DNA from: Amanita rubescens
Lineage: Eukaryota; Basidiomycota; Agaricomycetes; Agaricales; Amanitaceae
Length of the DNA stretch: 64,000 bases
NCBI GenBank assembly: GCA_015039365.1
Contig: WION01000175.1
Coordinates: forward strand, 46,738 to 110,737
Reading direction: 5' to 3'
Part shown: positions 1 to 64,000 of the stretch, in pieces
Layout of the letters: every line of letters starts with the position of its first letter
Position numbering within the stretch: the first letter of the stretch is position 1
Position numbers and translations under genes: made by a program
Notes under the pieces: generated by a model
What the model was told of the DNA's origin: nothing
The model's database searches: none
The model's input: only the letters and a program-made list of their open reading frames with translations

Positions 1-481
1 CTGAACGTCAAGGCTTTTCAGATACGGTGAAAAGGCGCTTGCAAGTACCCTTTGCTACCCTGACGGGCGAGCGCCCCAAAGCAGGGAGCTACGGCTTCAC
101 GTGTAATGATCAAGAGATGCGAGATGACCGACAATCAGTTCGGAGAAAAACATCTTATGTTCCAATAAATATGTACCTAATCATGCTAGTCATCTCCGGG
201 CCAATTATAACCAGACAGGATTCCGCCCTTTTATGCCACCGTCTAGTCAACTGAATTAGGTCGTCTTTTTCCTCCGAGGTTGCGGAATTCTCCTTTGTGT
301 TTGAGTGCAATATCGTTTCGAAGCACATTAGGTAAGTGATTTGGTAGTAGTTGGGACGCGGCTGACGACCGGCGTCCTCCACCATCAATCCTAGGCCTAT
401 AAATGGGGCGACCTCCTGACCTGAATGTCTTTAGGCTGGACCTCACTCTTCGCACTCTCCACCATTTTTTCGCTCTACAAC
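1..481. other. No gene recognised; upstream region of secreted-protein gene
   Basis: I see no convincing coding exon here. The last 100 bases read as promoter and 5' leader of the gene starting at 482, with a TATA-like stretch (cctataaatgg) near 400. Confidence 0.3.
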
Positions 482-1327
482 ATGCGCCTTTTACTTCCTT
501 TCACCTTATTCATACTGTCATTCACGATAAGCGCGTTCCCCGTGCGCTTGAACAGCCACAGCGGTGACGGATTGAGCATATCTATATCGGTATGCACTTA
601 CGAAGTTAGCGAAGAATTCTATTCTAATTCTTCTTGTAGAAACGGGGTTCAGCTATGTCGTCAGGTCCCCATCATGATCAGCCTGTACGAACTGTCTCCC
701 CACTCGCTTCTCTCATTTTCACCAGTTTTTAGCGAAGCTGTACAGAGGGTCCTGTCCAAAAGGCATGGAGAAGGGCCTTCCGTGATCCCGATGCAAAGCT
801 TCCGCAAAATGTGTTTGAATCGACGGACTTTAGACATGTCGACCGGTCTTACATGACATTGATCATGGTTATAAAAGGTAAACTTGAGGAAAATCACGAG
901 GACGCCATCGAGGCTTTCCAGCACCTTAACATGCTCCTTGGATTGGGGCATGACCCAGTGACTAAACAGTGGTTCATCGTTATCAAAAGGGTCGGCGACT
1001 TCGCTGTTTACTTAGACCCCCCCAAAAGCCCATCAAAAACACTCGAAGATAAACTTGAAAAACTCATCAGCGAGGAGGAACTCTGGTTAATAGCGGCTAA
1101 GAAGGTCACGGTGTAAGTGTGATTACGCCGAGGATTATATGCGCCGACGTTTTTGTAGACTGGAAACGGTGCCCCAGTTCTATACGTTCTACGAGGCTGA
1201 AGGGAGGAGGCCCAGGGCTCTTCCCATATTCGGGGCAATCGGCAAATATTTTGGTGATTCTCCCCCATCCTTTCCTAAGGTTGAGGAGTTCTGTTCTTGC
1301 AATCAGCACGTACACAGAACTGTCTGA
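482..1327 (+). CDS. Small secreted protein, effector-like, paralogue of the gene at 2988
   Basis: Four exons fit: 482-589, 640-684, 733-1112 and 1159-1327, giving 233 aa. All introns are 46-50 nt with GT..AG, and phases match at every junction. The apparent stop at 1113 (gtgTAAgtg) is better read as a GTAAGTG donor, because the 2988 gene has the same donor at the same place and both continue into a final exon. Residues 1-18 or so (MRLLLPFTLFILSFTISA) form a typical signal peptide. The central part (MTLIMVIKGKLEENHEDAIE..., then WFIVIKRVG) aligns by eye with AFIKVIRGEFTKEDLIN... and YIVVKQIGK in the 2988 gene. I do not recognise a known domain. Secretion is inferred; function is unknown. Confidence 0.65.
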
Positions 1328-2987
1328 ATCCCACACGAGTCTTAAAACCTTGATAATAAATGCGGACTATATCAGGAATTGTAGCCGTCTTCCCTGGAAA
1401 GATGTCGCAACGCGAAGCGAAAGGAGGTATCTGAAAGTCGAGACTTCTCAGATACCCTGTCTGGGCAAATCGCTCTCGAGTTATCATCTGTTGAGCGATT
1501 ATTTTGATGCTATCCTCGAATCAACGACTAAAATGGGTGCTCATGAGTAGCAAGATGGTGCGAACAACGTGGAGAGCCGGCAGGACCGAAGTTCCCCGTT
1601 CTGGTTTGAAGCACAGTCGGAACGAGCTAGACGCATATATCATGTGTAAAAGCGCCTTGGGCGCCTTGCCTTTGACAACCCTAGCTTGAGAATGGGAGAC
1701 ATTCAAATCGGTCAGGCTCACTGCCCCTTCTATGCCGTTGCTACCCTGAGCGGAGCAGAAACAATTGTTCATTATATTTTTGAGTACATGTTTCGGTGAG
1801 AGTAGTAGATGCGACGGTGAGTAACAGTAACTTGGTAAAATGAAGAGGCAAGCGAGAATAAAAAGTAGGCGCTGGGAAGAGTGAGACGAACCGGTAAACC
1901 AGGTGACCGGTGACCGGAGGAGTCGGTTTATTTGGTGGTATTTGCCTGGCTAGCAGGAAGACGACATTTCAGAGTGTACGTTCAACTCATCTGAACTTGC
2001 TCAAGGCATTGACCCTACCACTCCCATTTTCAGCTTCTGGGGTACGTGCGGCTTCGAGGTGCTCGAAACTAGCGGTCTTTTGATGCACACCAGGCGTTTC
2101 GCCGCGGAGAACATATGTGCAAAGAGGGCAAATGGCAAGACGCCGTTGATTCTCGAACAGGCCCGCTGAGCGCAAAGAAAAAATACATCTTTCTTCGCTC
2201 GCATTGGCACCTCGTTCTGTTCAACCAGCATCGGGCGATGAATAGAATATAAACGCACATCCAACTCTGCGTTCGACCCATTCATTGGCCTACCTGCCGA
2301 AGTCACGTCAAGTGGGTCCAAGTCGTAACATGCGGAGTAGTATACCGTTGCCCAAAATTGGATCATCAATAACCCGGATCTACGGCCCAACCTCATGCAT
2401 AAGAAAATTCGCTCTACCCTTGCGGCACTGGTCAAAGACGCAGCAGAGACTACGTGATATCCATTGGTTTGTTCCAGAAACAGACAAATTAGAACGGCGC
2501 ATCTGAATTTAGAAAACTACAGATTTCGAGTCTCGCGACTGGGTACCGCAGCAACCGGGTAGGACGGGCTACGCCTTACAGGCATGAGGCTGAGCGCCGG
2601 GTATCACGGCGGCCTTCTTACCTTATTCAGGTGGGAGCAATGGCAAACTCATTGAGCCAGCGCTGAAAATTATAGCACTAGGTGCGCGTGAAATGAAAAA
2701 CGAAGACAGAAAACGACGAGGATCCCAGAGAAGGTGCGATGAGGACTCGTAAAAAGGCAAGGAGACGATATCGGGGAACCCGCAGAGCCCACGAACAAAG
2801 GACCGCACCACCGGCTCTTGGTCCGGAATAACGAATAGGCCTCGATTATTTACGCCAGCTTATGAGTGAGGTAAAATGGCCGTGAAAACCCCTCAGTCAC
2901 ATAGAAACGCTATTCTTCTGTATAAATTACGCAACAACCTACAGAGCTCGTTAGGCTGGTCCCCATTCTTCCACACTCTACTATATC
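1328..2987. other. Unresolved plus-strand coding fragments, possible broken gene
   Basis: No complete model fits, but several plus-strand stretches read like protein. 1692-1796 encodes a short frame starting MGDIQIGQAHCPFYAVATLS. From 1954, directly after a good acceptor (tggctag), a frame runs to 2169 through QEDDISECTF and GIDPTTPIFSFWGT. Around 2630-2750 a charged frame contains EPALKIIALGAREMKNEDRK. Phases and stops prevent joining these with normal introns, so this may be a decayed gene or a gene carrying indels. The last 100 bases are the leader of the next gene. Confidence 0.3.
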
Positions 2988-3941
2988 ATGCACATTTTCT
3001 CATTCGCAATACTTTGTATTTTGTCATGTATTATAAATGCCTCACCGGTGCTCGTGAAGGCTCATAGCGAAGACGATTCGGTCACGATAGTACGTGCTCG
3101 TACATTTGAAATATTCGATGCTGACAATTTCCCGGTAAATGACAGCCACCGCCTACTTACCACGAGGACAGGCCGCCACCATCATACGAGGAGGTTGGGA
3201 ACGCTAATCATCATCAAGCAGGTCAACATTGGTTGGTATGCCTGCATTTATTCGTTCGCAAGTTGAAGTTTTGATCAATTTCAGAATTTGCCCCCGTCAT
3301 ACCCTATGCTCAAACACCCACATGTTTCTGCTCAAGAACACTCGGTAGGAATTCTGTCTCCCATTCATTTACACCATTTTCATAAAAACTTTAGCCACTC
3401 TGTCACAAAATGAGCTGGGTCCAATACGCATGGACACACACCCGGAAAAGACGTATCATGGACCTTTTATACGAACTAGAACTCCCTTTTAAATCCGCAC
3501 ACGGGACCCACAGCGCTTTCATCAAAGTAATCCGCGGTGAATTTACTAAAGAAGATCTCATCAACGTTCAGAATCTCTCAAGGGTCCAGTTACTCCTCGC
3601 ATGGGCACACGAAGGACATTCGACGCATTATATTGTCGTCAAGCAAATCGGCAAATTTGCCCAAGACGTTCACCTAACAAACCAACAGCTACAAGATCTT
3701 ATGAGCAAGGCAGTAACGACATACAAGAAGAAATATAGTATATATCTCACGTAAGTGCGGTTGCGACGATGATGGTATTACGTGCCGACCATTCTTGCGC
3801 AGAGATCTGTTCAATAGGAATGACAGAAACTTTACCTTTGGAAAGGATATCGCAACTCCCATATCGTGGCCGCCCGAGGCCGTGCGGTACACCGATAAAA
3901 TACCCAAATCTTCGGAAGGAGAGCCTGAGATGTTCTGCTAG
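2988..3941 (+). CDS. Small secreted protein with three PPxY motifs
   Basis: Five exons fit: 2988-3089, 3146-3235, 3285-3344, 3395-3750 and 3803-3941, giving 248 aa. Introns are 49-56 nt and phases agree throughout. Residues 1-18 (MHIFSFAILCILSCIINA) are a signal peptide. The following low-complexity stretch has PPTY, PPSYEE and PPSYP, i.e. three PPxY (PY) motifs, the ligand class of WW domains as in NEDD4-type ubiquitin ligases. The second half is related to the 482 gene (AFIKVIRGEFTKEDLIN; YIVVKQIGK). The sequence shows a secreted paralogous pair; a role as secreted effector or signalling ligand is inference. The nominal stop at 3751 coincides with a GTAAGTG donor and was treated as such. 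Confidence 0.65.
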
Positions 3942-4335
3942 CCTGATATCATTAGAATAGTAGTTCACTCCTCTGCGATACAACGGTCGAGCTTCACTAG
4001 GTGTGTCGGTGTCAACAATCCAGAGAACGCCAGTTAACTTACGCGATAGAGCTACGCCTGCAAGAATCAGCCGTTTTGATATTCAGGTCAACTGACGACT
4101 GGTTCGTCTCGTCAATGATATCCCTGCACTATATTAAGAAGGATGTAATAGCCGACAGCCACTCGGCCCCAGATCCTATGTAAAAAAGATCTAGAATGGC
4201 CATGAGTCGGATTCATCTTCAAGTTATTTCCAATGGGATACACCACGTACTAGATTTTGGGATTGATCAAAACATCGGCTGATGACTCTACACTTGGAGA
4301 TGAACTCGTAATTGGTGTATTCTGGACTTTAGAAA
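3942..4335. other. Gap with no supported gene
   Basis: Only short plus-strand frames are visible (e.g. one containing RIHLQVISNGIHHVLDFGID near 4200-4280). None can be tied to a start, splice sites and a stop. Confidence 0.3.
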
Positions 4336-4623
4336 CTAAGAAAACAGTGTTCTCGTACTAAGCGAGAAGTAGCGAACCACATGGCTTTTCCTGGGTTTTG
4401 ACCGCGTGGCTTTTACGACAGGAGGGGCTTCTTCTTCATCGTCATCATAAAAGTGTGTGGGAATGTTACACGCTGTCAGTTCCGCAGTTTCCCATACCTC
4501 GTCCACCCTTTTCTGCCACATCAACCTACGCGCAGCCCTTGTATTTGAGCAAAAAAAAATCAAGTGGCACAAATACTTATATTGGACGAGAAATCACCCA
4601 CCCAGTGGGCGGTAATCACTCAT
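4336..4623 (-). CDS. Small hypothetical protein, two exons
   Basis: A two-exon model on the minus strand gives 75 aa: exon 1 4598-4623 (MSDYRPLGG), a 60-nt intron with donor GTGATT and acceptor ACAAG, exon 2 4336-4537 to a stop. The protein has WQKRVDEVWETAEL, a short acidic run DDDEEE and a basic tail. No signal peptide, membrane span or known domain is visible. The support is intron phase and coding-like composition only, and the upstream start could lie further out. Confidence 0.35.
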
Positions 4624-5523
4624 GCCTGCCAGCGTACGGTGAATCTCTAGCGGGCACTTCGATTCTCAGCTCCTACTTGTTTTCACCGTATACTGCCCCA
4701 ACATATGGCTTCTCTTCCATTGTACAGGTCATCATCCATTATAAAATATATATTTTTGCGGCGTGCAACCCTCACACGTTCAAATTCAAAACTTTCTAGA
4801 AATAAACAAAATATCATATGTCTCGGCGATGAAATGTCACCGTGGGGACCCTTAATATGTCAAATGTCCTGCATATCTCTCGGAGACCGTGGAGAGATGC
4901 TCACCGAACATGTTGCGCTCTTCGATATATGAATTCTAGCCATCAATCACGTTGGCGTCAGATCGGACATGTTCTCTAATGGAACCTCCCCAATCCATTT
5001 GTTGCCCATTCTGATGGAGTCCCAGTACGTTTATCCCGTGCGGATACGACACTATCATCGTCTGATGTGCTCATAGGCCTGACTGCTGTCCACAGCGTGA
5101 AGTTTACTGCGACCACGACCGATATGATACCCGTCAAAGACGCTGTGAGGATGCTCTCATGCTCTGAAAAAACAAACGACATTGTTTATTTCTTGGCGCG
5201 TTCCTCGAGAGGTCAATAAAAAAGGGTGGAGTAACCCCGTGCTTAAGCCAGTCTTGAATCACTATCCCATCTGTTTCGTCTTGACCTATGTAACACGTTG
5301 CTAACTCCAGGACGTGCAATTTTATGCGATCAGGCGAAAGATTATAACATATTCAGATCCAGAGGCACGTTCCACGTTATTGTCAACCGCAAAGGAGACC
5401 GATCCACGGCCCTGAGGTTAATACGATCCGGAAGATACCCGTCCATATTTCTAGAAGATTTGACTAGAAGATTAGACAAGAAGTCTCGATATGGTACCTG
5501 ACGGGGAAACCATGAATGCGGAT
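4624..5523. other. No gene assigned
   Basis: Competing short frames occur on both strands. A minus frame at 4976-5182 has a possible membrane span (ILTASLTGIISVVVAVNFTL). A plus frame at 5298-5501 is basic. Neither could be built into a spliced model. Confidence 0.25.
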
Positions 5524-6300
5524 TCATAAACATTTTACGGTTTTTACCTTCCGTATGGTGGTCAGAGCACCTATCTTGACTCCGAGCCCTCTGTCGGGCT
5601 TATCCCATTTTCCGCCAAGGGTTTTCAAATAAGCCTTCAGATTAACCGGCTTTGCTTTACTGAGGCAGCAGCAACCTTCAATGCGTCTTCGAGAAGTTGA
5701 AGTTTTTCTTTTTCTGGAATAGTTTCCTTTGCGGTTCCTGATATTCGAGTAACTCAAGTTGCGCAATATATTTGTTGAGATCTTCACACACCCGGATTTG
5801 TGCCAGTAAGGCGATTCTGGAGCGTTTGAGTGATTGGCATCTGGAACTCTATTTGCAGTAATTGGCGTGACTCGCCTGAAGCTACAGCGTGACATGTGAC
5901 ATGATATCCGCTTTTGGACTCCACCAACTTCAACATGCCCCGATATGCAAGTGAAAAACAGAGCCAACCGCAGTGATTGAATGATTGGGGCAAGCACCGC
6001 GGAATAGGGTCGCACCGCGCTCCTGAATTATCTGTACTCCGATTCATGCCCAGATATGTCTAGCTCTCGGCATCGACTTGCACTTACCGCCACTGTTTTC
6101 CGTGAAGCTACGATTGCACAGGTTTTTTTTCCATTCACAGCCTGCTTTGTGCTTCTCCAGAGAGCATCATGCTCGACCTCCACAAGCAAAAGACTTGCAT
6201 TCGAAAAAGTGTCTCAAGAACTCCTCGGAGCCAAACAGCCGTCGCTTTTATGCGAAATACAAGAAGAAAAGAAACGTGCCAACTTGGGACAGGGCTAATG
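5524..6300 (-). pseudogene. Broken minus-strand gene with coiled-coil-like segment
   Basis: Coding-like stretches follow each other on the minus strand but change frame without intron signals. A plausible intron (donor GTAAGTG near 6089, acceptor AATTCAG near 6027) leads into ERGATLFRGACPNHS. Further on come KLVESKSGYHVTCHAVASGE and FQMPITQTLQNRLT, then in another frame VCEDLNKYIAQLELLEYQE (heptad-like), then in a third ETIPEKEKLQLLEDALKVAA. The joins need single-base shifts, so I read this as a decayed or indel-bearing gene. The family is not recognised. Confidence 0.35.
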
Positions 6301-8178
6301 CAACAGTTTCTGTGTGAAGAGATGTCATCGTTTGTCTACATGAGGTCGTATAGTAGCAGTCGTGGAAAGTATGCGCCGACAATGCGGAATGTCATTATCC
6401 TTCTCGGTTCGGACATAATGCGATTTGGGACATACAACTTTGAAGCGCAGCTAGGTTCTAGAATGAGCCCGGTTATCCTAATCTATACCGGCGTATTTAC
6501 AGCAACAGTATGCATATGTTCAAATTCTCCGATTTCACTTGGTATAACGCTCAATTAAGCTTCCAGATGCCATCTGCTACAAGGAAAACGATATTTTTCC
6601 TGTCAGGCCCGATAAGGACGGTATATGATAACGAATCTATGAAAACCCAGGTTCATACAACTATCACTTCTACCCAGAATGTAATTAACATCCAGGAGTG
6701 GCATATCATTTAGACCGTCAACCGTGTGCGGTTAACAATGGATTGAAGGGGCCACATGATAAATTGGAGCGCTGCAAGACGGCGCATCGGACGTAAATAA
6801 CCCAAATCGATGCGCGATAAGAACAATATTACTCCCGGTACCCCGGACCAGGCTTAGAGAGCATCACCTTTTGTGGGCTTCTCTTTCGACGGCAATTGCC
6901 TGTGTTGTTGCGCTGCGGATCGGGTGTTCAAACTTGGACCGTGAAAATTCACTTCCATCGCGTCAACAGTCTAAATTACGTCTTCTCGTCTTTGCAAGCA
7001 TTCCAGATCCTCGCTGACGGCGAGCGTACATATGGCTTCACAGCGCCCGTCATTATTGGGCGCCCCGAATCGGAATGTGACTGCATGATCGCAATCCGCA
7101 GTGGTCGTGAGTTTCCCGTAGCGGAACACGAAAGTGATGACTATTCCTGTACGAAAAACATTCTAAGGCTGGCAGACCCGTGACTTTCCAATATCAGCTC
7201 GCCGATCAGAGTATGGTATGTGACGGGCTTTACCCCATTGTCGAAGATCTGATCATTCTCAATTCAGACTCATAAGCACATAACCTTACTCGGTTCGCCA
7301 TGTAAGTCACAATGCCCTTTTAGAAGGCATTCTAATAGCATAATCTAATCAGTTTTTCAACGTCATTGATGATCGAGAACATCTCACAGTGCTCGACATA
7401 TTCGTCTTTGCTCTCAGAAAAACAAAGATCGCAATATGGCACGAGGCCATTTCTTCTGCACCGATAATAAACGTCGAAAATAATATGAAAGAACCACTTT
7501 GCTTGACGACACTATTGAAAACATGAGTTGTGATTAGCGGATTATGGTTTTGCCATGGTGAGGGGCTAATATGGGGAAACCGTGGATGCTGTCCCCAGTT
7601 TCGCACATATTAACCCGAACGTTTGAACCGTCACGTTGGCGAATACTTCTGCTTACTGTCTCCGGATTGTGCCGCTGGGAAAATGAGTCGTATTGACATG
7701 CATGTTGAATTCTACAAATCTAATACCGAAATAGGCTTTCGTTACGAGTTCTGCAATAAACTGGAGGCCCTGCTACACGATACCTATATCGACCGTTAGC
7801 GCTAACTTCGTCCTACCTTGAATAGTAACGTCAGCCAGTGTAGGGTCCATTAAATCAGATATACGCACCGTAAGCGAATAAGAAGGCTAGGAACGAACAC
7901 GGCTATACCAAATCCGTCATTTGTATTATTGATGACCTCGAGGCGTTGCATACTTGGAAAGACCTGGGAACAAGACCTAAGTCGGCATTAATTAAAGTAA
8001 CAGAAGCTTGTGCCGTCTAGTAATCAGGGCCACGAGGCACAAAAAGTTATGAAATCCTTTGCGTTATGATGTACGCTAGGCAGAGCGGTGTTCCATGCAG
8101 TAGAACACGACCTTAGGCAGTGACATATCGAATGGCCCATAAATTATTTACGGCAAAGTGGTTCTCGAAGCGGTCAAT
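6301..8178. other. No gene recognised
   Basis: Isolated frames such as 6896-7183 (plus; ILADGERTYGFTAPVIIGRP) look protein-like but have no supporting splice structure. From about 7200 to 8178 I see nothing convincing. Confidence 0.3.
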
Positions 8179-9760
8179 TCAACTTGTCCATTGTAGAGTA
8201 ACGATTGACGATCCTGAGCAGCGCACGTAGCCGCTGATGCCTTTCACGAAAAAGGAAAGAATCCAAACGGTAGAAGGATTGTGGCCTGGCACGCCGTGTG
8301 GCTGAAACAACAAGACATGACAAATTTGCGTGTGGGATTGAACGCAGCACGTCAATATAGTCAGCTGGTATGGTGAGGCAAGCTGCAGTGAAAGTCGGAA
8401 AACCGATATTCTCGCCTTACAACGCCATAATGATGGTTGCGTAGTATGACTTGGAAGGTTGGGCAGTTGCCGTTGAGTTCTCCGCACTTGCCGGGGTTCT
8501 CTCTTCATTGATGGTCATGGAATATCGACATGAGCACGTATTTTCTGATGTTCAACTCCACATATGAATTTCTCTCGCTGCGTTTAGGTCGTTGGAGACT
8601 TCTGTAGTCTTGAAATAGCCCGCAATTTCGGTCAGTTCCGGTAAAGGCCAGTGTGCCGTTACCGAGTGCCTGCTGAGGAGTTCGGGAGGAATGAGAATTC
8701 TTGACTGAAAAAGGCAACGAAAAATGAAGATCGTACATAATGGGATGTGTTTCAATTTGAAGGTCGCCGTCAGTACGGCATGTTGTGATCGAATTGTTGG
8801 TCGACCGAGTCAGTAGCTGAGGCCAAACATATGCATACATAGGATCAAACCAGTTCGTCCAGAACCGACAGGGCCAGGCTTGACCCTGCTCGACGTCATA
8901 TCTTCCAATCAGTCTGGGGCTCCAAGAGCTGGATGCGGGACCGTATCCCTTTTCACGTACAAGGGATACCTGACCTGACCCCAGTCGCCGACTGTAGAGG
9001 TGACATTCTGGGAGTACATCCAACTCCACACGAACTCATTGATCCAGCGAGACATCAGCGGCGTGCTCCATACGAAACGGAGCCATTAGCTTGGCTCCGT
9101 GACGGTCCTTATCAGCCCATGTCCCGCAGACGACGGAAATATCACAGAAAAAATAAAATAAAAGAACGAACAATCCGGGTTGCGATGACGATAGAAGTTG
9201 ATAAAACTGGCAACGAGAGTTTTTACTTTGAGAACATTTGCTGAAATGTGTACATATACAGAGAACGTACCAAGGCACAGCATGAAACCTTCCCAACAAA
9301 TCTTGTCGTGATAAACATGGCCTTCCACGCATCAATCGGACCTTGATATGTATACGGCCAAAGCTCCAGTGGGGCAGTACGAGAGATCCTAATCCTGGAA
9401 CTATCGAGTTGATGACGGCCAGCCGCAAGACCGATTCGCACTTGCATCATCCTGACGCCCCAGTGGACATAGCCATGTCCTTGTTTCAATGAAATGAACT
9501 TGAACTTTTTCCAGACGTGACGAACTTGGAATTGACTACCGGAAATTGATATGTAGTTCCAAAGGCCAATAGTAGATGAAACGTAAGCCAGCAACGCCCC
9601 AGCCATTGACAGAGTAGGAAGATGAACCAAAAACTTCCGTCGCCGTGATGGTCAAGCTATAACGGCCGTTCCCGACGGCGTTCCGCGGGAGGTTTACGTT
9701 ACCGCCGCCGAGCCCAAAAAGCCTTTCTGAGTCCACCGTTGCAGCTCGATGATAAAACAC
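8179..9760 (-). other. Cluster of overlapping minus-strand frames, possible multi-exon gene
   Basis: Five long frames follow one another on the minus strand (9536-9760, 9223-9630, 9036-9428, 8505-9029, 8179-8508). The 8505-9029 frame is open for 174 codons, which is unusual by chance at this GC content. A donor GTACGTTCTC near 9271 and an acceptor ATTTCAG near 9243 suggest an intron. I could not build a full-length model or recognise a family. It may be a degraded or fast-evolving gene. Confidence 0.25.
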
Positions 9761-12700
9761 AAATGTCGAGTAGTGGTTCGGGGTTTGTTTCTTCTTTTTT
9801 GTTTGACTGAAAACACGGGCTCAGTGCTTTTTAGTTTTGTTGGCGGCTTGGGGCCGCGCTTATCTCATCTGATTATCTACTTGTCATCAGGTACGTGAAC
9901 TATGTTCTGCATCGCAACGTTCACTAAGCAATGGAGAATGACTTCCAATCATAGGACAAGGTGTTTCATGGAATACGTATAGTCGGAAAACCGGCACAGA
10001 ATGGAGATTGTGCGTCCCGGCGATTCTTGTGAGCGCCATGAGTCAAGCTCGCTTGTGCAACTCAAGGTTGCAATTTTAATCTTTCACGTGAGAAATCGGA
10101 TGTTTGACATATGAAAAATAGTACTCGCACGTTCCAAGCCTAGGACTGGTCACTTATCAAACTACTTGTCGCGTACCCAGACTATTCAACGCGCTAACTA
10201 AATCATCTTTCGGGTAAGCAAAGCCGGGAGCCGAATTAGTTGATGTACTAGTAGATACATATCAGCCACTAGGCGAAAAATCGCTAACTTTATTATCTTT
10301 TGATAAACTATGCCTATTAACGCGAAATATCCCGACGCGTGTCACAAGTGGAGTCCACGTGTCGATTCCTGTCGACGAGCTCACTCACGATCAGGGAGTG
10401 GCATGCGAATCCTTGCCAGAAATTATGAACGTGGAGGCTTGTGTTAGAGGACAGGCCAGTCAGAGGCGTGTACTGTTACAAGTATGACCAGAGCTGTAAA
10501 TGTGACCCCGAAATCGGGTTCTATTCTGGCGCCAGGTAGGGTTCGTTCGGCATGAATCTCCACGTGCATGTATTCGTATTCTACTTTGTTCCCAGAACAG
10601 ATGGTGATTTGGTTATGCATATCAGGACGTTTGTTTCGATCGTGAATGCTGTACTGTGTTCGGCTGAAAACAAATGATGCTGTGCGCTTAAGGGAAATGA
10701 CGCAAGATCAACATAGCCCGAATTCTTGTATCTTTGCATGGCCATGCGCTAGCGGGAGAAGCGTATTGGTTTGATGAAAGCAAGCAACGCATGTATCACG
10801 ATGTGATGCTGAGATGCATTATTGGCACGCGCCTTCTAGGAGACTTGATGTTTAGAATTACCGGCTGAACGCCAAGGGATTTAGCTCGAGACACACGCAC
10901 AAGTTCTAAGTAGCCCCAATCCATATGCGTGCCGGATTAAATGACTCGTCGGCCGGGAGCTCTCAGTCGCTCACATGAAAAAGTTTAGTTCAAGTTGCTG
11001 CAGTCATCACGGGTTCTTGGCAACATTCATTCAATTACTGCGTGGGTCGATGAGTTAAAATGTTCTTCATGAAAGCGTAATAGACATGTTAGTTTCCGAG
11101 CACAATGGATAAGTAATCGATTTATGCATAGCATAATGTTCTTTGACAAGTCACGGAACGATGGGCGGCCTGTGCGGACATGTATGATTAGTGTACATGC
11201 AACACACGGGCGTCGATGTCCGCGTGGGTTCTAATATGATGACGAACTATTGATGCAAAGGGGTTCCGTCTGATACTCGATGATTATTTTGACCCACTGA
11301 ATTGTGTGGCGAAATCAAAAAAGGCCTATTTTCCGAGTCTAACAAAGCCTAGTCCTGGACTTCTGATAAGAGGATTTATTACTATACGATGAAGGACCCA
11401 CTCACAGCTTCAGCTAGGTGAAATGGAGCCGACTGTCAAAAACGATGCGTCTTTTTTTCTGCGAGTTTAACCTTGTGCGTGACCAGCGGACGGACGGCAG
11501 CTAGTAATCGAAAATAAACATTTCGTAGAAGTAAACCGAGGACTTGGCACCGGTGATCGGATTTCCGACAAGGCCTTTTTATTTTTTCTTTCCCAACAGG
11601 AAAAAAAAGCGACTACGATAGCGGAGCCATGACGTGCTTAACCGGAGTTCGGGACGTCTAATAATTAATAACGAGCACCAAGAGGACCTTTTAGATACTC
11701 AGGCACGCAGGGAAGGGAGGATACAGAAGTCTCCTCCGTTGTATTCGGTACAATACACACCCACAAAAAATCCGGAGAACCCCTGTCTGTCTCGCGAGAT
11801 ATTCATCCAAGCCAAGGACAAGGACCCGGTCGAGTTATGACCAAGTTGCGTATTTCCAGTGTCGACGGGAAACTGTCTGGGGGACAGCAAAGCGTTATCC
11901 GCTCGTCTATGCCCTTTTTAGGGATCGATGTTCGTAAAACGGCTCCTATCAGTTCTTGAGTGTCTTCATACGGTTAATATGTGCCTTCGATAGCGGCTTC
12001 TCATCGTCGACCCACTCTGGATATGATGACCCACTGAGGTCCGCGAATCAGATGGCCGATGTTTATTTTGTTACCCTTGACGCCACAACTTCCATCTGTG
12101 GAGTGCTCAACATAAAACGGGACAAATTTTGATTAAACCCAAGTCGAGTCGGCGTATCGGGGAATCTGGAAACTTCCACAGACAATAGACCTGTGCGGAG
12201 GGCTGATAAGCGCAGCAAGCTAACCAGTTCAAGACATGGAAACGAAGAGATTCTGCGGCATGCGCGCTCCGAATGACAGGAGATTCGACTTCTGAGAATC
12301 AGTTGAACAGTGGCATAGGTACAAAAGGCGCGTTTTGTTGTCGAAATCGGGAGCTTCGAGCGTAACAGTGCCACGTTTGAATGTCACAATAATGGAAAAA
12401 AAGTTTATCTTGGCAGGCGTGGTTTCCATAATGGCTATGCTTTTTCCAACATGAAGGCGCCCCAATGGAGCTCGATCGCTCAGCGGGAACATGAGGTTAG
12501 AGTTGTGATGGACACATGTTTTTCTTTGGAATTGCGAATTCCCGAAATGGAGAGTCGCAGTGGGAGGGCCTTTTTTTTTTCTTTTTTTGAAAGAGCGTGA
12601 CGGAAAATGATATTAATAGCTCACGTAATATGTGTTGGTAGGTGAAAAAGGCAACAGTCGAGGCAGCGTCGGAAAGGGACGGGAATCAGCAAAGAAAAGG

Positions 12701-13180
12701 ACAGGCCGGAAGCGATCGTCGTGATTGGGCAAGTCAAGACAACAAGGTCCGTAAGCAGAATTCAGGTTCACAACTGTTCTCGAAAACAAAACTTCCATAT
12801 TTGTCAAAGCGTGGTGACACGAGCATTTGAGCTGATCCGCTACGTGGCAGCAGCATGTCGGTTGTACTTGTATAGAAAGGGAAGAGAAAGTCCGGGGAGT
12901 ATAGTGAAACAGATGGACTGGAGTAACATGCGGCGCTCACGGTTTGAATTTGAAAAGTGATCCGAACACATAATCATTGAGGGTCGTGTACGTACTAAGC
13001 TTGGACTAACATATCGATGAGCCACGGCGGAGAATTAAATTAGGTATGTGGGAATGTGCTTTATATGTTTTCTCTTTTATTTCCTGTTCTCTGAATGGAT
13101 CTGCATCTTAAGCTTGGACCCGAATATAAAGCCTTCTCCCCGGCCCTTTCTCCCCTCCTGTCCTCTCCCCCCTTCCCTCC
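9761..13180. other. Long region without supported genes
   Basis: Frames are short on both strands, and 9.8-11.6 kb has almost none above 60 codons. I see no recognisable protein, tRNA or transposon end. From about 13100 the top strand becomes C/T-rich (ccctttctcccctcctgtcc), as expected just upstream of a fungal start codon, and leads into the gene at 13181. Confidence 0.35.
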
Positions 13181-15426
13181 ATGATGCCTGACTCCCCCCG
13201 GTAAGTTCACCTTACCCTTTCCTCCCTCGTCCCTCACAACCCTTCATAGTGATCCCCCACCTCATACTACCATACAGTCAGTTTATTTTATTTTATTTTC
13301 GCTGATTATCTCATTCTTTCTAGTAATCCACTAAAACGGAAGGAACCTTCCGCTTCCACTGAAAATGAACGCAGACAATTCTCGCCACCGACTGCACTGC
13401 CCGCGGGCGTCACTGACACTCATCAGGGAGAATACGAAAAAGGCAGAATTACCTGTGGCCAGTGTGGCACCGGCGTTAGCTTCCGGGATGAACAGACCGG
13501 TGGTTTCACTCTGAATCAATGGGAGGCTCACCGGCAGGCATGGTACGTCGCCCAAAGCTGTATCATAACCATTCTGACGATTTATTATTAGTTCCGCACC
13601 GGGGCAGTCCTCATCTGAACCTGTGATATACACTCCAGAAAGCACCGCGGAGGCACTAGCTCATCCCCCTGCCAAACGTCGCCGCGCCAAGCGTACAGAA
13701 GAAGAACGGATCGATTACCTCAGGGCAGATCCCTACGTCGCCCAATTCGAGGCTTATCGCGTTCTCTGCGCCTCTTGCGATAAGTGGATCCGTTTACGCC
13801 CTAACTCTACCTACTGCTCTATACCGTGGGACGCTCATCGAAAGAGCTGTCTTGCAAAGAAAGTGTACGTATGCTCTTTACCAATTTGTCTGAAATCTCT
13901 GATCCGTCTTAACCTCGTCAGCAACAGCAAGAACGTCTATGCGCTGGAGGAGCGAAATGCACTGTTCTCGAAAGATCCAGACGTTCGAAAATTTGACGCA
14001 GAACGGGTTCTTTGTAGCATATGTGACAAATGGCTCAGCGTTAACCCCGACGACCATCTGCAAGCTGTACAAAAATGGCTTCAGCATCGAGCTGCTTGTC
14101 AACGCAGTACGACCGCACCATTGCCTGCTACTCGAATGTAAGTTGACACGTATCCCTCTACCTGCATTCTAACTCGACGTTTGTGTAGATCTCTAACGGA
14201 ATCCGCTTCTGCTCCACCACCAACGGAGCAGCAACTTGCTCTAGCTTCAGGATCTGGGCCCCCAAGCCATCGCGCCACCCATCACTCAGCTAGCCCCATT
14301 TCCCCCAAGCCCGGACCGGGCAATTCGCAGAGCAACCAGCATACCCGCCATCAAAGCACCGATCCCTCCTTCCACGATCTCAATCCCTCCAACTTTGCGC
14401 CCACCCATGAATCCCGAAGACGCAATGCCGAACAACGAGCGGCGACCCTTAGGGCTGACTCATTAATAAGCGAAGTCGAGCCGAACCGTGTGTTCTGCTC
14501 GCTATGCCAGAAATGGGTTCAGCTACGTCAGGATAGCTCGTATTGCGCATATCCTTGGCTCCAACATCGTGGCAAATGTCTCGCCAGACAGTATGTTTCA
14601 CTTTATCTAGGAATATTTCAAGTTGCTCATTTTTTTCGCTTCGCTATAGTCAACGAAGGGTACACAAAGCGACAGATGTGACCGATTCGAGAAGCCGGAA
14701 ACATGGGATGCCGGATGAAGAGGACGAGTTGATGTCGGAGAACGACATGGGTACGGATGGTCCAGAATCGGAAGAAGGCTTCGATTCGTATGCGGAAGAA
14801 GACAGGTTCCGAAGGAAAGATAGTAGGCGGGTCGAACGTCACGAACGTCATCACAGAGAGCTGCAACGAGGCAATGGAAAGGCGAGAATAAGATCCGCCT
14901 ATCAATACCCGGGCCAAACTCGGCATAGTCTCGGTGGGGCACCCGTTTACCGACACGAGTATCGAGGTAGTTCCTTACTCTTCGCGGATGATTTCTCGTC
15001 CTTGGGACGACTGATGTGGACGGTGAAGGCGACGTTGACGCGGATGGAGACTCGTATATCGAGGACGAACGTGCATTGTCTAGGACTGTGAACCGCGGAC
15101 ATGTAAGGCGGCCCTGGCCTGCAGGCCTCGCGGACCTTGATTCGCCCGCTGGTCGGTAAGTGCTCCCGAAACTCTACGAGACGTGTTTGCTTATCGAATG
15201 TCTTAGGAGAGACTTTGTGTTCACTTCAATCGAATACCTGTTCCGCTTGACATATGAAAACACGGACGACATGTCTATTTCTGCGCTTTTAGTTTATCTC
15301 AATGCTGCCATGCCGCCTGATAAACACGAGGATTTTGATACGGCCGAGGTTACCAAGACGGCTGCTGTTCTTCATGAAAAAGGCCGCGTCATATTCGAAG
15401 GCGATCTCATTCGGTTACCGGACTAG
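13181..15426 (+). CDS. Protein with four C2HC zinc-finger-like modules
   Basis: Eight exons fit with matching phases: 13181-13200, 13324-13542, 13592-13864, 13922-14137, 14189-14590, 14650-14966, 15029-15155, 15207-15426; product 597 aa. Apart from intron 1 (123 nt) the introns are 49-62 nt. Four copies of one module lie at residues 51-80, 139-166, 201-230 and 346-373. Each has C-x2-C, then usually KW, a spacer of about 20, W-x2-H-x3-C (for example RVLCASCDKWIRL ... PWDAHRKSC). This looks like a C2HC zinc-binding unit; metal binding is inferred. Basic clusters (PAKRRRAKR) near residue 107 could be a nuclear signal. The region after module 4 is acidic, and the last exon is a globular ~75-residue tail. 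Family unknown to me; a nuclear or DNA-binding role is a guess. Confidence 0.75.
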
Positions 15427-16986
15427 AACGCACGCAATTATTCGCTTCAGAAATCAAAACAAATCTCATTGGAATTGCAAGCACATGTTAGTACGTTAAA
15501 CTATCTTGTTGATCGTAATCTTGGAAGTTGTTAGCCGGATCTCGCGTGTCCGCCTATGACATATTAGTATGATATCGCATTATCTTGACTGTTTCCTTCT
15601 TTTTTCTCATGATAATTACCGCCCATGCCCAGTTTACGCCCCATTTGGGGAGATCTTGTTGCTATCGTTCGTTGCGTTTCGTCACGCGCCTCACCCCCTC
15701 AGATCTCCATTTTTATGATGACGATTATGTAACTGTCTTTCCAACACGGAGCTAGTACTTTTCCGGCTGTCGAGATTGGATGATTGTGATGTGACCTCAG
15801 TGCCTAATATGACGTGAACGTGTTTTGAGCTTGTCATCATCTTATGTCGTATGGAGACAACAAGGGGATACTTGGTAACAACTATACGTATCTGTTTGGG
15901 TTATTATAATCGGAGAAGCGATCATCCGCCAGTCGGTTGGCAAAGCGACAAAAAGGGCCGTTGGCCACTTCACTTCTGAAAATGTGTGTCGTGCGGCGGC
16001 GGCGGCTCGTTGCGTGTGTGTGTTGTATTGTTTTTTTTTTCTTTTTCTAAATGGTTTCCAAGTTTTCCTGTGAAAAAAAGTGAAACGTGGGAGCGTCGAG
16101 AGGTGAGAGTTTTTTTGAACTGGGGTTTCCTCCGAGTTATATTGGTGTGCATCTATACATCTGGCGACTTGACGTGAACGGACTGAACGGACGAGCGTCC
16201 GGCCGGGCTAGGCTATGCGGGTGTGAAGTGGTGTGGCGCAGGGCGCAGTCGCTGAGGGGGAGTAGGGGCTTCTTTTACGCACGCACTCGTTCCAAGCCAG
16301 GAGATTGGCTTATTAGGGAGGTGTGTCTAGCCCTGAGCGTGCGGGTGTGTGCTCTGAGAAGGATGCTCACGGTCATTTGTCCAGTTATCGCGATTCGATA
16401 CGTTAAGTTAGGCATCAGAGCCCCTATCTTGTTGGTGTTTTGGTAGTACATACCGCTATACCGGTGCCAGTCTGTGCTTCTTGTTCATGTGCCACAAATG
16501 ATGTTGATGTAATGTGATTGTTTCCTCGGTTTTCAGCGAGGGAGGGAGAGCGCCGGCGCCGAGGCTGGGATGGCAGAACGAGACCAAAGTAGGCCGCGAC
16601 AGGACATGTGGCGTGGTGTGGCGTGGCAATAACGAGAAGCTTATGATAAGATTGCGGATGGCAACGAACGCGTGCTACGTTGGGAAATGTTTTCACTAGG
16701 AATGCCGTCAACCGTTGCCGCACTTACCGGAGATGTCAATCTCAGGAGGTTGGACAATTAGCAGTCCAGGCCATGCGCTTCGTTTTGGCGCCTCCACGGC
16801 GTTTGTCGGATTTTTCGTTCAAGTTTGAGGGTTTGTTCTAAAAATCACTCGTACTTGTACCGAGTCATTATGATTGACTAATTAGTAAAGTTGGTCCGCA
16901 GAGTTATAGCGTGACGTCACGCTTAGTCAGCGAAGCGGTGTCATTGGGATCCCCATCCGTCGCTCGTTGCTTGCTGTCTGACTACG
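15427..16986. other. Intergenic region, 3' flank and BXI1 promoter
   Basis: No coding exon is supported. The segment 15960-16500 is G/T-rich on the top strand. The last ~100 bases hold a 16-bp palindrome with a CRE core (listed separately). Confidence 0.4.
16908..16923. promoter_or_regulatory. 16-bp palindrome with CRE core TGACGTCA
   Basis: AGCGTGACGTCACGCT is a perfect inverted repeat 63 bp upstream of the first ATG of the BXI1/LFG gene. TGACGTCA is the classical site for CREB/ATF-type bZIP dimers, and fungal HAC1-type unfolded-protein-response factors bind related sequences. BAX-inhibitor proteins act in ER stress, so bZIP control is plausible but inferred. Confidence 0.45.
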
Positions 16987-18310
16987 ATGAGCAGCTCGTA
17001 TCCAGTTCCTCCTCCGTCCTACAGAGCCTCGGGTTCGACCCCAAAACTTGCCCGTAACGTAGAACTGGATGACCATGAACCACTTTTGGGCGGTGGAGCA
17101 AGGACCCGCTAGCCCGGGTGGGATTTACGAACAACCTGCTCCCGGAGAGTTACCGGATGATTTCAAGGTACGTTTCATGAGGAGAGTCAAGTTGCTACCT
17201 TGTGCTGACTTGACGACCAGTATGGTGTGTCTGTATCCGAGTGTGTGGTCGACATTCGCGCAGCATTCGTGCGCAAGGTATACTCCATCCTTCGTAAGCT
17301 TGCCTCTCGCATGCTGTGCAGTGCATTGCTTACGGATGATCCGGACTAGTCTGTCAAATCGTAAGTTTTTTTGCATTTCATTTCAATGTGTCATTAATGA
17401 CTGAGTCATTCGGTAGTTCGCTACCTGCCTTGTCGGTGGTTTGGTTTCCCAATCTCCCAATGCGGTTTCCTGGGTTCAAGAACAGTACGTTGTGTTTTTG
17501 ATCGAATATATGGTTATTTGACGTGGCAAAAAGTGTATGGGCTATTTACGTCCCGATGTTCGGCACCTTCATTGTCGTCTTCCTTTTATGGTGGAAGCGC
17601 CATAGCCATCCATGGAACTTTGTTTTATTATCCATCTTTACACTGATGGAAGCGTTCACGCTCGGTGTTTTAGTGGCTTTTTTCAATAATACGATTGTGC
17701 TCCAGGCTCTGTGAGTTGAGACATGACGTCATTTTTCGGGTTTTGGTTGACAAAACGGTGCTAGTCTCATCACTGTAGGGATATTCATAGGATTGACGTT
17801 GTTCACCCTGCAATCCAAGGTGCGCTTCGCTCTTTTTTTTGCTAAATGCCGGATCGTCGAGTTTTTATTAGTGGGACTTTTCCGGAATGGGACCGTTCCT
17901 TTTCGCCGGTCTCTTTGGCCTTTGTGCGTGCCGATTTTTTTTAATAAATAAGCATGCCGAGGGATTGATGTGCGGATTGTTAGTGATGACCGGGCTTATT
18001 GGAATATTCATCCCGTGGGGTCGCACGATGGACATGTTTTACGCTGGAGGAGCGAGTTTACTTTTCAGCGGATACATTGTCTATGACACGTATATGATCA
18101 ACAGCCGGTATTCGCCTGACGAATACATTATGGCTTCTCTCAGCCTGTATCTTGAGTAAGTGTTTCAGTTACCGGGTAGATGATCGAGGCTGACAAGGAG
18201 CGCAGTTTTATCAACTTGTGTAAGTTTCCGAACTGATGATGATGATGATGAGCTGACGTGTTGCAGTTGTGAACATTTTGCGACTCCTGAACGATATGCA
18301 GGAGCGGTGA
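16987..18310 (+). CDS. BXI1: BAX inhibitor-1/LFG family membrane protein (Bxi1-like), one apparent frameshift
   Basis: Ten exons assemble: 16987-17167, 17221-17293, 17350-17360, 17417-17484, 17534-17710, 17765-17819, 17872-17923, 17984-18155, 18206-18219, 18267-18310; about 281 aa. Diagnostic segments are GGIYEQPAPGELPDDFK, VYSILLCQIFATCLVGG, GMGPFLFAGLFGL, SGYIVYDTYMIN and SPDEYIMASLSLYLE, with about seven hydrophobic spans. These are hallmarks of the UPF0005/BI-1 family, ER or Golgi/vacuole membrane proteins that damp calcium-dependent cell death and ER stress. Exon 3 is an 11-nt micro-exon. Exon 1 has one base too many between 17090 and 17115: the N terminus MSSSYPVPPPSY, which looks native, is out of frame with the rest. 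Either this is a sequencing error or mutation, or translation starts at ATG 17069, which is in frame. Confidence 0.85.
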
Positions 18311-18539
18311 AAGGCTGTGGAGTAGCGTACTTGTCGTGTAATAATAAGCATGGGAATGATAATCTCACATGTATGGGAACAGGGGCGAGTACCGGGAGAT
18401 TGGCTCAGGACCGCGGAGGTCCGACAAGGGCGGCCGGTGGCGGGGCACCGGAGACGGTTTGAGCGCCGTTTGGGTTTGTTTTCGGCAGCGCATCTCACTT
18501 CTCAAAAGCTAGCTTGTCTCCTCCCAACCCCTGCCAGTC

Positions 18540-20558
18540 ATGGGCAGAAGAAAAATTGAAATCCAGCCCATTCTCGTTAGTCCTCTACTCTTAATCTTGT
18601 ATAACTCTAACAACTCCTTCAGCATGAGCGTAACCGCGCCGTCACCTTTCTCAAGGTTGAACCCCGCCTATTTTTGTCCCACATTAACGCTGATATTTTC
18701 GTAGCGCAAGAATGGTCTTTTCAAAAAGGCCTACGAGCTCGGCGTACTCTGCTCGGTCGACGTAGCCGTTATCATCTTCGGTAAACCAAGCCTCTGCCTC
18801 TCTCCCCGCCGCTGACCCTTGTTCTATTTTTATCAGAAGAGCGTCCGGGTCATCATCTCAAGCTTTATCAATATTGCTCTACCGATATCCAAGACATGGT
18901 CCAAAGGCATCTCAGAGTTCGTCCTTTTACACTCTTTTGCGACCTTATCAGTCTCTTACTAATACCTCAGTACGAAGGTGAGAAAGATACCCGCGGCCCT
19001 GCCTGACTTCTCCGGCAATGCTGCCAAGCACCTCGATGACGCTGGAGACGGGGACGACGATGATGCAGATGATGACGACGGCGATTCTGGCATCCGAGGT
19101 CCTCACAAACGAAGGGGAGATGGAAGGATGAAACAACCTCCCCCACTCACTGTGGGCGGTCCCGCTGACGTGCGTCTCTCTCTCTCTCTATAGTCTATCC
19201 CGCTCTAACACACACATCTTTGATAGATGGGTTATTCTCGTATCGCAGTGCCTACTATGTCTATGCCTGGCCTTCAACCCCCCGGTACCTCATCTGGCCT
19301 CCCCATCTCTCGCGACCGTGAAATCATGCATGGCGGGGCACCCACCATGGGCCAAAACAAACGTCCCCGCGTCGAACCACCGGGCCATAGTCGTTCCTCT
19401 TCTGACGATCCCACCAGCGGTCCCGGCGGATCAGGGGGTGCAGCCTACTTTAGCTCTTCATCCTCGAGCTACCGTCATCAACAACCCTATCACGCCGGCT
19501 CCGTCAACCACCAGTATGGAAGTTACTTTGTCGGTTCGCAAACTTCACCACCTCCTTCTTTTATCCCTCTCCAACAAGAATACTCTACGAGAGGGACAAC
19601 GTCCTCGCCTGCTGCTGGGAGTGGTGGACCTACCGCTGCCGGTGGTGGTGCAGGCGGAGGTGCAGGCGGAGCGGGAGGCGGACATTATGGCGCACGTCAA
19701 CAGCAATACGATCCTAGTTTATACTCGCCCAGCATTATCCGCCACCCGCATCAAGCGCAGCAGCATGGCAATGGACCTGGCGGGGGTGGAAGCGATGGCA
19801 TGTACCCCGTCTTTCAACTCGAAGCAGACGGCGGTCAACGACAGGCAACAGTCACGCAAAGCCAACCATTTGGGATAGAGTGGCCTATTCACAGCTCTAA
19901 TTCCGCTGCTGCTGCGGCCGCTGCGAGTGCGGCTACAGCTCCTTCTGGGCCTGCTTCTTCAGGTGCGGATCTCTCTTCTTTTTCCCACGTCTTTTCTGAC
20001 ACGTAGACTGGTCTTGGCGTTTTCTTTTTTTTTCTGTCCCCAGTTTCCACGGCGTCGAGTGCAGCTCCGTCATCTGCTGGAGGGGATTCGAACTGGCTTG
20101 ATTTTTTATCCGGAAATAGTGCGAATGCGGGTGCGGGAGGGGCTGGTGCAGGTGGAGGAGAGCCGCCGCGTAGTTCCATGTCTTGGGAGAGGGGACATGA
20201 AGTGGAGATGTTCAGTTCTACTACCGGTACTGGTTCTGGATCCGGTGCTGGAGGATCTGGAGGGAGTAGCACGGGCGAGCCACGACCTGGATCGGGTCGA
20301 GGTGGGACTTCTACATCACCCATGTTGTCCACTGGCAAACGAGTCAGAGAGGGACACGGTGGAGGCGGAGGAGGAGAAGCCGATGATGGCTCAGCTCAAG
20401 GTGCGTCTGGCCATCATCCGAGCAGCAAGTTGAAGAAGGTGACGCCGACAATACCGGTCATGCTACAGGAGGCTAACGCCAGTCACGATAGTAACCCAAA
20501 AGTATTGTCTCCCCGTGTGTTCTCGAGAGGAGGGGGAGTGAATAAACGCGTCGTGTAA
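18540..20558 (+). CDS. RLM1: MADS-box transcription factor, RLM1/MEF2 type, one apparent frameshift
   Basis: Seven exons: 18540-18575, 18623-18655, 18705-18780, 18837-18916, 18971-19169, 19227-19962, 20044-20558; about 557 aa after allowing one shift. The N terminus ([11 protein letters not shown] / [11 protein letters not shown] / [20 protein letters not shown]) is a complete MADS box of the MEF2/RLM1 class, followed by the usual [18 protein letters not shown] extension. The rest is low-complexity (His, Ser, Gly, Ala, Pro rich) with one conserved-looking patch SNWLDFLSG. In fungi such factors act downstream of the cell-wall-integrity MAP kinase. Exon 5 is one base too long: around 19000, ACCCGCGGCCCTGCCTGAC hits a stop while the shifted frame continues [14 protein letters not shown] sequencing error or a true mutation is possible. 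The gene lies 230 bp downstream of BXI1 in the same orientation. Confidence 0.85.
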
Positions 20559-22484
20559 AAATCTCCAGACGATCGATATATTAACTAGACCTGCTGTTGC
20601 GAAGAGTATGTGGTATCCTCTTTTCTGTGTTTTTCTCGTTCTTCCCTCGGTTCTGGTTTCGGTTTCGGTTCGCAACCTATGCTATGCATTTAATCGAGAC
20701 GACGACGACAACGACGACTGGTTTCACTTATTATGTATTTGTCTGCTCTCTGTGTGTTTTCGTATAAAAAGATACATTGATACTTGCCACTCTATATATA
20801 AACTCGTTTGCACCATGCCCTTTTTGGCTTCGACTAGCCGTTGACCTTTTAAACTCTCGAAGGCCGCGTCTCTAAAATTAAAATTTTAGTCTTTATCGAC
20901 GATGGCCCCGAGGGCCCTGTACCTATCCCTGAAAAAGATCGGTCCTATATATATTTGAGCGTGCCATTGAAATCTGCTGATGCTGATCATTTCTGTTGGA
21001 TCAGAAATAGATTTGTTTTTTAAATTGTAACAGTACGTACATGGGGCTGCCGAGAATCTGAATCTGTGTTTGGGTTCACAAGTCTTCTTTTGGGAGGTAA
21101 TTACTAGTGTTGTCGGTATGGGTGTTGCGTTCCTTTGTTCTTTTGTTAGAACACGATTCAGGGTGAGATTGTTGTACAGCAACACATGCTTTATGCGGTA
21201 TGTCCCAAACGAAAAGTGGATCTTGTGATCATTGATCCACCTTGCTGTCGTTTGTTTTCCATGGAATGTACAAGTCAGTGGAACCCGGGTATGTCCTGTT
21301 TCCAAGTGACCAGTCCAACACTTCCGTATAAAGCATGTCAATTCATTCGTTCCCCTTTCATGTTGCCCAAGTTGGTTAGTGATGGTGGACTCGTGATGTT
21401 GACACGTGTTCTGGGGTTGCTTCGCTTCGTCGTTACATTGTTTCCCTTGCATTAAATGTTTCCTTTGACTGGAATGAAGAGTCTTCACGAACAAAGAAAG
21501 GAGGGATCTCAGTTGTTAAAGTGCGACAAGTTCGGATGCTGTCCTGTGATGAGCCGCACGAAAAAGACTCCTTAAGGTGAACTCGGCAACGACGGTCATG
21601 GCCAACTTCAGGATACGTGGGGCCCAGTCCGAGGACCTTGAATCCAGTAAGTATCAGAGTTGTCTCGACTAGAACGAGGAGTCTCACCCGGTTTCACAAG
21701 GCGAGTGGCGTAGAAAAAATTGAACATGAGGGTCCTTCCTCAACTCAGACCGGACGCCGCTGCCGCCTACTCGCGATCGATAATCAGCACGCCTCTCATT
21801 GGTCATATAGAAAAGACGCATACAATCAGCTCGTCCGCCGTTCCTCCTGCTGACTGGCTTACTCCCTGGAGTCTGGACCCTCTCCAATACGAATTCTGGG
21901 TCAAATCCGGTGAATTGGGGGCAAATCTGGAATAACACGTCTCATGGCAGTCGGAACAACTTTGACCACGCCGCGACGTGAACGCACGCCAACATCATCG
22001 ATGATACCGAGACCATCCATTGTACTGCGAAGGTTGGTTTTGTCAATGCAAGCGTTGCAGAGTGACTCACGCGAGCTTAGTCGTTTTCAAAAGTTGGCAT
22101 GATTCTCTCGTCTAAGCTGAAAACGTCACTTACAAAAGCGCATATAGCCAACCTGCACGATGTCATAGTCGCAATATGCTGGTGCACAGCCAATCGAGGT
22201 TTCGTTGTAGTGAGCATCGAATGCTGCCGACCGAACGACGAGGCTCACCACTGCCAGGCGGGTAGAGAATAGTTCGCACACATAGCCTTCGGTTTGTACA
22301 TTCATAGTAGACCGAGAACTCAAAATCGCCACACTATGTCACAGTTTCAAAAATACATTCTTTTCCATCAAAAAAAGACACGAATCCCCCAAGTTTTGCG
22401 CTACAATTACATTATGCTTCATCTAACACTCGTCTTAGTTGGGAAAAAAAAAACGGCGCATATAGTCACTCACGACCCACTACA
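20559..22484. other. Intergenic region with unresolved minus-strand fragments
   Basis: 20559-20900 is the 3' flank of the MADS gene. A 202-codon minus frame at 20886-21494 has no recognisable composition or splice sites. At 21680-22332 minus-strand pieces (QVGYMRF before a GTAAGTG donor; GIIDDVGVRSRRGVVKVVPT after an acceptor CTTCGCAG; FDPEFVLERVQTPG) look coding, but I could not join them. A small gene or pseudogene is possible. Confidence 0.25.
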
Positions 22485-22910
22485 TCAACTTCTCTTTTCC
22501 GGTTTCCTCCCGCCACTAGACTTTCCTTCAGGTCCTTCGTCCAGTTTGGGACCTTGATCTTTCCTCCACTCATTTACATTTCCGTACCGTTGGGACTGAC
22601 CAGGAGCCGCGTGTGGCTGGCTGGTGGTATCCACATTCTCGTATTCGCTCGTGGAAGTCCCGGCACGGCTAAACTCTCCGGAAGGTGGAGCAGTGGATTT
22701 TTGCACGTCAGCATCTGGGTCGACTTGGTAGGTAGTAGAGTCTTCCGGAGGGGTGGTGTCGACGTCCTTGTTGTATGCGTCTGTAGAGTGGGTTTGGGAG
22801 GTGGGGAAAAGTGCAAAGGCAGATGTGTGGAATTTCGGGATTGAATTTAGGTTGGCCCGCGGTGGAAGTAGCAGGCGGCTGGTGGTGGTGATGATGCGTT
22901 GGGGGTTCAT
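22485..22910 (-). CDS. Small predicted mitochondrial protein
   Basis: Single exon, 141 aa, starting MNPQRIITTTSRLLLPPRAN. I chose this ATG over one 23 codons upstream because it gives a classical mitochondrial presequence: Arg, Ser and Thr with no acidic residue until about residue 40. The rest is polar and disordered-looking (Thr, Ser, Pro, Gly, Asp) and ends in a basic KSSGGRKPEKRS tail. No domain is recognised. It diverges from the 23195 gene across ~280 bp. Confidence 0.6.
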   Translation of the reverse strand: MNPQRIITTTSRLLLPPRANLNSIPKFHTSAFALFPTSQTHSTDAYNKDVDTTPPEDSTTYQVDPDADVQKSTAPPSGEFSRAGTSTSEYENVDTTSQPHAAPGQSQRYGNVNEWRKDQGPKLDEGPEGKSSGGRKPEKRS

Positions 22911-22946
22911 TTGGCTCGTTGGCAAAGACGAGAAGCAGGATGGCAG

Positions 22947-22971
22947 TTTATAAACGATTTCGGTGACGTCA
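22947..22971 (-). promoter_or_regulatory. TATA-like box and CRE site upstream of the small mitochondrial gene
   Basis: TTTATAAA at 22947-22954 lies 37 bp upstream of the minus-strand ATG at 22910, and TGACGTCA at 22964-22971 lies just beyond it. Spacing fits a core promoter with an upstream bZIP site; this is inference from sequence only. Confidence 0.4.
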
Positions 22972-23194
22972 GTGGTCACGCGTTATGCGTTACGTCGAGG
23001 CTCTTACGCGTTTGTGATCACGTAGTAGGCGCTATGACTCGGCGAGTACTACTTTGGACACAGCCAAAGGGACCACGAGGCGTGGTGACTAGAGCGGACG
23101 GTGTCCTAATATCCTTTGCTGGGTTTGCACACCACCATTTAAATACGCCATGCGATGCATAATTTTAAGCTTCACTTGCATCCCCCACGGTGAT

Positions 23195-23885
23195 ATGCAG
23201 AAATCTGATAACAAAGGCAATCACAACGAGCGCCAGGTAAGCAAAAAACGCCCGTCATAATGGCTTTACTAAGTATGCGTCAACAAAGGACACCACCAGT
23301 GGCGAACGTCACCGTGATGCCACAGGTGTGCGCAACGGGTCCAGGCCAAACTCAGAAGGAACTGGTGATGCCACACGGTTTTGGGACACCATACGCCGCG
23401 CAGAGGCGTCTTTTCATAGACAGGACAGAGCCTCGCAGCGTTTCCACGAGGCGAAACGGAGAGTCGATCAAACTCTTCGTCGTCTCAGCGATGCCAATGA
23501 AGAAGACTGTGCCGTACAAGGACGACAACATAGACTCCACTTTCCTGACGACGACGACGACGAAGAGTCGTTTGCAGGTCAAGAGCAGGTCCAAGATCAA
23601 AACTTGGATTTACCAGGCTTTATCAATGCCTATGGGGGGGAAGAGACGCGTGACATCAAGGACATAGCCACGAGTGGCGGTGATGCAGAATTCACTCGGC
23701 AGGGAGAAGCACAGGGAGAAATCGCACCTATCATAGACGCAATGGAGTCGCGGGCAGCCCGCGTCGAACAGCTCGTCGAAGAAATGGAGTGGTTATTAAT
23801 CGACGTGCAACGTTTGCTGGACGGGGAGAACTTGAATGTGGACACAGATCATAATGTTCCAAGTTCAAGGTCAAGGTCACGGTAG
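23195..23885 (+). CDS. Hypothetical protein with helical C terminus
   Basis: Best model: exon 1 23195-23236 (MQKSDNKGNHNERQ), a 37-nt intron, exon 2 23274-23885; 217 aa. The intron is short; an acceptor at 23299 would be out of frame, and the real start could differ. The exon-2 frame is secure: RFWDTIRRAEASFHRQDRAS, an acidic patch DDDDDEE, then a helical Leu/Glu-rich end (VEQLVEEMEWLLIDVQRLL) that may form a coiled coil, and a SRSRSR tail. No family recognised. Confidence 0.55.
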
Positions 23886-23997
23886 CTTTCGTTTTATTTT
23901 ATTTCATCTTGGACTCGCAATGAATTTGTAGTATTAGCGATTGCATGATATACAGGTATGCATGATACATGCGAGAATGCTCATTGGCCCCGGCTGG

Positions 23998-25068
23998 CTA
24001 CTCGGAAGCCATTTCGAGCTTAATCTTTGCAATAGCCTCTGCAGGGTTGAGTCCCTTGGGGCACGTACGAGAGCCTAAAAACCAAATGAGACCCCAAACT
24101 TGCATGAGAGGAAAAGATACTCACAATTGAAAATGGTATGACACCTATACAGGCTCATCTCGTTCTGCAATCTTTCCTTCCTCTCTGCGCCATTTGCATC
24201 CCGCGAATCAGCAATCCAGCGATACGCCTGCATAAGGGTGGCAGGTCCGAGATATGCATCTTGATTCCACCAATAAGAAGGGCACGACGTCGAACAGCAT
24301 GCGCAGAGGATGCATTCGTACATGCCGTCCAGTTTCTTTCGGTCTTCAATAGACTGATGGAATTCTGCCCATAAACTGGGTTATACAAAGTGTAAAAAAC
24401 ATTGATATGAGAACTACGTGCCTTTCTCTGGAGGGTTATCGTTCTGAAGCCAAGGTTGTATTGACTTGTATTGCTTGTAGAAGAGGGTCATGTCAGGAAC
24501 GAGGTCCTTGACGATATACACTATAATAGCAACATTCAACGCGAGTATGAGGCGAAACAAGAAAATACAATTCACTGTGTGGGAGAGGATAAATCTTGCT
24601 ATCCTTGCTTGGATTACGGTCAATCCTGCACAAGCAAGCCAATGTGTTCTGCCCATCAATGTTCATTGCGCACGAGCCGCAAATACCCTCTCTGCAAGAA
24701 CGACGGAAAGTAAGGGTAGGGTCAACCTCGTTCTTGATCTTGATTAGGGCATCTAGGACCTGTTCAAATCCGGTTCAGCTTGGCCGGGAGTTCTCAGCCA
24801 GTGAAACATACCATAGGGCCTGTCTGGTTGAGGTCAATATTGTATGACTCGAGATGCGGTTTCTTTGCAGGGTCGTCAGGATTCTACAATCCAACGTCGT
24901 CAGACTCTGTTTTTCTCCTATAACGAAAGGGCGCACCCAACGGTATATCTTGAACTCCTTCATCAAGACTGGTTTCTCTGTTGGTACCGCCTGCGCTGCA
25001 CGCGAGGTCGAGGAGAACGTACGCACGAAGTTGCAGCGTACGGCTGGCAGAGACTTTGGCAACAACAT
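23998..25068 (-). CDS. SDH2: Succinate dehydrogenase iron-sulphur subunit, mitochondrial
   Basis: Six exons on the minus strand: 24937-25068, 24812-24883, 24576-24759, 24418-24520, 24125-24375, 23998-24074; 272 aa, normal for the family. The N terminus [20 protein letters not shown] is a mitochondrial presequence, then KEFKIYRW. Iron-sulphur ligands are in place: [16 protein letters not shown]...LAC (2Fe-2S), [12 protein letters not shown] (4Fe-4S) and [17 protein letters not shown] (3Fe-4S and C-terminal cluster). The protein passes electrons from SdhA/FAD to ubiquinone in complex II. The exon 4/5 junction is the least certain: GTAGTT donor with CCCAG acceptor (42 nt, adding TLWA), or a GC donor 6 nt upstream. 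The gene shares a 101-bp promoter with the divergent gene at 25170. Confidence 0.93.
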
Positions 25069-25169
25069 GGTTGGATGGACGGAGAGCGGGAGCCGGGAAG
25101 TTGTCGCGCGTGTGATTTCGGAAACTCCCTTCAGCCAATCAAATTCGTCCATTTGGTGAGCACCAAGTT
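25069..25169. promoter_or_regulatory. Bidirectional promoter between SDH2 and a predicted mitochondrial protein
   Basis: Only 101 bp separate the two start codons, which point away from each other. Both products carry mitochondrial presequences, which suggests coordinated expression. No clear TATA box is visible. Confidence 0.5.
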
Positions 25170-26161
25170 ATGTTTCTCGCTCGCTGTCTCCAACGACGAG
25201 CACCCTGTTTGACGCGGCGTTTGCTAAGGACTTCGTCATATTATGGCTTTAAAAAGGCAATTTCACGTCCAGCTTTGAATACCAAGTTCAAGTTTGTGTT
25301 TCACCGTTTCTCTTTTACAACCCGTCTTACAGTATAAAAAACAGTGCACGACTTTCCTCTACATTATCTGCCGCGGATAGGCTCGCAGGAGAAGGTATAG
25401 AGACAGACCTCGTGCGTATCCCATCCCGTTCCAAGTAACCTATCTGAATTAGCCGCAAGGACAAAGCGCAAATCGAAGACATTGTCAAAAACGCAAAATC
25501 AGCATGGCCTCCCCCTCCAAGCATTCCGAGCGGCGGATGGAGCAGCGAATGGGAACACTGGCCCTACCTCCTGACTTTCTACTGGTCCTCGCCCTACTTC
25601 TTAATGCTTCCCCAAATCGAGATGATCGCAAACATACTATACAACCTCCGTGGCGAAACTCGACCTCTTCTCTTCTCAAACTCGCGGAACCAGTTTGTTT
25701 TTACGCTCTTCCAGGAGCCTACACGTTTTTTCCTCTACGACGTGAACAAACAATTCTTGGCCGAATTCGATAATGTGACAAGCGAAGAAGAGCTTGTCCT
25801 GAAGATGGACGAAGATCCGGAGGTACTGCCGCTTACGATTCTCTCTCCGAATCCCGAAGGAGAGAGTGCTATACGGCGGATTCTGGATAGGGACGAGACG
25901 GTGATTCCTGTCCTCGCTGAAAACTTTTTGGATTATACGCCTCAGGCTACCGAGCCGTCGCAGGAAAATCTATCGGGGAGTCCATTCGCCACGGAAGAAG
26001 ATGAGGATGAATTTCGGGATTTGATATTGGAGAAGGTGGATGAAGCGTTGAAAGATGGGAAGACAGAGCTTACTGAAGAGGAACAGTGGAAAATTATTGA
26101 AGAGGTCACAAAAGAATTGGGCAGAAGAAGCGGTGGGTCGGGGAAAGATGAAACAGGGTGA
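25170..26161 (+). CDS. Predicted mitochondrial membrane protein, unknown family
   Basis: Three exons: 25170-25291, 25333-25411, 25460-26161; 300 aa. The start MFLARCLQRRAPCLTRRLLR opens a strong Arg-rich mitochondrial targeting sequence. Exon 3 holds a hydrophobic span (WPYLLTFYWSSPYFLMLPQI), then a folded-looking domain (FTLFQEPTRFFLYDVNKQFL) and an acidic, charged C terminus (LTEEEQWKIIEEVTKEL). The second intron uses GTGCGT with a CAAG acceptor; an 18-nt intron GTAACC..TTAG would also keep frame but is too short to be likely. It diverges from SDH2, so a respiratory-chain or inner-membrane role is a reasonable guess. Its last 50 codons were partly copied by the tandem duplication just downstream. 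Confidence 0.65.
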
Positions 26162-26696
26162 GGTTATGGTCTTCGGCTGCTACAGTATACCGCGAGGTAG
26201 ACACTTTCTGTCCTGACAGGAGACAATCTATCGATAATGTTATGATGGCCATTCGGGACGCGAGCGAAATAGGCTCACCTCGTGCAATTCTGACCCTCGG
26301 CGTCCTTTGTTAATCAGGCTGGCTGGCATGACAACTGGCCGATTGAATACCGGTCGCGGCACTTCATCCCCTCTTCCATATGGCGAACTTGACTACACGG
26401 TGGACTTTTCTACACAAAGCAAGGAATGCGCCTCTGTTCGATACGCACCAAGCAATACATCGGGGGAGCCAGCAATTGCTGAAACCTGGTGCCATTGATG
26501 TGATATCATTTGATCTTGATAACGTTGGTTGGCAGTGGTTGGTACGCAACGTCCCGCTCGATCAAAACGTATAAATCAGCGTCATTCCCTAGCACACACC
26601 CCGAGCTAGACTCCATGCTTTTCTGGTGCGTAAATCAACCCACGTCCCACTCTCAACTAACCGCCAGTTCATTACTTAAGGACATATACGCAGATC

Positions 26697-27314
26697 ATGT
26701 TGTTATTGCATGCATTGCTCTTTTTATTTTTTGGCACTTGGGCGGCCGCACTACCAGTTCCTGGTCTTCCTTTATACAGGAAGCCGCGTCCAGCAACCAG
26801 AAATGAACCCGATCATAACATACACTGGAATGTACCCCGCAATGCAGTAGGTTTCTGGCGGCGCGACGCCGAAGAAACCAAAGTAGGCTGAGTACTTGCT
26901 TTTGAAATACTGTATCCCACTCACGTTACACAGAAATTTATTGAAGAGGGGCACGATTTTTCCGATATTTTTTATGTAACTCTACTAGACAACACACCGG
27001 ACATACAGCTTTGGAGCCTCCGGCCCCAGGATGAGCCCAGGGAGCCGTCGGATGCGCCCATGGTATTGGATGGCAATCTAGACGACAGGGAGAACTTGGA
27101 GCAACTTGGCAAAAAATGGTTTCCCCTTCCAGCGGTCAGTGGCCTAGTACTGTCCTTTGAAGGGCATCTGACGTGTACCGGCGAAAATTTACAGCATCTT
27201 GTCCCCCATGGATATCCTCGATCTGCGACCGTTAATCCCGACCTGGTGGCTCACATTAAAATAAAGGATTGGAAGGAACTCACGATTGAGGTCAAACCTG
27301 AGAGGAGGAGGTAG
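26697..27314 (+). CDS. Small secreted protein, duplicate copy 1
   Basis: Exons 26697-26882 and 26934-27314 with a 51-nt intron; 188 aa. A signal peptide (LHALLFLFFGTWAAALPVPG) is followed by a mature part with no cysteine pattern. The second exon carries WFPLPAVSGLVLSFEGHLTC and HGYPRSATVNPDLVAHIKI. Copy 2 at 28384 is near-identical in the last ~75 residues and more different around residues 25-45 and 100-110. No family recognised; probably secreted. Confidence 0.7.
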
Positions 27315-28383
27315 GATACAGGAATTGTCTGCAAAACGGTAAGTTTCTGTTCCATATCGGTTTCTGGTCTTATGGAGTGAGATGCGCGTATTCCAGACCG
27401 CTGGGGGTAGCTGGTTGAATCGCAGGCGCAGGAATGGATATCAAATCCAGAACCATCCCCAACCCGCCGTACGCTTGTGGTATCCTCGCCTTGCTACCTT
27501 GAATTCATAATCGAGGCCGTTTCATCACGTCCCATTTCGCAATTGAATCCTATGTTTGAGTTTGAATCAATCGAGAAGATGTAACGTCTAAAGCGCGAAA
27601 TCTGCACGGCCTGCCTGTCTCAGCATGACAAGTGGCAGACAGCAGAAATTGGGAATGCTGGGCCTGACCTCGCCCCACCTTTTGTTAGCTGCACCGCATA
27701 GTCTATTTTTCGAGCTTTGTCGAGACTCGAGCTTGAAGTCCGAGGATTCATCAACTATGACCAATGACCCTCTTTCCCTAGTCGATATAGAGCGTTGAAA
27801 GATGGGAAGACAGAGCTTACTGAAGAGGAACAGTGGAAATTCACAAGGTAGACACTTTCTGTCCTGGCAGTCAATCTATCGATAATGTTATGATGGTCAT
27901 TTGGGACGCGAGCGAAATAGGCTCATGATCACCTGGTGCAACTCTGACCCCTTCTGACCCTTTGTTAATCAGGCTGGCTGGCATGACAACTGGCCGATTG
28001 AATGCCGGTCGCAGCATCTCATCTCCTCTTCCATATGGCTAACTTGACTACATGGTGGACTTTTCTATACAAAGCGAGGAATGCACCTCTGTTCGATATG
28101 CGCCCCTGTTCGATACGCACCAAGCAATGCATCGGAGGAGCCAGCAATCGCTGAAACCTGGTATTGATTGATCAAGATGTAGTCACCTAAAGTCATCATC
28201 TGATCTTGATCAAAGTTGAAACGTTGGTTGGCACGCAACGTCCCGCTTGATCAAAACGTATAAATCAGCGTCATTCCCTGGCACACACCCCGAGCTGGAC
28301 TCCATACTTTTCTAGTGCGTAAATCAACCCACGTTTCACCCTCGACTAACGGCCAGTTCATTACTTAAGGATATACGCAGATC

Positions 28384-28998
28384 ATGTTGTTATTGCATGC
28401 ATTGCTCTTCTTAGTATTTGGCACTTGGGCAGCCGCACTACCAGTTCCTGGTCTTCCTTCATCGGGGAAGCCGCGTCCAGCAACCAAATGGAAACCCTAT
28501 ACTAACATAAACTGGAATATACCCCGCAGTGCAGTAGGTTTCTGGCGGCGCGACCCCGAAGAAACCAAAGTAAGCTGAGTACTTGCTTTTGAAATACTGT
28601 ATCCCACTCACGTTACACAGAAGTTTATTGAAGAGGGGCGCCATTTTTCCGATATTTTCTATGTAACTCTGGACAATGGACCGGAGATACAGCTTTGGAG
28701 CCTCCGGCCCCAGGATGCGCCCAGGGCGCCTTCGGACGCGCCCATGGAATTGGAAGAAAATCTATACGGTGACAAGGAGGACTTGAAGCACCTTGGCAAA
28801 AAATGGTTTCCCCTTCCAGCGGTCAGTGGCCTAGTACTGTCCTTTGAAGGGCATCTGACGTGTACCGGCGAAAATTTACAGCATCTTGTCCCCCATGGAT
28901 ATCCTCGATCTGCGACCGTTAATCCCGACCTGGTGGCTCACATTAAAATAAAGGATTGGAAGGAACTCACGATTGAGGTCAAACCTGAGAAGAGGTAG
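28384..28998 (+). CDS. Small secreted protein, duplicate copy 2
   Basis: Exons 28384-28569 and 28621-28998, same intron position and length as copy 1; 187 aa. Same signal peptide apart from LFLVFGTW. Differences cluster in the early mature region (SSGKPRPATKWKPYTNINWN against YRKPRPATRNEPDHNIHWN) and in the acidic stretch before KKWFPLP, while the C-terminal block is unchanged. Intact splice sites suggest both copies are functional. Confidence 0.7.
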
Positions 28999-29447
28999 GA
29001 TACAGGAATTGTCTGCAAAACGGTAAGTTTCTGTTCCATATCGGTTTCTGGTCTTATGGAGTGAGATGCGCGTATTCCAGACCGCTGGGGGTAGCTAGTT
29101 GAATCGCAGGCGCAGGAATGGATATCAAATCCAGAACCATCCCCAACCCGCCGTACGCTTGTGGTATCCTCGCCTTGCTACCTTGAATTCATAATCGAGG
29201 CCGTTTCATCACGTCCCATTTCGCAATTGAATCCTATGTTTGAGTTTGAATCAATCGAGAAGATGTAACGTCTAAAGCGCGAAATCTGCACGGCCTGCCC
29301 GTCTCAGCAGAAATTGGGAATGCTGGGCCTGGCCTGGCCCCACATTTTGTTAGCTGTATCGCATAGTCTATTTTTCGAGCTTTGTCGAGCTTGAAGCCCG
29401 AGGATTCATCAACTATGACCAATGTTCCTCTTTCCCTAGTCGATATA

Positions 29448-31284
29448 TTGCGGGGTATGCAGCTGCGCATTGAGGAAAACAATAATTATATTGTCATTAA
29501 CGGATGTTCGTTACAATGACCTGCATCTATCAGAATAGCGATATATCTTCCTCCCATAAATGCCCATGCAGAGAACATGATCTTCTCCCATTTCGATGCT
29601 GAGGTGGCATTCTCGCTCTCCCGATACCCAGCGGAGATATATTTCTGTAAAATACCTGAGACAGTTAAAGGATTATCGGAGTGTATTACACCACTAACCA
29701 ACGGAACTGGTTGCCGACGAAAAGGGCTGCATTCTCCTTAGCGTCTAAGACGAGATGATCTTTGTCTCCGTCGGATGTTCAGGTTTCGCATTTGGACCCT
29801 TAGCTAACGATTCCAATCGATCAAGCGTCAATTATCGTAAATCCGCAGAACATCCTGTGACGTGAATGAGATACATGGAACTTGGGATAAGAGTAGGTGT
29901 CCCACTAATCTTTGTGCCGGGAACCGTAGTCGGAAGGGCTTATCGGTGTAACTTGAAAGGCATATGGACTGGAGTCGCGATCATAGAAATGCCGAATAAG
30001 ATGAAAAGAAGGTGTGCAAGAACTTGAACATGATTGATGCATACAACGTCAGTTAGTTGAAACCGGAGTCGAAACGGGTTATCGAAATGCTCACGATTGC
30101 ACACCTACGTGTACTTCAACTTTGATGATGATCATGACGGTGGTACTGCATGTAGCTACTATGCTGACTCGTGCGAGCGGCTACTAGAACGTTGGCATTG
30201 ATGACCTGAACCGGAGGTAGGAGGTGAAGTCGTTGAGGCGCACTGAACGGTAACCTGAGTCTGTGATATGGCCATAGTGGGAGCATATCGAGTCGCTCTC
30301 TCTGCGCATTTCGGGTTCTAGGTCGTTCCCACGGTAGCTTGGCGTTGCCCTCAATGTCCATCCAGGACGCTCCAGCCGACGTCTCGTGGAGGTATTGCCG
30401 TCGCTGACCACTACTGACTCACAATAGCAGATAGGTATCGTCGTGATCAAAATTTTCTATCTATTGCTCGCGACGCGGGTAGTAACGCTCGTACCCATAC
30501 TTGACAGAAAGCGCTGGGGTGGGAGTGAGGGTTTGACGTGGGAGAGATAACAGTTGGATTGGACCCGGTACTAGTGCTTTGTCAGATCTAATTGCTTCCG
30601 AGCTGAATTCAACGGTCAGGATTCCTGATAACCAAAAGGTAATTACCGCAGCAGGTGCAATAAAGGATCCAGCGCCAGCGCCAGGCCCTCCCCCCCACAA
30701 GACGGATTTTTGGAGAGGTCGATGCTTTACGTGCATTTGCTACTAGGCTTTCCGAGGCAAGTCCGAACAGATTATATTATAAATACAAAAAATCATGAGC
30801 CCCGGACACTTCCTGCCGTGCGCAGCGGACCATTACACCCATCAACTCAACCAATCACTCCCTGAAAGCGCTCGCCTGCGAAACTTCAACACCGACATTC
30901 TGCCAGCGGTGGTCGATGTATTCTGAGACTTACCTTCCAACGCCGTTGTTAAGATGGTACCCCATCCCTCTGTCCACCGTGCTTACCTGTCCTCTAGGTT
31001 AAAGTATGCTAGATGCTGGGTTTCGGACGCAGTGCTGAAAAGCCCACTAACAGACTTGAAGTGTCATCAAGGTTTCTGCCATCCTGAAACCTATACACAC
31101 GTAAGTTCAGCTAGACCCAATCGGCGCTAAAACCTGAGGTTTCTTCAGACTCGGAAGCAATCTGGGCCAGTATATAAATCCCTTTCAATCCTCATCTCCT
31201 ACCAGTCGTCCTGTTCTCCCAACCATCCTCATCCAGCTAAGAATCCAAGACCCTTTCTTCCTCCATCTGCTCCCCCAAGTCGAA
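29448..31284. other. Region with one weak minus-strand candidate
   Basis: Minus frames at 30461-30736 (GGGPGAGAGSFIAPAAVITF, then a segment ending GYERYYPRREQ) and 30116-30361 could be exons of one gene, but no intron with matching phase was found. The rest shows no coding signal. 31150-31284 has a TATA-like cagtatataaat and is the promoter of the next gene. Confidence 0.3.
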
Positions 31285-31781
31285 ATGTTTTATATTCGTG
31301 CTATCCTCGCTGCTGTCCTGGCCGGGGCCGTCGTTGCCTCTCCCAGCACGCTGATGAAGCGTAGCCAGAAGCTCACCATGTCGTACTGCAACGGCTGCAT
31401 TCCTATCGGTACAGGCGGCGTTTCCTGCGTGAACAACTTTTATATCCACTGGGGTGACAACAATCTCGGATCATGGTATTTAGGGCCCCCTTTTTTGTAC
31501 TTCCAACTTCTGACCATACTCTCCTCATCGCTAGCAACGACGCTTCCTTCCTCTACGACAGCGGCTCGTGCTCCACTTCAGGGGCGACGATTCCGACGCC
31601 GTCTGGCAGCGGCACTTGGTCGACGTCCAACTGCGGTGCGACCACTGACCAGGTTCTGGGTACCATCAGCGCCGGTGGCAACACCTACACTTGCTACCGC
31701 GCCAACAACCAGAACTTCCAGAACGACTGCGCTGGTGAAGTATACTCTTGCTCAGACTATGCAAGCTGCTACGGCCCGTAG
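31285..31781 (+). CDS. Cysteine-rich small secreted protein with Kex2-type site
   Basis: Exons 31285-31475 and 31535-31781, 59-nt intron, 145 aa. A signal peptide (IRAILAAVLAGAVVASP) is followed by LMKR, a dibasic KR site of the type cut by Kex2, so the mature chain would begin SQKLTMSYCNGC. The mature part has ten cysteines, an even number consistent with disulphides, and is rich in Ser, Thr, Gly and Asn, ending DYASCYGP. This is the typical make-up of an apoplastic small secreted protein. No specific family is claimed. Confidence 0.75.
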
Positions 31782-33129
31782 GGCCTGGGCATATTGGGTC
31801 GTTTGTTTGTAGGCTGGAGAGTAGAAGACATTTCAGGAGGATTGTTGAAGGGTTAGGGCAAGGAATCCTTCTTTCTCGGTTGTGTTTGTATTATCTCTAG
31901 AATGCCTTTGCCTTTTGCTTCATCTGCGCCCAGTCGTGAACATCTTCCCCGTGTTAGTGCCCGCAGCCCTACGTAAAACCACCTCAGCATCAAGCCGAGC
32001 ATGGTATGCGATGTTCACACACGAGCGGTGGTGGCATCAAGCGTTTCAAAGTTCAAAACATTCTCGGTCGGATCACGATTCCATAACCAGCAGAATATTA
32101 TAAAAATCTTGACCAAGTCACTGACTTTCATTTGGATTCATACTGTAGAGTCAATGATTAAGTCATGCAAAGGGGATCATTCTTGATATCGCCGTCTGTC
32201 CTCAGCTGCAAATGACATAAAACAGAAAGCCAGTTATCATCACTATTCCGCATTTAGACTCAGACATACCCAGTGATACAATACCTCTACGAGGCATCAT
32301 CATCATGAGCACTGGGCCTTCGTACGAGATGCGATTTCCCTGGTCATCGACCCGCAAGTGTACACCAGAAACATCCAGTCTTATTGCTAGATACACAGTA
32401 ATTGAGACGAACACCGAAATAATCAAACTCCGGGCTGAAAGCGAACGGGAGGAAGCGTTCAAAGTACTCCTGGCGTCGATAACGGAGTTCAAGTGCGGCA
32501 TATCGGCCAAGAGTGCTGCCAAGTATAACGTCGTCGAAACTAGCTTCAAGAAAGCAAGGCAGGAAATTGCGGAAAAGGAAACGCTGTTCGTTTTTTATTA
32601 TTGACACCGTGCTCCAATACCAGTGACTACTGACTATAAACGCTCAGATTGAAACAGAAAAGTGTGCAATTCAATGTGCGTCACTGTGTGCAGTATATTT
32701 GTGGTGCTGGTTGGAAGAACGATTTGAGGTGCAGGGTACTACGCTACGGCTCGCAAAAGAACAACTTTGTGATGATTTCTAGGTACAGTTGGCGTTGTTA
32801 GGACTTCTTTTCATTCAGTGACCGGGGTTGATCAGGAACGATTGCAAACAGCTGAGCGTGACCAGAGCGTGAGAGTCGTAGGGCGCATGCATACGGCAAA
32901 GATATCAGTGATAGCCTGACATCACGTTTTGCTTCGATTAACATAATACGGTTTCTCACTTGCGCGCCCACCAACAAGCTGTTCTCCACCGTGTCCACGC
33001 GACCATCTTGTAACTCACTCTCTCGACCCTTCCAGAACACTTCCACCGCATCGGTTCCGCCACAGCTTCTCCTTACCGCAACCTCGCACCCGACCTTGCA
33101 AATGCCTCCCCTTGCCGTCTTTTTTTTTA
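31782..33129. other. Region with ambiguous sense/antisense frames
   Basis: At 32305-32604 a plus frame reads as charged and helical (SEREEAFKVLLASITEFKCG). The antisense frame 32202-32549 also has a good intron (GTATGTCTGAG..TTTGCAG) and a hydrophobic stretch SARSLIISVFVSITVYLAI. Only one can be real and I cannot decide. The remaining sequence shows nothing. Confidence 0.3.
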
Positions 33130-34930
33130 CGTTACTTAAGGTGGATCTCCTTCCCGTATCGTCCCCTTACTGCTCAAGCTGGCGTATGATAATCGCGACC
33201 AAGGGCTGGAATTACGTCGAAAAGTGGGCAAACTGCACAGCTCGCGGTCAGAAGACCAGTCAGATCGTTGGTCCGCGCCACGCAAAGTACTGTTGGCCTT
33301 GGGCGAGATGACGTCTGACGATAGCGACATCGCTAGGTCGTTATCGTCTGGTTCAAAGGACATGGACAATCGAATACAGAAACTTGCCTCGCGTGCTGGA
33401 AGAGGCTAGGAAGGATCCCGAATCCGTCATTGTTCAAGATCCGTGATTCTCTCAACTAGATTGGAGCCCAAAGAAAAAGACAAAACGGAAAGTGCAGAAA
33501 GCGCCCTCCATTAATGGTACTGGGACTTGAAAAAAGGTTTACCTCCCGGTACGATCAATCTCGGAACCGAATTGCACAGAGTTGGTGTGGAGAGACAACC
33601 TTTTATTTCATTCGAGAGAACAAGCGTTCCTTCTTCCGTCTCGGAAACTTCCAAGCACGGATCATCTGACATTCTCCAACCCTCCCGATTCGAGTTTGCG
33701 TTCCGTGAAAAAGCCAACGTGGGTTCTCTGCTCAGCAAAATGTTCGTCAAGTATGTGGTGGATGGGATGCTGACAAGTCCGGGTGGAGAGGCGAAAGAGG
33801 CCCTCGAATGGAACGCAGTTTGCAGTTATTGGATGAGCTCGAGAGATCGGATTATGAACCAGATGGAGGGCGGCGGGCGGAAATTGTGTTTCGAGGATAA
33901 GGACAAGTGGGGCATAATCCTCCCTCAAGTCATTACCATGGGTACCGTCACCCGCAGTGCGATTGAAAAGGCTTGGTTGAAAGCTTCCAATGCGAAAAAG
34001 AACCGCGTCGGGTCAGGATGGTCCGTGCACCACCCGGCTACGCAATCACCGGTGCCAATGTCGATTCGGAAGAGCTCGAGTTGTATGGGAGACGCGCAGT
34101 TTGGTATGCACGGTGACGGCATTGGGGTGGATGGATGACGCTCGAAGGGGCGAAAAGCGCTGGGACGGACTTGCATTCGAAAACGGCAAAGATCCTCGGC
34201 TTGTCCCCGGCCACGCTCAACTATTAGAGGTTTTATGGGGCCGGGATGAAATATCATGGCGTTCTGCTCCTCCAAGCCAACGCCGGGATGTCCATATCGG
34301 AAGCTCAAAAACTCGCCGAAAATCTGTACGCTTCCACAAAGGGCTGCAATACTCATCAATCCGACATGTTTGATCGAAAGTTTTGGTTTGGAGGACCGAG
34401 AGCTTCGTGTTCAACAAGCTCGAACAGATTACGAATTCAGAAAAGCCTAGGACGCCTGCGTTGGGATGCGGCGTGATGTACGCGTTGAGCAAGGAGAACC
34501 TCCCGAACGAACTCGGATTGGATTATATACGTTCGAGAATCGACTTCCAATTCTCCGGTGTGGATTACCTCGACATCCTTCAAGCGGTACCATATCCGGG
34601 CGTGATACCTCATCTCTGTGCACGATGAATTGCGGTACCTCCAAGGAAGAAGACAAGTAACGCGCCGTGCAGGGACGAGAGCAAGTGACTGCTTACAATG
34701 CTCGCGTATATGCTCGATACGCGGTATGAACGATTTACACATTTTCTTCGGCAGTGGATGTGGATAAGTGTTTGAGGGAGGAAGTGGATACGGGATGTGT
34801 GGTGCCTATCAGACGGTGCCAATTCCTCCTGGAGAGTCTCAACATCAAGGGTTGTGTTGGAAAAAGCGAGAGGAAGTTTTGGGGATGAACACGGAACTGA
34901 GTGTGTCGGTGATTCATTGACCAAGACCGC
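33130..34930 (+). pseudogene. MIP1: Decayed copy of mitochondrial DNA polymerase gamma (MIP1)
   Basis: Family-A polymerase segments of Mip1/POLG appear in order but in different frames and with stops: KKGLPPGTINL (33530), LEWNAVCSYWMSSRDRIMNQ (33810; motif YWxSxRDRIMNQ), ILPQVITMGTVTRSAIEKAW (33920), SNAKKNRVGS, GDAQFGMHG (34090), LLLQANAGMSISEAQKLAEN (34265), KFWFGG, TESFVFNKLEQIT, PALGCGVMYALSKENLPNE (34450), SVHDELRYL-like sequence (34615) and a C-terminal ARGSFG (34870). At least several single-base shifts and in-frame stops separate them, and the 5' exonuclease part is missing or unrecognisable. An essential gene cannot be in this state, so a working copy must exist elsewhere. Confidence 0.8.
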
Positions 34931-37240
34931 GGTGTTCAAAGTACGGGTGGCTCAGGATTTTGGAGAGGTCAAGGGGTGGGCAATGGGGAAGGGAGTCGAT
35001 ACGGGTTACGGCAGAACTTATTGGACGAGTATTGTTATTGGTGTAATTTATGTTAATTTTTCGAATTAAGAAAAAATCATTGTACTTGTTATAAAGTTTA
35101 TACCATCACATTCACCAAGCGTAGCAAAGATAGCAGCCAAGCGAAATAACATTCGCATCGTGCTATGATTGCATGTCCAAATCTAAGTGTTACGAACTGT
35201 CGGAGATATTAGATTGAGTGAGAAGGTGTAATAAGGATTTGTGGGTGCACCTTTGGGTTCTTGTATAGAGTCGACTGTGGTGGGATTAAAGGATAGCGGG
35301 TGGTGACGAATACGCGGTTATCCTCACTGTTACGCTCGGTAGTCAGATAAGGGCGAGGACATGAACCGAACTAAGCGTCGAGATTTGCACTTCGTGCATC
35401 GGGCAGCTCTTCTGACCTGAGGCGACGGCGTGAAGACACGGGTGCTGCCTCAGTAGTCATTGGGGTGGGTTCTGGCATAGGTGACTTTTTTATATGGCAT
35501 GTTAAGGCGACGCCAGGCATGCTGTTACTTGGATGCGGAGGCCTTCGCTTCTGTGGTGACCTTGAAAGTTGGCTAGACAAGTGAGCGAAAACGCGATTAG
35601 GGCTAGGATGGTGGGGGATAGTAGCCAGACGGTGGTAACGTGAACGTTGGGGGACGACGGGAGAAAGGGCCCTGGGATCAGATGCGCAAGTCGTCAAATG
35701 TGGGCAGATATGCCTGTGAGACGACAAAGTATTATTATAATAGTCGGTGCAGAAAGGATTTACGAGGCGAAGACGGAGCCTACATATGAGTGAGAGCGTG
35801 TAGTTCCGGCGAGATCGTGGTAGTAAGCCTAACAATGCCGTGACGCCTCCGAGTCAATATGGCAACTACCCACTGCCATCCATCTGGTTAAGCGCTGAAA
35901 ATCGCATCGCGCAGTCCGACTCTATCAAGCCAAATTGAAGCGGTCACTGTAGATGAACGATTCCTGAGAGACGCCAGATGGAGTAGCGCCGTGCTCCAGA
36001 CTGATGGAGATTTAATGTGGATTTTATACCTATATATGTATAATAAAGAACCATTTTTTCCTGGAAGTAAAGGTATCAGTTAAAAGCTTATATGCTTAAT
36101 ATATCAGCCCTAAAATAGCTAAGGAATTGGTGGTGTAGTTTTGGAGATATAAAGGAAACAATGTATATCTGCTTTCATGGAGACTTTCCTTACTTGGAGG
36201 CATGTGACAGTGATACAGTGTGTCACACAGTACAATCTAGTGTTGCGATGGCTGACTAAGCCAGAAATAGCCGAAGCCGAGCTGGCATTGGTCTTCATTT
36301 CGGCCCGATTAAGCGGAGCCATCAACTGGCTGATGCACCGGCTTTCGAGCTCTGGCTGGAGCCAATGGCTCTGGTCGGCTAAGTGCCCTTTAAAACACAG
36401 TTAGGCAGCGTAGGCAGAGGGCAGAGGGTGTACTCAGTGTGAGCAGGGGAGTTTTGAGCTACATACATGCAGGTGCAGCTGTTACAAACTTGTTAATCTC
36501 AACCTAAGTTGCAACGGCAACTCTAGTTATGATTACAAGTTTAAGTCAAACGTTGATAAGCTATAAGTTCAATACTAAGTCAAGTTGTTGACTTAGGATC
36601 TGAGGACGATTGTGGTTGACGAGTTAAGAGTAAGGTTATATTACCTGACAACAATAAACAGCTAAGTCGAACTTAGGGTTCGACTCTAGAATACATGCGG
36701 TACTTATACTAGCAAGTACAATGAGATGTACTAATTAATGAATAATGGTAAGTACGAAAGTATGTATAAGGACAGCGTCATATGTGGAACAAGGAATGGT
36801 ATAAGTAAGTAAATGAGCTTGTCCGTATGAATTGAGCATAAGGGGGGAGACGGATAAGGTATGCATAAAGAAAATAAACATGTCCGACGTGTCATGTAAG
36901 CATAATGCGGGAGTCCGTACCGTGTTGTAACACTAGCTCTCCCCTACGTTGTTGACCGCAACAACAAATCGTTCAAGTATTCATGTTGTGGGTGGTGTTG
37001 TCATTGTAATTGTAGCCGTAAGTGCCGTAGTTGTAGCGGGTGTCGTTGTCGGCTCCATCGCATTGTCGTCCATTGATGCAGGCCTGACACTGTGATGCGT
37101 GGTGTGCCTTCTTCTTTCCCTTCTTCTTCGGCTGACAAGGGCAGCGGCTAATGGAAGCGGGGGTATTGGCGGCATCTGTAATAACTCAAGAACATCCTTT
37201 CTTTTTAATGGAAGGACCGGGCGGAAGATTTACTTGTAAA
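34931..37240. other. Non-coding, repeat-bordering region
   Basis: A low-complexity minus frame at 35371-35835 (Ser, Pro, Arg rich) and a plus frame at 36177-36404 are not supported as genes. 36240-36400 has several agccgaagccgagc-like GC-rich inverted segments (gccgaagccgagctggc, gagctctggctggagcc), reminiscent of a small non-autonomous DNA element, but termini were not found. 36450-37200 is A/T- and gtaagta-rich. Confidence 0.3.
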
Positions 37241-37682
37241 TTATATAGGCCTAAGTCAGTAAGGGTGGGGGGTTTAGGGTAAGCAGGGGGGGGTTAAGGG
37301 TATTGGTTTTTCGCATAGCATGGCTCAAAATCTAAAAATAATCTGCGGATATATTTTTGTTAATATGTATATAACACACATGAAACACAATATATTATAT
37401 TATTCGGTAGATATTTAACCGCGGATGAAGACATCAGAATAGGTGGAATGATGTCTGCCTTCAGAACATAGGATATTTTATGATCCGCCAATGACAACAC
37501 TGGAATGGGCGGAACATTTCTGCATCTTTTCATCCGCGGATGTCAGTGTTTGAATCGGCTGATCTCTTAAACTCTGATATTTTGTAAATAGCATTCCGCC
37601 AATTACACCGCTGAGATCGGCGGAAGATATTCTTTACTTAGATCATATATTTGGACATAGCATCTACTGATGAAGAGACGAT
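37241..37682 (+). repeat. 442-bp direct repeat, copy 1
   Basis: Nearly identical to 38105-38546 at a constant offset of 864 bp with no indel; a few single-base changes are visible. It contains inverted motifs TCCGCCAATGACAACACTGG...GGGCGGA and TTCCGCCAATTACACCGC...ATCGGCGGAA. A more diverged, shorter relative lies between the copies at about 37700-38100. Confidence 0.85.
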
Positions 37683-38104
37683 TATAGGTGCTTTTCGGAG
37701 TTAGCATAGGGGGTATATGGTATACTGCGGGGGGGTTATTGTATTGATTTAGCCAGAAACATGGCACAAAAGTAAGAAATAATGCGTGGAAGTTTGTTGT
37801 GTATAACATGTGAAACACATATGAAACATATGTTTAGCACAAAAGCAACCGCGGATGAGAACACCAGGAAGCGCGGATGAGTTGGTCTGTCATTTACATA
37901 CAAAGTGTGCAGAATGTATCTGTTTTCATCCGCTTAAAACAGTGTTGCAATAGGTGGAAGATGTGTGTTGTGCATATGATAATGTATATATAGGCATGAA
38001 AATAGTCTGGCAATGATGACACTTCCATGGGCAGAGTAGTTTACATACTGAGTATGATGTGCCAATCATCCACTGATAAAGACATAGCGATTCACGGTAG
38101 ATTA

Positions 38105-38546
38105 TTATATAGGCCTAAGTCAGTAAGGGTGGGGGGTTTAGGGTAAGCAGGGGGGGGTTAAGGGTATTGGTTTTTCGCATAGCATGGCTCAAAATCTAAA
38201 AATAATCCGCGGATATATTTTTGTTAATATGTATATAACACACATGAAACACAATATATTATATTATTCGGTAGATATTTAACCGCGGATGAAGACATCA
38301 GAATAGGCGGAATGATGTCTGCCTTCAGAACATAGGATATTTTATGATCCGCCAATGACAACACTGGAATGGGCGGAACATTTCTGCATCTTTTCGTCCG
38401 CGGATGTCAGTGTTTGAATCGGCGGATCTCTTAAACTCTGATATTTTGTAAATAGCATTCCGCTGATTACACCGCTGAGATCGGCGGAAGATATTCTTTA
38501 CTTAGATCATATATTTGGACATAGCATCTACTGATGAAGAGACGAT
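38105..38546 (+). repeat. 442-bp direct repeat, copy 2
   Basis: Second copy of the element at 37241-37682, ending at the same gacgat hexamer. It holds the same TCCGCC/GGCGGA inverted motifs. No coding potential and no obvious terminal inverted repeat at its ends. Confidence 0.85.
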
Positions 38547-38639
38547 ACATGGAGCACTCTATTTGAATGTTAAGTAATGGAAACAGTCTTGTGGTTAAAG
38601 TACTATCCGCCAGTTCATGCATCAGAATCAGCGGATGAA

Positions 38640-39060
38640 AAGGAAAATATTGAGAGAGATAGGTGTGACGTGACTCTGCGCTCAAGCTTGAGAGTCATTA
38701 GCAGCTTTGAATGAGATATTGAAGTTGAGAAATGAACATAGGTGTGACGCAACTCTGCGCGTGTTGAACGAGATGCCAAGTGATTCCAGAGAGAGGAATT
38801 GAAGTTGAGAAACGAACGTCGACTCTGCGCTGAAGCCAAGAGAGAGCGGGTTGAACAAGATGACAAGTGATTCCAGAGAGAGGTTTTGAAGTTGAGAAAC
38901 AAACATAGATGTGACGTGACTCTGTGCTCAAGCCAAGAGAGAGAGCGTGTTGAACGAGATGTCAAGTGATTCCAGAGAGAGGTAATGAAGTTGAGAAATG
39001 AACATAGGTATGACGCGACTCTGTGCTCAAGCCTGAGTGTCGTTATCAGTATTGAACGAG
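38640..39060. repeat. Tandem repeat of ~100-130 bp, four irregular units
   Basis: Units share tgacg..actctg(c/t)gctcaag, gttgaacgagat, caagtgattccagagagagg and ttgaagttgagaaa(t/c)gaacat. Minus-strand frames across it repeat the same words and are not genes. Confidence 0.75.
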
Positions 39061-39094
39061 AAGCACAGCTGTTTGTGAGATCAAACCTATTGAG

Positions 39095-39128
39095 TATCCG
39101 CTGATTCAATCGTCAGAATCAGCGGATA
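39095..39128. repeat. 13-bp perfect inverted repeat, 8-nt spacer
   Basis: Arms TATCCGCTGATTC (39095-39107) and GAATCAGCGGATA (39116-39128) are exact complements around AATCGTCA. Confidence 0.9.
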
Positions 39129-39198
39129 TCTGAGCATTGCAGGAGTAGTTTGTTTTGATGGCTAGAGCGTGAAAGTGGAAGTCAAAGTGAAATAAGTA

Positions 39199-39228
39199 TC
39201 CGCCGATTCAGACGTCTGAATCGGCGGA
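39199..39228. repeat. 30-bp perfect palindrome, TCCGCC..GGCGGA family
   Basis: The 30 bases starting TCCGCCGATTCAGAC and ending GTCTGAATCGGCGGA read identically on both strands with no spacer. It belongs to the same family as the 39095 hairpin and the motifs inside the 442-bp repeats. Confidence 0.95.
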
Positions 39229-39609
39229 GGTATCTAAACAGTGCACAACATGATGGGAGGGTAGGATATAGAAAGATGTTCCCACATGATAAGACCTTCT
39301 GGACCTAATGTCCACCAAATAGGTACGTATGTTATGAAGGCCGTATCAGCGTTTTCTGACGTGTAGAAGGGTGGCGTTACTGATTGGAGGATGCAGAAGG
39401 GCTTGCTGAACACGGTAATAAGGGCAAAGTGTTGAGGTGGCATGTACGTCATGTTCACCTATACTGTTGTCATTGTCAATGAACATCTACACTGAAGACT
39501 TGTGCCAGATGTCTCGCATTACACCGCGGATCCTGTTTTTTACATCGGCGGATGTTCACATCACATCCTCTGTGCACAACGTATGTCAGATATACCACCA
39601 ACATGTCAG

Positions 39610-40250
39610 TACGCCAATGACGACAGTATAATAGGCGGAGGTTCTGCTCAGCGATACCGTGACCAACGTTGTATCCCAATGACGACATTTAAGTATTCAG
39701 GTGAGTATCTGCTCAAATATACCAACGTTGACCGCTAATGACGACGGTCAAATAGGCGGACTATCTGCTCACATCTACCAACATTGACCACCAATGACGA
39801 CGGTCAAATAGGCGGACTATCTGCTCACGTCTACCAACATTGACCGCCAATGACGATGGTCAAATAGGCGGACTATCTGCTCGAATCTACCTATGTTGAC
39901 CGCCAATGACGACGGTCAAATAGGCGGACTATCTGCTCACATCTACCAACATTGACCGCCAATGACAACAGTCCAATAAGCTGAGTATCTGCTCACATCT
40001 ACCGACGTTGACCGCCAATGACGACGGTCAAATAGGCGGACTATCTGCTCACATCTACGACGTTGACCGCCAATGATGATGGTCAAATAGGCGGACTATC
40101 TGCTCATGTTGATGCCAATGTCGACATTCAAATAGGTGGATTATCTCTTCAGTGATGCCCACATTGTCTGCGATGACGACGTTCGAATAGGTGGACGACG
40201 ATCTTCTCAGCAAACATCAACATAATCCACAGATAACAACGTTCAAGTAG
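39610..40250. repeat. Satellite, ~56-bp period, about ten units
   Basis: The word CCGCCAATGACGACGGTCAA followed by ATAGGCGGACTATCTGCTCA recurs about every 56 bp (near 39731, 39788, 39844, 39900, 39957, 40012, 40068), with degenerate units at both ends. Each unit keeps CCGCC and GGCGG about 20 bp apart in inverted order, linking it to the palindrome family upstream. Confidence 0.85.
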
Positions 40251-40861
40251 GCGGAATCTTCTGCACACACATATGGTCTCACTCACCCCTACAATACTAA
40301 TCGACATCGAAGTCTTCTTGGTGACGGACGCTGGAGATGTGATGTTGGTAGCATTCCTGATTGATAAGGTACATTGGTGCGTATGTTAATGCTATCATAG
40401 ACTTATAGCTGACCGCATACATCTCATCAGCCTCCAGCGCACATAGCATTTACCATATTCGTTCATTACATCATCGTTACTGTATACATACGTGCCACAT
40501 CAAATGAAATGATACAACTAGATCGAACAAAATCCATGTTGCGCAATGTGTTGCGCCTTGTGATCCATTAATATCCCCTCAATATGTGCTGAAACACGAG
40601 ATGAAACGCTTTACCCATCAACCCTTCCTGCATTTACACGTACCAAGCGCCCCTTTCTAGACCAGCAGGTGCTAACCTTGATGTACCGTTTGCATGAGGC
40701 ATGATAGGAGTCAGGCGATGATGTCAATATCGATGTCGGTAAGCGATTCCACCTGTTTCACTTGTTTGCTTGCCGATTAATGCAAACGTGTTACAGCTAA
40801 GGGTCAGCGATGATAAGTAGAGCACCGCTCATTCTCGCTGATTTGCCGTGCATCTCACATC
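40251..40861. other. Unique sequence between satellite and gene fragment
   Basis: No coding exon is visible. It ends as the leader of the truncated gene at 40862. Confidence 0.4.
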
Positions 40862-41093
40862 ATGTCTGACACAATCGTTCAATCTGAAAACGTCTTTAAC
40901 ACGCCCAGCGCCGAGAAAGATGAGGAAAAACATGGATTTAAACCAAAGGTGAGTTTTTGGCGTACTACAATCGGTCAGTTGGAGTGGCTGACAATGTATT
41001 TAGAAGATTCCCGTTCCTCGCCCAGCGAATCGCGCTAAAGTTGCTCAGGAAATGGTGAATACGGAAGGCTCCAAAATGCAAGTAGATGCGCTG
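40862..41093 (+). pseudogene. 5' fragment of a gene cut off by a C-rich satellite
   Basis: Exon 1 40862-40948 (MSDTIVQSENVFNTPSAEKD...) and exon 2 41004-41093 (KIPVPRPANRAKVAQEMVNT...) join over a 55-nt intron in phase 0, and a GTGCGT donor follows at 41094. No further exon exists: from about 41130 the sequence is satellite. Only 59 residues of an unknown protein remain. Confidence 0.55.
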
Positions 41094-41129
41094 GTGCGTA
41101 TACCATCACCAATCATGATTGATTCCTGA

Positions 41130-42450
41130 GCATCATGCCCTCGCGAAGCGAGGGCATGGTGCGGCGCCCCGGGCCCGAAGGGCCGAGGCGCGTTTTCGGG
41201 TGCGCGATCTATTTTTGGTCGCGATCGCGACGTCATCGTCGCCCCTTTCCTTTTTTGTCATCGTCGTCATCACCCCCCCTCCTCTTTCGTCATCGTCGTC
41301 GTTACCCCCCTCGTCGTCGTCGTCGTCCCCCCTTTATCTCCCATTGTGGCCGCTGTCCCCTTTCCCTTTTTGGCAATCGTTGCCCCGCATCCCCCCCCAA
41401 TTTCCCTCCTGCTATCGTCGTCGTCGTCACCCCTTTCACCCCCATTATCCCCCTCCCCTCATCGTGCGCGATCTATTCTTAGTCACAATCCGATCGCATC
41501 CCCTTCCCTCGTCGCCGTTACCCCGCTCGTCGTCGTCGTCATCCCCCCTTATCCCCCATCGCGGCCGCTGTCCCCTTTCCATTTTTGGTAATCGTCGCCC
41601 GGCATTTCCCCCACAATATCCCTCCTGCTGTCGTCGTCGTCACCCCCTTTCACCCCCATTATCCCTCATCGTGCACGATCTATTCTTAGCCACGATCCGA
41701 TCGCATCCCCCTCGTCGTCGTCGTTGTCGTCCCCCCCTTATCTCCCATTGTGGCCGCTGTCCCCTTTCCATTTTTGGCAATCGTCGCCCCGCATCCCCCC
41801 CAATGTCCCTCCTGCCGTCGTCGTCGTCACCCCCTTTCACCCCCATTATCCCCCTCCCCTCATCGTGCGCGATCTATTCTTAGTCACAATCCGATCGCAT
41901 CCCCTTCCCTCGTCGCCGTTACCCCGCTCGTCGTCGTCGTCATCCCCCCTTATCCCCCATCGCGGCCGCTGTCCCTTTCCCTTTTTGGTAATCGTCACCC
42001 AGCATCCCCCCCAATGCTGTCATCGTCGTCACCCCCTTTCACCCCCATTTCCCACACCCTGCGCAATCTATTCTTAGTCACAATCCGATCATGTTCCTTT
42101 CCCTTTTTGGTCATCATCATCATTGTCCCCATTTGTCCCCCATTTCCCCGCAATCACGATGCATCACCCCTTCCCTTTTTGGTCATCTTCGTCGTCACCC
42201 CCCCTCGTCGTCGTCGTTATCCCCTCATTCCCCCCACTGCGGCCGCTCTGTCCCCCATTGACCTCGTCATTGTCGTTGCCCCTGCCCCCCATTTCCCCTT
42301 GCCGTCCCCCCATTTCTTCACCCCCATCATTGTGATCTATTCTTGGTCGTGATCGGATGATTGGCATTGTTATGATCGTCGTTTGGTCTCCCATGTCTCC
42401 CCTCTCTTGTCACCCCTGATGTTTCCCATCATTACCCCTCGTCACGCCTG
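41130..42450. repeat. Pyrimidine-rich satellite, ~200-bp units with TCGTCGTCGTC runs
   Basis: Begins with GC-rich inverted repeats (TGCCCTCGCGAAGCGAGGGCA at 41131-41151; ggcgcccc..gggccgaggcgcg). The word gcgatctattcttagtcacaatcc recurs near 41465, 41866 and 42062, with variants near 41203, 41669 and 42337. Between these lie TCGTCGTCGTC runs and long C runs. Long plus-strand frames here are low-complexity Ser/Pro/Arg and are not genes. Confidence 0.8.
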
Positions 42451-42665
42451 ATTGCCCTCGCTCATCATCAGTTTCTCCAGGTTTCTCCTCGTCCGAGTCA
42501 TCACGTCGTCGCTCCCCCCCATCGTCGTCATCCTTCGTCGGCTCCTCATCACGCTCGGCTTTCGGCTACGTCTCCGGCCCGATCACTTTCCAAAACGGGC
42601 ACAGACCCGTAACCCTCTGCCCACGCCCACATCAACACCTCTCCTCGCCTCCTCGTCCCTAACAT

Positions 42666-42763
42666 GCAACTGCCTGACTTTGCGTCGGCAGTTGCAGTGA
42701 TGACTTGACTTTGCATCGGTCATCACGCGTTAGGGTTATAGGGTTGACTATGCGTCGCCCTAT
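42666..42763 (+). repeat. Hairpin-cassette array A (three cassettes)
   Basis: Three inverted repeats in a row share the loop. Cassette 1: arms GCAACTGCC/GGCAGTTGC (42666-42674, 42687-42695), loop TGACTTTGCGTC. Cassette 2: GTGATGAC/GTCATCAC (42697-42704, 42719-42726), loop TGACTTTGCATC plus flanking T and G. Cassette 3: ATAGGG/CCCTAT (42738-42743, 42758-42763), loop TGACTATGCGTC. Confidence 0.9.
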
Positions 42764-43318
42764 GGGATCTGCAAACTGGCCGTTCCCCTCGACAAGGTCC
42801 GTATATATTCATGCCTTATCATCGTTAAACCCACTCATTCCACCTTACAGTGCTCCCGCCATCTCCTGGCTATTTTTTAAACATTCATAGCCTTGTCTCG
42901 TCAAACCATCATTCATGTAGGTACGTTCTCGTCTCACATGTTTTAAATTCAGTAATCTAATCGCGTTTGCTTTCCCAGCTCGTTTAGTAAACCTCGCCAT
43001 GCCCCTTGCGCTTTTTCTGCATAGACTGCATTCAAACAAACGTGAGCGTCCCGTCTCGGCAAATCTGTACTTACAATGCTAACCAAGTTCTTAGATCACG
43101 CATATATCTACTCGAAAGCTCCACCCACCCATGCCGCTTCATCCTACCGCAGCCGGCATAACATGTCGTCTAGAGATAGAGATGGTGGTGCTTCTGTATT
43201 ACACGTTCACACTGCTTGTTTTCACTCTACAGGTACTAAATATATCTCGTTTGCCTTCTATCCATTTGACTGCCTCAAAAAGTAATAACATGGTTCCCTT
43301 ACCTCTTTCCGTGCGTTG

Positions 43319-43378
43319 ACAACTTGCCTTTGCATTGGTTGTTGCGCGTTTGGCCGAGGTTGATTTTGCGTCACCTCG
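43319..43378 (+). repeat. Hairpin-cassette array B (two cassettes)
   Basis: Cassette 1: ACAAC/GTTGT around the degenerate loop TGCCTTTGCATT. Cassette 2: CGAGGT/ACCTCG (43355-43360, 43373-43378) around TGATTTTGCGTC. Confidence 0.8.
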
Positions 43379-43440
43379 CGTGTTTAGGGTTTTTCTTCGG
43401 AGCTGCATCTGACGTATTGCAGGCGTGAATGAAAGTCATA

Positions 43441-43811
43441 AAAGCACCGTAACACCACCCTTAAACTTTTCTGTTTATACAGGTACTCCCTCAGTCTTCC
43501 TGTTCGCGCTGTAACCAATGTTTTGCGCGTTCGTCAGTAAGCCTTCCAAATTTGGCAAGTCGTTCACTTCTCTCCTCCCGCTGCTATCACGTACTCAAAC
43601 GGTGTTATATTTTCGTCCGTAGAGCAGGTCAACATTTCCCTGCAACTAAAAGCACCGTAACACCATCCTTAAACTTTTCTGTTTATACAGGTACTCCCCC
43701 AGTCTTCCTGTTTGCGCTGTAACGGATGTTTTGTGCGTTGGTCGGCAAGCTTTCCAAATTTGGCAGGTGGGTCACTTCTCTCTTCCCGCTGCCATCACGT
43801 ACTCAAACGGA
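43441..43811 (+). repeat. Tandem direct repeat, 208-bp offset
   Basis: aaagcaccgtaacaccaycc...acgtactcaaacgg occurs at 43441-43602 and 43649-43811 with scattered substitutions. A further related pair (atgtttttct..accctacacc) lies near 43867-43942 and 44190-44262. Confidence 0.75.
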
Positions 43812-43947
43812 GATCGAGTAGAATCGCTTTCCTATCCGATGTCAAGAATTCAGTTTCTATTACAGATTCTGTATGTTTTTCTTTTTTTCTACTTTAAAAC
43901 ATCTCTAATACGCTATCAGTGACGCTTCAAACCCTACACCCAAGCAA

Positions 43948-44036
43948 GTGTTTGACTTTGCGTCAACACATGTATCGTTGACCTGACTTTGCGTCGGTCT
44001 TCCATGGGATACAAGGTTGACTTTGCATCGCCTTGT
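43948..44036 (+). repeat. Hairpin-cassette array C (three cassettes)
   Basis: Cassette 1: GTGTT/AACAC around TGACTTTGCGTC (43948-43969). Cassette 2: GACC/GGTC around TGACTTTGCGTC (43980-43999). Cassette 3: ACAAGG/CCTTGT around TGACTTTGCATC with flanking T and G (44011-44036). Confidence 0.88.
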
Positions 44037-44283
44037 CTTGTGGGGTCTCTGGCGCAATCGTCTCGTGCCTGCAAAGCTTATTTTGCCGTTCCTGGACGAT
44101 TCTCTTGCTGCCTTTTCTGCTGAAGAGCGTCAAGTCTCTATTTAGTAAGCGATTGATATCCAACGTTAAGAATTCGCTACGACGAGATTCTGTATGTTTT
44201 TCTTTTTTTTTTCTACTCTAAAACATCTCTAATATGCTATCAGTGACGCTTCAAACCCTACACCGGGTTCTTTTGCAGGTCTC

Positions 44284-46660
44284 TCAGCGATGTGAATCGC
44301 GCAATCGTCTCAGTGCCTGCAAAGCTTCTTTTGTCGCTCCTGGACAATTCTCTTCCTGCCTTTTCTGCTGAAGCAAGCTAAAAGCTCGCACGGCATCCGA
44401 CTTGGGTTTCTTTGCCGAGCTACCAGTCACACTTTGCACCTTCTGTCTAGCCTCCTCCTCCTTGTGAGTGACATTTGGAAGATGTCGTTTCAATGCGTGG
44501 AAAACGTCTAATGCTGAGAAAGCAGGTGGTGCAGCCGTTGCTGATGATGGCTCAATATCGGGTGCGGTTGGTGTACCCGACGGCGGTATGGCGGGTATTG
44601 AAGGCGGTTGCATGACGTCCGTACGTATCACTGTTCCCGACTGCATGGCGGGTTTGATGATTCTCGCGTAGGTAACAAACCATTCATGACATCGGGTGCG
44701 GTTGGTGTACCCGACGGCGGTAGTGATATAGCGCGCCGTGGTGCTGCTGCCAAAGTACCTGACTGTGGCATGGAAGGGGGTCGCATGACGTCCAATACTT
44801 GGGTATGTATATCTGTTCCCGACCGCATGGCCGGTTTTGATGATTGTTGCATAGGTAACAATCTCGGCCAACGAGAATAAGACCCGCATGGGTCTTTGCC
44901 ATTCTCGTCATTTGCACCCAAATTCTTCTCTTCTTCGGAAGCTGCGGGCAAGCGGCGATGCAACGGGTATTCATGGAAGTGATGGTTGATGTAATTTTTG
45001 TCGGTTATGAGGGGTTCGTCGTTGGTACCTACACTCGAAAACTCTGCTTTTTTTGGTGATGGTGGGAGCGATGATGTATCAGAATATTCGCCAGGCAATG
45101 ATCCTGTCAAGGAGCAGTCGTAGCCGCTGTGGGGCACTGCGTATTCCCTATCTGCGGCTCGAAACATCTTTGCAATGTCGTCAGGAGTGATATCGACACC
45201 CCATGTCCATTTTAGCGATGGGCAGGGATCACATCCAGGTATCTTTGTCATTGCCGCTGTCGATGTTGTTCCTGCTGCCGTTGTCGATGTCGTTCCCGTT
45301 GCTCCTATCCCCGACGCAACGTAACTGGCCGATGTATTTTTCGCTTCCTTCAATAGAGCCTCTTCGTACAGTCGGTTGTATGTGTATGCCCGACGTGCGT
45401 AGTTCCGTTGCGTGTAATCGAAAGAGCTTTCATGCAAGTGCGTCTGATTTCGCAATTTATGCAGATATCGCAACGCGTTCATGCCTACAGTCCGGTATGC
45501 TGCACAATGATCACAAGGAAAGGAAGAAGTGGCAACAGGTGCCAATTGTCGATGACTGCTAGGCATTGCGGCCAAGCCTTGCTTTGGTCTCCACCATGAA
45601 TTCTGATATTTTCGGTGGATTTCCATGCATTCGGGCAACATCTTGTCATTGATGATGTCGCATGGACTTGGAGCCACGTCTTTTGTCCACCAGTCGCAGT
45701 GGTAATGTTCGACTATCCCAGTTGGGTGAATAGGATGATTGCCTGCGTCCAGGCAAAGAAGGAACTCTGTATTCTTCCAGATAGCTTCGCACTTTTCCTG
45801 CTGTAGCCATAGAGCCAGGTATCGGATGACGATTGGTACGTCGACAATCTGCCCGCTTGCCGTCGACAGCCCGATCCAAGTAAAAGCGTAATTCTGGAAA
45901 TAGAATCACATTTGACCGACATAATGTATGTTTTCGCTTACCAATTCCATATGTAGGCCATCCTGAATCCAATCCATTCTAGCGCGGTCATCGCGCTTTG
46001 AGGCATTATCTAATGCGTTACAGATCGCTCTTAGTCGCGATTCGCAGTATTCGACAATCTCTTGCGGTTCATATTCCATGGAAGCTTCGTAGTTGCTCTC
46101 CTGCATCTGACCGGCATCAATCTCCTTGATCCGTTCTGTTATGTCATGAATGATCCGTTCATCCATGCCTTGCCGCAACTGTGAGAATGTTCTAAACACC
46201 ACGTCGTTATCCACTTGTGCCCGCGACTCGGTGTGGTACAAGCGATGTGCGGCATCCTTGTAGCTCAATCCAAATTTTTCCTGTACGGCTTTTATTTCGG
46301 CGTGTCCCAAGAGCAGCTCCCGCTCTGTTAATGACTAATGATCGCCAAAATAAATATTTATCAACATATGTGCATTTAACTCACCGGCAACGGCGGAGCC
46401 ATAATATTGCCGTTCCCGAGGAGAACATGCGGCAAATCTTCCATTGATAATGGCTGTAATCAATGATTACCGATGTCGTAAGTTGCCGAAAATTGACTTA
46501 CGCCACTGGATGCTTGAAAAACCTTGTATGTGCCTTTGAGTTCTTGTGCCCGTATTGCTAGATCTGTTGCCTTTACTAGGAATGTGGGCACCAAGTATTG
46601 TTTTCCATCTTGGTATGTGCCGATCGTGTACCCCGGCGGTATGTTCCATGTCGGCTGCAT
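44284..46660 (-). CDS. Island protein of unknown family, Ser/Pro/Thr-rich C-terminal half
   Basis: Minus-strand exons 46502-46660, 46385-46453, 45942-46334 and 45893 downward join in phase 0 over 44-50 nt introns. The start is MQPTWNIPPGYTIGTYQDGK. Exon 3 is helical (FGLSYKDAAHRLYHTESRAQ). Exon 4 has WIGLSTASGQIVDVPIVIRY and HCDWW, then Cys/His residues and repeats of T/S/A. The frame of exon 4 stops at 44628 inside an internal duplication (unit LLP...SSKPAM.SGT / PPSGTPTAPD). The second unit has lost one base, after which the frame reaching 44284 (ALDVFHALKRHLPNVTHKEE) carries on. So either the protein ends at ~628 aa or a one-base error hides a ~720-aa product. It diverges from the 46772 gene across 111 bp. 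Confidence 0.55.
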
Positions 46661-46771
46661 TTGATTGATAGTGATCAGGATAAACCTGGGAATGCTTATG
46701 TAATGAACGCGACCACATGACTAATGATCAAACTCTTTTTTATCTCCATTTCGCGACAGCCAGACCATATC

Positions 46772-49197
46772 ATGAGTGACGTAACCGACAGTCTCCGTGA
46801 TAAACTCTTTCATTATGAATGCATGATTCAACGAGGGATTAAGGTCGGTAACATTTTGCAATTGATATCAAATGATACCAAGCGAATAGTAAGTCGTTAT
46901 TTTATCTACCTTATTTATCTCAAAGCCGTCAGCTTGAGACTTTTGAAGCGAGTACCGATGCGGCCTTGGCGCCTATTTTTAATGAATATCCGCTTGTCCA
47001 AAATTTCGTCATCAGCTGGGTTAACGAGGGCGAAGAGCCAACCTTTTTGGAGGATTGGCAAGAGTCGCTTCGTCGAGGCCAGAATCAACGGTACAGAAGA
47101 CCAGCGGCCGCACCTCGCACTCGTCCAACGACACCTCCAGAAGGCGATAGCGATCAGCCGCTTGCTGGCATCATATCAAGGCAGTCCCGTCGTTCGGCTC
47201 TACCTCGCGAAGATAACCTGCCCACAAGGACATCGGCACTCGCACCTTCGCGTCGTCGGGTCACAGTTTGCGAACCTGTTGATCCTTCAGAATCCGACGA
47301 GTCTTCATTCCCTTTGTCAAGACGGAAATCAAAGGCCAAGGCCGCCAAGCCCCTACCTTCTGACGCAGAAATGACGGCAACGGATGGCGAAACGCTTGGA
47401 AGAAAAGTTTATCACCGACGTCAACCAAAAGCAAATGGTAATATACACGATCCAGCGTGCAGTCACTGTCAACGTCGGCGCCTGCAATGCTTGGAGGATG
47501 AGTATGGCGGCGCATGTGTGCCATGCAAGAAGAGGAAGACGGGTTGTACGCATAGTGGCGTGAAAGGAAAGCGACTATCCAGGAAAGGAGAGGTGGGGAG
47601 CGAGACAGAGAAGGAGGTTGAGGAGCCAAGCAGGAAGAAGCGACGGAAGGTGAGGAAGAATACCGATACGGACGCAGAGGGTTTAGCCAAAGTCAAATCA
47701 AGCAAACGGCGACGGGTAGAGGATAGTAAGTCGCGTTTGGTTCTCATGCAGTAATTCATATTTAATGTAAAGTAGTGGAGGATCGTCAAAAGACAGCAAA
47801 AGAAGCGGGTAAGTTGCGTCCAGTTCCCATTCAGGCCATTCATATTTAATGTGAAGTAGTGAAGGATCACCAAAAGAAGGTAAATCAAGATGACCCGCCG
47901 TCGGGACTGGAAGAAGCGGGTAAGTCGCGGTCGCGTTTGGTTCTCATGCAGTAATTCATATTTAATGTAAAGTAGTGGAGGATCGTCAAAAGACAGCAAA
48001 AGAAGCGGGTAAGTTGCGTCCAGTTCCCATTCAGGCCATTCATATTTAATGTGAAGTAGTGAAGGATCACCAAAAGAAGGTAAATCAAGATGACCCGCCG
48101 TCGGGACTGGAAGAAGCGGGTAAGTCGCGGTCGCGTTTGGTTCTCATGCAAGTAATTCATCTTAAACGTGAAGTAGTGGAGAGTCGTAATCCAGATGATC
48201 CGCCGTTGGGACTGGAAGAGGCGGGTAAGTCGCGTCCAGTTCCCATCCCATTTATATTTAACGTGAAGTAGCAGATGACCCGCCAACGGAACTGGAATAT
48301 ATAGATGAGGAAGAAGCAGGTAAGTCGCGTCCAGTTCTTATGCAAGTAATTCATGCTTAACGTCGGTAGCGACTCAACAAGTTAATGCTGAGAGGATCGC
48401 GTCTAGTTCTCGTGAAAGAAATGAAGCAGTGGAGGATCAGGCTTCTGCAGGTACGCTAGTTCTCACTCAAGCAAATCATCGTTAACCTGGAATCAGTTGA
48501 GGAAAGGATGCGCCAACAGTTAAATACCGTGGAGTCTTACTTTGAGCACCAAGTAAATGTCCAAGCCCGGCGATTTGATGTCGAATGTCAAAGAATGCGT
48601 CACCTTGAAGACATGGTGCATCGAGTTGGTGACCAACTAGGCTCTATTGTCACTAGAGCTGGAACACGGATGACGGCTCATGAAGTCAATGCGGCCGAAC
48701 GATTGGAGCGTTTGGAAAAGCTTGTTGTGCACCTCGTAGAGAAGGTCGGCGAGGTTTGCGAATATCTCGGTCTTGAGGCAAACAAGCTGGATCGACTGCC
48801 ATCTATTGAGAAACGGCAGGTTCATGTGACATGGTTTGGGACGCCTTGGCCCAATAATGACATGGCTGAGTTCCTGGATCAAGTTGCCGCAGCATCGACG
48901 GAAGATGCTGAGAACGGCAATCAGGTTGTTGCATCAACGCCGCCTGTATCACATAGCCAGGTTGTTACTGAACAGCAAGAACCCACTGTCCCGCCAGATC
49001 CAGTTGAAACACCACTGCAAGGCGGCCCAGCCGCTCCGATAACTTTGACGTCATCGCCTTGGACGCCGTTGAGACTACCACCTCGGACGGGGGCTTTACA
49101 AACGACTTTAGATCGTTATATATCTCACGACAATAATGGTGCTCGGGCAAAGGGGAAAAAGAGGAAAACTGGTGATGGCCAACGTCAGAAAAAGTAA
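46772..49197 (+). CDS. Zn2Cys6 binuclear-cluster protein with amplified mini-exon array and C-terminal coiled coil
   Basis: Ten exons: 46772-46888, 46933-47725, 47776-47808, 47860-47919, 47976-48008, 48060-48119, 48177-48224, 48272-48319, 48370-48450, 48497-49197; 657 aa, all phases consistent. Residues 215-244 hold C-x2-C-x6-C-x8-C-x2-C-x6-C (CSHCQRRRLQC ... CVPCKKRKTGC), the GAL4-type zinc cluster, followed by a long Lys/Arg-rich stretch. Seven mini-exons of 33-81 nt follow, all with phase-1 introns at both ends, encoding repeats like VEDRQKTAKEAG and VKDHQKKVNQDDPPSGLEEA. The last exon is heptad-like (RLERLEKLVVHLVEKVGEV) and ends in a basic tail KGKKRKTGDGQRQKK. Probably nuclear and DNA-binding; the target is unknown. 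No sign of decay. Confidence 0.75.
47726..48125 (+). repeat. 200-bp tandem duplication containing two introns and two mini-exons
   Basis: 47735-47919 recurs at 47935-48119 with, as far as I can see by eye, no difference. The unit carries intron, 33-nt exon, intron, 60-nt exon. Flanking introns of the array share GTAAGTCGCGTCCAGTTC and a TTTAAYGTGAAGTAG acceptor end. Confidence 0.9.
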
Positions 49198-49240
49198 CAT
49201 AAGTTGGTACATATGTGCACAATGCATACTCATTTTATAA

Positions 49241-49617
49241 TTATAACGAAATGTCCTTCTTCATAATCATCCCTCTCGTGAGAAGTTCGGCTAGATGCTC
49301 TCTATACTGTAACCACCCTCGAATCACTGCCTTTGCCGGTACACCAAGTTCATCCGCCGCGCAATCCGCAGTGCTGTGGAAGCAGTCATACCATGGACCT
49401 TGCGCGAGCTCCATATTCTTATCGCATTCGCAGGTAAAAGCTTTGGCCGCAGCTCCTTCGCAAACGCCGAGCTGATTGGCGGCAGATTTGATAATTGCCG
49501 TTAAACAGTCATACCAACAGATGGTGGTCGCGCCTCTTATCTCTGATGCAGAGGTAATGTTACTTGTCGTTTAGTACTAGGCAAACGTTACTTACCTAGA
49601 AGTCCGTTGGCGGGCAT
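49241..49617 (-). CDS. Small protein with duplicated WYDC segment
   Basis: Two exons, 49596-49617 (MPANGLL) and 49241-49542, 53-nt intron (GTAAGT..CATCAG), 107 aa. Exon 2 has no ATG of its own, so simple frame searches miss it. The protein repeats a ~45-residue unit: ICWYDCLTAIIKSAANQLGV and GPWYDCFHSTADCAADELGV, each followed by a Cys or Ala-rich segment, and ends AELLTRGMIMKKDISL. No signal peptide. It converges on the 46772 gene with 43 bp between stops. Function unknown. Confidence 0.6.
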
Positions 49618-50850
49618 GGGATTCGTGTTGCGCTCTTGTTCCCCATGCCTGGTTTATATACGCAAAAGGTGAGTAGAACATTCCATGTATTCCATAAGGC
49701 AGCGCAGATCGGTTCTATTGTGCGACGCTTCTATTCAAGCAAGGCTTCTATTGTATAGAATGGATTCTCAAGCCCGGCCTACCATTAACGGTGGTCATTC
49801 TGCCCAGGGTGGCATTCTGGTATTCCACGCGGTACGTTCCAGACTCAGTGCGGCTAGACCCAAAACTCGTGCAGCTCTACCGCCCTTTTAGGATGCGGCA
49901 AAACCCGACGTATGCTACTGACGGCTTTAGCGATCGTGCCATCAGCCTTCTTCCGTAGAACGGGCATTGCCTAGATCAGGTAATGTCGCAGCGTCGCTTC
50001 AGATCATATCATTGCGCCTTCAACCACCTTCCAGGTAGGTAAGTTTCAGCATGATGTTTTACCATTAACGAGCTAATGGTGATCATTCTGCCCAGGTTGG
50101 CTGCACTACTTGCCTCTCACATCGGTACGTTCCAATCTCAATCGTTTTAACAATTGCTGAACAATATGAAGATTGGAACAGGCGCATTGTCTAAATCAGG
50201 CAATGTCACAGTGACATCGCACATCCTTCTCTCCCATCACCATTCTCCCGGCTCCTCTTACAAGCCTGATTTTGGATCGGATTGTGCGATGACGACAGGT
50301 GGGGTTGACTATGTCCAGAAACTAACAAAATCACTAGCAACACGATATAGAATTTGCCTCTACTGTGGGCTGCTAGTCAAACACATCTGTACGTTTCCGT
50401 CTCAACCATTTTAATGATGATGAAGAATATGAAGATCAGGACAGCGCACGTCCGGCTCTCTTTCTCCTCATACAAGCTTGACTTTGCATCGGCTTGTGCG
50501 CCGACACTTGACTTTGCGTCGGTTGTCTAGGTGGGGTTGACTATGCGTCACCTTGTCTTGATTGGAGCGGGCTTCTATCCTTGTTAGCAGTACGCATTTT
50601 ATGCCAGGGCTCTCCACCTCATGTACGTCAAAAACCCTTTTTGACACTTCACGAAATAACCCGGTTTTAGATGTCTTGCGGTTGTCTAGGTGGGATTGAC
50701 TATTGAGCGGGCTGTTTGCATCTCGTCCGTAAGCATCCTGTTTATTCAAATTTCCATCTACCACGGCTATAAATAAACCCCCACGGTGGTCCCCGGGTTG
50801 TTGTTTAGGTTTATTTAGAAATACAAGTTCAACCATCATCGATCATCACC
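49618..50850. other. Intergenic part of the island with gene scraps and hairpin array D
   Basis: No complete gene. The word aacccgacgtatgct near 49902 recurs near 61695 as acccgacgtatgct, linking this spacer to the one downstream of 61554. ggtggt/gattcattctgcccaggtkg occurs twice (49790, 50080). Array D lies at 50472-50554 and the promoter of the 50851 gene follows. Confidence 0.4.
50472..50554 (+). repeat. Hairpin-cassette array D (three cassettes)
   Basis: Cassette 1: ACAAGC/GCTTGT around TGACTTTGCATC (50472-50497). Cassette 2: imperfect GACAC/GTTGTC around TGACTTTGCGTC (50503-50527). Cassette 3: weak GGT/ACC stem around TGACTATGCGTC (50535-50554). It lies ~300 bp upstream of the plus-strand gene at 50851, and a decayed piece (gtgggattgactattg) lies at 50690. 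Confidence 0.8.
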
Positions 50851-51788
50851 ATGCGAAATACCATCGATCTTCCAGTTCTCGGTCCAAACACTAATTTGAA
50901 CCTCCCAAACCCACCTTCGAATCCACCAACCAACAAAGATTTAGCCAAGGCTAGTTTGCTGCGGCATTCTGCAGTGAATGCTTATTGTAAGTTGATTGAT
51001 GAGCGCCTATGGGTTCCTTACAACAGTATTCCTAGCCTTGGACAGGGTCAACGATGATGAAATGGCTGGTATTGCCAAATATGAGCACAAAGTGGTCGAT
51101 ATGGCATCAGGTACGCCTAATATTTCTTTGTTGAATTGACACGTTCTTACATCACAGGTGCACCCCCTTGGTTCAAGGAATCGATCAAAGAGGTCGTCAA
51201 TGATGCTATCAAGGATAGCATCAAAGCAAGTCTCATCGAGGTCCTCGGCCTTTGCGCTGGCCAATCCACGAACTTGCCCCAAATCCTAACCAACGTCCTT
51301 CAACCTATCAAGAACGACATCCGCGTGATAAATGATGCACTTCAACCTATCAAGAACGACATCCGCGCGATAAATGATGCACTTCAACCAATCAAAAACG
51401 ACCTGGCCATGATTAAACGTCAATCTGCCATGGTACGTAGGGTTTTTGATATCGTATAAAATTGCTTATTTTATTCGGTAGGTTCATAATCACACATTTG
51501 TCATATTCCACACGGACCCTTTTACCATCGTCCCGTTCCCAGACGGCGAGGATCCTACAAAAGAACCGGTACGTTATGATTTTTGTTTAAATGTGGCAGT
51601 GACTTACCGTTCTTTAGCATCAACTTCCACCGCTCTCTTCCCTCCAGGCCGTCAGGAACCTCTCGGATAATGACGTCAAAACGTATTTTGATAAGTACCG
51701 AGGAACGACACGAAGACATGCTAGAACTATTGAAGATAAACGCGCGGCAATACTGACCATGTTGGGCGTTAGTATAAAGTTGGATTGA
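50851..51788 (+). CDS. Island protein with LQPIKND repeats
   Basis: Five exons: 50851-50986, 51036-51110, 51158-51432, 51482-51568, 51618-51788; 247 aa; introns 47-49 nt, phases consistent. The middle has three copies of a 14-residue unit (LQPIKNDIRVINDA, LQPIKNDIRAINDA, LQPIKNDLAMIKRQ) encoded by 42-bp direct repeats, amphipathic and probably helical. The C-terminal part (FVIFHTDPFTIVPFPDGEDP, LPPLSSLQAVRNLSDNDVKT) resembles short hypothetical proteins common in Agaricomycetes. No enzyme motif. It converges with the TET/JBP-like gene (147 bp between stops). Confidence 0.7.
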
Positions 51789-51935
51789 GTTCATTTGTAA
51801 TTTGCCGTATACGTACTATGCAATATATGTGGTTGCGCTTAGAAAAGAGAGATTAAAGAGAGGGTAAGGATATCGTGTAAGTCTCCATTCAATCTTTTAT
51901 TGCGTTAATTAAGCATCATCATCCAGCTGTCCTCA

Positions 51936-53261
51936 TTATTCATGCGAAACAATACATGGTACGGATGCTACGCTGCGTTTCTGGCTCTCCTTCCAATCGT
52001 TCTGCGAGTCGACCATGATATTCTTGTCGGTAAAGCAGGTCAACGCCAACCGAATACCGCTGGTCAATGGCGCGCTCATGTGACCAAGAAAACTGGCGTT
52101 AAAGGCGGCAGCTTCACCTTCCTGTAATGGTACCTTGGTGGCATAGTTGGGGGTACACAGTTCCCCGCCTTCGAACTCGCCCATAGGGAACACCCAAGTT
52201 AGGCCGGCGTCGTTTCTATCTGTGTGCATGATATCACTTACGCCGTTTGTGACCGAAACGGCTGTAAAAGTTCCACCAAAGTTCAGGTCGGGATAATTGC
52301 GAAACATTTGTTTTTTTTCCATATATTTCGCCATCCTATAACTATTAGACAGATTTCCAACTGAATTAATCAAGAAACTCACCGGTCCCTATGCACCCAT
52401 TCCTCTTTTGTGTAATGTTCCATCAAACGCTTAACCGGAGGAGCGATATATTTCTTTACCGCCCGCATGAAATCCAAGCATTTGATGGCTTGATTCAAGT
52501 TTTCGCATCGTGTATCCACCGTAACACCAGCTTCCGTGTCGTACCGACGCCAAATCCCGAGATGGTACGATTTGCTGGTGGTCGATCGCGCGCTGGACGA
52601 TTCCTTGGTGTTATGTGCTGTTGGGTTCGTCTTTATGAATGCTTCCCATCGTGTCTTTAAGACTTTTGCGCCGTTCTTGCTCAATACGTTGACGAACTTG
52701 TGAAACAAGAAGAGAGGCTGGATCCCGGCGAATATCTTTTCTTTTTGAATGTCGGCGATGTAACCTTTCTCGGTGTTGGCGTCGAAGAAGACGGATGGGC
52801 ATGGGACATGTAAGGTACCCGTCTGGGTTATGTACCCAGAGGTGTCCATGTCGTATTTCCACATTTTTGCCTGCATTACCTGATTCTCGTTGCGGCAGCG
52901 TACCAACTCCCCTGGTGCGGCGACAACGAGATACGTTTCTGCGGACGGTCAGTTATTACATTTAATCAATTTTGAATGAACGCGCGCACCCCATTTCGCT
53001 TCTGCCGCTGCTCGCGCTGCCCTTATCTTAGGCGCGTCTCTCTTTCTCTTCGCCTTTTGCGCTTCCTTGCTCTTCCTACCCTGTTTAGTTCCCGTCTTTA
53101 CAGAATTCTTAGAGACGCCTTCTGGCAAGTCTTTTGCGGGTTGAAGATAATAACGCAAGTTTTTGCCTGCAATCGACGTCAGTAATATCACAAATGTCTC
53201 ACATGTACTTACCGCCTCTGCACTTTTTCTTCTTTGGGTTCTTTTGCGCGATGTTGGCCAT
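51936..53261 (-). CDS. 2OG-Fe(II) dioxygenase, TET/JBP-like fungal type
   Basis: Four exons: 53213-53261, 52990-53166, 52383-52938, 51936-52335; 377 aa; introns 45-51 nt. The N terminus is Lys-rich (MANIAQKNPKKKKCRGG, KEAQKAKRKRD), probably nuclear. The last exon carries the double-stranded beta-helix signatures: HTD at 298-300 (H-x-D iron ligands), FPMGEFEGGELC after it, distal His at 346 (LGHMSAPLTSGIR) and Arg 356 as the likely 2-oxoglutarate contact. FPMG.FEGG after HxD is typical of the 2OGFeDO JBP1/TET group expanded in Agaricomycetes, whose relatives oxidise 5-methylpyrimidines in DNA. Substrate here is inferred. The frame is intact. A second ATGGCCAACATCGCG copy at ~53450 shows that the 5' region was duplicated. 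Confidence 0.72.
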
Positions 53262-53582
53262 GGGTAGAGCGGTAGAATTGTCGCGTTGTTGCCGACGGAT
53301 TAGGAAGTGACCGTGACCGATGCCCGACTTAGTAAGTGACTGACGGGTGATACCCGATGTCAATTGAATTGATACCCGCATCCTCCGCCGTCACCACTCC
53401 CCGCAATGATTATATGAATCTCATATGTACTTAATACCTCTCGCGATGTTGGCCATAAAAGTGTTAATACCCAATACAATTGGTAAGTGACTGTGACCGA
53501 TGACTGACAGTGATGCCCGATGTCAGTTGAATTGATACCCGACGTCAGCACAGCCACATCCCCTGCCGTCTCTTACTTCGTA

Positions 53583-54250
53583 ACCACCACGTCTATCCCC
53601 GCAACGACGTTATTGCCCCACGGACAGTGTGAAAGAGTGCGCAGTATCTTGCGGACACGTAGACGCCCGGCATAAACACAGTTGCGGGTAATTGGCGTGG
53701 TTGAATTAGGAGCGGTGAAGAAACCGTTCATAAAATGTTCCAACGGTATGTGTTCAACTTTCTTTAATACGCTAAAGTTGAGCACACATAGGCTTGCCCT
53801 CCCACGCTCACCACCACGTCTATTCCCGCAACGACGTTATTGCCCCACGGACAGTGTGAAAGAGTGCGCAGTATCTTGCGGACACGTAGACGCCCGGCAT
53901 AAACACAGTTGCGGGTAATTGGCGTGGTTGAATTAGGAGCGGTGAAGAAACGTTTCGGCAAAAATTTCATTTGGTATGTATAATTGAACTCTGTTTAATA
54001 TGCGATTGAGCACGCACACAGTGTATTTCGGATATGTAAACGTTCCAACGGTACGTGTATCGATATTCAACTTTCTTTAATACGCTAAAAGTTGAGTACA
54101 CATAGACCTGCCCTCCCACGCTCACCACCACGTCTAACCCCGCAACGACGTTATTGCCCCACGGACAGTGTGAAAGAGTGCGCAATACTTTGCGGACACG
54201 TAGACGCCCGGCATAAACAGTTGCGGGGTAATTGGCGTTGGTTGGTTCAA
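53583..54250. repeat. Triplicated ~130-bp block upstream of the dioxygenase gene
   Basis: ccaccacgtctatycccgcaacgacg...gtagacgcccggcataaacac occurs at about 53583, 53811 and 54122. The minus strand of each copy encodes the same peptide (YAGRLRVRKILRTLSHCPWG), so the unit is probably an old exon, tandemly copied with its flanks. A separate duplication (gatacccgatgtcaattgaattgatacccg) lies at 53350 and 53513. Confidence 0.8.
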
Positions 54251-54327
54251 CATTTCCTTTTTTGGCCTCTTCGTCCCGGTCCCTTTCAAGTTGGTCCCAG
54301 CTCGTGCCCGCCGTGTTTACGCCCAAG

Positions 54328-54419
54328 CACGCGTTTGACTTTGCGTCGACGCGTGTGTCGGTGACTTGACTTTTGCGTCGGTCATTCGTTGGGTTCAAGG
54401 TTGACTGTGCGTCGCCTTG
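54328..54419 (+). repeat. Hairpin-cassette array E (three cassettes)
   Basis: Cassette 1: CACGCGT/ACGCGTG (54328-54334, 54349-54355) around TGACTTTGCGTC. Cassette 2: TGAC/GTCA around TGACTTTTGCGTC (one extra T). Cassette 3: CAAGG/CCTTG (54396-54400, 54415-54419) around TGACTGTGCGTC. Confidence 0.9.
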
Positions 54420-54644
54420 TCTGTAACCGGCCCGGGTCTTCTCCGTTCAGAGAAAGAAATTTTCATTAGGTATGTATAATTGAACTCTGTTTAATACGCC
54501 ATTGAGCACGCATACAGTGATGTAAACGTTCCAATAGTACGTATATCGATATTCAACTTTCTTTAATACGCTAAGCACATATAGGCTTGCCCATGGTTTT
54601 CCTTTTTTTTTTTCAACAGTTGCTCAGCCGCGCTTACGCCCAAG

Positions 54645-54726
54645 CACGCGTTTGACTTTGCGTCGACGTGTGTGTCGGTGACTTGACTATGCGTCGGTCG
54701 TTCAAGGTTGACTGTGCGTCGCCTTG
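54645..54726 (+). repeat. Hairpin-cassette array F (three cassettes)
   Basis: Cassette 1: CACGCGT/ACGTGTG, one G-T wobble where array E has G-C. Cassette 2: TGAC/GTCG, one wobble, loop TGACTATGCGTC. Cassette 3: CAAGG/CCTTG around TGACTGTGCGTC. It ends 95 bp upstream of the helicase start codon. Arrays E and F sit in a larger duplicated segment (taatacgctaa.., aagcacgcg..). Confidence 0.88.
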
Positions 54727-54820
54727 GCTGTAACCGGCCCGGGCCTTCTCCCGACGCCGCGACGCGCCCTCTTGGCGTGATGCGCATTGACGTCATACAT
54801 CTATCCTCATCCCTCCCATC

Positions 54821-57800
54821 ATGCTCGGCAAACGCTCTGCCCCTACTGCCCCTGCTGCCCCTGCCCTCAAGAGATCCAGAGCCGACAAAGAGAATCAAAA
54901 CCCGTTAGTATGCCATATGCGTCCATGTCCATCATACTAACCCTTCATTCTCTAGACAAACCCGCACGTAAGCCTCATATATGCGCGTTTTGTCGGCACA
55001 ATGACTGATCCCTCATCCTGCAGAGAGTTGGAATCTATCGTCATTACCCTTGCATATCCCAACTCTATTACCACGCCGTTGCTTCAGGCTACTGGCTTTA
55101 TCGTCAACACTGAGCACCGAATATTATTATGTTCGGCTTGCCAAGAAGTTATCGATCCTGGGCACTTCCGATCCCACATCGTCCAAAAACACAAAAATCT
55201 CTCTGCGCCTGCCGATCTACAGACCAAGTTTGACAAGGACGTTATTCCTCAAGTCCCACCTTTCGCTACCTTTCCCGTTCCCTTTCCAGAGTCTCCCGTA
55301 CATCAGATCCATGGTCTTGAGCCTCCAAAGGTGGAGTATATGATCTGCAAGGACTGTAACCACGGGTATACGAGTTCAAAGACGTTCAACAAACATCCTT
55401 GCGTCAAACGCGACTATATCCCCAATCATTCATTTTCTGCCGTTCAACGCTTTTCAACCAATCCTCAACATTCTTGGTTCCCTGTCACCCTCCTGGAGTC
55501 ATCACCGCCGCCACCTCTGACTCGATGGGAGGCATTCAAGGAGCAGCTCAAAGCCACGCCTCCTTGTTCGGCCGATGCGTCCAATACCGACAACTATCGC
55601 GTCCTCCGCCAGATTTTGCACAAGGAGCGGTGGATTGAACATGTCCAAGGCAAGGACCTGGCAAAGCTGAAAGAGTTGGTCTCTTTTTCCGTCAAGAACA
55701 AACCTTTGGGTAGCCTTGTTCGGCATATACATGCGTACCTTGCGCATGTTCAAGCTCAACTTACGGACAAGTACATTCGGCGACTGATAGGAACGCGTCC
55801 GGCTACGGAGCATGAGCATACCTTTGCTCTTCATCACTCGGATGTCGGCTGGGACACTCATCGCAAATACGCCTATGTCATGGCTGCCGCCCTCTCCCTT
55901 CTCATAAACAATGTCAAAAACCCGTCGCAGCATTACTCTTTTGATGTTCCTTTTGACATTTTGACATTATCAGAGTCTCTCTGGGAAGCGCTGAGTGCGG
56001 AGCATGAGGAAGATGAACCGGAGGAGTCGGGAACGGGGGATTTAGATGACGAAGAGGAGGAAGAGGCGGAGGAGGAAGAGGAAGAGGAAGAAGACAACGC
56101 CAACGATGACGGTACACCTCATAATGCATACAGCCCTTCTGAGGCGAGGCCGCCGCCCAAGACTAGCCCCAAGGTCCAACAGGCGCTAAACTCGTTGCTC
56201 CTGGCCCTATTCTCACAAACGGCCTACAAAAACGACCCGTTTTTCAGTCCATTCACCCGTTTCCTCGTCCTCGCCTCTGTCAATGCTAAGGGAGAGTGGC
56301 AAGCAGCGGGTCGCATAACACAGAAGATTGCGTCAATCTTGTTCATAGGACGGCTGGTCTTTGCTCAAAAGTTGCTGGATACAAAGGATCAAAATCCGTC
56401 GTTTAACACTTTGAGGTATGAGATGCGTCCATTCTCTAGTTCTTTTCTCAATCGTTATAGTGCGTATGAACTTGCCGTCAAGCCGTCACTGCAAGAGGGT
56501 AGCGAGAGCGTCATGCCGATGCTCTACATCCTCTTGCGCTGTTTCTTGAGCATGAGATCGGCCGACGACAGTATGTTGGTCTTTAACGCACCCGATCTCA
56601 GCGGTCAGTCTGCCATTATTGGTCAACACCAACTTCATGTGCAGGCCATCGGAGACGCGTTGCGGGAACTGATGCAAGATATCAAGAAGGAACTCGACGA
56701 ACTCTTGTTCCATCAACCAGAGTTTGACATGCCAGAGGATTTATTCATTCATGATGAACCCAGGTGCAAGGAGTCTGGGTATAGCTTCGCCTCTGATCCA
56801 CGCAATCGTTGGACCTCGCGTGATGCGAAATCTCTTGCTCATCATGTCCTGATTACCGACCATCTTTTCCGACGTTTTTGTATCGAGATGGAAGACGGGC
56901 GCATTCTGTGGCAGTCTGTGGCTTGCATGGATCAAATGCGGCTTATCTATAAGGTCCAAGAGAGCCTCGCCATCGCTCTCATTCTGAGTTCAGGCCAGCC
57001 GGCCAGAGGTACTGAGCTGGCAAGCCTCTTGTATGCCAACATCCCCGGCGGATCTATTCGCAACGTATTTGTGTTATTCAACATGTTGATATTGCGTGGT
57101 TCGTACAACAAGACCAGTTTCGCTACTGGAAGGGACAAGACGATGGTCAGAGTGCCATTGATCGAAATTGGCAGGCAGCTCATTCGGTTCCTCGTCTTTG
57201 TGCGGCCTTTGTATTGCATCTGGCAACGCCAATTCAGGCCAAAAATGAACTCGAATGCGACGTATTTCCTCTTTGCTGGGCTGGAGCGAGCCGTGACTTC
57301 GGACGACTTGTCCTTTGCGCTGCGACAATATTCGCTCAAACGATTCAGCATCCCCTTGGGCCTGAGCCTTTTTAGGCAATACATGGCGTTTATCACGGCG
57401 TGCAATGAGCCGCTATTCGCATCTGTAAACTCTTCCAAGGGAACGACGTCTGCACAAGAGCAATTCGGTCATACGGGAGAGATGGACCGCATGCATTATG
57501 GTGGAGATGAACGTATTCCAGCCGGGATGGACCGCTATACGTTCATGGCTACTGCGGCTGTCAGCGGAGTTTTTCATATCCTCTTTGGACATGAACCGCG
57601 CGTCTTGCGGATGCTGGAAAAAGGGAACGGTATGCGGGCTCGCCACTTGGCCACAATACATGGAATTCGCCAACCAACTGCTTCATTACAGCCTCCCGTC
57701 CAGCAACCTCATGTAGCGGCCGCCAGCATCGACACGGCAGCGCTGGTGATCACCAATAGACTACTTCCCCCACTGGTCAATCACCTCAATCGATCCGTTG

Positions 57801-59853
57801 CACATGCACATGCTGCCGTCGTTGACCTTTTTTGTCCGCTAAAGGTCAAAGAGGCGCCAATCCCCTGCGTTGCTCGCCATTGCACTCACCCAGCAATAAC
57901 GAGGAAACTTCAAGCATTTATAGGGAGTGGATTTAAGAATGTCGAGCAGGCTATGGTGACGCAATTGATGTACGAGGGCAAGGAGCACATTTTATATATA
58001 TCTCCGACAGGTGCGTGTTAGTTTTACCAGTACTATCTCATTCTAAACCGCTTTGCGCAGGGTCGGGGAAGACGCTTCCCGGTCTTTTCAATGCCGCGCT
58101 TCTGGACGAAGGTCGGGTAACGTTGTGGGTCTTGCCTTTACAATCAATGCAGCATCATTACAGAATGCAGTGCAACAAGTTCAACATTCCGTGTGAAACG
58201 TGGACGCCCAGGTCTAGCCTTTTGACACCAAAGGCGAATGTTCTTGTGACAATAGAGCTCACACAGCTCCAACAGTTCAAGGACTACGTTGGGAACTTGC
58301 GCGTAAGAGATAGATTGGCGAGGATCATCATTGACGAAATTCACCTCGTCCTTACTCACTCCTCCTTCCGCTCTGCAATGGAGTCCCTCACTTGGATGGG
58401 AGCCGCGGGCTGTCAGCTTGTTCTTCAGACAGCCACGCTTCCAGTTGTTCTACAAGAACGGCTTCTCAAAGCCGTCGGCCTTACGACGTGTCAAGTTGTT
58501 CGAGCCAAGACTTGCAGGCCTAACATATCTATGAATGTCATCAAGTGTCCAGCCACATCGCTTCACTTGATCGTTAAACAGTGTTTTGACGATGCTTTAG
58601 CGTACTCCACGGAAGGCCGAGTCATGGTCTTTTGCCGTTCCAAATCCAAGGCCGAGGAAATAGGAGGGCTACTCCAGATTCCAGCCTGCCATTCTGGCAT
58701 GGACAGGGAGCAAGTTGATGCCGTCCTAAATGAACTCTACTCTGGCACAAAGCGGGGCGTAGCGTCAACGAGTCTATTGGGAGTCGCGGTCGATATTCCA
58801 CAGGTTACCCACGTCATTCACGTCGAATGCCCGTACGATATCATTTCGTACGCCCAAGAAGCAGGACGAGCGGGGAGGGACGGGTCTCCCGTATGGTCGC
58901 ATATCATTCTTCCTCAAGGTCCGCCCAGACGTGAGGACAAGGATGAAGAGGATGTCTTTGGAAAGCGAATTTTAGAAGAAATTTTGCAAGACGATCAAAC
59001 TTGTCGACGTCTTGTCATGCAGGTATTTTTAGATGGCGCGGCCGAGCCTTGCTCTATGATGGATGGCGTTGCGCATTTTTGTGACGTGTGCATGGCTCAG
59101 AGCTTGCACATGCCTGACAGACAGACAAGTTCAGCGTTCCCTTGGACGAGAGTTCGACACATTTTGCAAAGTCTCTCATTGCCTCCTCAGCTTCACTCGT
59201 ATCATTCCTCGACGGCTCCTCCTCCTTCTTCTGTACATATACAAACGGCAGCGGCCCATGCCTCTCGTCATCAGCCGGCGCCTAAACCACCTAGCGAGGT
59301 CCACAAAAGACTCCAAAAAGCCCATCAATTAATAGAACGCTTGGCGCTCACATGCGTCGGTTGCTGGCTTCGAGGCTTTGAAGGCAGCCATCTACTAGCC
59401 GATTGTCCAAGACGGGATGCGCCCACCGATAAAAATTCAGAATGGCAAAAATGGAAAAGTGCCATGAGGCAAGCTTGCGCCAAGCTCAAAGGTGTATGCT
59501 ATAGCTGCGCGTGCTCTCAGGATGTGAGTAGAATAATTACCTTTTTTGTTTCTACGCTCTGACAATCTTTCAAGTTATCATATATCAATGGCGGGCAAGA
59601 AAAAATCTATTACCATCATCATGGAAGCACGGCAGTCGATTGCCGTTTCCGTCAAGTATTACTTCCCATGGCGTTTATCGTCGAAACGGAATCAAGTATA
59701 GCTCAAGAGTTCTTGGCGTCGCCGCTTCGGGGAGGGGTCCCGATGAACTATGAGATTAATCCGTTCAAGAAGTGGATTTGGGGGCAGGCAGGAGGTGTCC
59801 CGAACATCATTAATACGCTTCTTTTGTTTTCGAAAACGCGTCATAGTCCATAG
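54821..59853 (+). CDS. Telomere-linked-type RecQ-like helicase with N-terminal OrsD-type zinc fingers
   Basis: Five exons: 54821-54903, 54956-54967 (12-nt micro-exon), 55024-58010, 58061-59523, 59575-59853; 1607 aa, uninterrupted. I prefer the start at 54821 over ATG 55001 because it adds a basic NLS-like leader (KRSRADKENQNP) and all phases match. Residues 68-88 form C-x2-C-x11-H-x4-H and 140-158 C-x2-C...H-x-C, the OrsD/DUF3505-like finger pair of fungal helicases. An acidic run (~345-370) follows. The helicase core starts with Walker A SPTGSGKT across intron 3 (~1025-1032), motif II DEIH (1119-1122), motif III QTATLP and motif VI SYAQEAGRAGRDG. The C-terminal module (TCVGCWLRGF ... YHHHGSTAVDCRFRQVLLPM) is shared with the next gene. 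Such helicases are often subtelomeric; 3'-5' unwinding is inferred. Confidence 0.85.
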
Positions 59854-59977
59854 TATAGTTACAACAGGTGTCAAACGACGTTGTGACGCACCGTCGATCT
59901 CTCAGCTGTCAAAACCAAAACTCCGACGTCTTCCGCGGCTTCGCGTTTTCTATCTCTTCCTCTCATCTAATCTATCA

Positions 59978-61554
59978 ATGTCGAACGCTACCGAATCCCT
60001 CTGCACAAACTGCAGCAAGTACAACGACGGGACGGCAACTGCCAGTTCAAGAAAAGACCACAAGAGAACTTGCAAAGAACAAGTCGTCGAGGTATACTAT
60101 CCAGGCATGGCTGGGTTTATCCCCCTGCCCCGAAATCCTAATACTGGTCGGTTCCACTGCATCCGGTGCAACTGTCAGCGAAAAAACTTGCAAGAAATGA
60201 AGGTATGTTGTTCATTGTTTTCGGGGTTTTTTTTTTGCTCAACAGCCGGTTAGCGCCATGCCAAGAAGTGTCAACAACGTGATGAAGAAGAGACTGCCTC
60301 TGATGATGACGATGAAGAGGAAGGGAGTGAGTATCCAGCCGATACTATGTATTCAACGCCTCATCTGACGCGCATATAAGCAGCGGCGGCGACTGCCTCC
60401 GATGACGAGAGTGAGTATCCAGTCGATATGTATTCAACGCGTCATTTGACGTCCATAAAAGCCCGCCATGTCGAGGAAAAAGGGGCTGATACTGCCTCCG
60501 ATGACGAGAGTGAGTATCTAGTTGATATGTATTCAACGCGTCATTTGATGCGCATATAAGCCCGCCATGTCGAGGAAAAAGGGGCTGATACTGCCGCTGA
60601 AGAGGAAGAGAGTGAGTATCCAGCCGATACGTATTCAACGCGTCATTTGACACGCATATATGCAGATAAAGCCGAAGAAAACGAGGTCAGGGAACTGACC
60701 GCAGACGTGGAGTCCCCACGCCGACTTAAAAGGAATTTAGAAGATCCATGCTTGGACGACGTCCAAGCGAAGAAAACAAGAGCGGACTATTCATCCGCTG
60801 TAGAAGAGTACCAGCAGGCCATTGCTTCGGCTACGCTCAAATTCGCTCATGCTGTGCGACCTCACCGTTCCTTTTCAACTCTGTTCTCGTCCATAGGACA
60901 CGTATTAGACGGGTGGATGGACGAAGTGGAACCTCAGCCCAACGTTCAGCCCATGCCGCCGTCACCATCACCGCAGCAGCCGACGGATGAAGAAACGGTG
61001 GTGGCGCCGATGCCTAGGTCCACTCCGCCGCCGCCGCTCGATCCTCACACTCTCCGTCAATGCCTGGATCGATTGCGGCTCCATTGCGTCATCTGCTGGG
61101 TGAATGGGGATGAACCCCATCCATCCACCTCCAACTGTCGCAAATACGACCCGGATTTGTTTAGGGTTTTTGCAAGAGAAACAAAGTACAACGATGGTAT
61201 ATGTTTCGGATGCGGAATACCGCAATTCGTAAGTTTATTATATTCTAATGTTTGCTGTCCACTGACCATTCATTTCAGTGGAAGTACAACAACACGCGTT
61301 TCCACGGAAGCACTTATGGCCGGAATTGTGGGGACGAAAAAACGATGAAAGGATTATTCGCGATGGTGATCCGCAATTCATCGCTCAATGCGATTTGCGG
61401 TAGTCTCATTCCCGGTCACGGAGGCCGGGAGGTCAGTAAAGATGACCTCCTGAGGTGGTTAAACACCTCAGACAAGAAGATGGAAGGGGCTGCGCCTGCA
61501 TCACTCATTTTGCAGGCGGCCATTTCCATGAGCGGCATGCCTAATGAATCGTAA
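59978..61554 (+). CDS. C2HC finger protein fused to the C-terminal module of the helicase family
   Basis: Seven exons: 59978-60202, 60254-60326, 60380-60409, 60462-60509, 60561-60611, 60666-61228, 61279-61554; 421 aa, phases consistent. The N terminus (SLCTNCSKYNDGTATASSRK) and HCIRCNC...MKRHAKKC suggest two Cys/His clusters. Three mini-exons of 30, 48 and 51 nt with phase-1 introns encode repeats such as TRHVEEKGADTASDDE. The last two exons (HCVICWVNGDEPHPSTSNCR, GICFGCGIPQF, FHGSTYGRNCGDEKTMKGLF) match in layout the C terminus of the upstream helicase (CVGCWLRGFEGSHLLADCPR, CYSCACSQD, HGSTAVDCRFRQVLLPM). No ATPase motifs. It begins 124 bp after the helicase stop. It may be a helicase partner or competitor; that is inference. 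Confidence 0.7.
60327..60665 (+). repeat. Tandem intron/mini-exon array
   Basis: Four introns of 51-54 nt share GTGAGTATCYAG..GATA..GTATTCAACGC and end ..CGCATATAAG or ..CATATATGCAG. The exons between them share CCCGCCATGTCGAGGAAAAA and GATACTGCC. Unit length is about 100 bp. Confidence 0.9.
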
Positions 61555-62347
61555 TTATTATTTGTATTTGATTAATATTCCGAGGCCTGAAAGGACTCGG
61601 TACGTATGCTACGCGCTCCAGGCAATTCCCGCTCAAGTGCTCTTCGGTCAAACCCGACCTATACTCTGAGACGCGCGGCAACTCCGCTTTTTGGCGAGAC
61701 CCGACGTATGCTTGCTGGCCACGGCAACGTGCTCTTCGGTGACAACATCTGCTACGCTGCGCCTTCACACTTGGGGCATTACTCGCTTCGACGAGACGCG
61801 TGACCATGATGCTTTTTAGATTTGGACGCGACCTTTCCCCAACGCATGCCAGGCGCAGAGCCTTGGATACAGATGCGGAATTGCGCCTCTTTTTGGTCTC
61901 GTTCACAGTTCGCCCTTAATTGTTACACGCCCCTCTGTTTTTCGCGTCCTGATATCAGCTAACTCTCATACCTGGAGTCCTGACGACGTCCTCCCTTGTC
62001 ATCTGTCGACAAGATGACTCTCTTCTCGCTGCACCTCCTGTGGCTAACATCATCCTGCCGACAAGTTGCGAGACATCCGTCCTGTTCTCACGCATACTGG
62101 TAACCCCGGACTCCGGAGGAGATATTGTGTAGGGTGAGTTGTCGCGTTATCCGCGCAATGCCCTCTTCTGACGTGGCGCGCAGAAAGAGTTATTCAGGCA
62201 TGCCCACATGTTTTTTGTCTCATTCCCGCAATGTAATTATTATTTGATTAATTTTAAATTTTATTGTGCGCACTGTGACCTTTTGTCACATCACCTTTTT
62301 TGGCTGCTTCGTTGCCTCTGGTGATCGTTGATTGACTTTGCGTCGTC
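61555..62347. other. Spacer without a supported gene
   Basis: No coding exon is visible. Words such as gcgctccaggcaattcccg and acccgacgtatgct recall the 49.9 kb spacer. Hairpin cassette G closes the spacer. Confidence 0.4.
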
Positions 62348-62348
62348 A
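62329..62348 (+). repeat. Hairpin cassette G (single, short stem)
   Basis: TGA(T)/(G)TCA around TGACTTTGCGTC (loop 62333-62344). The downstream arm overlaps the first base of the ATG at 62348. Confidence 0.6.
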
Positions 62349-64000
62349 TGGATTTCCCATTCGATCTCGGCAGGGTTGTAGCCGAAACACCCGCAGATGG
62401 TGAGTGAACCGCTTGATAATTCAGATCCCTCAATCGAAACCATTATCAGCTACGATTGGAGCTTTCGATGGCCGGGTTGCCTGTCACTTTGGGCAACATG
62501 GCAAATATTTGATCACTTCCCCCAATGCCGATTACATCCCCGAGCCTGCGTGGGGAAAGCGCAACATTCGGATTAGAGCCGATTTTCGGTTTGGACTAGA
62601 CGACTACACGTTATGGACTCAGCCGTATCTCAAGGACTATCCCCACATGGCTGCGATTCCTAAAAAGCCGACATCACCCAACGACCCCTTGAGTATCATG
62701 TGGTACGATGCTCTGGAGGCCGATTTTGTTCATTCGCCAGGCAGCGCTATCCGCCTCGGCAAACTCGCCTTGGGCATAACCTATCGGTTTCGCACGCTCA
62801 AAGAACAACTTGCTTCGCGAGTTATCAAGTACATGCAAAACGTCAATCAAGCCCCCCAATTCATCGGGCCCTTGAGCACCGCCATGCGTCACTCCCTCAT
62901 CCGTCTGGAAATTATAGACAGCACATTACAGGAAATGCGGTTCGGCATCGCCGAATTTCAGCGTTATTATCTCGAACTCTATGGCCTGATGGACTACTTG
63001 GAAATATACCAACCGCGTATGCTCGGTTTAAAGCCGAGAGCCACCACGGTTGCCGATTGCGTCGGCGCATACGTCTCCAATCCTCGAGAGGCCCAAGAGT
63101 TTTTCGACGCTGGAATTCCCTATGGCTGATGCGTACGGCAGATAATTTTGGATCTTCGGTCCCAAATATCCTTTCTATAGCCACCCCACAGCCGCCGTCG
63201 CAAGTTGTAATGGAAGACGCGACGCCACCTTTCCAGTCTATATTTTCTGGGCACGCCGTCGAGCAAGGCAAATATGCGGCAATGCACAACTTTGGCCGCA
63301 CATTCTTAATATTCAGGGATCCATTTCAGGATGAGGCGACGCCAGCCACCGATCGGGATCCTATGATTAGAACTGATCGCCCGTCAGTCTCAAACACGGT
63401 GTCGATGCGAGAGTTGCAGCAGCGGAGCGCTGGTAGTCCAGGATTCGGCAGTTGGCAGCAATTCACCTCGAGTTCATCATCAATCTCAACGCCGCCCCGC
63501 GCGCTCTGATTTGGACAAGTTTGTGGATCCTGCTAGTATCTTTATCCCGCCTCAGATGCCCATCTGGTCTACTGCTTTGAAAGAAGTGGAGCGGAATGAT
63601 TGCCAAGGGAAAGAATCAGAGCTCAGAAAGTATGCGTTTTCACGAGCGCGCATGTTCGTATCGTCAACCGACAGCCAAAGAAAGTTGCGTTATCTCATCC
63701 AATTGGCTTCGATTTCGTCAAGGACTCAAATGGCGCTTGAGTCGTGGTGATGGTGTAGCCCTCCCTTCGCAGTTGTGGAGGGACCTTTCTTAAACATGGA
63801 TATGTCGCACATGCCCGATGAAGAGGGGGATACCAAGGCTCCGAAGCGAAAGTCGATCACCGCTCGGGAAATTTTTGGAAATATCGAAACTATCGACTAT
63901 ACCGCCATTGTCTGGCGTGACGTTGACATTGATCCGCAAGTCATGCCCGATCCCCCCGTCATTATGCAAATCCTTTCTGAAACTCTACGAATTGAATTCC
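62348..64000 (+). pseudogene. Frameshifted Agaricomycete hypothetical protein, runs off the window
   Basis: A possible first exon MDFPFDLGRVVAETPAD (62348-62399) has no matching acceptor phase. From 62404 the frame reads SATIGAFDGRVACHFGQHGK, then MRFGIAEFQRYYLELYGLMD, YLEIYQPRMLGLKPRATTVA and EAQEFFDAGIP. This pattern occurs in a large uncharacterised family of mushroom genomes, from memory. At 63115-63122 one base is missing and the protein continues in the next frame as WLMRTADNFGSSVPNILSIA. Further shifts are needed near 63508 (SDLDKFVDPASIFIPPQMPI) and near 63690-63790 (LNMDMSHMPDEEGD..., open to the window end). With three or more shifts it is either a pseudogene or carries sequencing indels. 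Confidence 0.55.

Follow-up and report, generated by a model that had tools for sequence, protein, structure and literature searches.

Helicase repeats near the chromosome ends of fungi are already known, but what they do and how they spread are described as unsettled (PMC7473861). That report describes subtelomeric RecQ-like helicase genes in Agaricus bisporus var. burnettii and cites others in Ustilago, Magnaporthe, and Metarhizium; it reports no domain beyond the helicase core, and its main text nowhere uses the word 'hairpin'. The terminons, or telomere-attached endonuclease-deficient Penelope-like elements, are anchored at the chromosome end, truncated on the telomere side, and capped by telomere repeats; they also stack with other elements, are large with extra genes, and have a structured end (PMC6431247). 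We analyzed a stretch of 64,000 nt from Amanita rubescens (hereafter, the window) which carries an element with affinities to both. Like the Agaricus genes, it has a helicase core and several near-identical copies at the chromosome ends of an agaricomycete. Like the terminons, it has a structured end fixed on the centromere side, variable truncation on the telomere side, and a telomere cap, and the other terminon traits listed above are shared as well. What sets the Amanita element apart from the subtelomeric helicases is its OrsD-type N-terminus, the fixed hairpin at its end, and arrays of small hairpin cassettes. The latter keep folding while their stem letters change, which points to a structured signal, so far undescribed, in an element that resides at telomeres.

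The repeated block is a telomere-terminal element of roughly 29 kb, lying on the plus strand from 41126 to the window end at 64000 and beyond. Its left junction is shared by nine contigs, at the same base in 9/9 and with nine different flanks. Its right side arrives at (TTTAGGG)n in one contig (C638), the plus strand of the element being the TTTAGGG strand. Three copies are truncated on the right (C179, C257, and C693), and that of C179, which is ~135 bp long, is capped by telomere repeats. In contrast with terminons, attachment to telomere repeats was seen at 0/9 left junctions; a separate Penelope-like element does have such repeats at its junction. The left end forms a hairpin (41130..41162, plus strand) with a 15-bp stem, a GAA loop, and one plus-strand T-G pair; the DNA fold of 41126-41161 has an energy of -15.3 kcal/mol (z -6.1). 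The 25-nt heart of this hairpin is found in 8 places of the genome, with a variant loop in C693, and the DNA fold of 41126-41195 adds a second, GC-rich hairpin (41164..41191, plus strand). The end differs from that of terminons in being a simple hairpin, and it has no Rfam match: a covariance scan with Rfam 15 at the gathering score gave 0 matches in the window, nor any in L090, L091, L092, and L097, and a tRNA scan found none. A Pfam scan of part of the element frames revealed no reverse transcriptase (RT) such as terminons have, but in L092, the Penelope-like element nearby, the RT-linked frame also escaped Pfam, and its motifs were judged by eye. We infer that the host of the cassettes is a telomere-added mobile element.

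The helicase gene (54821..59562, plus strand, with inferred start and exons) has OrsD, DEAD, and Helicase_C parts (Pfam), with a middle part after OrsD whose residues resemble those of tyrosine recombinases at the motif level only, and occupies open frames 54956-58021 and 57937-59562. Helicase_C is matched at 7.2e-17, and DEAD falls slightly under its cut-off. The front part of the gene has 4 genome copies that are 99-100% identical, and one of their contigs, C638, carries telomere repeats; no relative of the helicase was found in viral contigs. Pieces of a putative Tet_JBP-like oxygenase gene lie on the minus strand (51936..53299), the Pfam E value of 0.00057 for frame 51936-52388 being under the curated cut-off. 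A plus-strand gene of unknown function starts at 62348 and continues past 64000, with an inferred first exon (62348-62399) followed by a 50-nt GT-AG intron (62400-62449), and has homologues in Panaeolus, Phlegmacium, Mycena, and others.

We count 18 hairpin cassettes in the window, spread over seven sites that are all on the plus strand. An earlier note, made without tools and hence blind to the telomere-terminal position, the fixed hairpin end, and the helicase gene, had placed all seven sites correctly. Array A (42666..42765) is made of hairpins 42666-42695, 42697-42726, and 42736-42765. Site B (43316..43381) includes a degenerate cassette B1 (43316-43345, two core mismatches) and B2 (43352-43381). 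Array C (43944..44038) has hairpins at 43944-43973, 43975-44004, and 44009-44038, and array D (50470..50558) at 50470-50499, 50500-50529, and 50529-50558. A decayed partial copy of array D (50258..50313, plus strand) retains remnants at 50258-50287 and 50297-50313, and a further decayed cassette remnant is found at 50679-50703. Array E (54327..54422) comprises hairpins 54327-54356, E2 at 54358-54388 with a 13-nt core, and 54393-54422. Array F (54644..54729) comprises 54644-54673, 54675-54704, and 54700-54729, and G is a single hairpin (62324..62353). Cassettes B1 and E2 are additions to the earlier list, whose arm pairs are present in the sequence and whose five sites with three cassettes are A, C, D, E, and F. 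The arm runs of C2 and G are 4 nt long; D2 pairs only if one base is bulged, its ungapped run being 3.

Each cassette is ordered as arm, bulged T, GAC/RTC stem, loop TNTGC, and arm. The core, previously described as a 12-nt loop, is more aptly divided into a bulged T, a GAC/RTC stem of 3 bp, and a loop of 5 nt. The motif TGACTNTGCRTC with at most one mismatch has 16 matches in the window for 2.06 expected (0/100 shuffles reach 16), and the next pair outward of the core is Y-R in 16/16. A strict search for the 14-mer TTGACTDTGCGTCG in the 75.7-Mb genome yields 48 copies, 48/48 of them inside one repeated block on 8 contigs and all in the plus orientation of the element, for 0 in the reversed control. 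Against a structured role, the earlier note had set the case of one duplicated block without compensatory changes: the strict copies do all belong to one repeated block, but its diverged cassettes carry compensatory changes. For 12-mer cores outside the element, we examined 23 distinct sequences, and none has an arm run beyond the range 0-3. The two-core pattern matched viral contigs three times, always in armless short tandem repeats (<=11.1 bits with our covariance model R1). With E values of up to 1 allowed, the Penelope-like neighbour pieces (L097-L104) yielded no cassette, and two chance 12-mers in the same search scored 17.8 (L003) and 17.6 bits (L004). In a literature search with most subscription-journal papers and bioRxiv preprints outside its scope, the core string was absent and no paper on such hairpins was found. 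The cassettes are thus a paralogous family of ~30-nt hairpins, with armed copies seen only within the ~29-kb chromosome-end element. Cassette movement was considered on account of a flank copy that lacks the array (44244-44264) and of fragments that stop in a core loop; deletion explains them equally well.

Pairing is conserved while stem letters change. In the window cassettes, 88.5% of the stem cells are paired, for 67.7% in shuffles, and 44 cells show double-sided changes (15.2 +/- 3.1 in shuffles). The covariation score is 0.669, compared with 0.248 when shuffled and 0.082-0.192 in slid controls. Over 17 cassettes the mean arm run is 7.06 nt, and it is 2.26 when arms are exchanged among cassettes; runs of at least 4 were found in 46 of the 272 exchanged-arm pairings and at 2.1% of all window positions. 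The G-C to G-T change between arrays E and F, already pointed out in the earlier note, is real. These arms weigh against an improbable explanation, in which a dimeric DNA-binding protein would recognize the cassettes as double-stranded regulatory half-sites (TTGAC n5 GTCR) at promoters of element genes. In its favour, TGAC/GTC in the inner part forms an inverted repeat of its own, the arrays at the E/F place differ in copy number and stand before a gene, and array D is upstream of a TATA-like site near 50770. However, a duplex-binding protein has no need for arms of 3-10 nt that covary with unrelated letters, and the closing T and G are non-complementary in 11/16 cassettes.

Stems and flanks evolve at similar rates, with 4/144 vs 56/1358 substitutions in C516 and 3/54 vs 68/1945 in C396, and decayed cassettes exist in some element copies (site B2 in C298, hairpin C1 in C516). 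Together with the fragments ending in a loop, this leaves a slim chance that the hairpins are a functionless mutational by-product of template-switch repair in replicating DNA, which perfects quasi-palindromes. Yet template switching predicts Watson-Crick palindromes, not lasting plus-strand G-T pairs, the core and its orientation are conserved at all seven sites, and the 23 cores examined elsewhere have no such arms. Being inverted repeats within a subtelomeric repeat, the cassettes might also be siRNA precursors, but this is very improbable for ~30-nt hairpins with stems of <=13 bp, which are short for known Dicer substrates, and the small-RNA role put forward earlier found no support.

Non-Watson-Crick pairs in the window cassettes are mostly plus-strand G-T (18, for 4 A-C), and the plus strand therefore probably acts single-stranded. 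The closing pair of 16 cassettes is T-G in 11, T-A in 3, and C-G in 2, and the arms have 6 G-T pairs for 1 A-C. Among element copies, six arm or closing pairs vary, every state being Watson-Crick or plus-strand G-T, including a T-A, T-G, C-G series in hairpin C1. A structured RNA or a DNA cruciform had been proposed as the target of selection: covariation and the pair-preserving arm differences among copies bear out the pairing constraint, but the cruciform is disfavoured because both strands would need to fold, yet plus-strand G-T (A-C on the minus strand) is tolerated in the arms and the closing pair. The innermost pair has the opposite trend, being plus-strand C-A in 3/16 window cassettes; among copies it is either C-G or C-A in C3 and in the third E-place hairpin, and either C-G or T-G in B2. 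Single hairpins fold better on the plus strand in 12/17 cases, whereas RNA fold z-scores of whole arrays favour the minus strand in 5/5 (array A: -7.84 minus vs -5.07 plus). In the flanks, the C/T rate exceeds the A/G rate in 5/7 informative comparisons, and a mild mutational strand bias may therefore contribute to the G-T excess.

A plus strand that acts single-stranded could be DNA. In this main rival, which we regard as unlikely, resection would expose the plus strand as the telomeric 3' overhang, where the hairpins would fold and be recognized by an element protein, the helicase with its recombinase-like residues, much as folded attC sites and phage N4 promoters are read. The plus strand is indeed the TTTAGGG strand, and the left end is a plus-strand GAA-loop hairpin that is stable as DNA. 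Moreover, in the middle part of the helicase R, K, R, H, and Y follow one another in what we judge to be the tyrosine-recombinase order, with an H to Y spacing of 9, invariant in 3 sequences; the second box of this motif lacks its H. But for this part Pfam gave nothing and PDB nothing credible (best E 0.49, a chaperonin), the structure predicted for the helicase front part is poor (pLDDT 48.8), any exchange at cassettes is hypothetical, DNA fold z-scores favour the minus strand in the two arrays tried (A and E), and RNA would tolerate G-T as well.

We tentatively favour RNA, with something approaching an even chance: the cassettes would be plus-strand hairpins acting as protein-binding sites in transcripts of a telomere-added mobile element. 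They would function single-stranded, most likely as RNA, each being a small putative binding site in transcripts that run telomere-ward. One protein, probably encoded by or adapted to the element, would read the conserved bulged U, the GAC/RUC stem, and the UNUGC loop, the rest of the stem being free to vary, and arrays of three may provide stronger, multi-site binding. Array F in a leader and hairpin G at a start codon might control the expression of element genes or mark element RNA. This reading is supported because the stems covary and exchanged arms fail to pair, because of the G-T strand asymmetry and the better plus-strand folds of most single hairpins, because all strict 14-mers are in the element in one orientation, and because of the position of two sites: the 3' arm of G takes in the A of the inferred start codon (62348) of the conserved gene, and array F ends ~92 nt before the inferred helicase ATG (54821). 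It is weakened because arrays A, B, C, and D have no recognised plus-strand start codon close by and the TATA-like site near 50770 lies downstream of D, because the minus-strand z-scores of arrays are better and innermost C-A pairs occur on the plus strand, and because stem rates resemble flank rates, mutation bias may inflate G-T, and decayed copies exist. A single leader with E and F joined by an intron was rejected, its acceptor being missing in C64 and C638, which also weakens the RNA reading. Of the sites previously placed upstream of plus-strand genes, F and G (and also E) are upstream of or at such genes, and D is unconfirmed.

A fixed hairpin end and truncated, telomere-capped copies make it possible to test whether subtelomeric helicase repeats are mobile elements added at telomeres. 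The covarying cassettes are a signal both specific and structured, and their defined consensus provides a handle on the protein partner and on the element in other fungi. Integron attC sites are folded single strands with a variable stem and conserved unpaired bases. The cassettes share these three traits; an integron integrase and cassette exchange are so far seen on the attC side. It is a long shot that folded single-stranded sites, on the strand that has the telomeric 3' end, are read by the helicase through a fused part resembling a tyrosine recombinase, with the end hairpin serving to join chromosome ends and the internal triple cassettes serving rearrangement or control; if true, structure-read attC recombination would have a eukaryotic counterpart, located at telomeres. 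The iron-responsive element and the phage coat-protein operator have a short stem with a single bulge a few pairs under a small conserved loop and a variable lower stem. The cassettes have the same layout, and differ from both in the letters of the loop and bulge and in their arrangement in arrays of three.

All the cores, arms and seven sites described in the earlier note were recovered in the window, every one on the plus strand. We found 16 matches to TGACTNTGCRTC at no more than one mismatch, against 2.06 expected; each is flanked by complementary arms in the register adjacent to the core, over runs of 3 to 10. The run is 3 in D2, the second cassette of array D, where pairing extends only with one bulged base. 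Counting B1, which has two core mismatches, and E2, which has a 13-nt core, the window holds 18 cassettes. Their layout is arm, Y, bulged T, GAC, loop TNTGC, RTC, R, arm.

The hairpin structure is kept across cassettes: covariation counts and a swapped-arm control bear out the earlier claim that stem letters vary while pairing stays. Covariation was scored on an ungapped alignment of 16 cassettes, with shuffles and slid registers as controls. In this alignment, 88.5% of the cells are paired; shuffles reach 67.7% and slid controls 26-47%. Both sides have changed in 44 cells versus 15.2 in shuffles. Double-sided changes occur at 8 of the 12 pairs, a count reached by 174 of 500 shuffles, so the weight rests on the cell count and the score. 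Swapping arms among cassettes abolishes pairing (mean run 2.26 versus 7.06 for own arms). Cassettes C3 and D1 have otherwise equal stems, with one G-C to C-G exchange.

The loose 12-mer has 188 matches in the 75.7-Mb genome, versus 30 for the reversed control. A subset of the places outside the repeated block that houses the cassettes was sampled by 33 fetched stretches, corresponding to 31 different places and 23 distinct sequences. Arm runs in these 23 are only 0 to 3, and hence the 12-mers examined there look like chance words. The strict 14-mer TTGACTDTGCGTCG is exclusive to the element: all 48 genomic occurrences lie within the repeated block (reversed control 0), on contigs C64, C85 (which contains the window), C298, C396, C495, C516, C638 and C693. 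The 45 core pairs spaced 10 to 40 nt are confined to the same eight contigs (control 0).

The cassettes lie in a telomere-terminal element, whose left border at 41126 is sharp when the window is aligned with other contigs. The flank differs in each of nine contigs (C64, C85, C179, C257, C298, C396, C495, C516 and C693), and the element opens in all of them with the same bases, CTGAGCATCATGCCC; this left end folds into a hairpin whose 15-bp stem carries a GAA loop (a different loop in C693), and a second hairpin comes next. In all nine contigs, as assembled, the contig end is at most 28 kb away on the right side. Contig C638, which has no left end, shows (TTTAGGG)n closing the block at the contig end. 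Adding the 21.2 kb that separate the left end from hairpin G (the single cassette) in the window to the 8.2 kb between G and the telomere in C638 gives a composite element of about 29 kb. Matches extend for about 330 bp in C257 and 1.7 kb in C693. In C179 (12400-14800), only about 135 bp of left end remain; telomere repeats AGGGTTTAGGGTTTAGGGT come next, after which another element, also headed by a hairpin, begins, an order suggestive of sequential additions at a chromosome end. Such left-anchored, right-truncated, telomere-capped copies, in the contigs as assembled, are what end-added elements would leave.

Right after the left end, 41200-42400 contains imperfect repeats of about 200 bp, with a plus strand rich in GTCGTCGTC and CCCCC. 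Just outside the element, 39706-40106 holds seven 56-bp tandem repeats with the inverted pair TTGACCG/CGGTCAA. The fetched locus L090 has plant-type TTTAGGG telomere repeats at 9098-9279, in an agaricomycete-type genome, and repeated small frames near the telomere (3156-8468) in which two C-x2-C-x6-C cysteine motifs are conserved. Three consecutive TTAGGG have no match genome-wide.

Six arm or closing pairs vary among copies of the element, in A1 (two), C1, C2 and the first hairpin at the E/F places (two), and every state is Watson-Crick or plus-strand G-T; C1 has T-A, T-G and C-G states. The innermost pair departs from this pattern: for C3, C85 has C-A where four other copies have C-G; the third E-place hairpin has C-A or C-G, and B2 has T-G or C-G. 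Flank differences per base are, for instance, 0.0254 for C/T and 0.0245 for A/G in C516, 0.0244 and 0.0307 in the first C396 stretch, and 0.0318 and 0.0171 in the second; C/T exceeds A/G in 5 of the 7 comparisons having more than two differences. Stems differ at 4/144 positions and flanks at 56/1358 in C516, and at 0/53 and 85/5893, respectively, in the C64 stretch containing D. A B2 arm is lost in C298, and C1 has an insertion in C516. Stem differences are about as frequent as flank differences, which counts against strong constraint.

Of the 16 cassettes, 11 close with T-G, 3 with T-A and 2 with C-G; at the innermost pair, 3 have C-A and 1 has T-G. Outer arm pairs on the plus strand include 6 G-T (four of them in D3) versus 1 A-C, and the plus-strand non-Watson-Crick total is 18 G-T versus 4 A-C. 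Single hairpins fold better as plus strand in 12/17 cases, and whole arrays have better minus-strand z-scores in 5/5 (RNA) and 2/2 (DNA). We read this balance, with moderate confidence, as plus-strand action. The cassettes would act single-stranded, more likely as RNA than as DNA, and a putative protein would read the bulge and loop. Hairpins in element transcripts are favoured because G-T is tolerated and because F precedes the inferred helicase ATG and G overlaps the inferred start codon at 62348. Counting against this RNA reading are the innermost-pair behaviour and the distance of arrays A to D from recognised gene starts.

The element protein combines OrsD, DEAD (just under its cut-off) and Helicase_C. 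The genome holds 4 copies of its front part at 99 to 100%, and relatives of that part occur in an ENA contig (62%) and in Coprinellus (32%). The middle part has residues in tyrosine-recombinase order, for which Pfam, PDB and structure prediction gave no confirmation. Tet_JBP-like oxygenase pieces lie inside the element at 51936-53299 on the minus strand. Also inside is the gene starting at 62348, for which relatives come from Panaeolus, Phlegmacium and Mycena. Relatives of this kind point to an agaricomycete as the source. The Panaeolus relative P0010 has a similar short N-terminus ahead of the shared IG-FDG stretch, which supports a start codon within the 3' arm of hairpin G; P0006, P0007 and P0008, the remaining relatives that were viewed, have different starts.

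A second element is likewise headed by a GAA-loop hairpin, whose start occurs at 12 places in the genome; AGGGT precedes its first bases at 11 of these, and at least two telomere repeats at at least five. A piece of it precedes the cassette-bearing element in C516. In C89 it extends for about 3.3 kb up to the telomere, with an open frame carrying reverse-transcriptase motifs such as YIDDVF (186-2696 of C89:1-3700, plus strand of the locus), directed away from the telomere and adjoining (TTTAGGG)n. These motifs, rather than a family match, suggest that it is Penelope-like. No cassettes occur in the fetched pieces of this second element.

Subtelomeric helicases have been described in Agaricus bisporus var. 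burnettii (PMC7473861), and Terminons are giant end-added retroelements whose attaching end has a ribozyme fold (PMC6431247). The scanned frames of the cassette-bearing element yielded no reverse transcriptase, and none of its 9 junctions is to telomere repeats; hence we do not file it as a Terminon. The cassette-bearing element nevertheless resembles both the A. bisporus var. burnettii subtelomeric helicases and Terminons.
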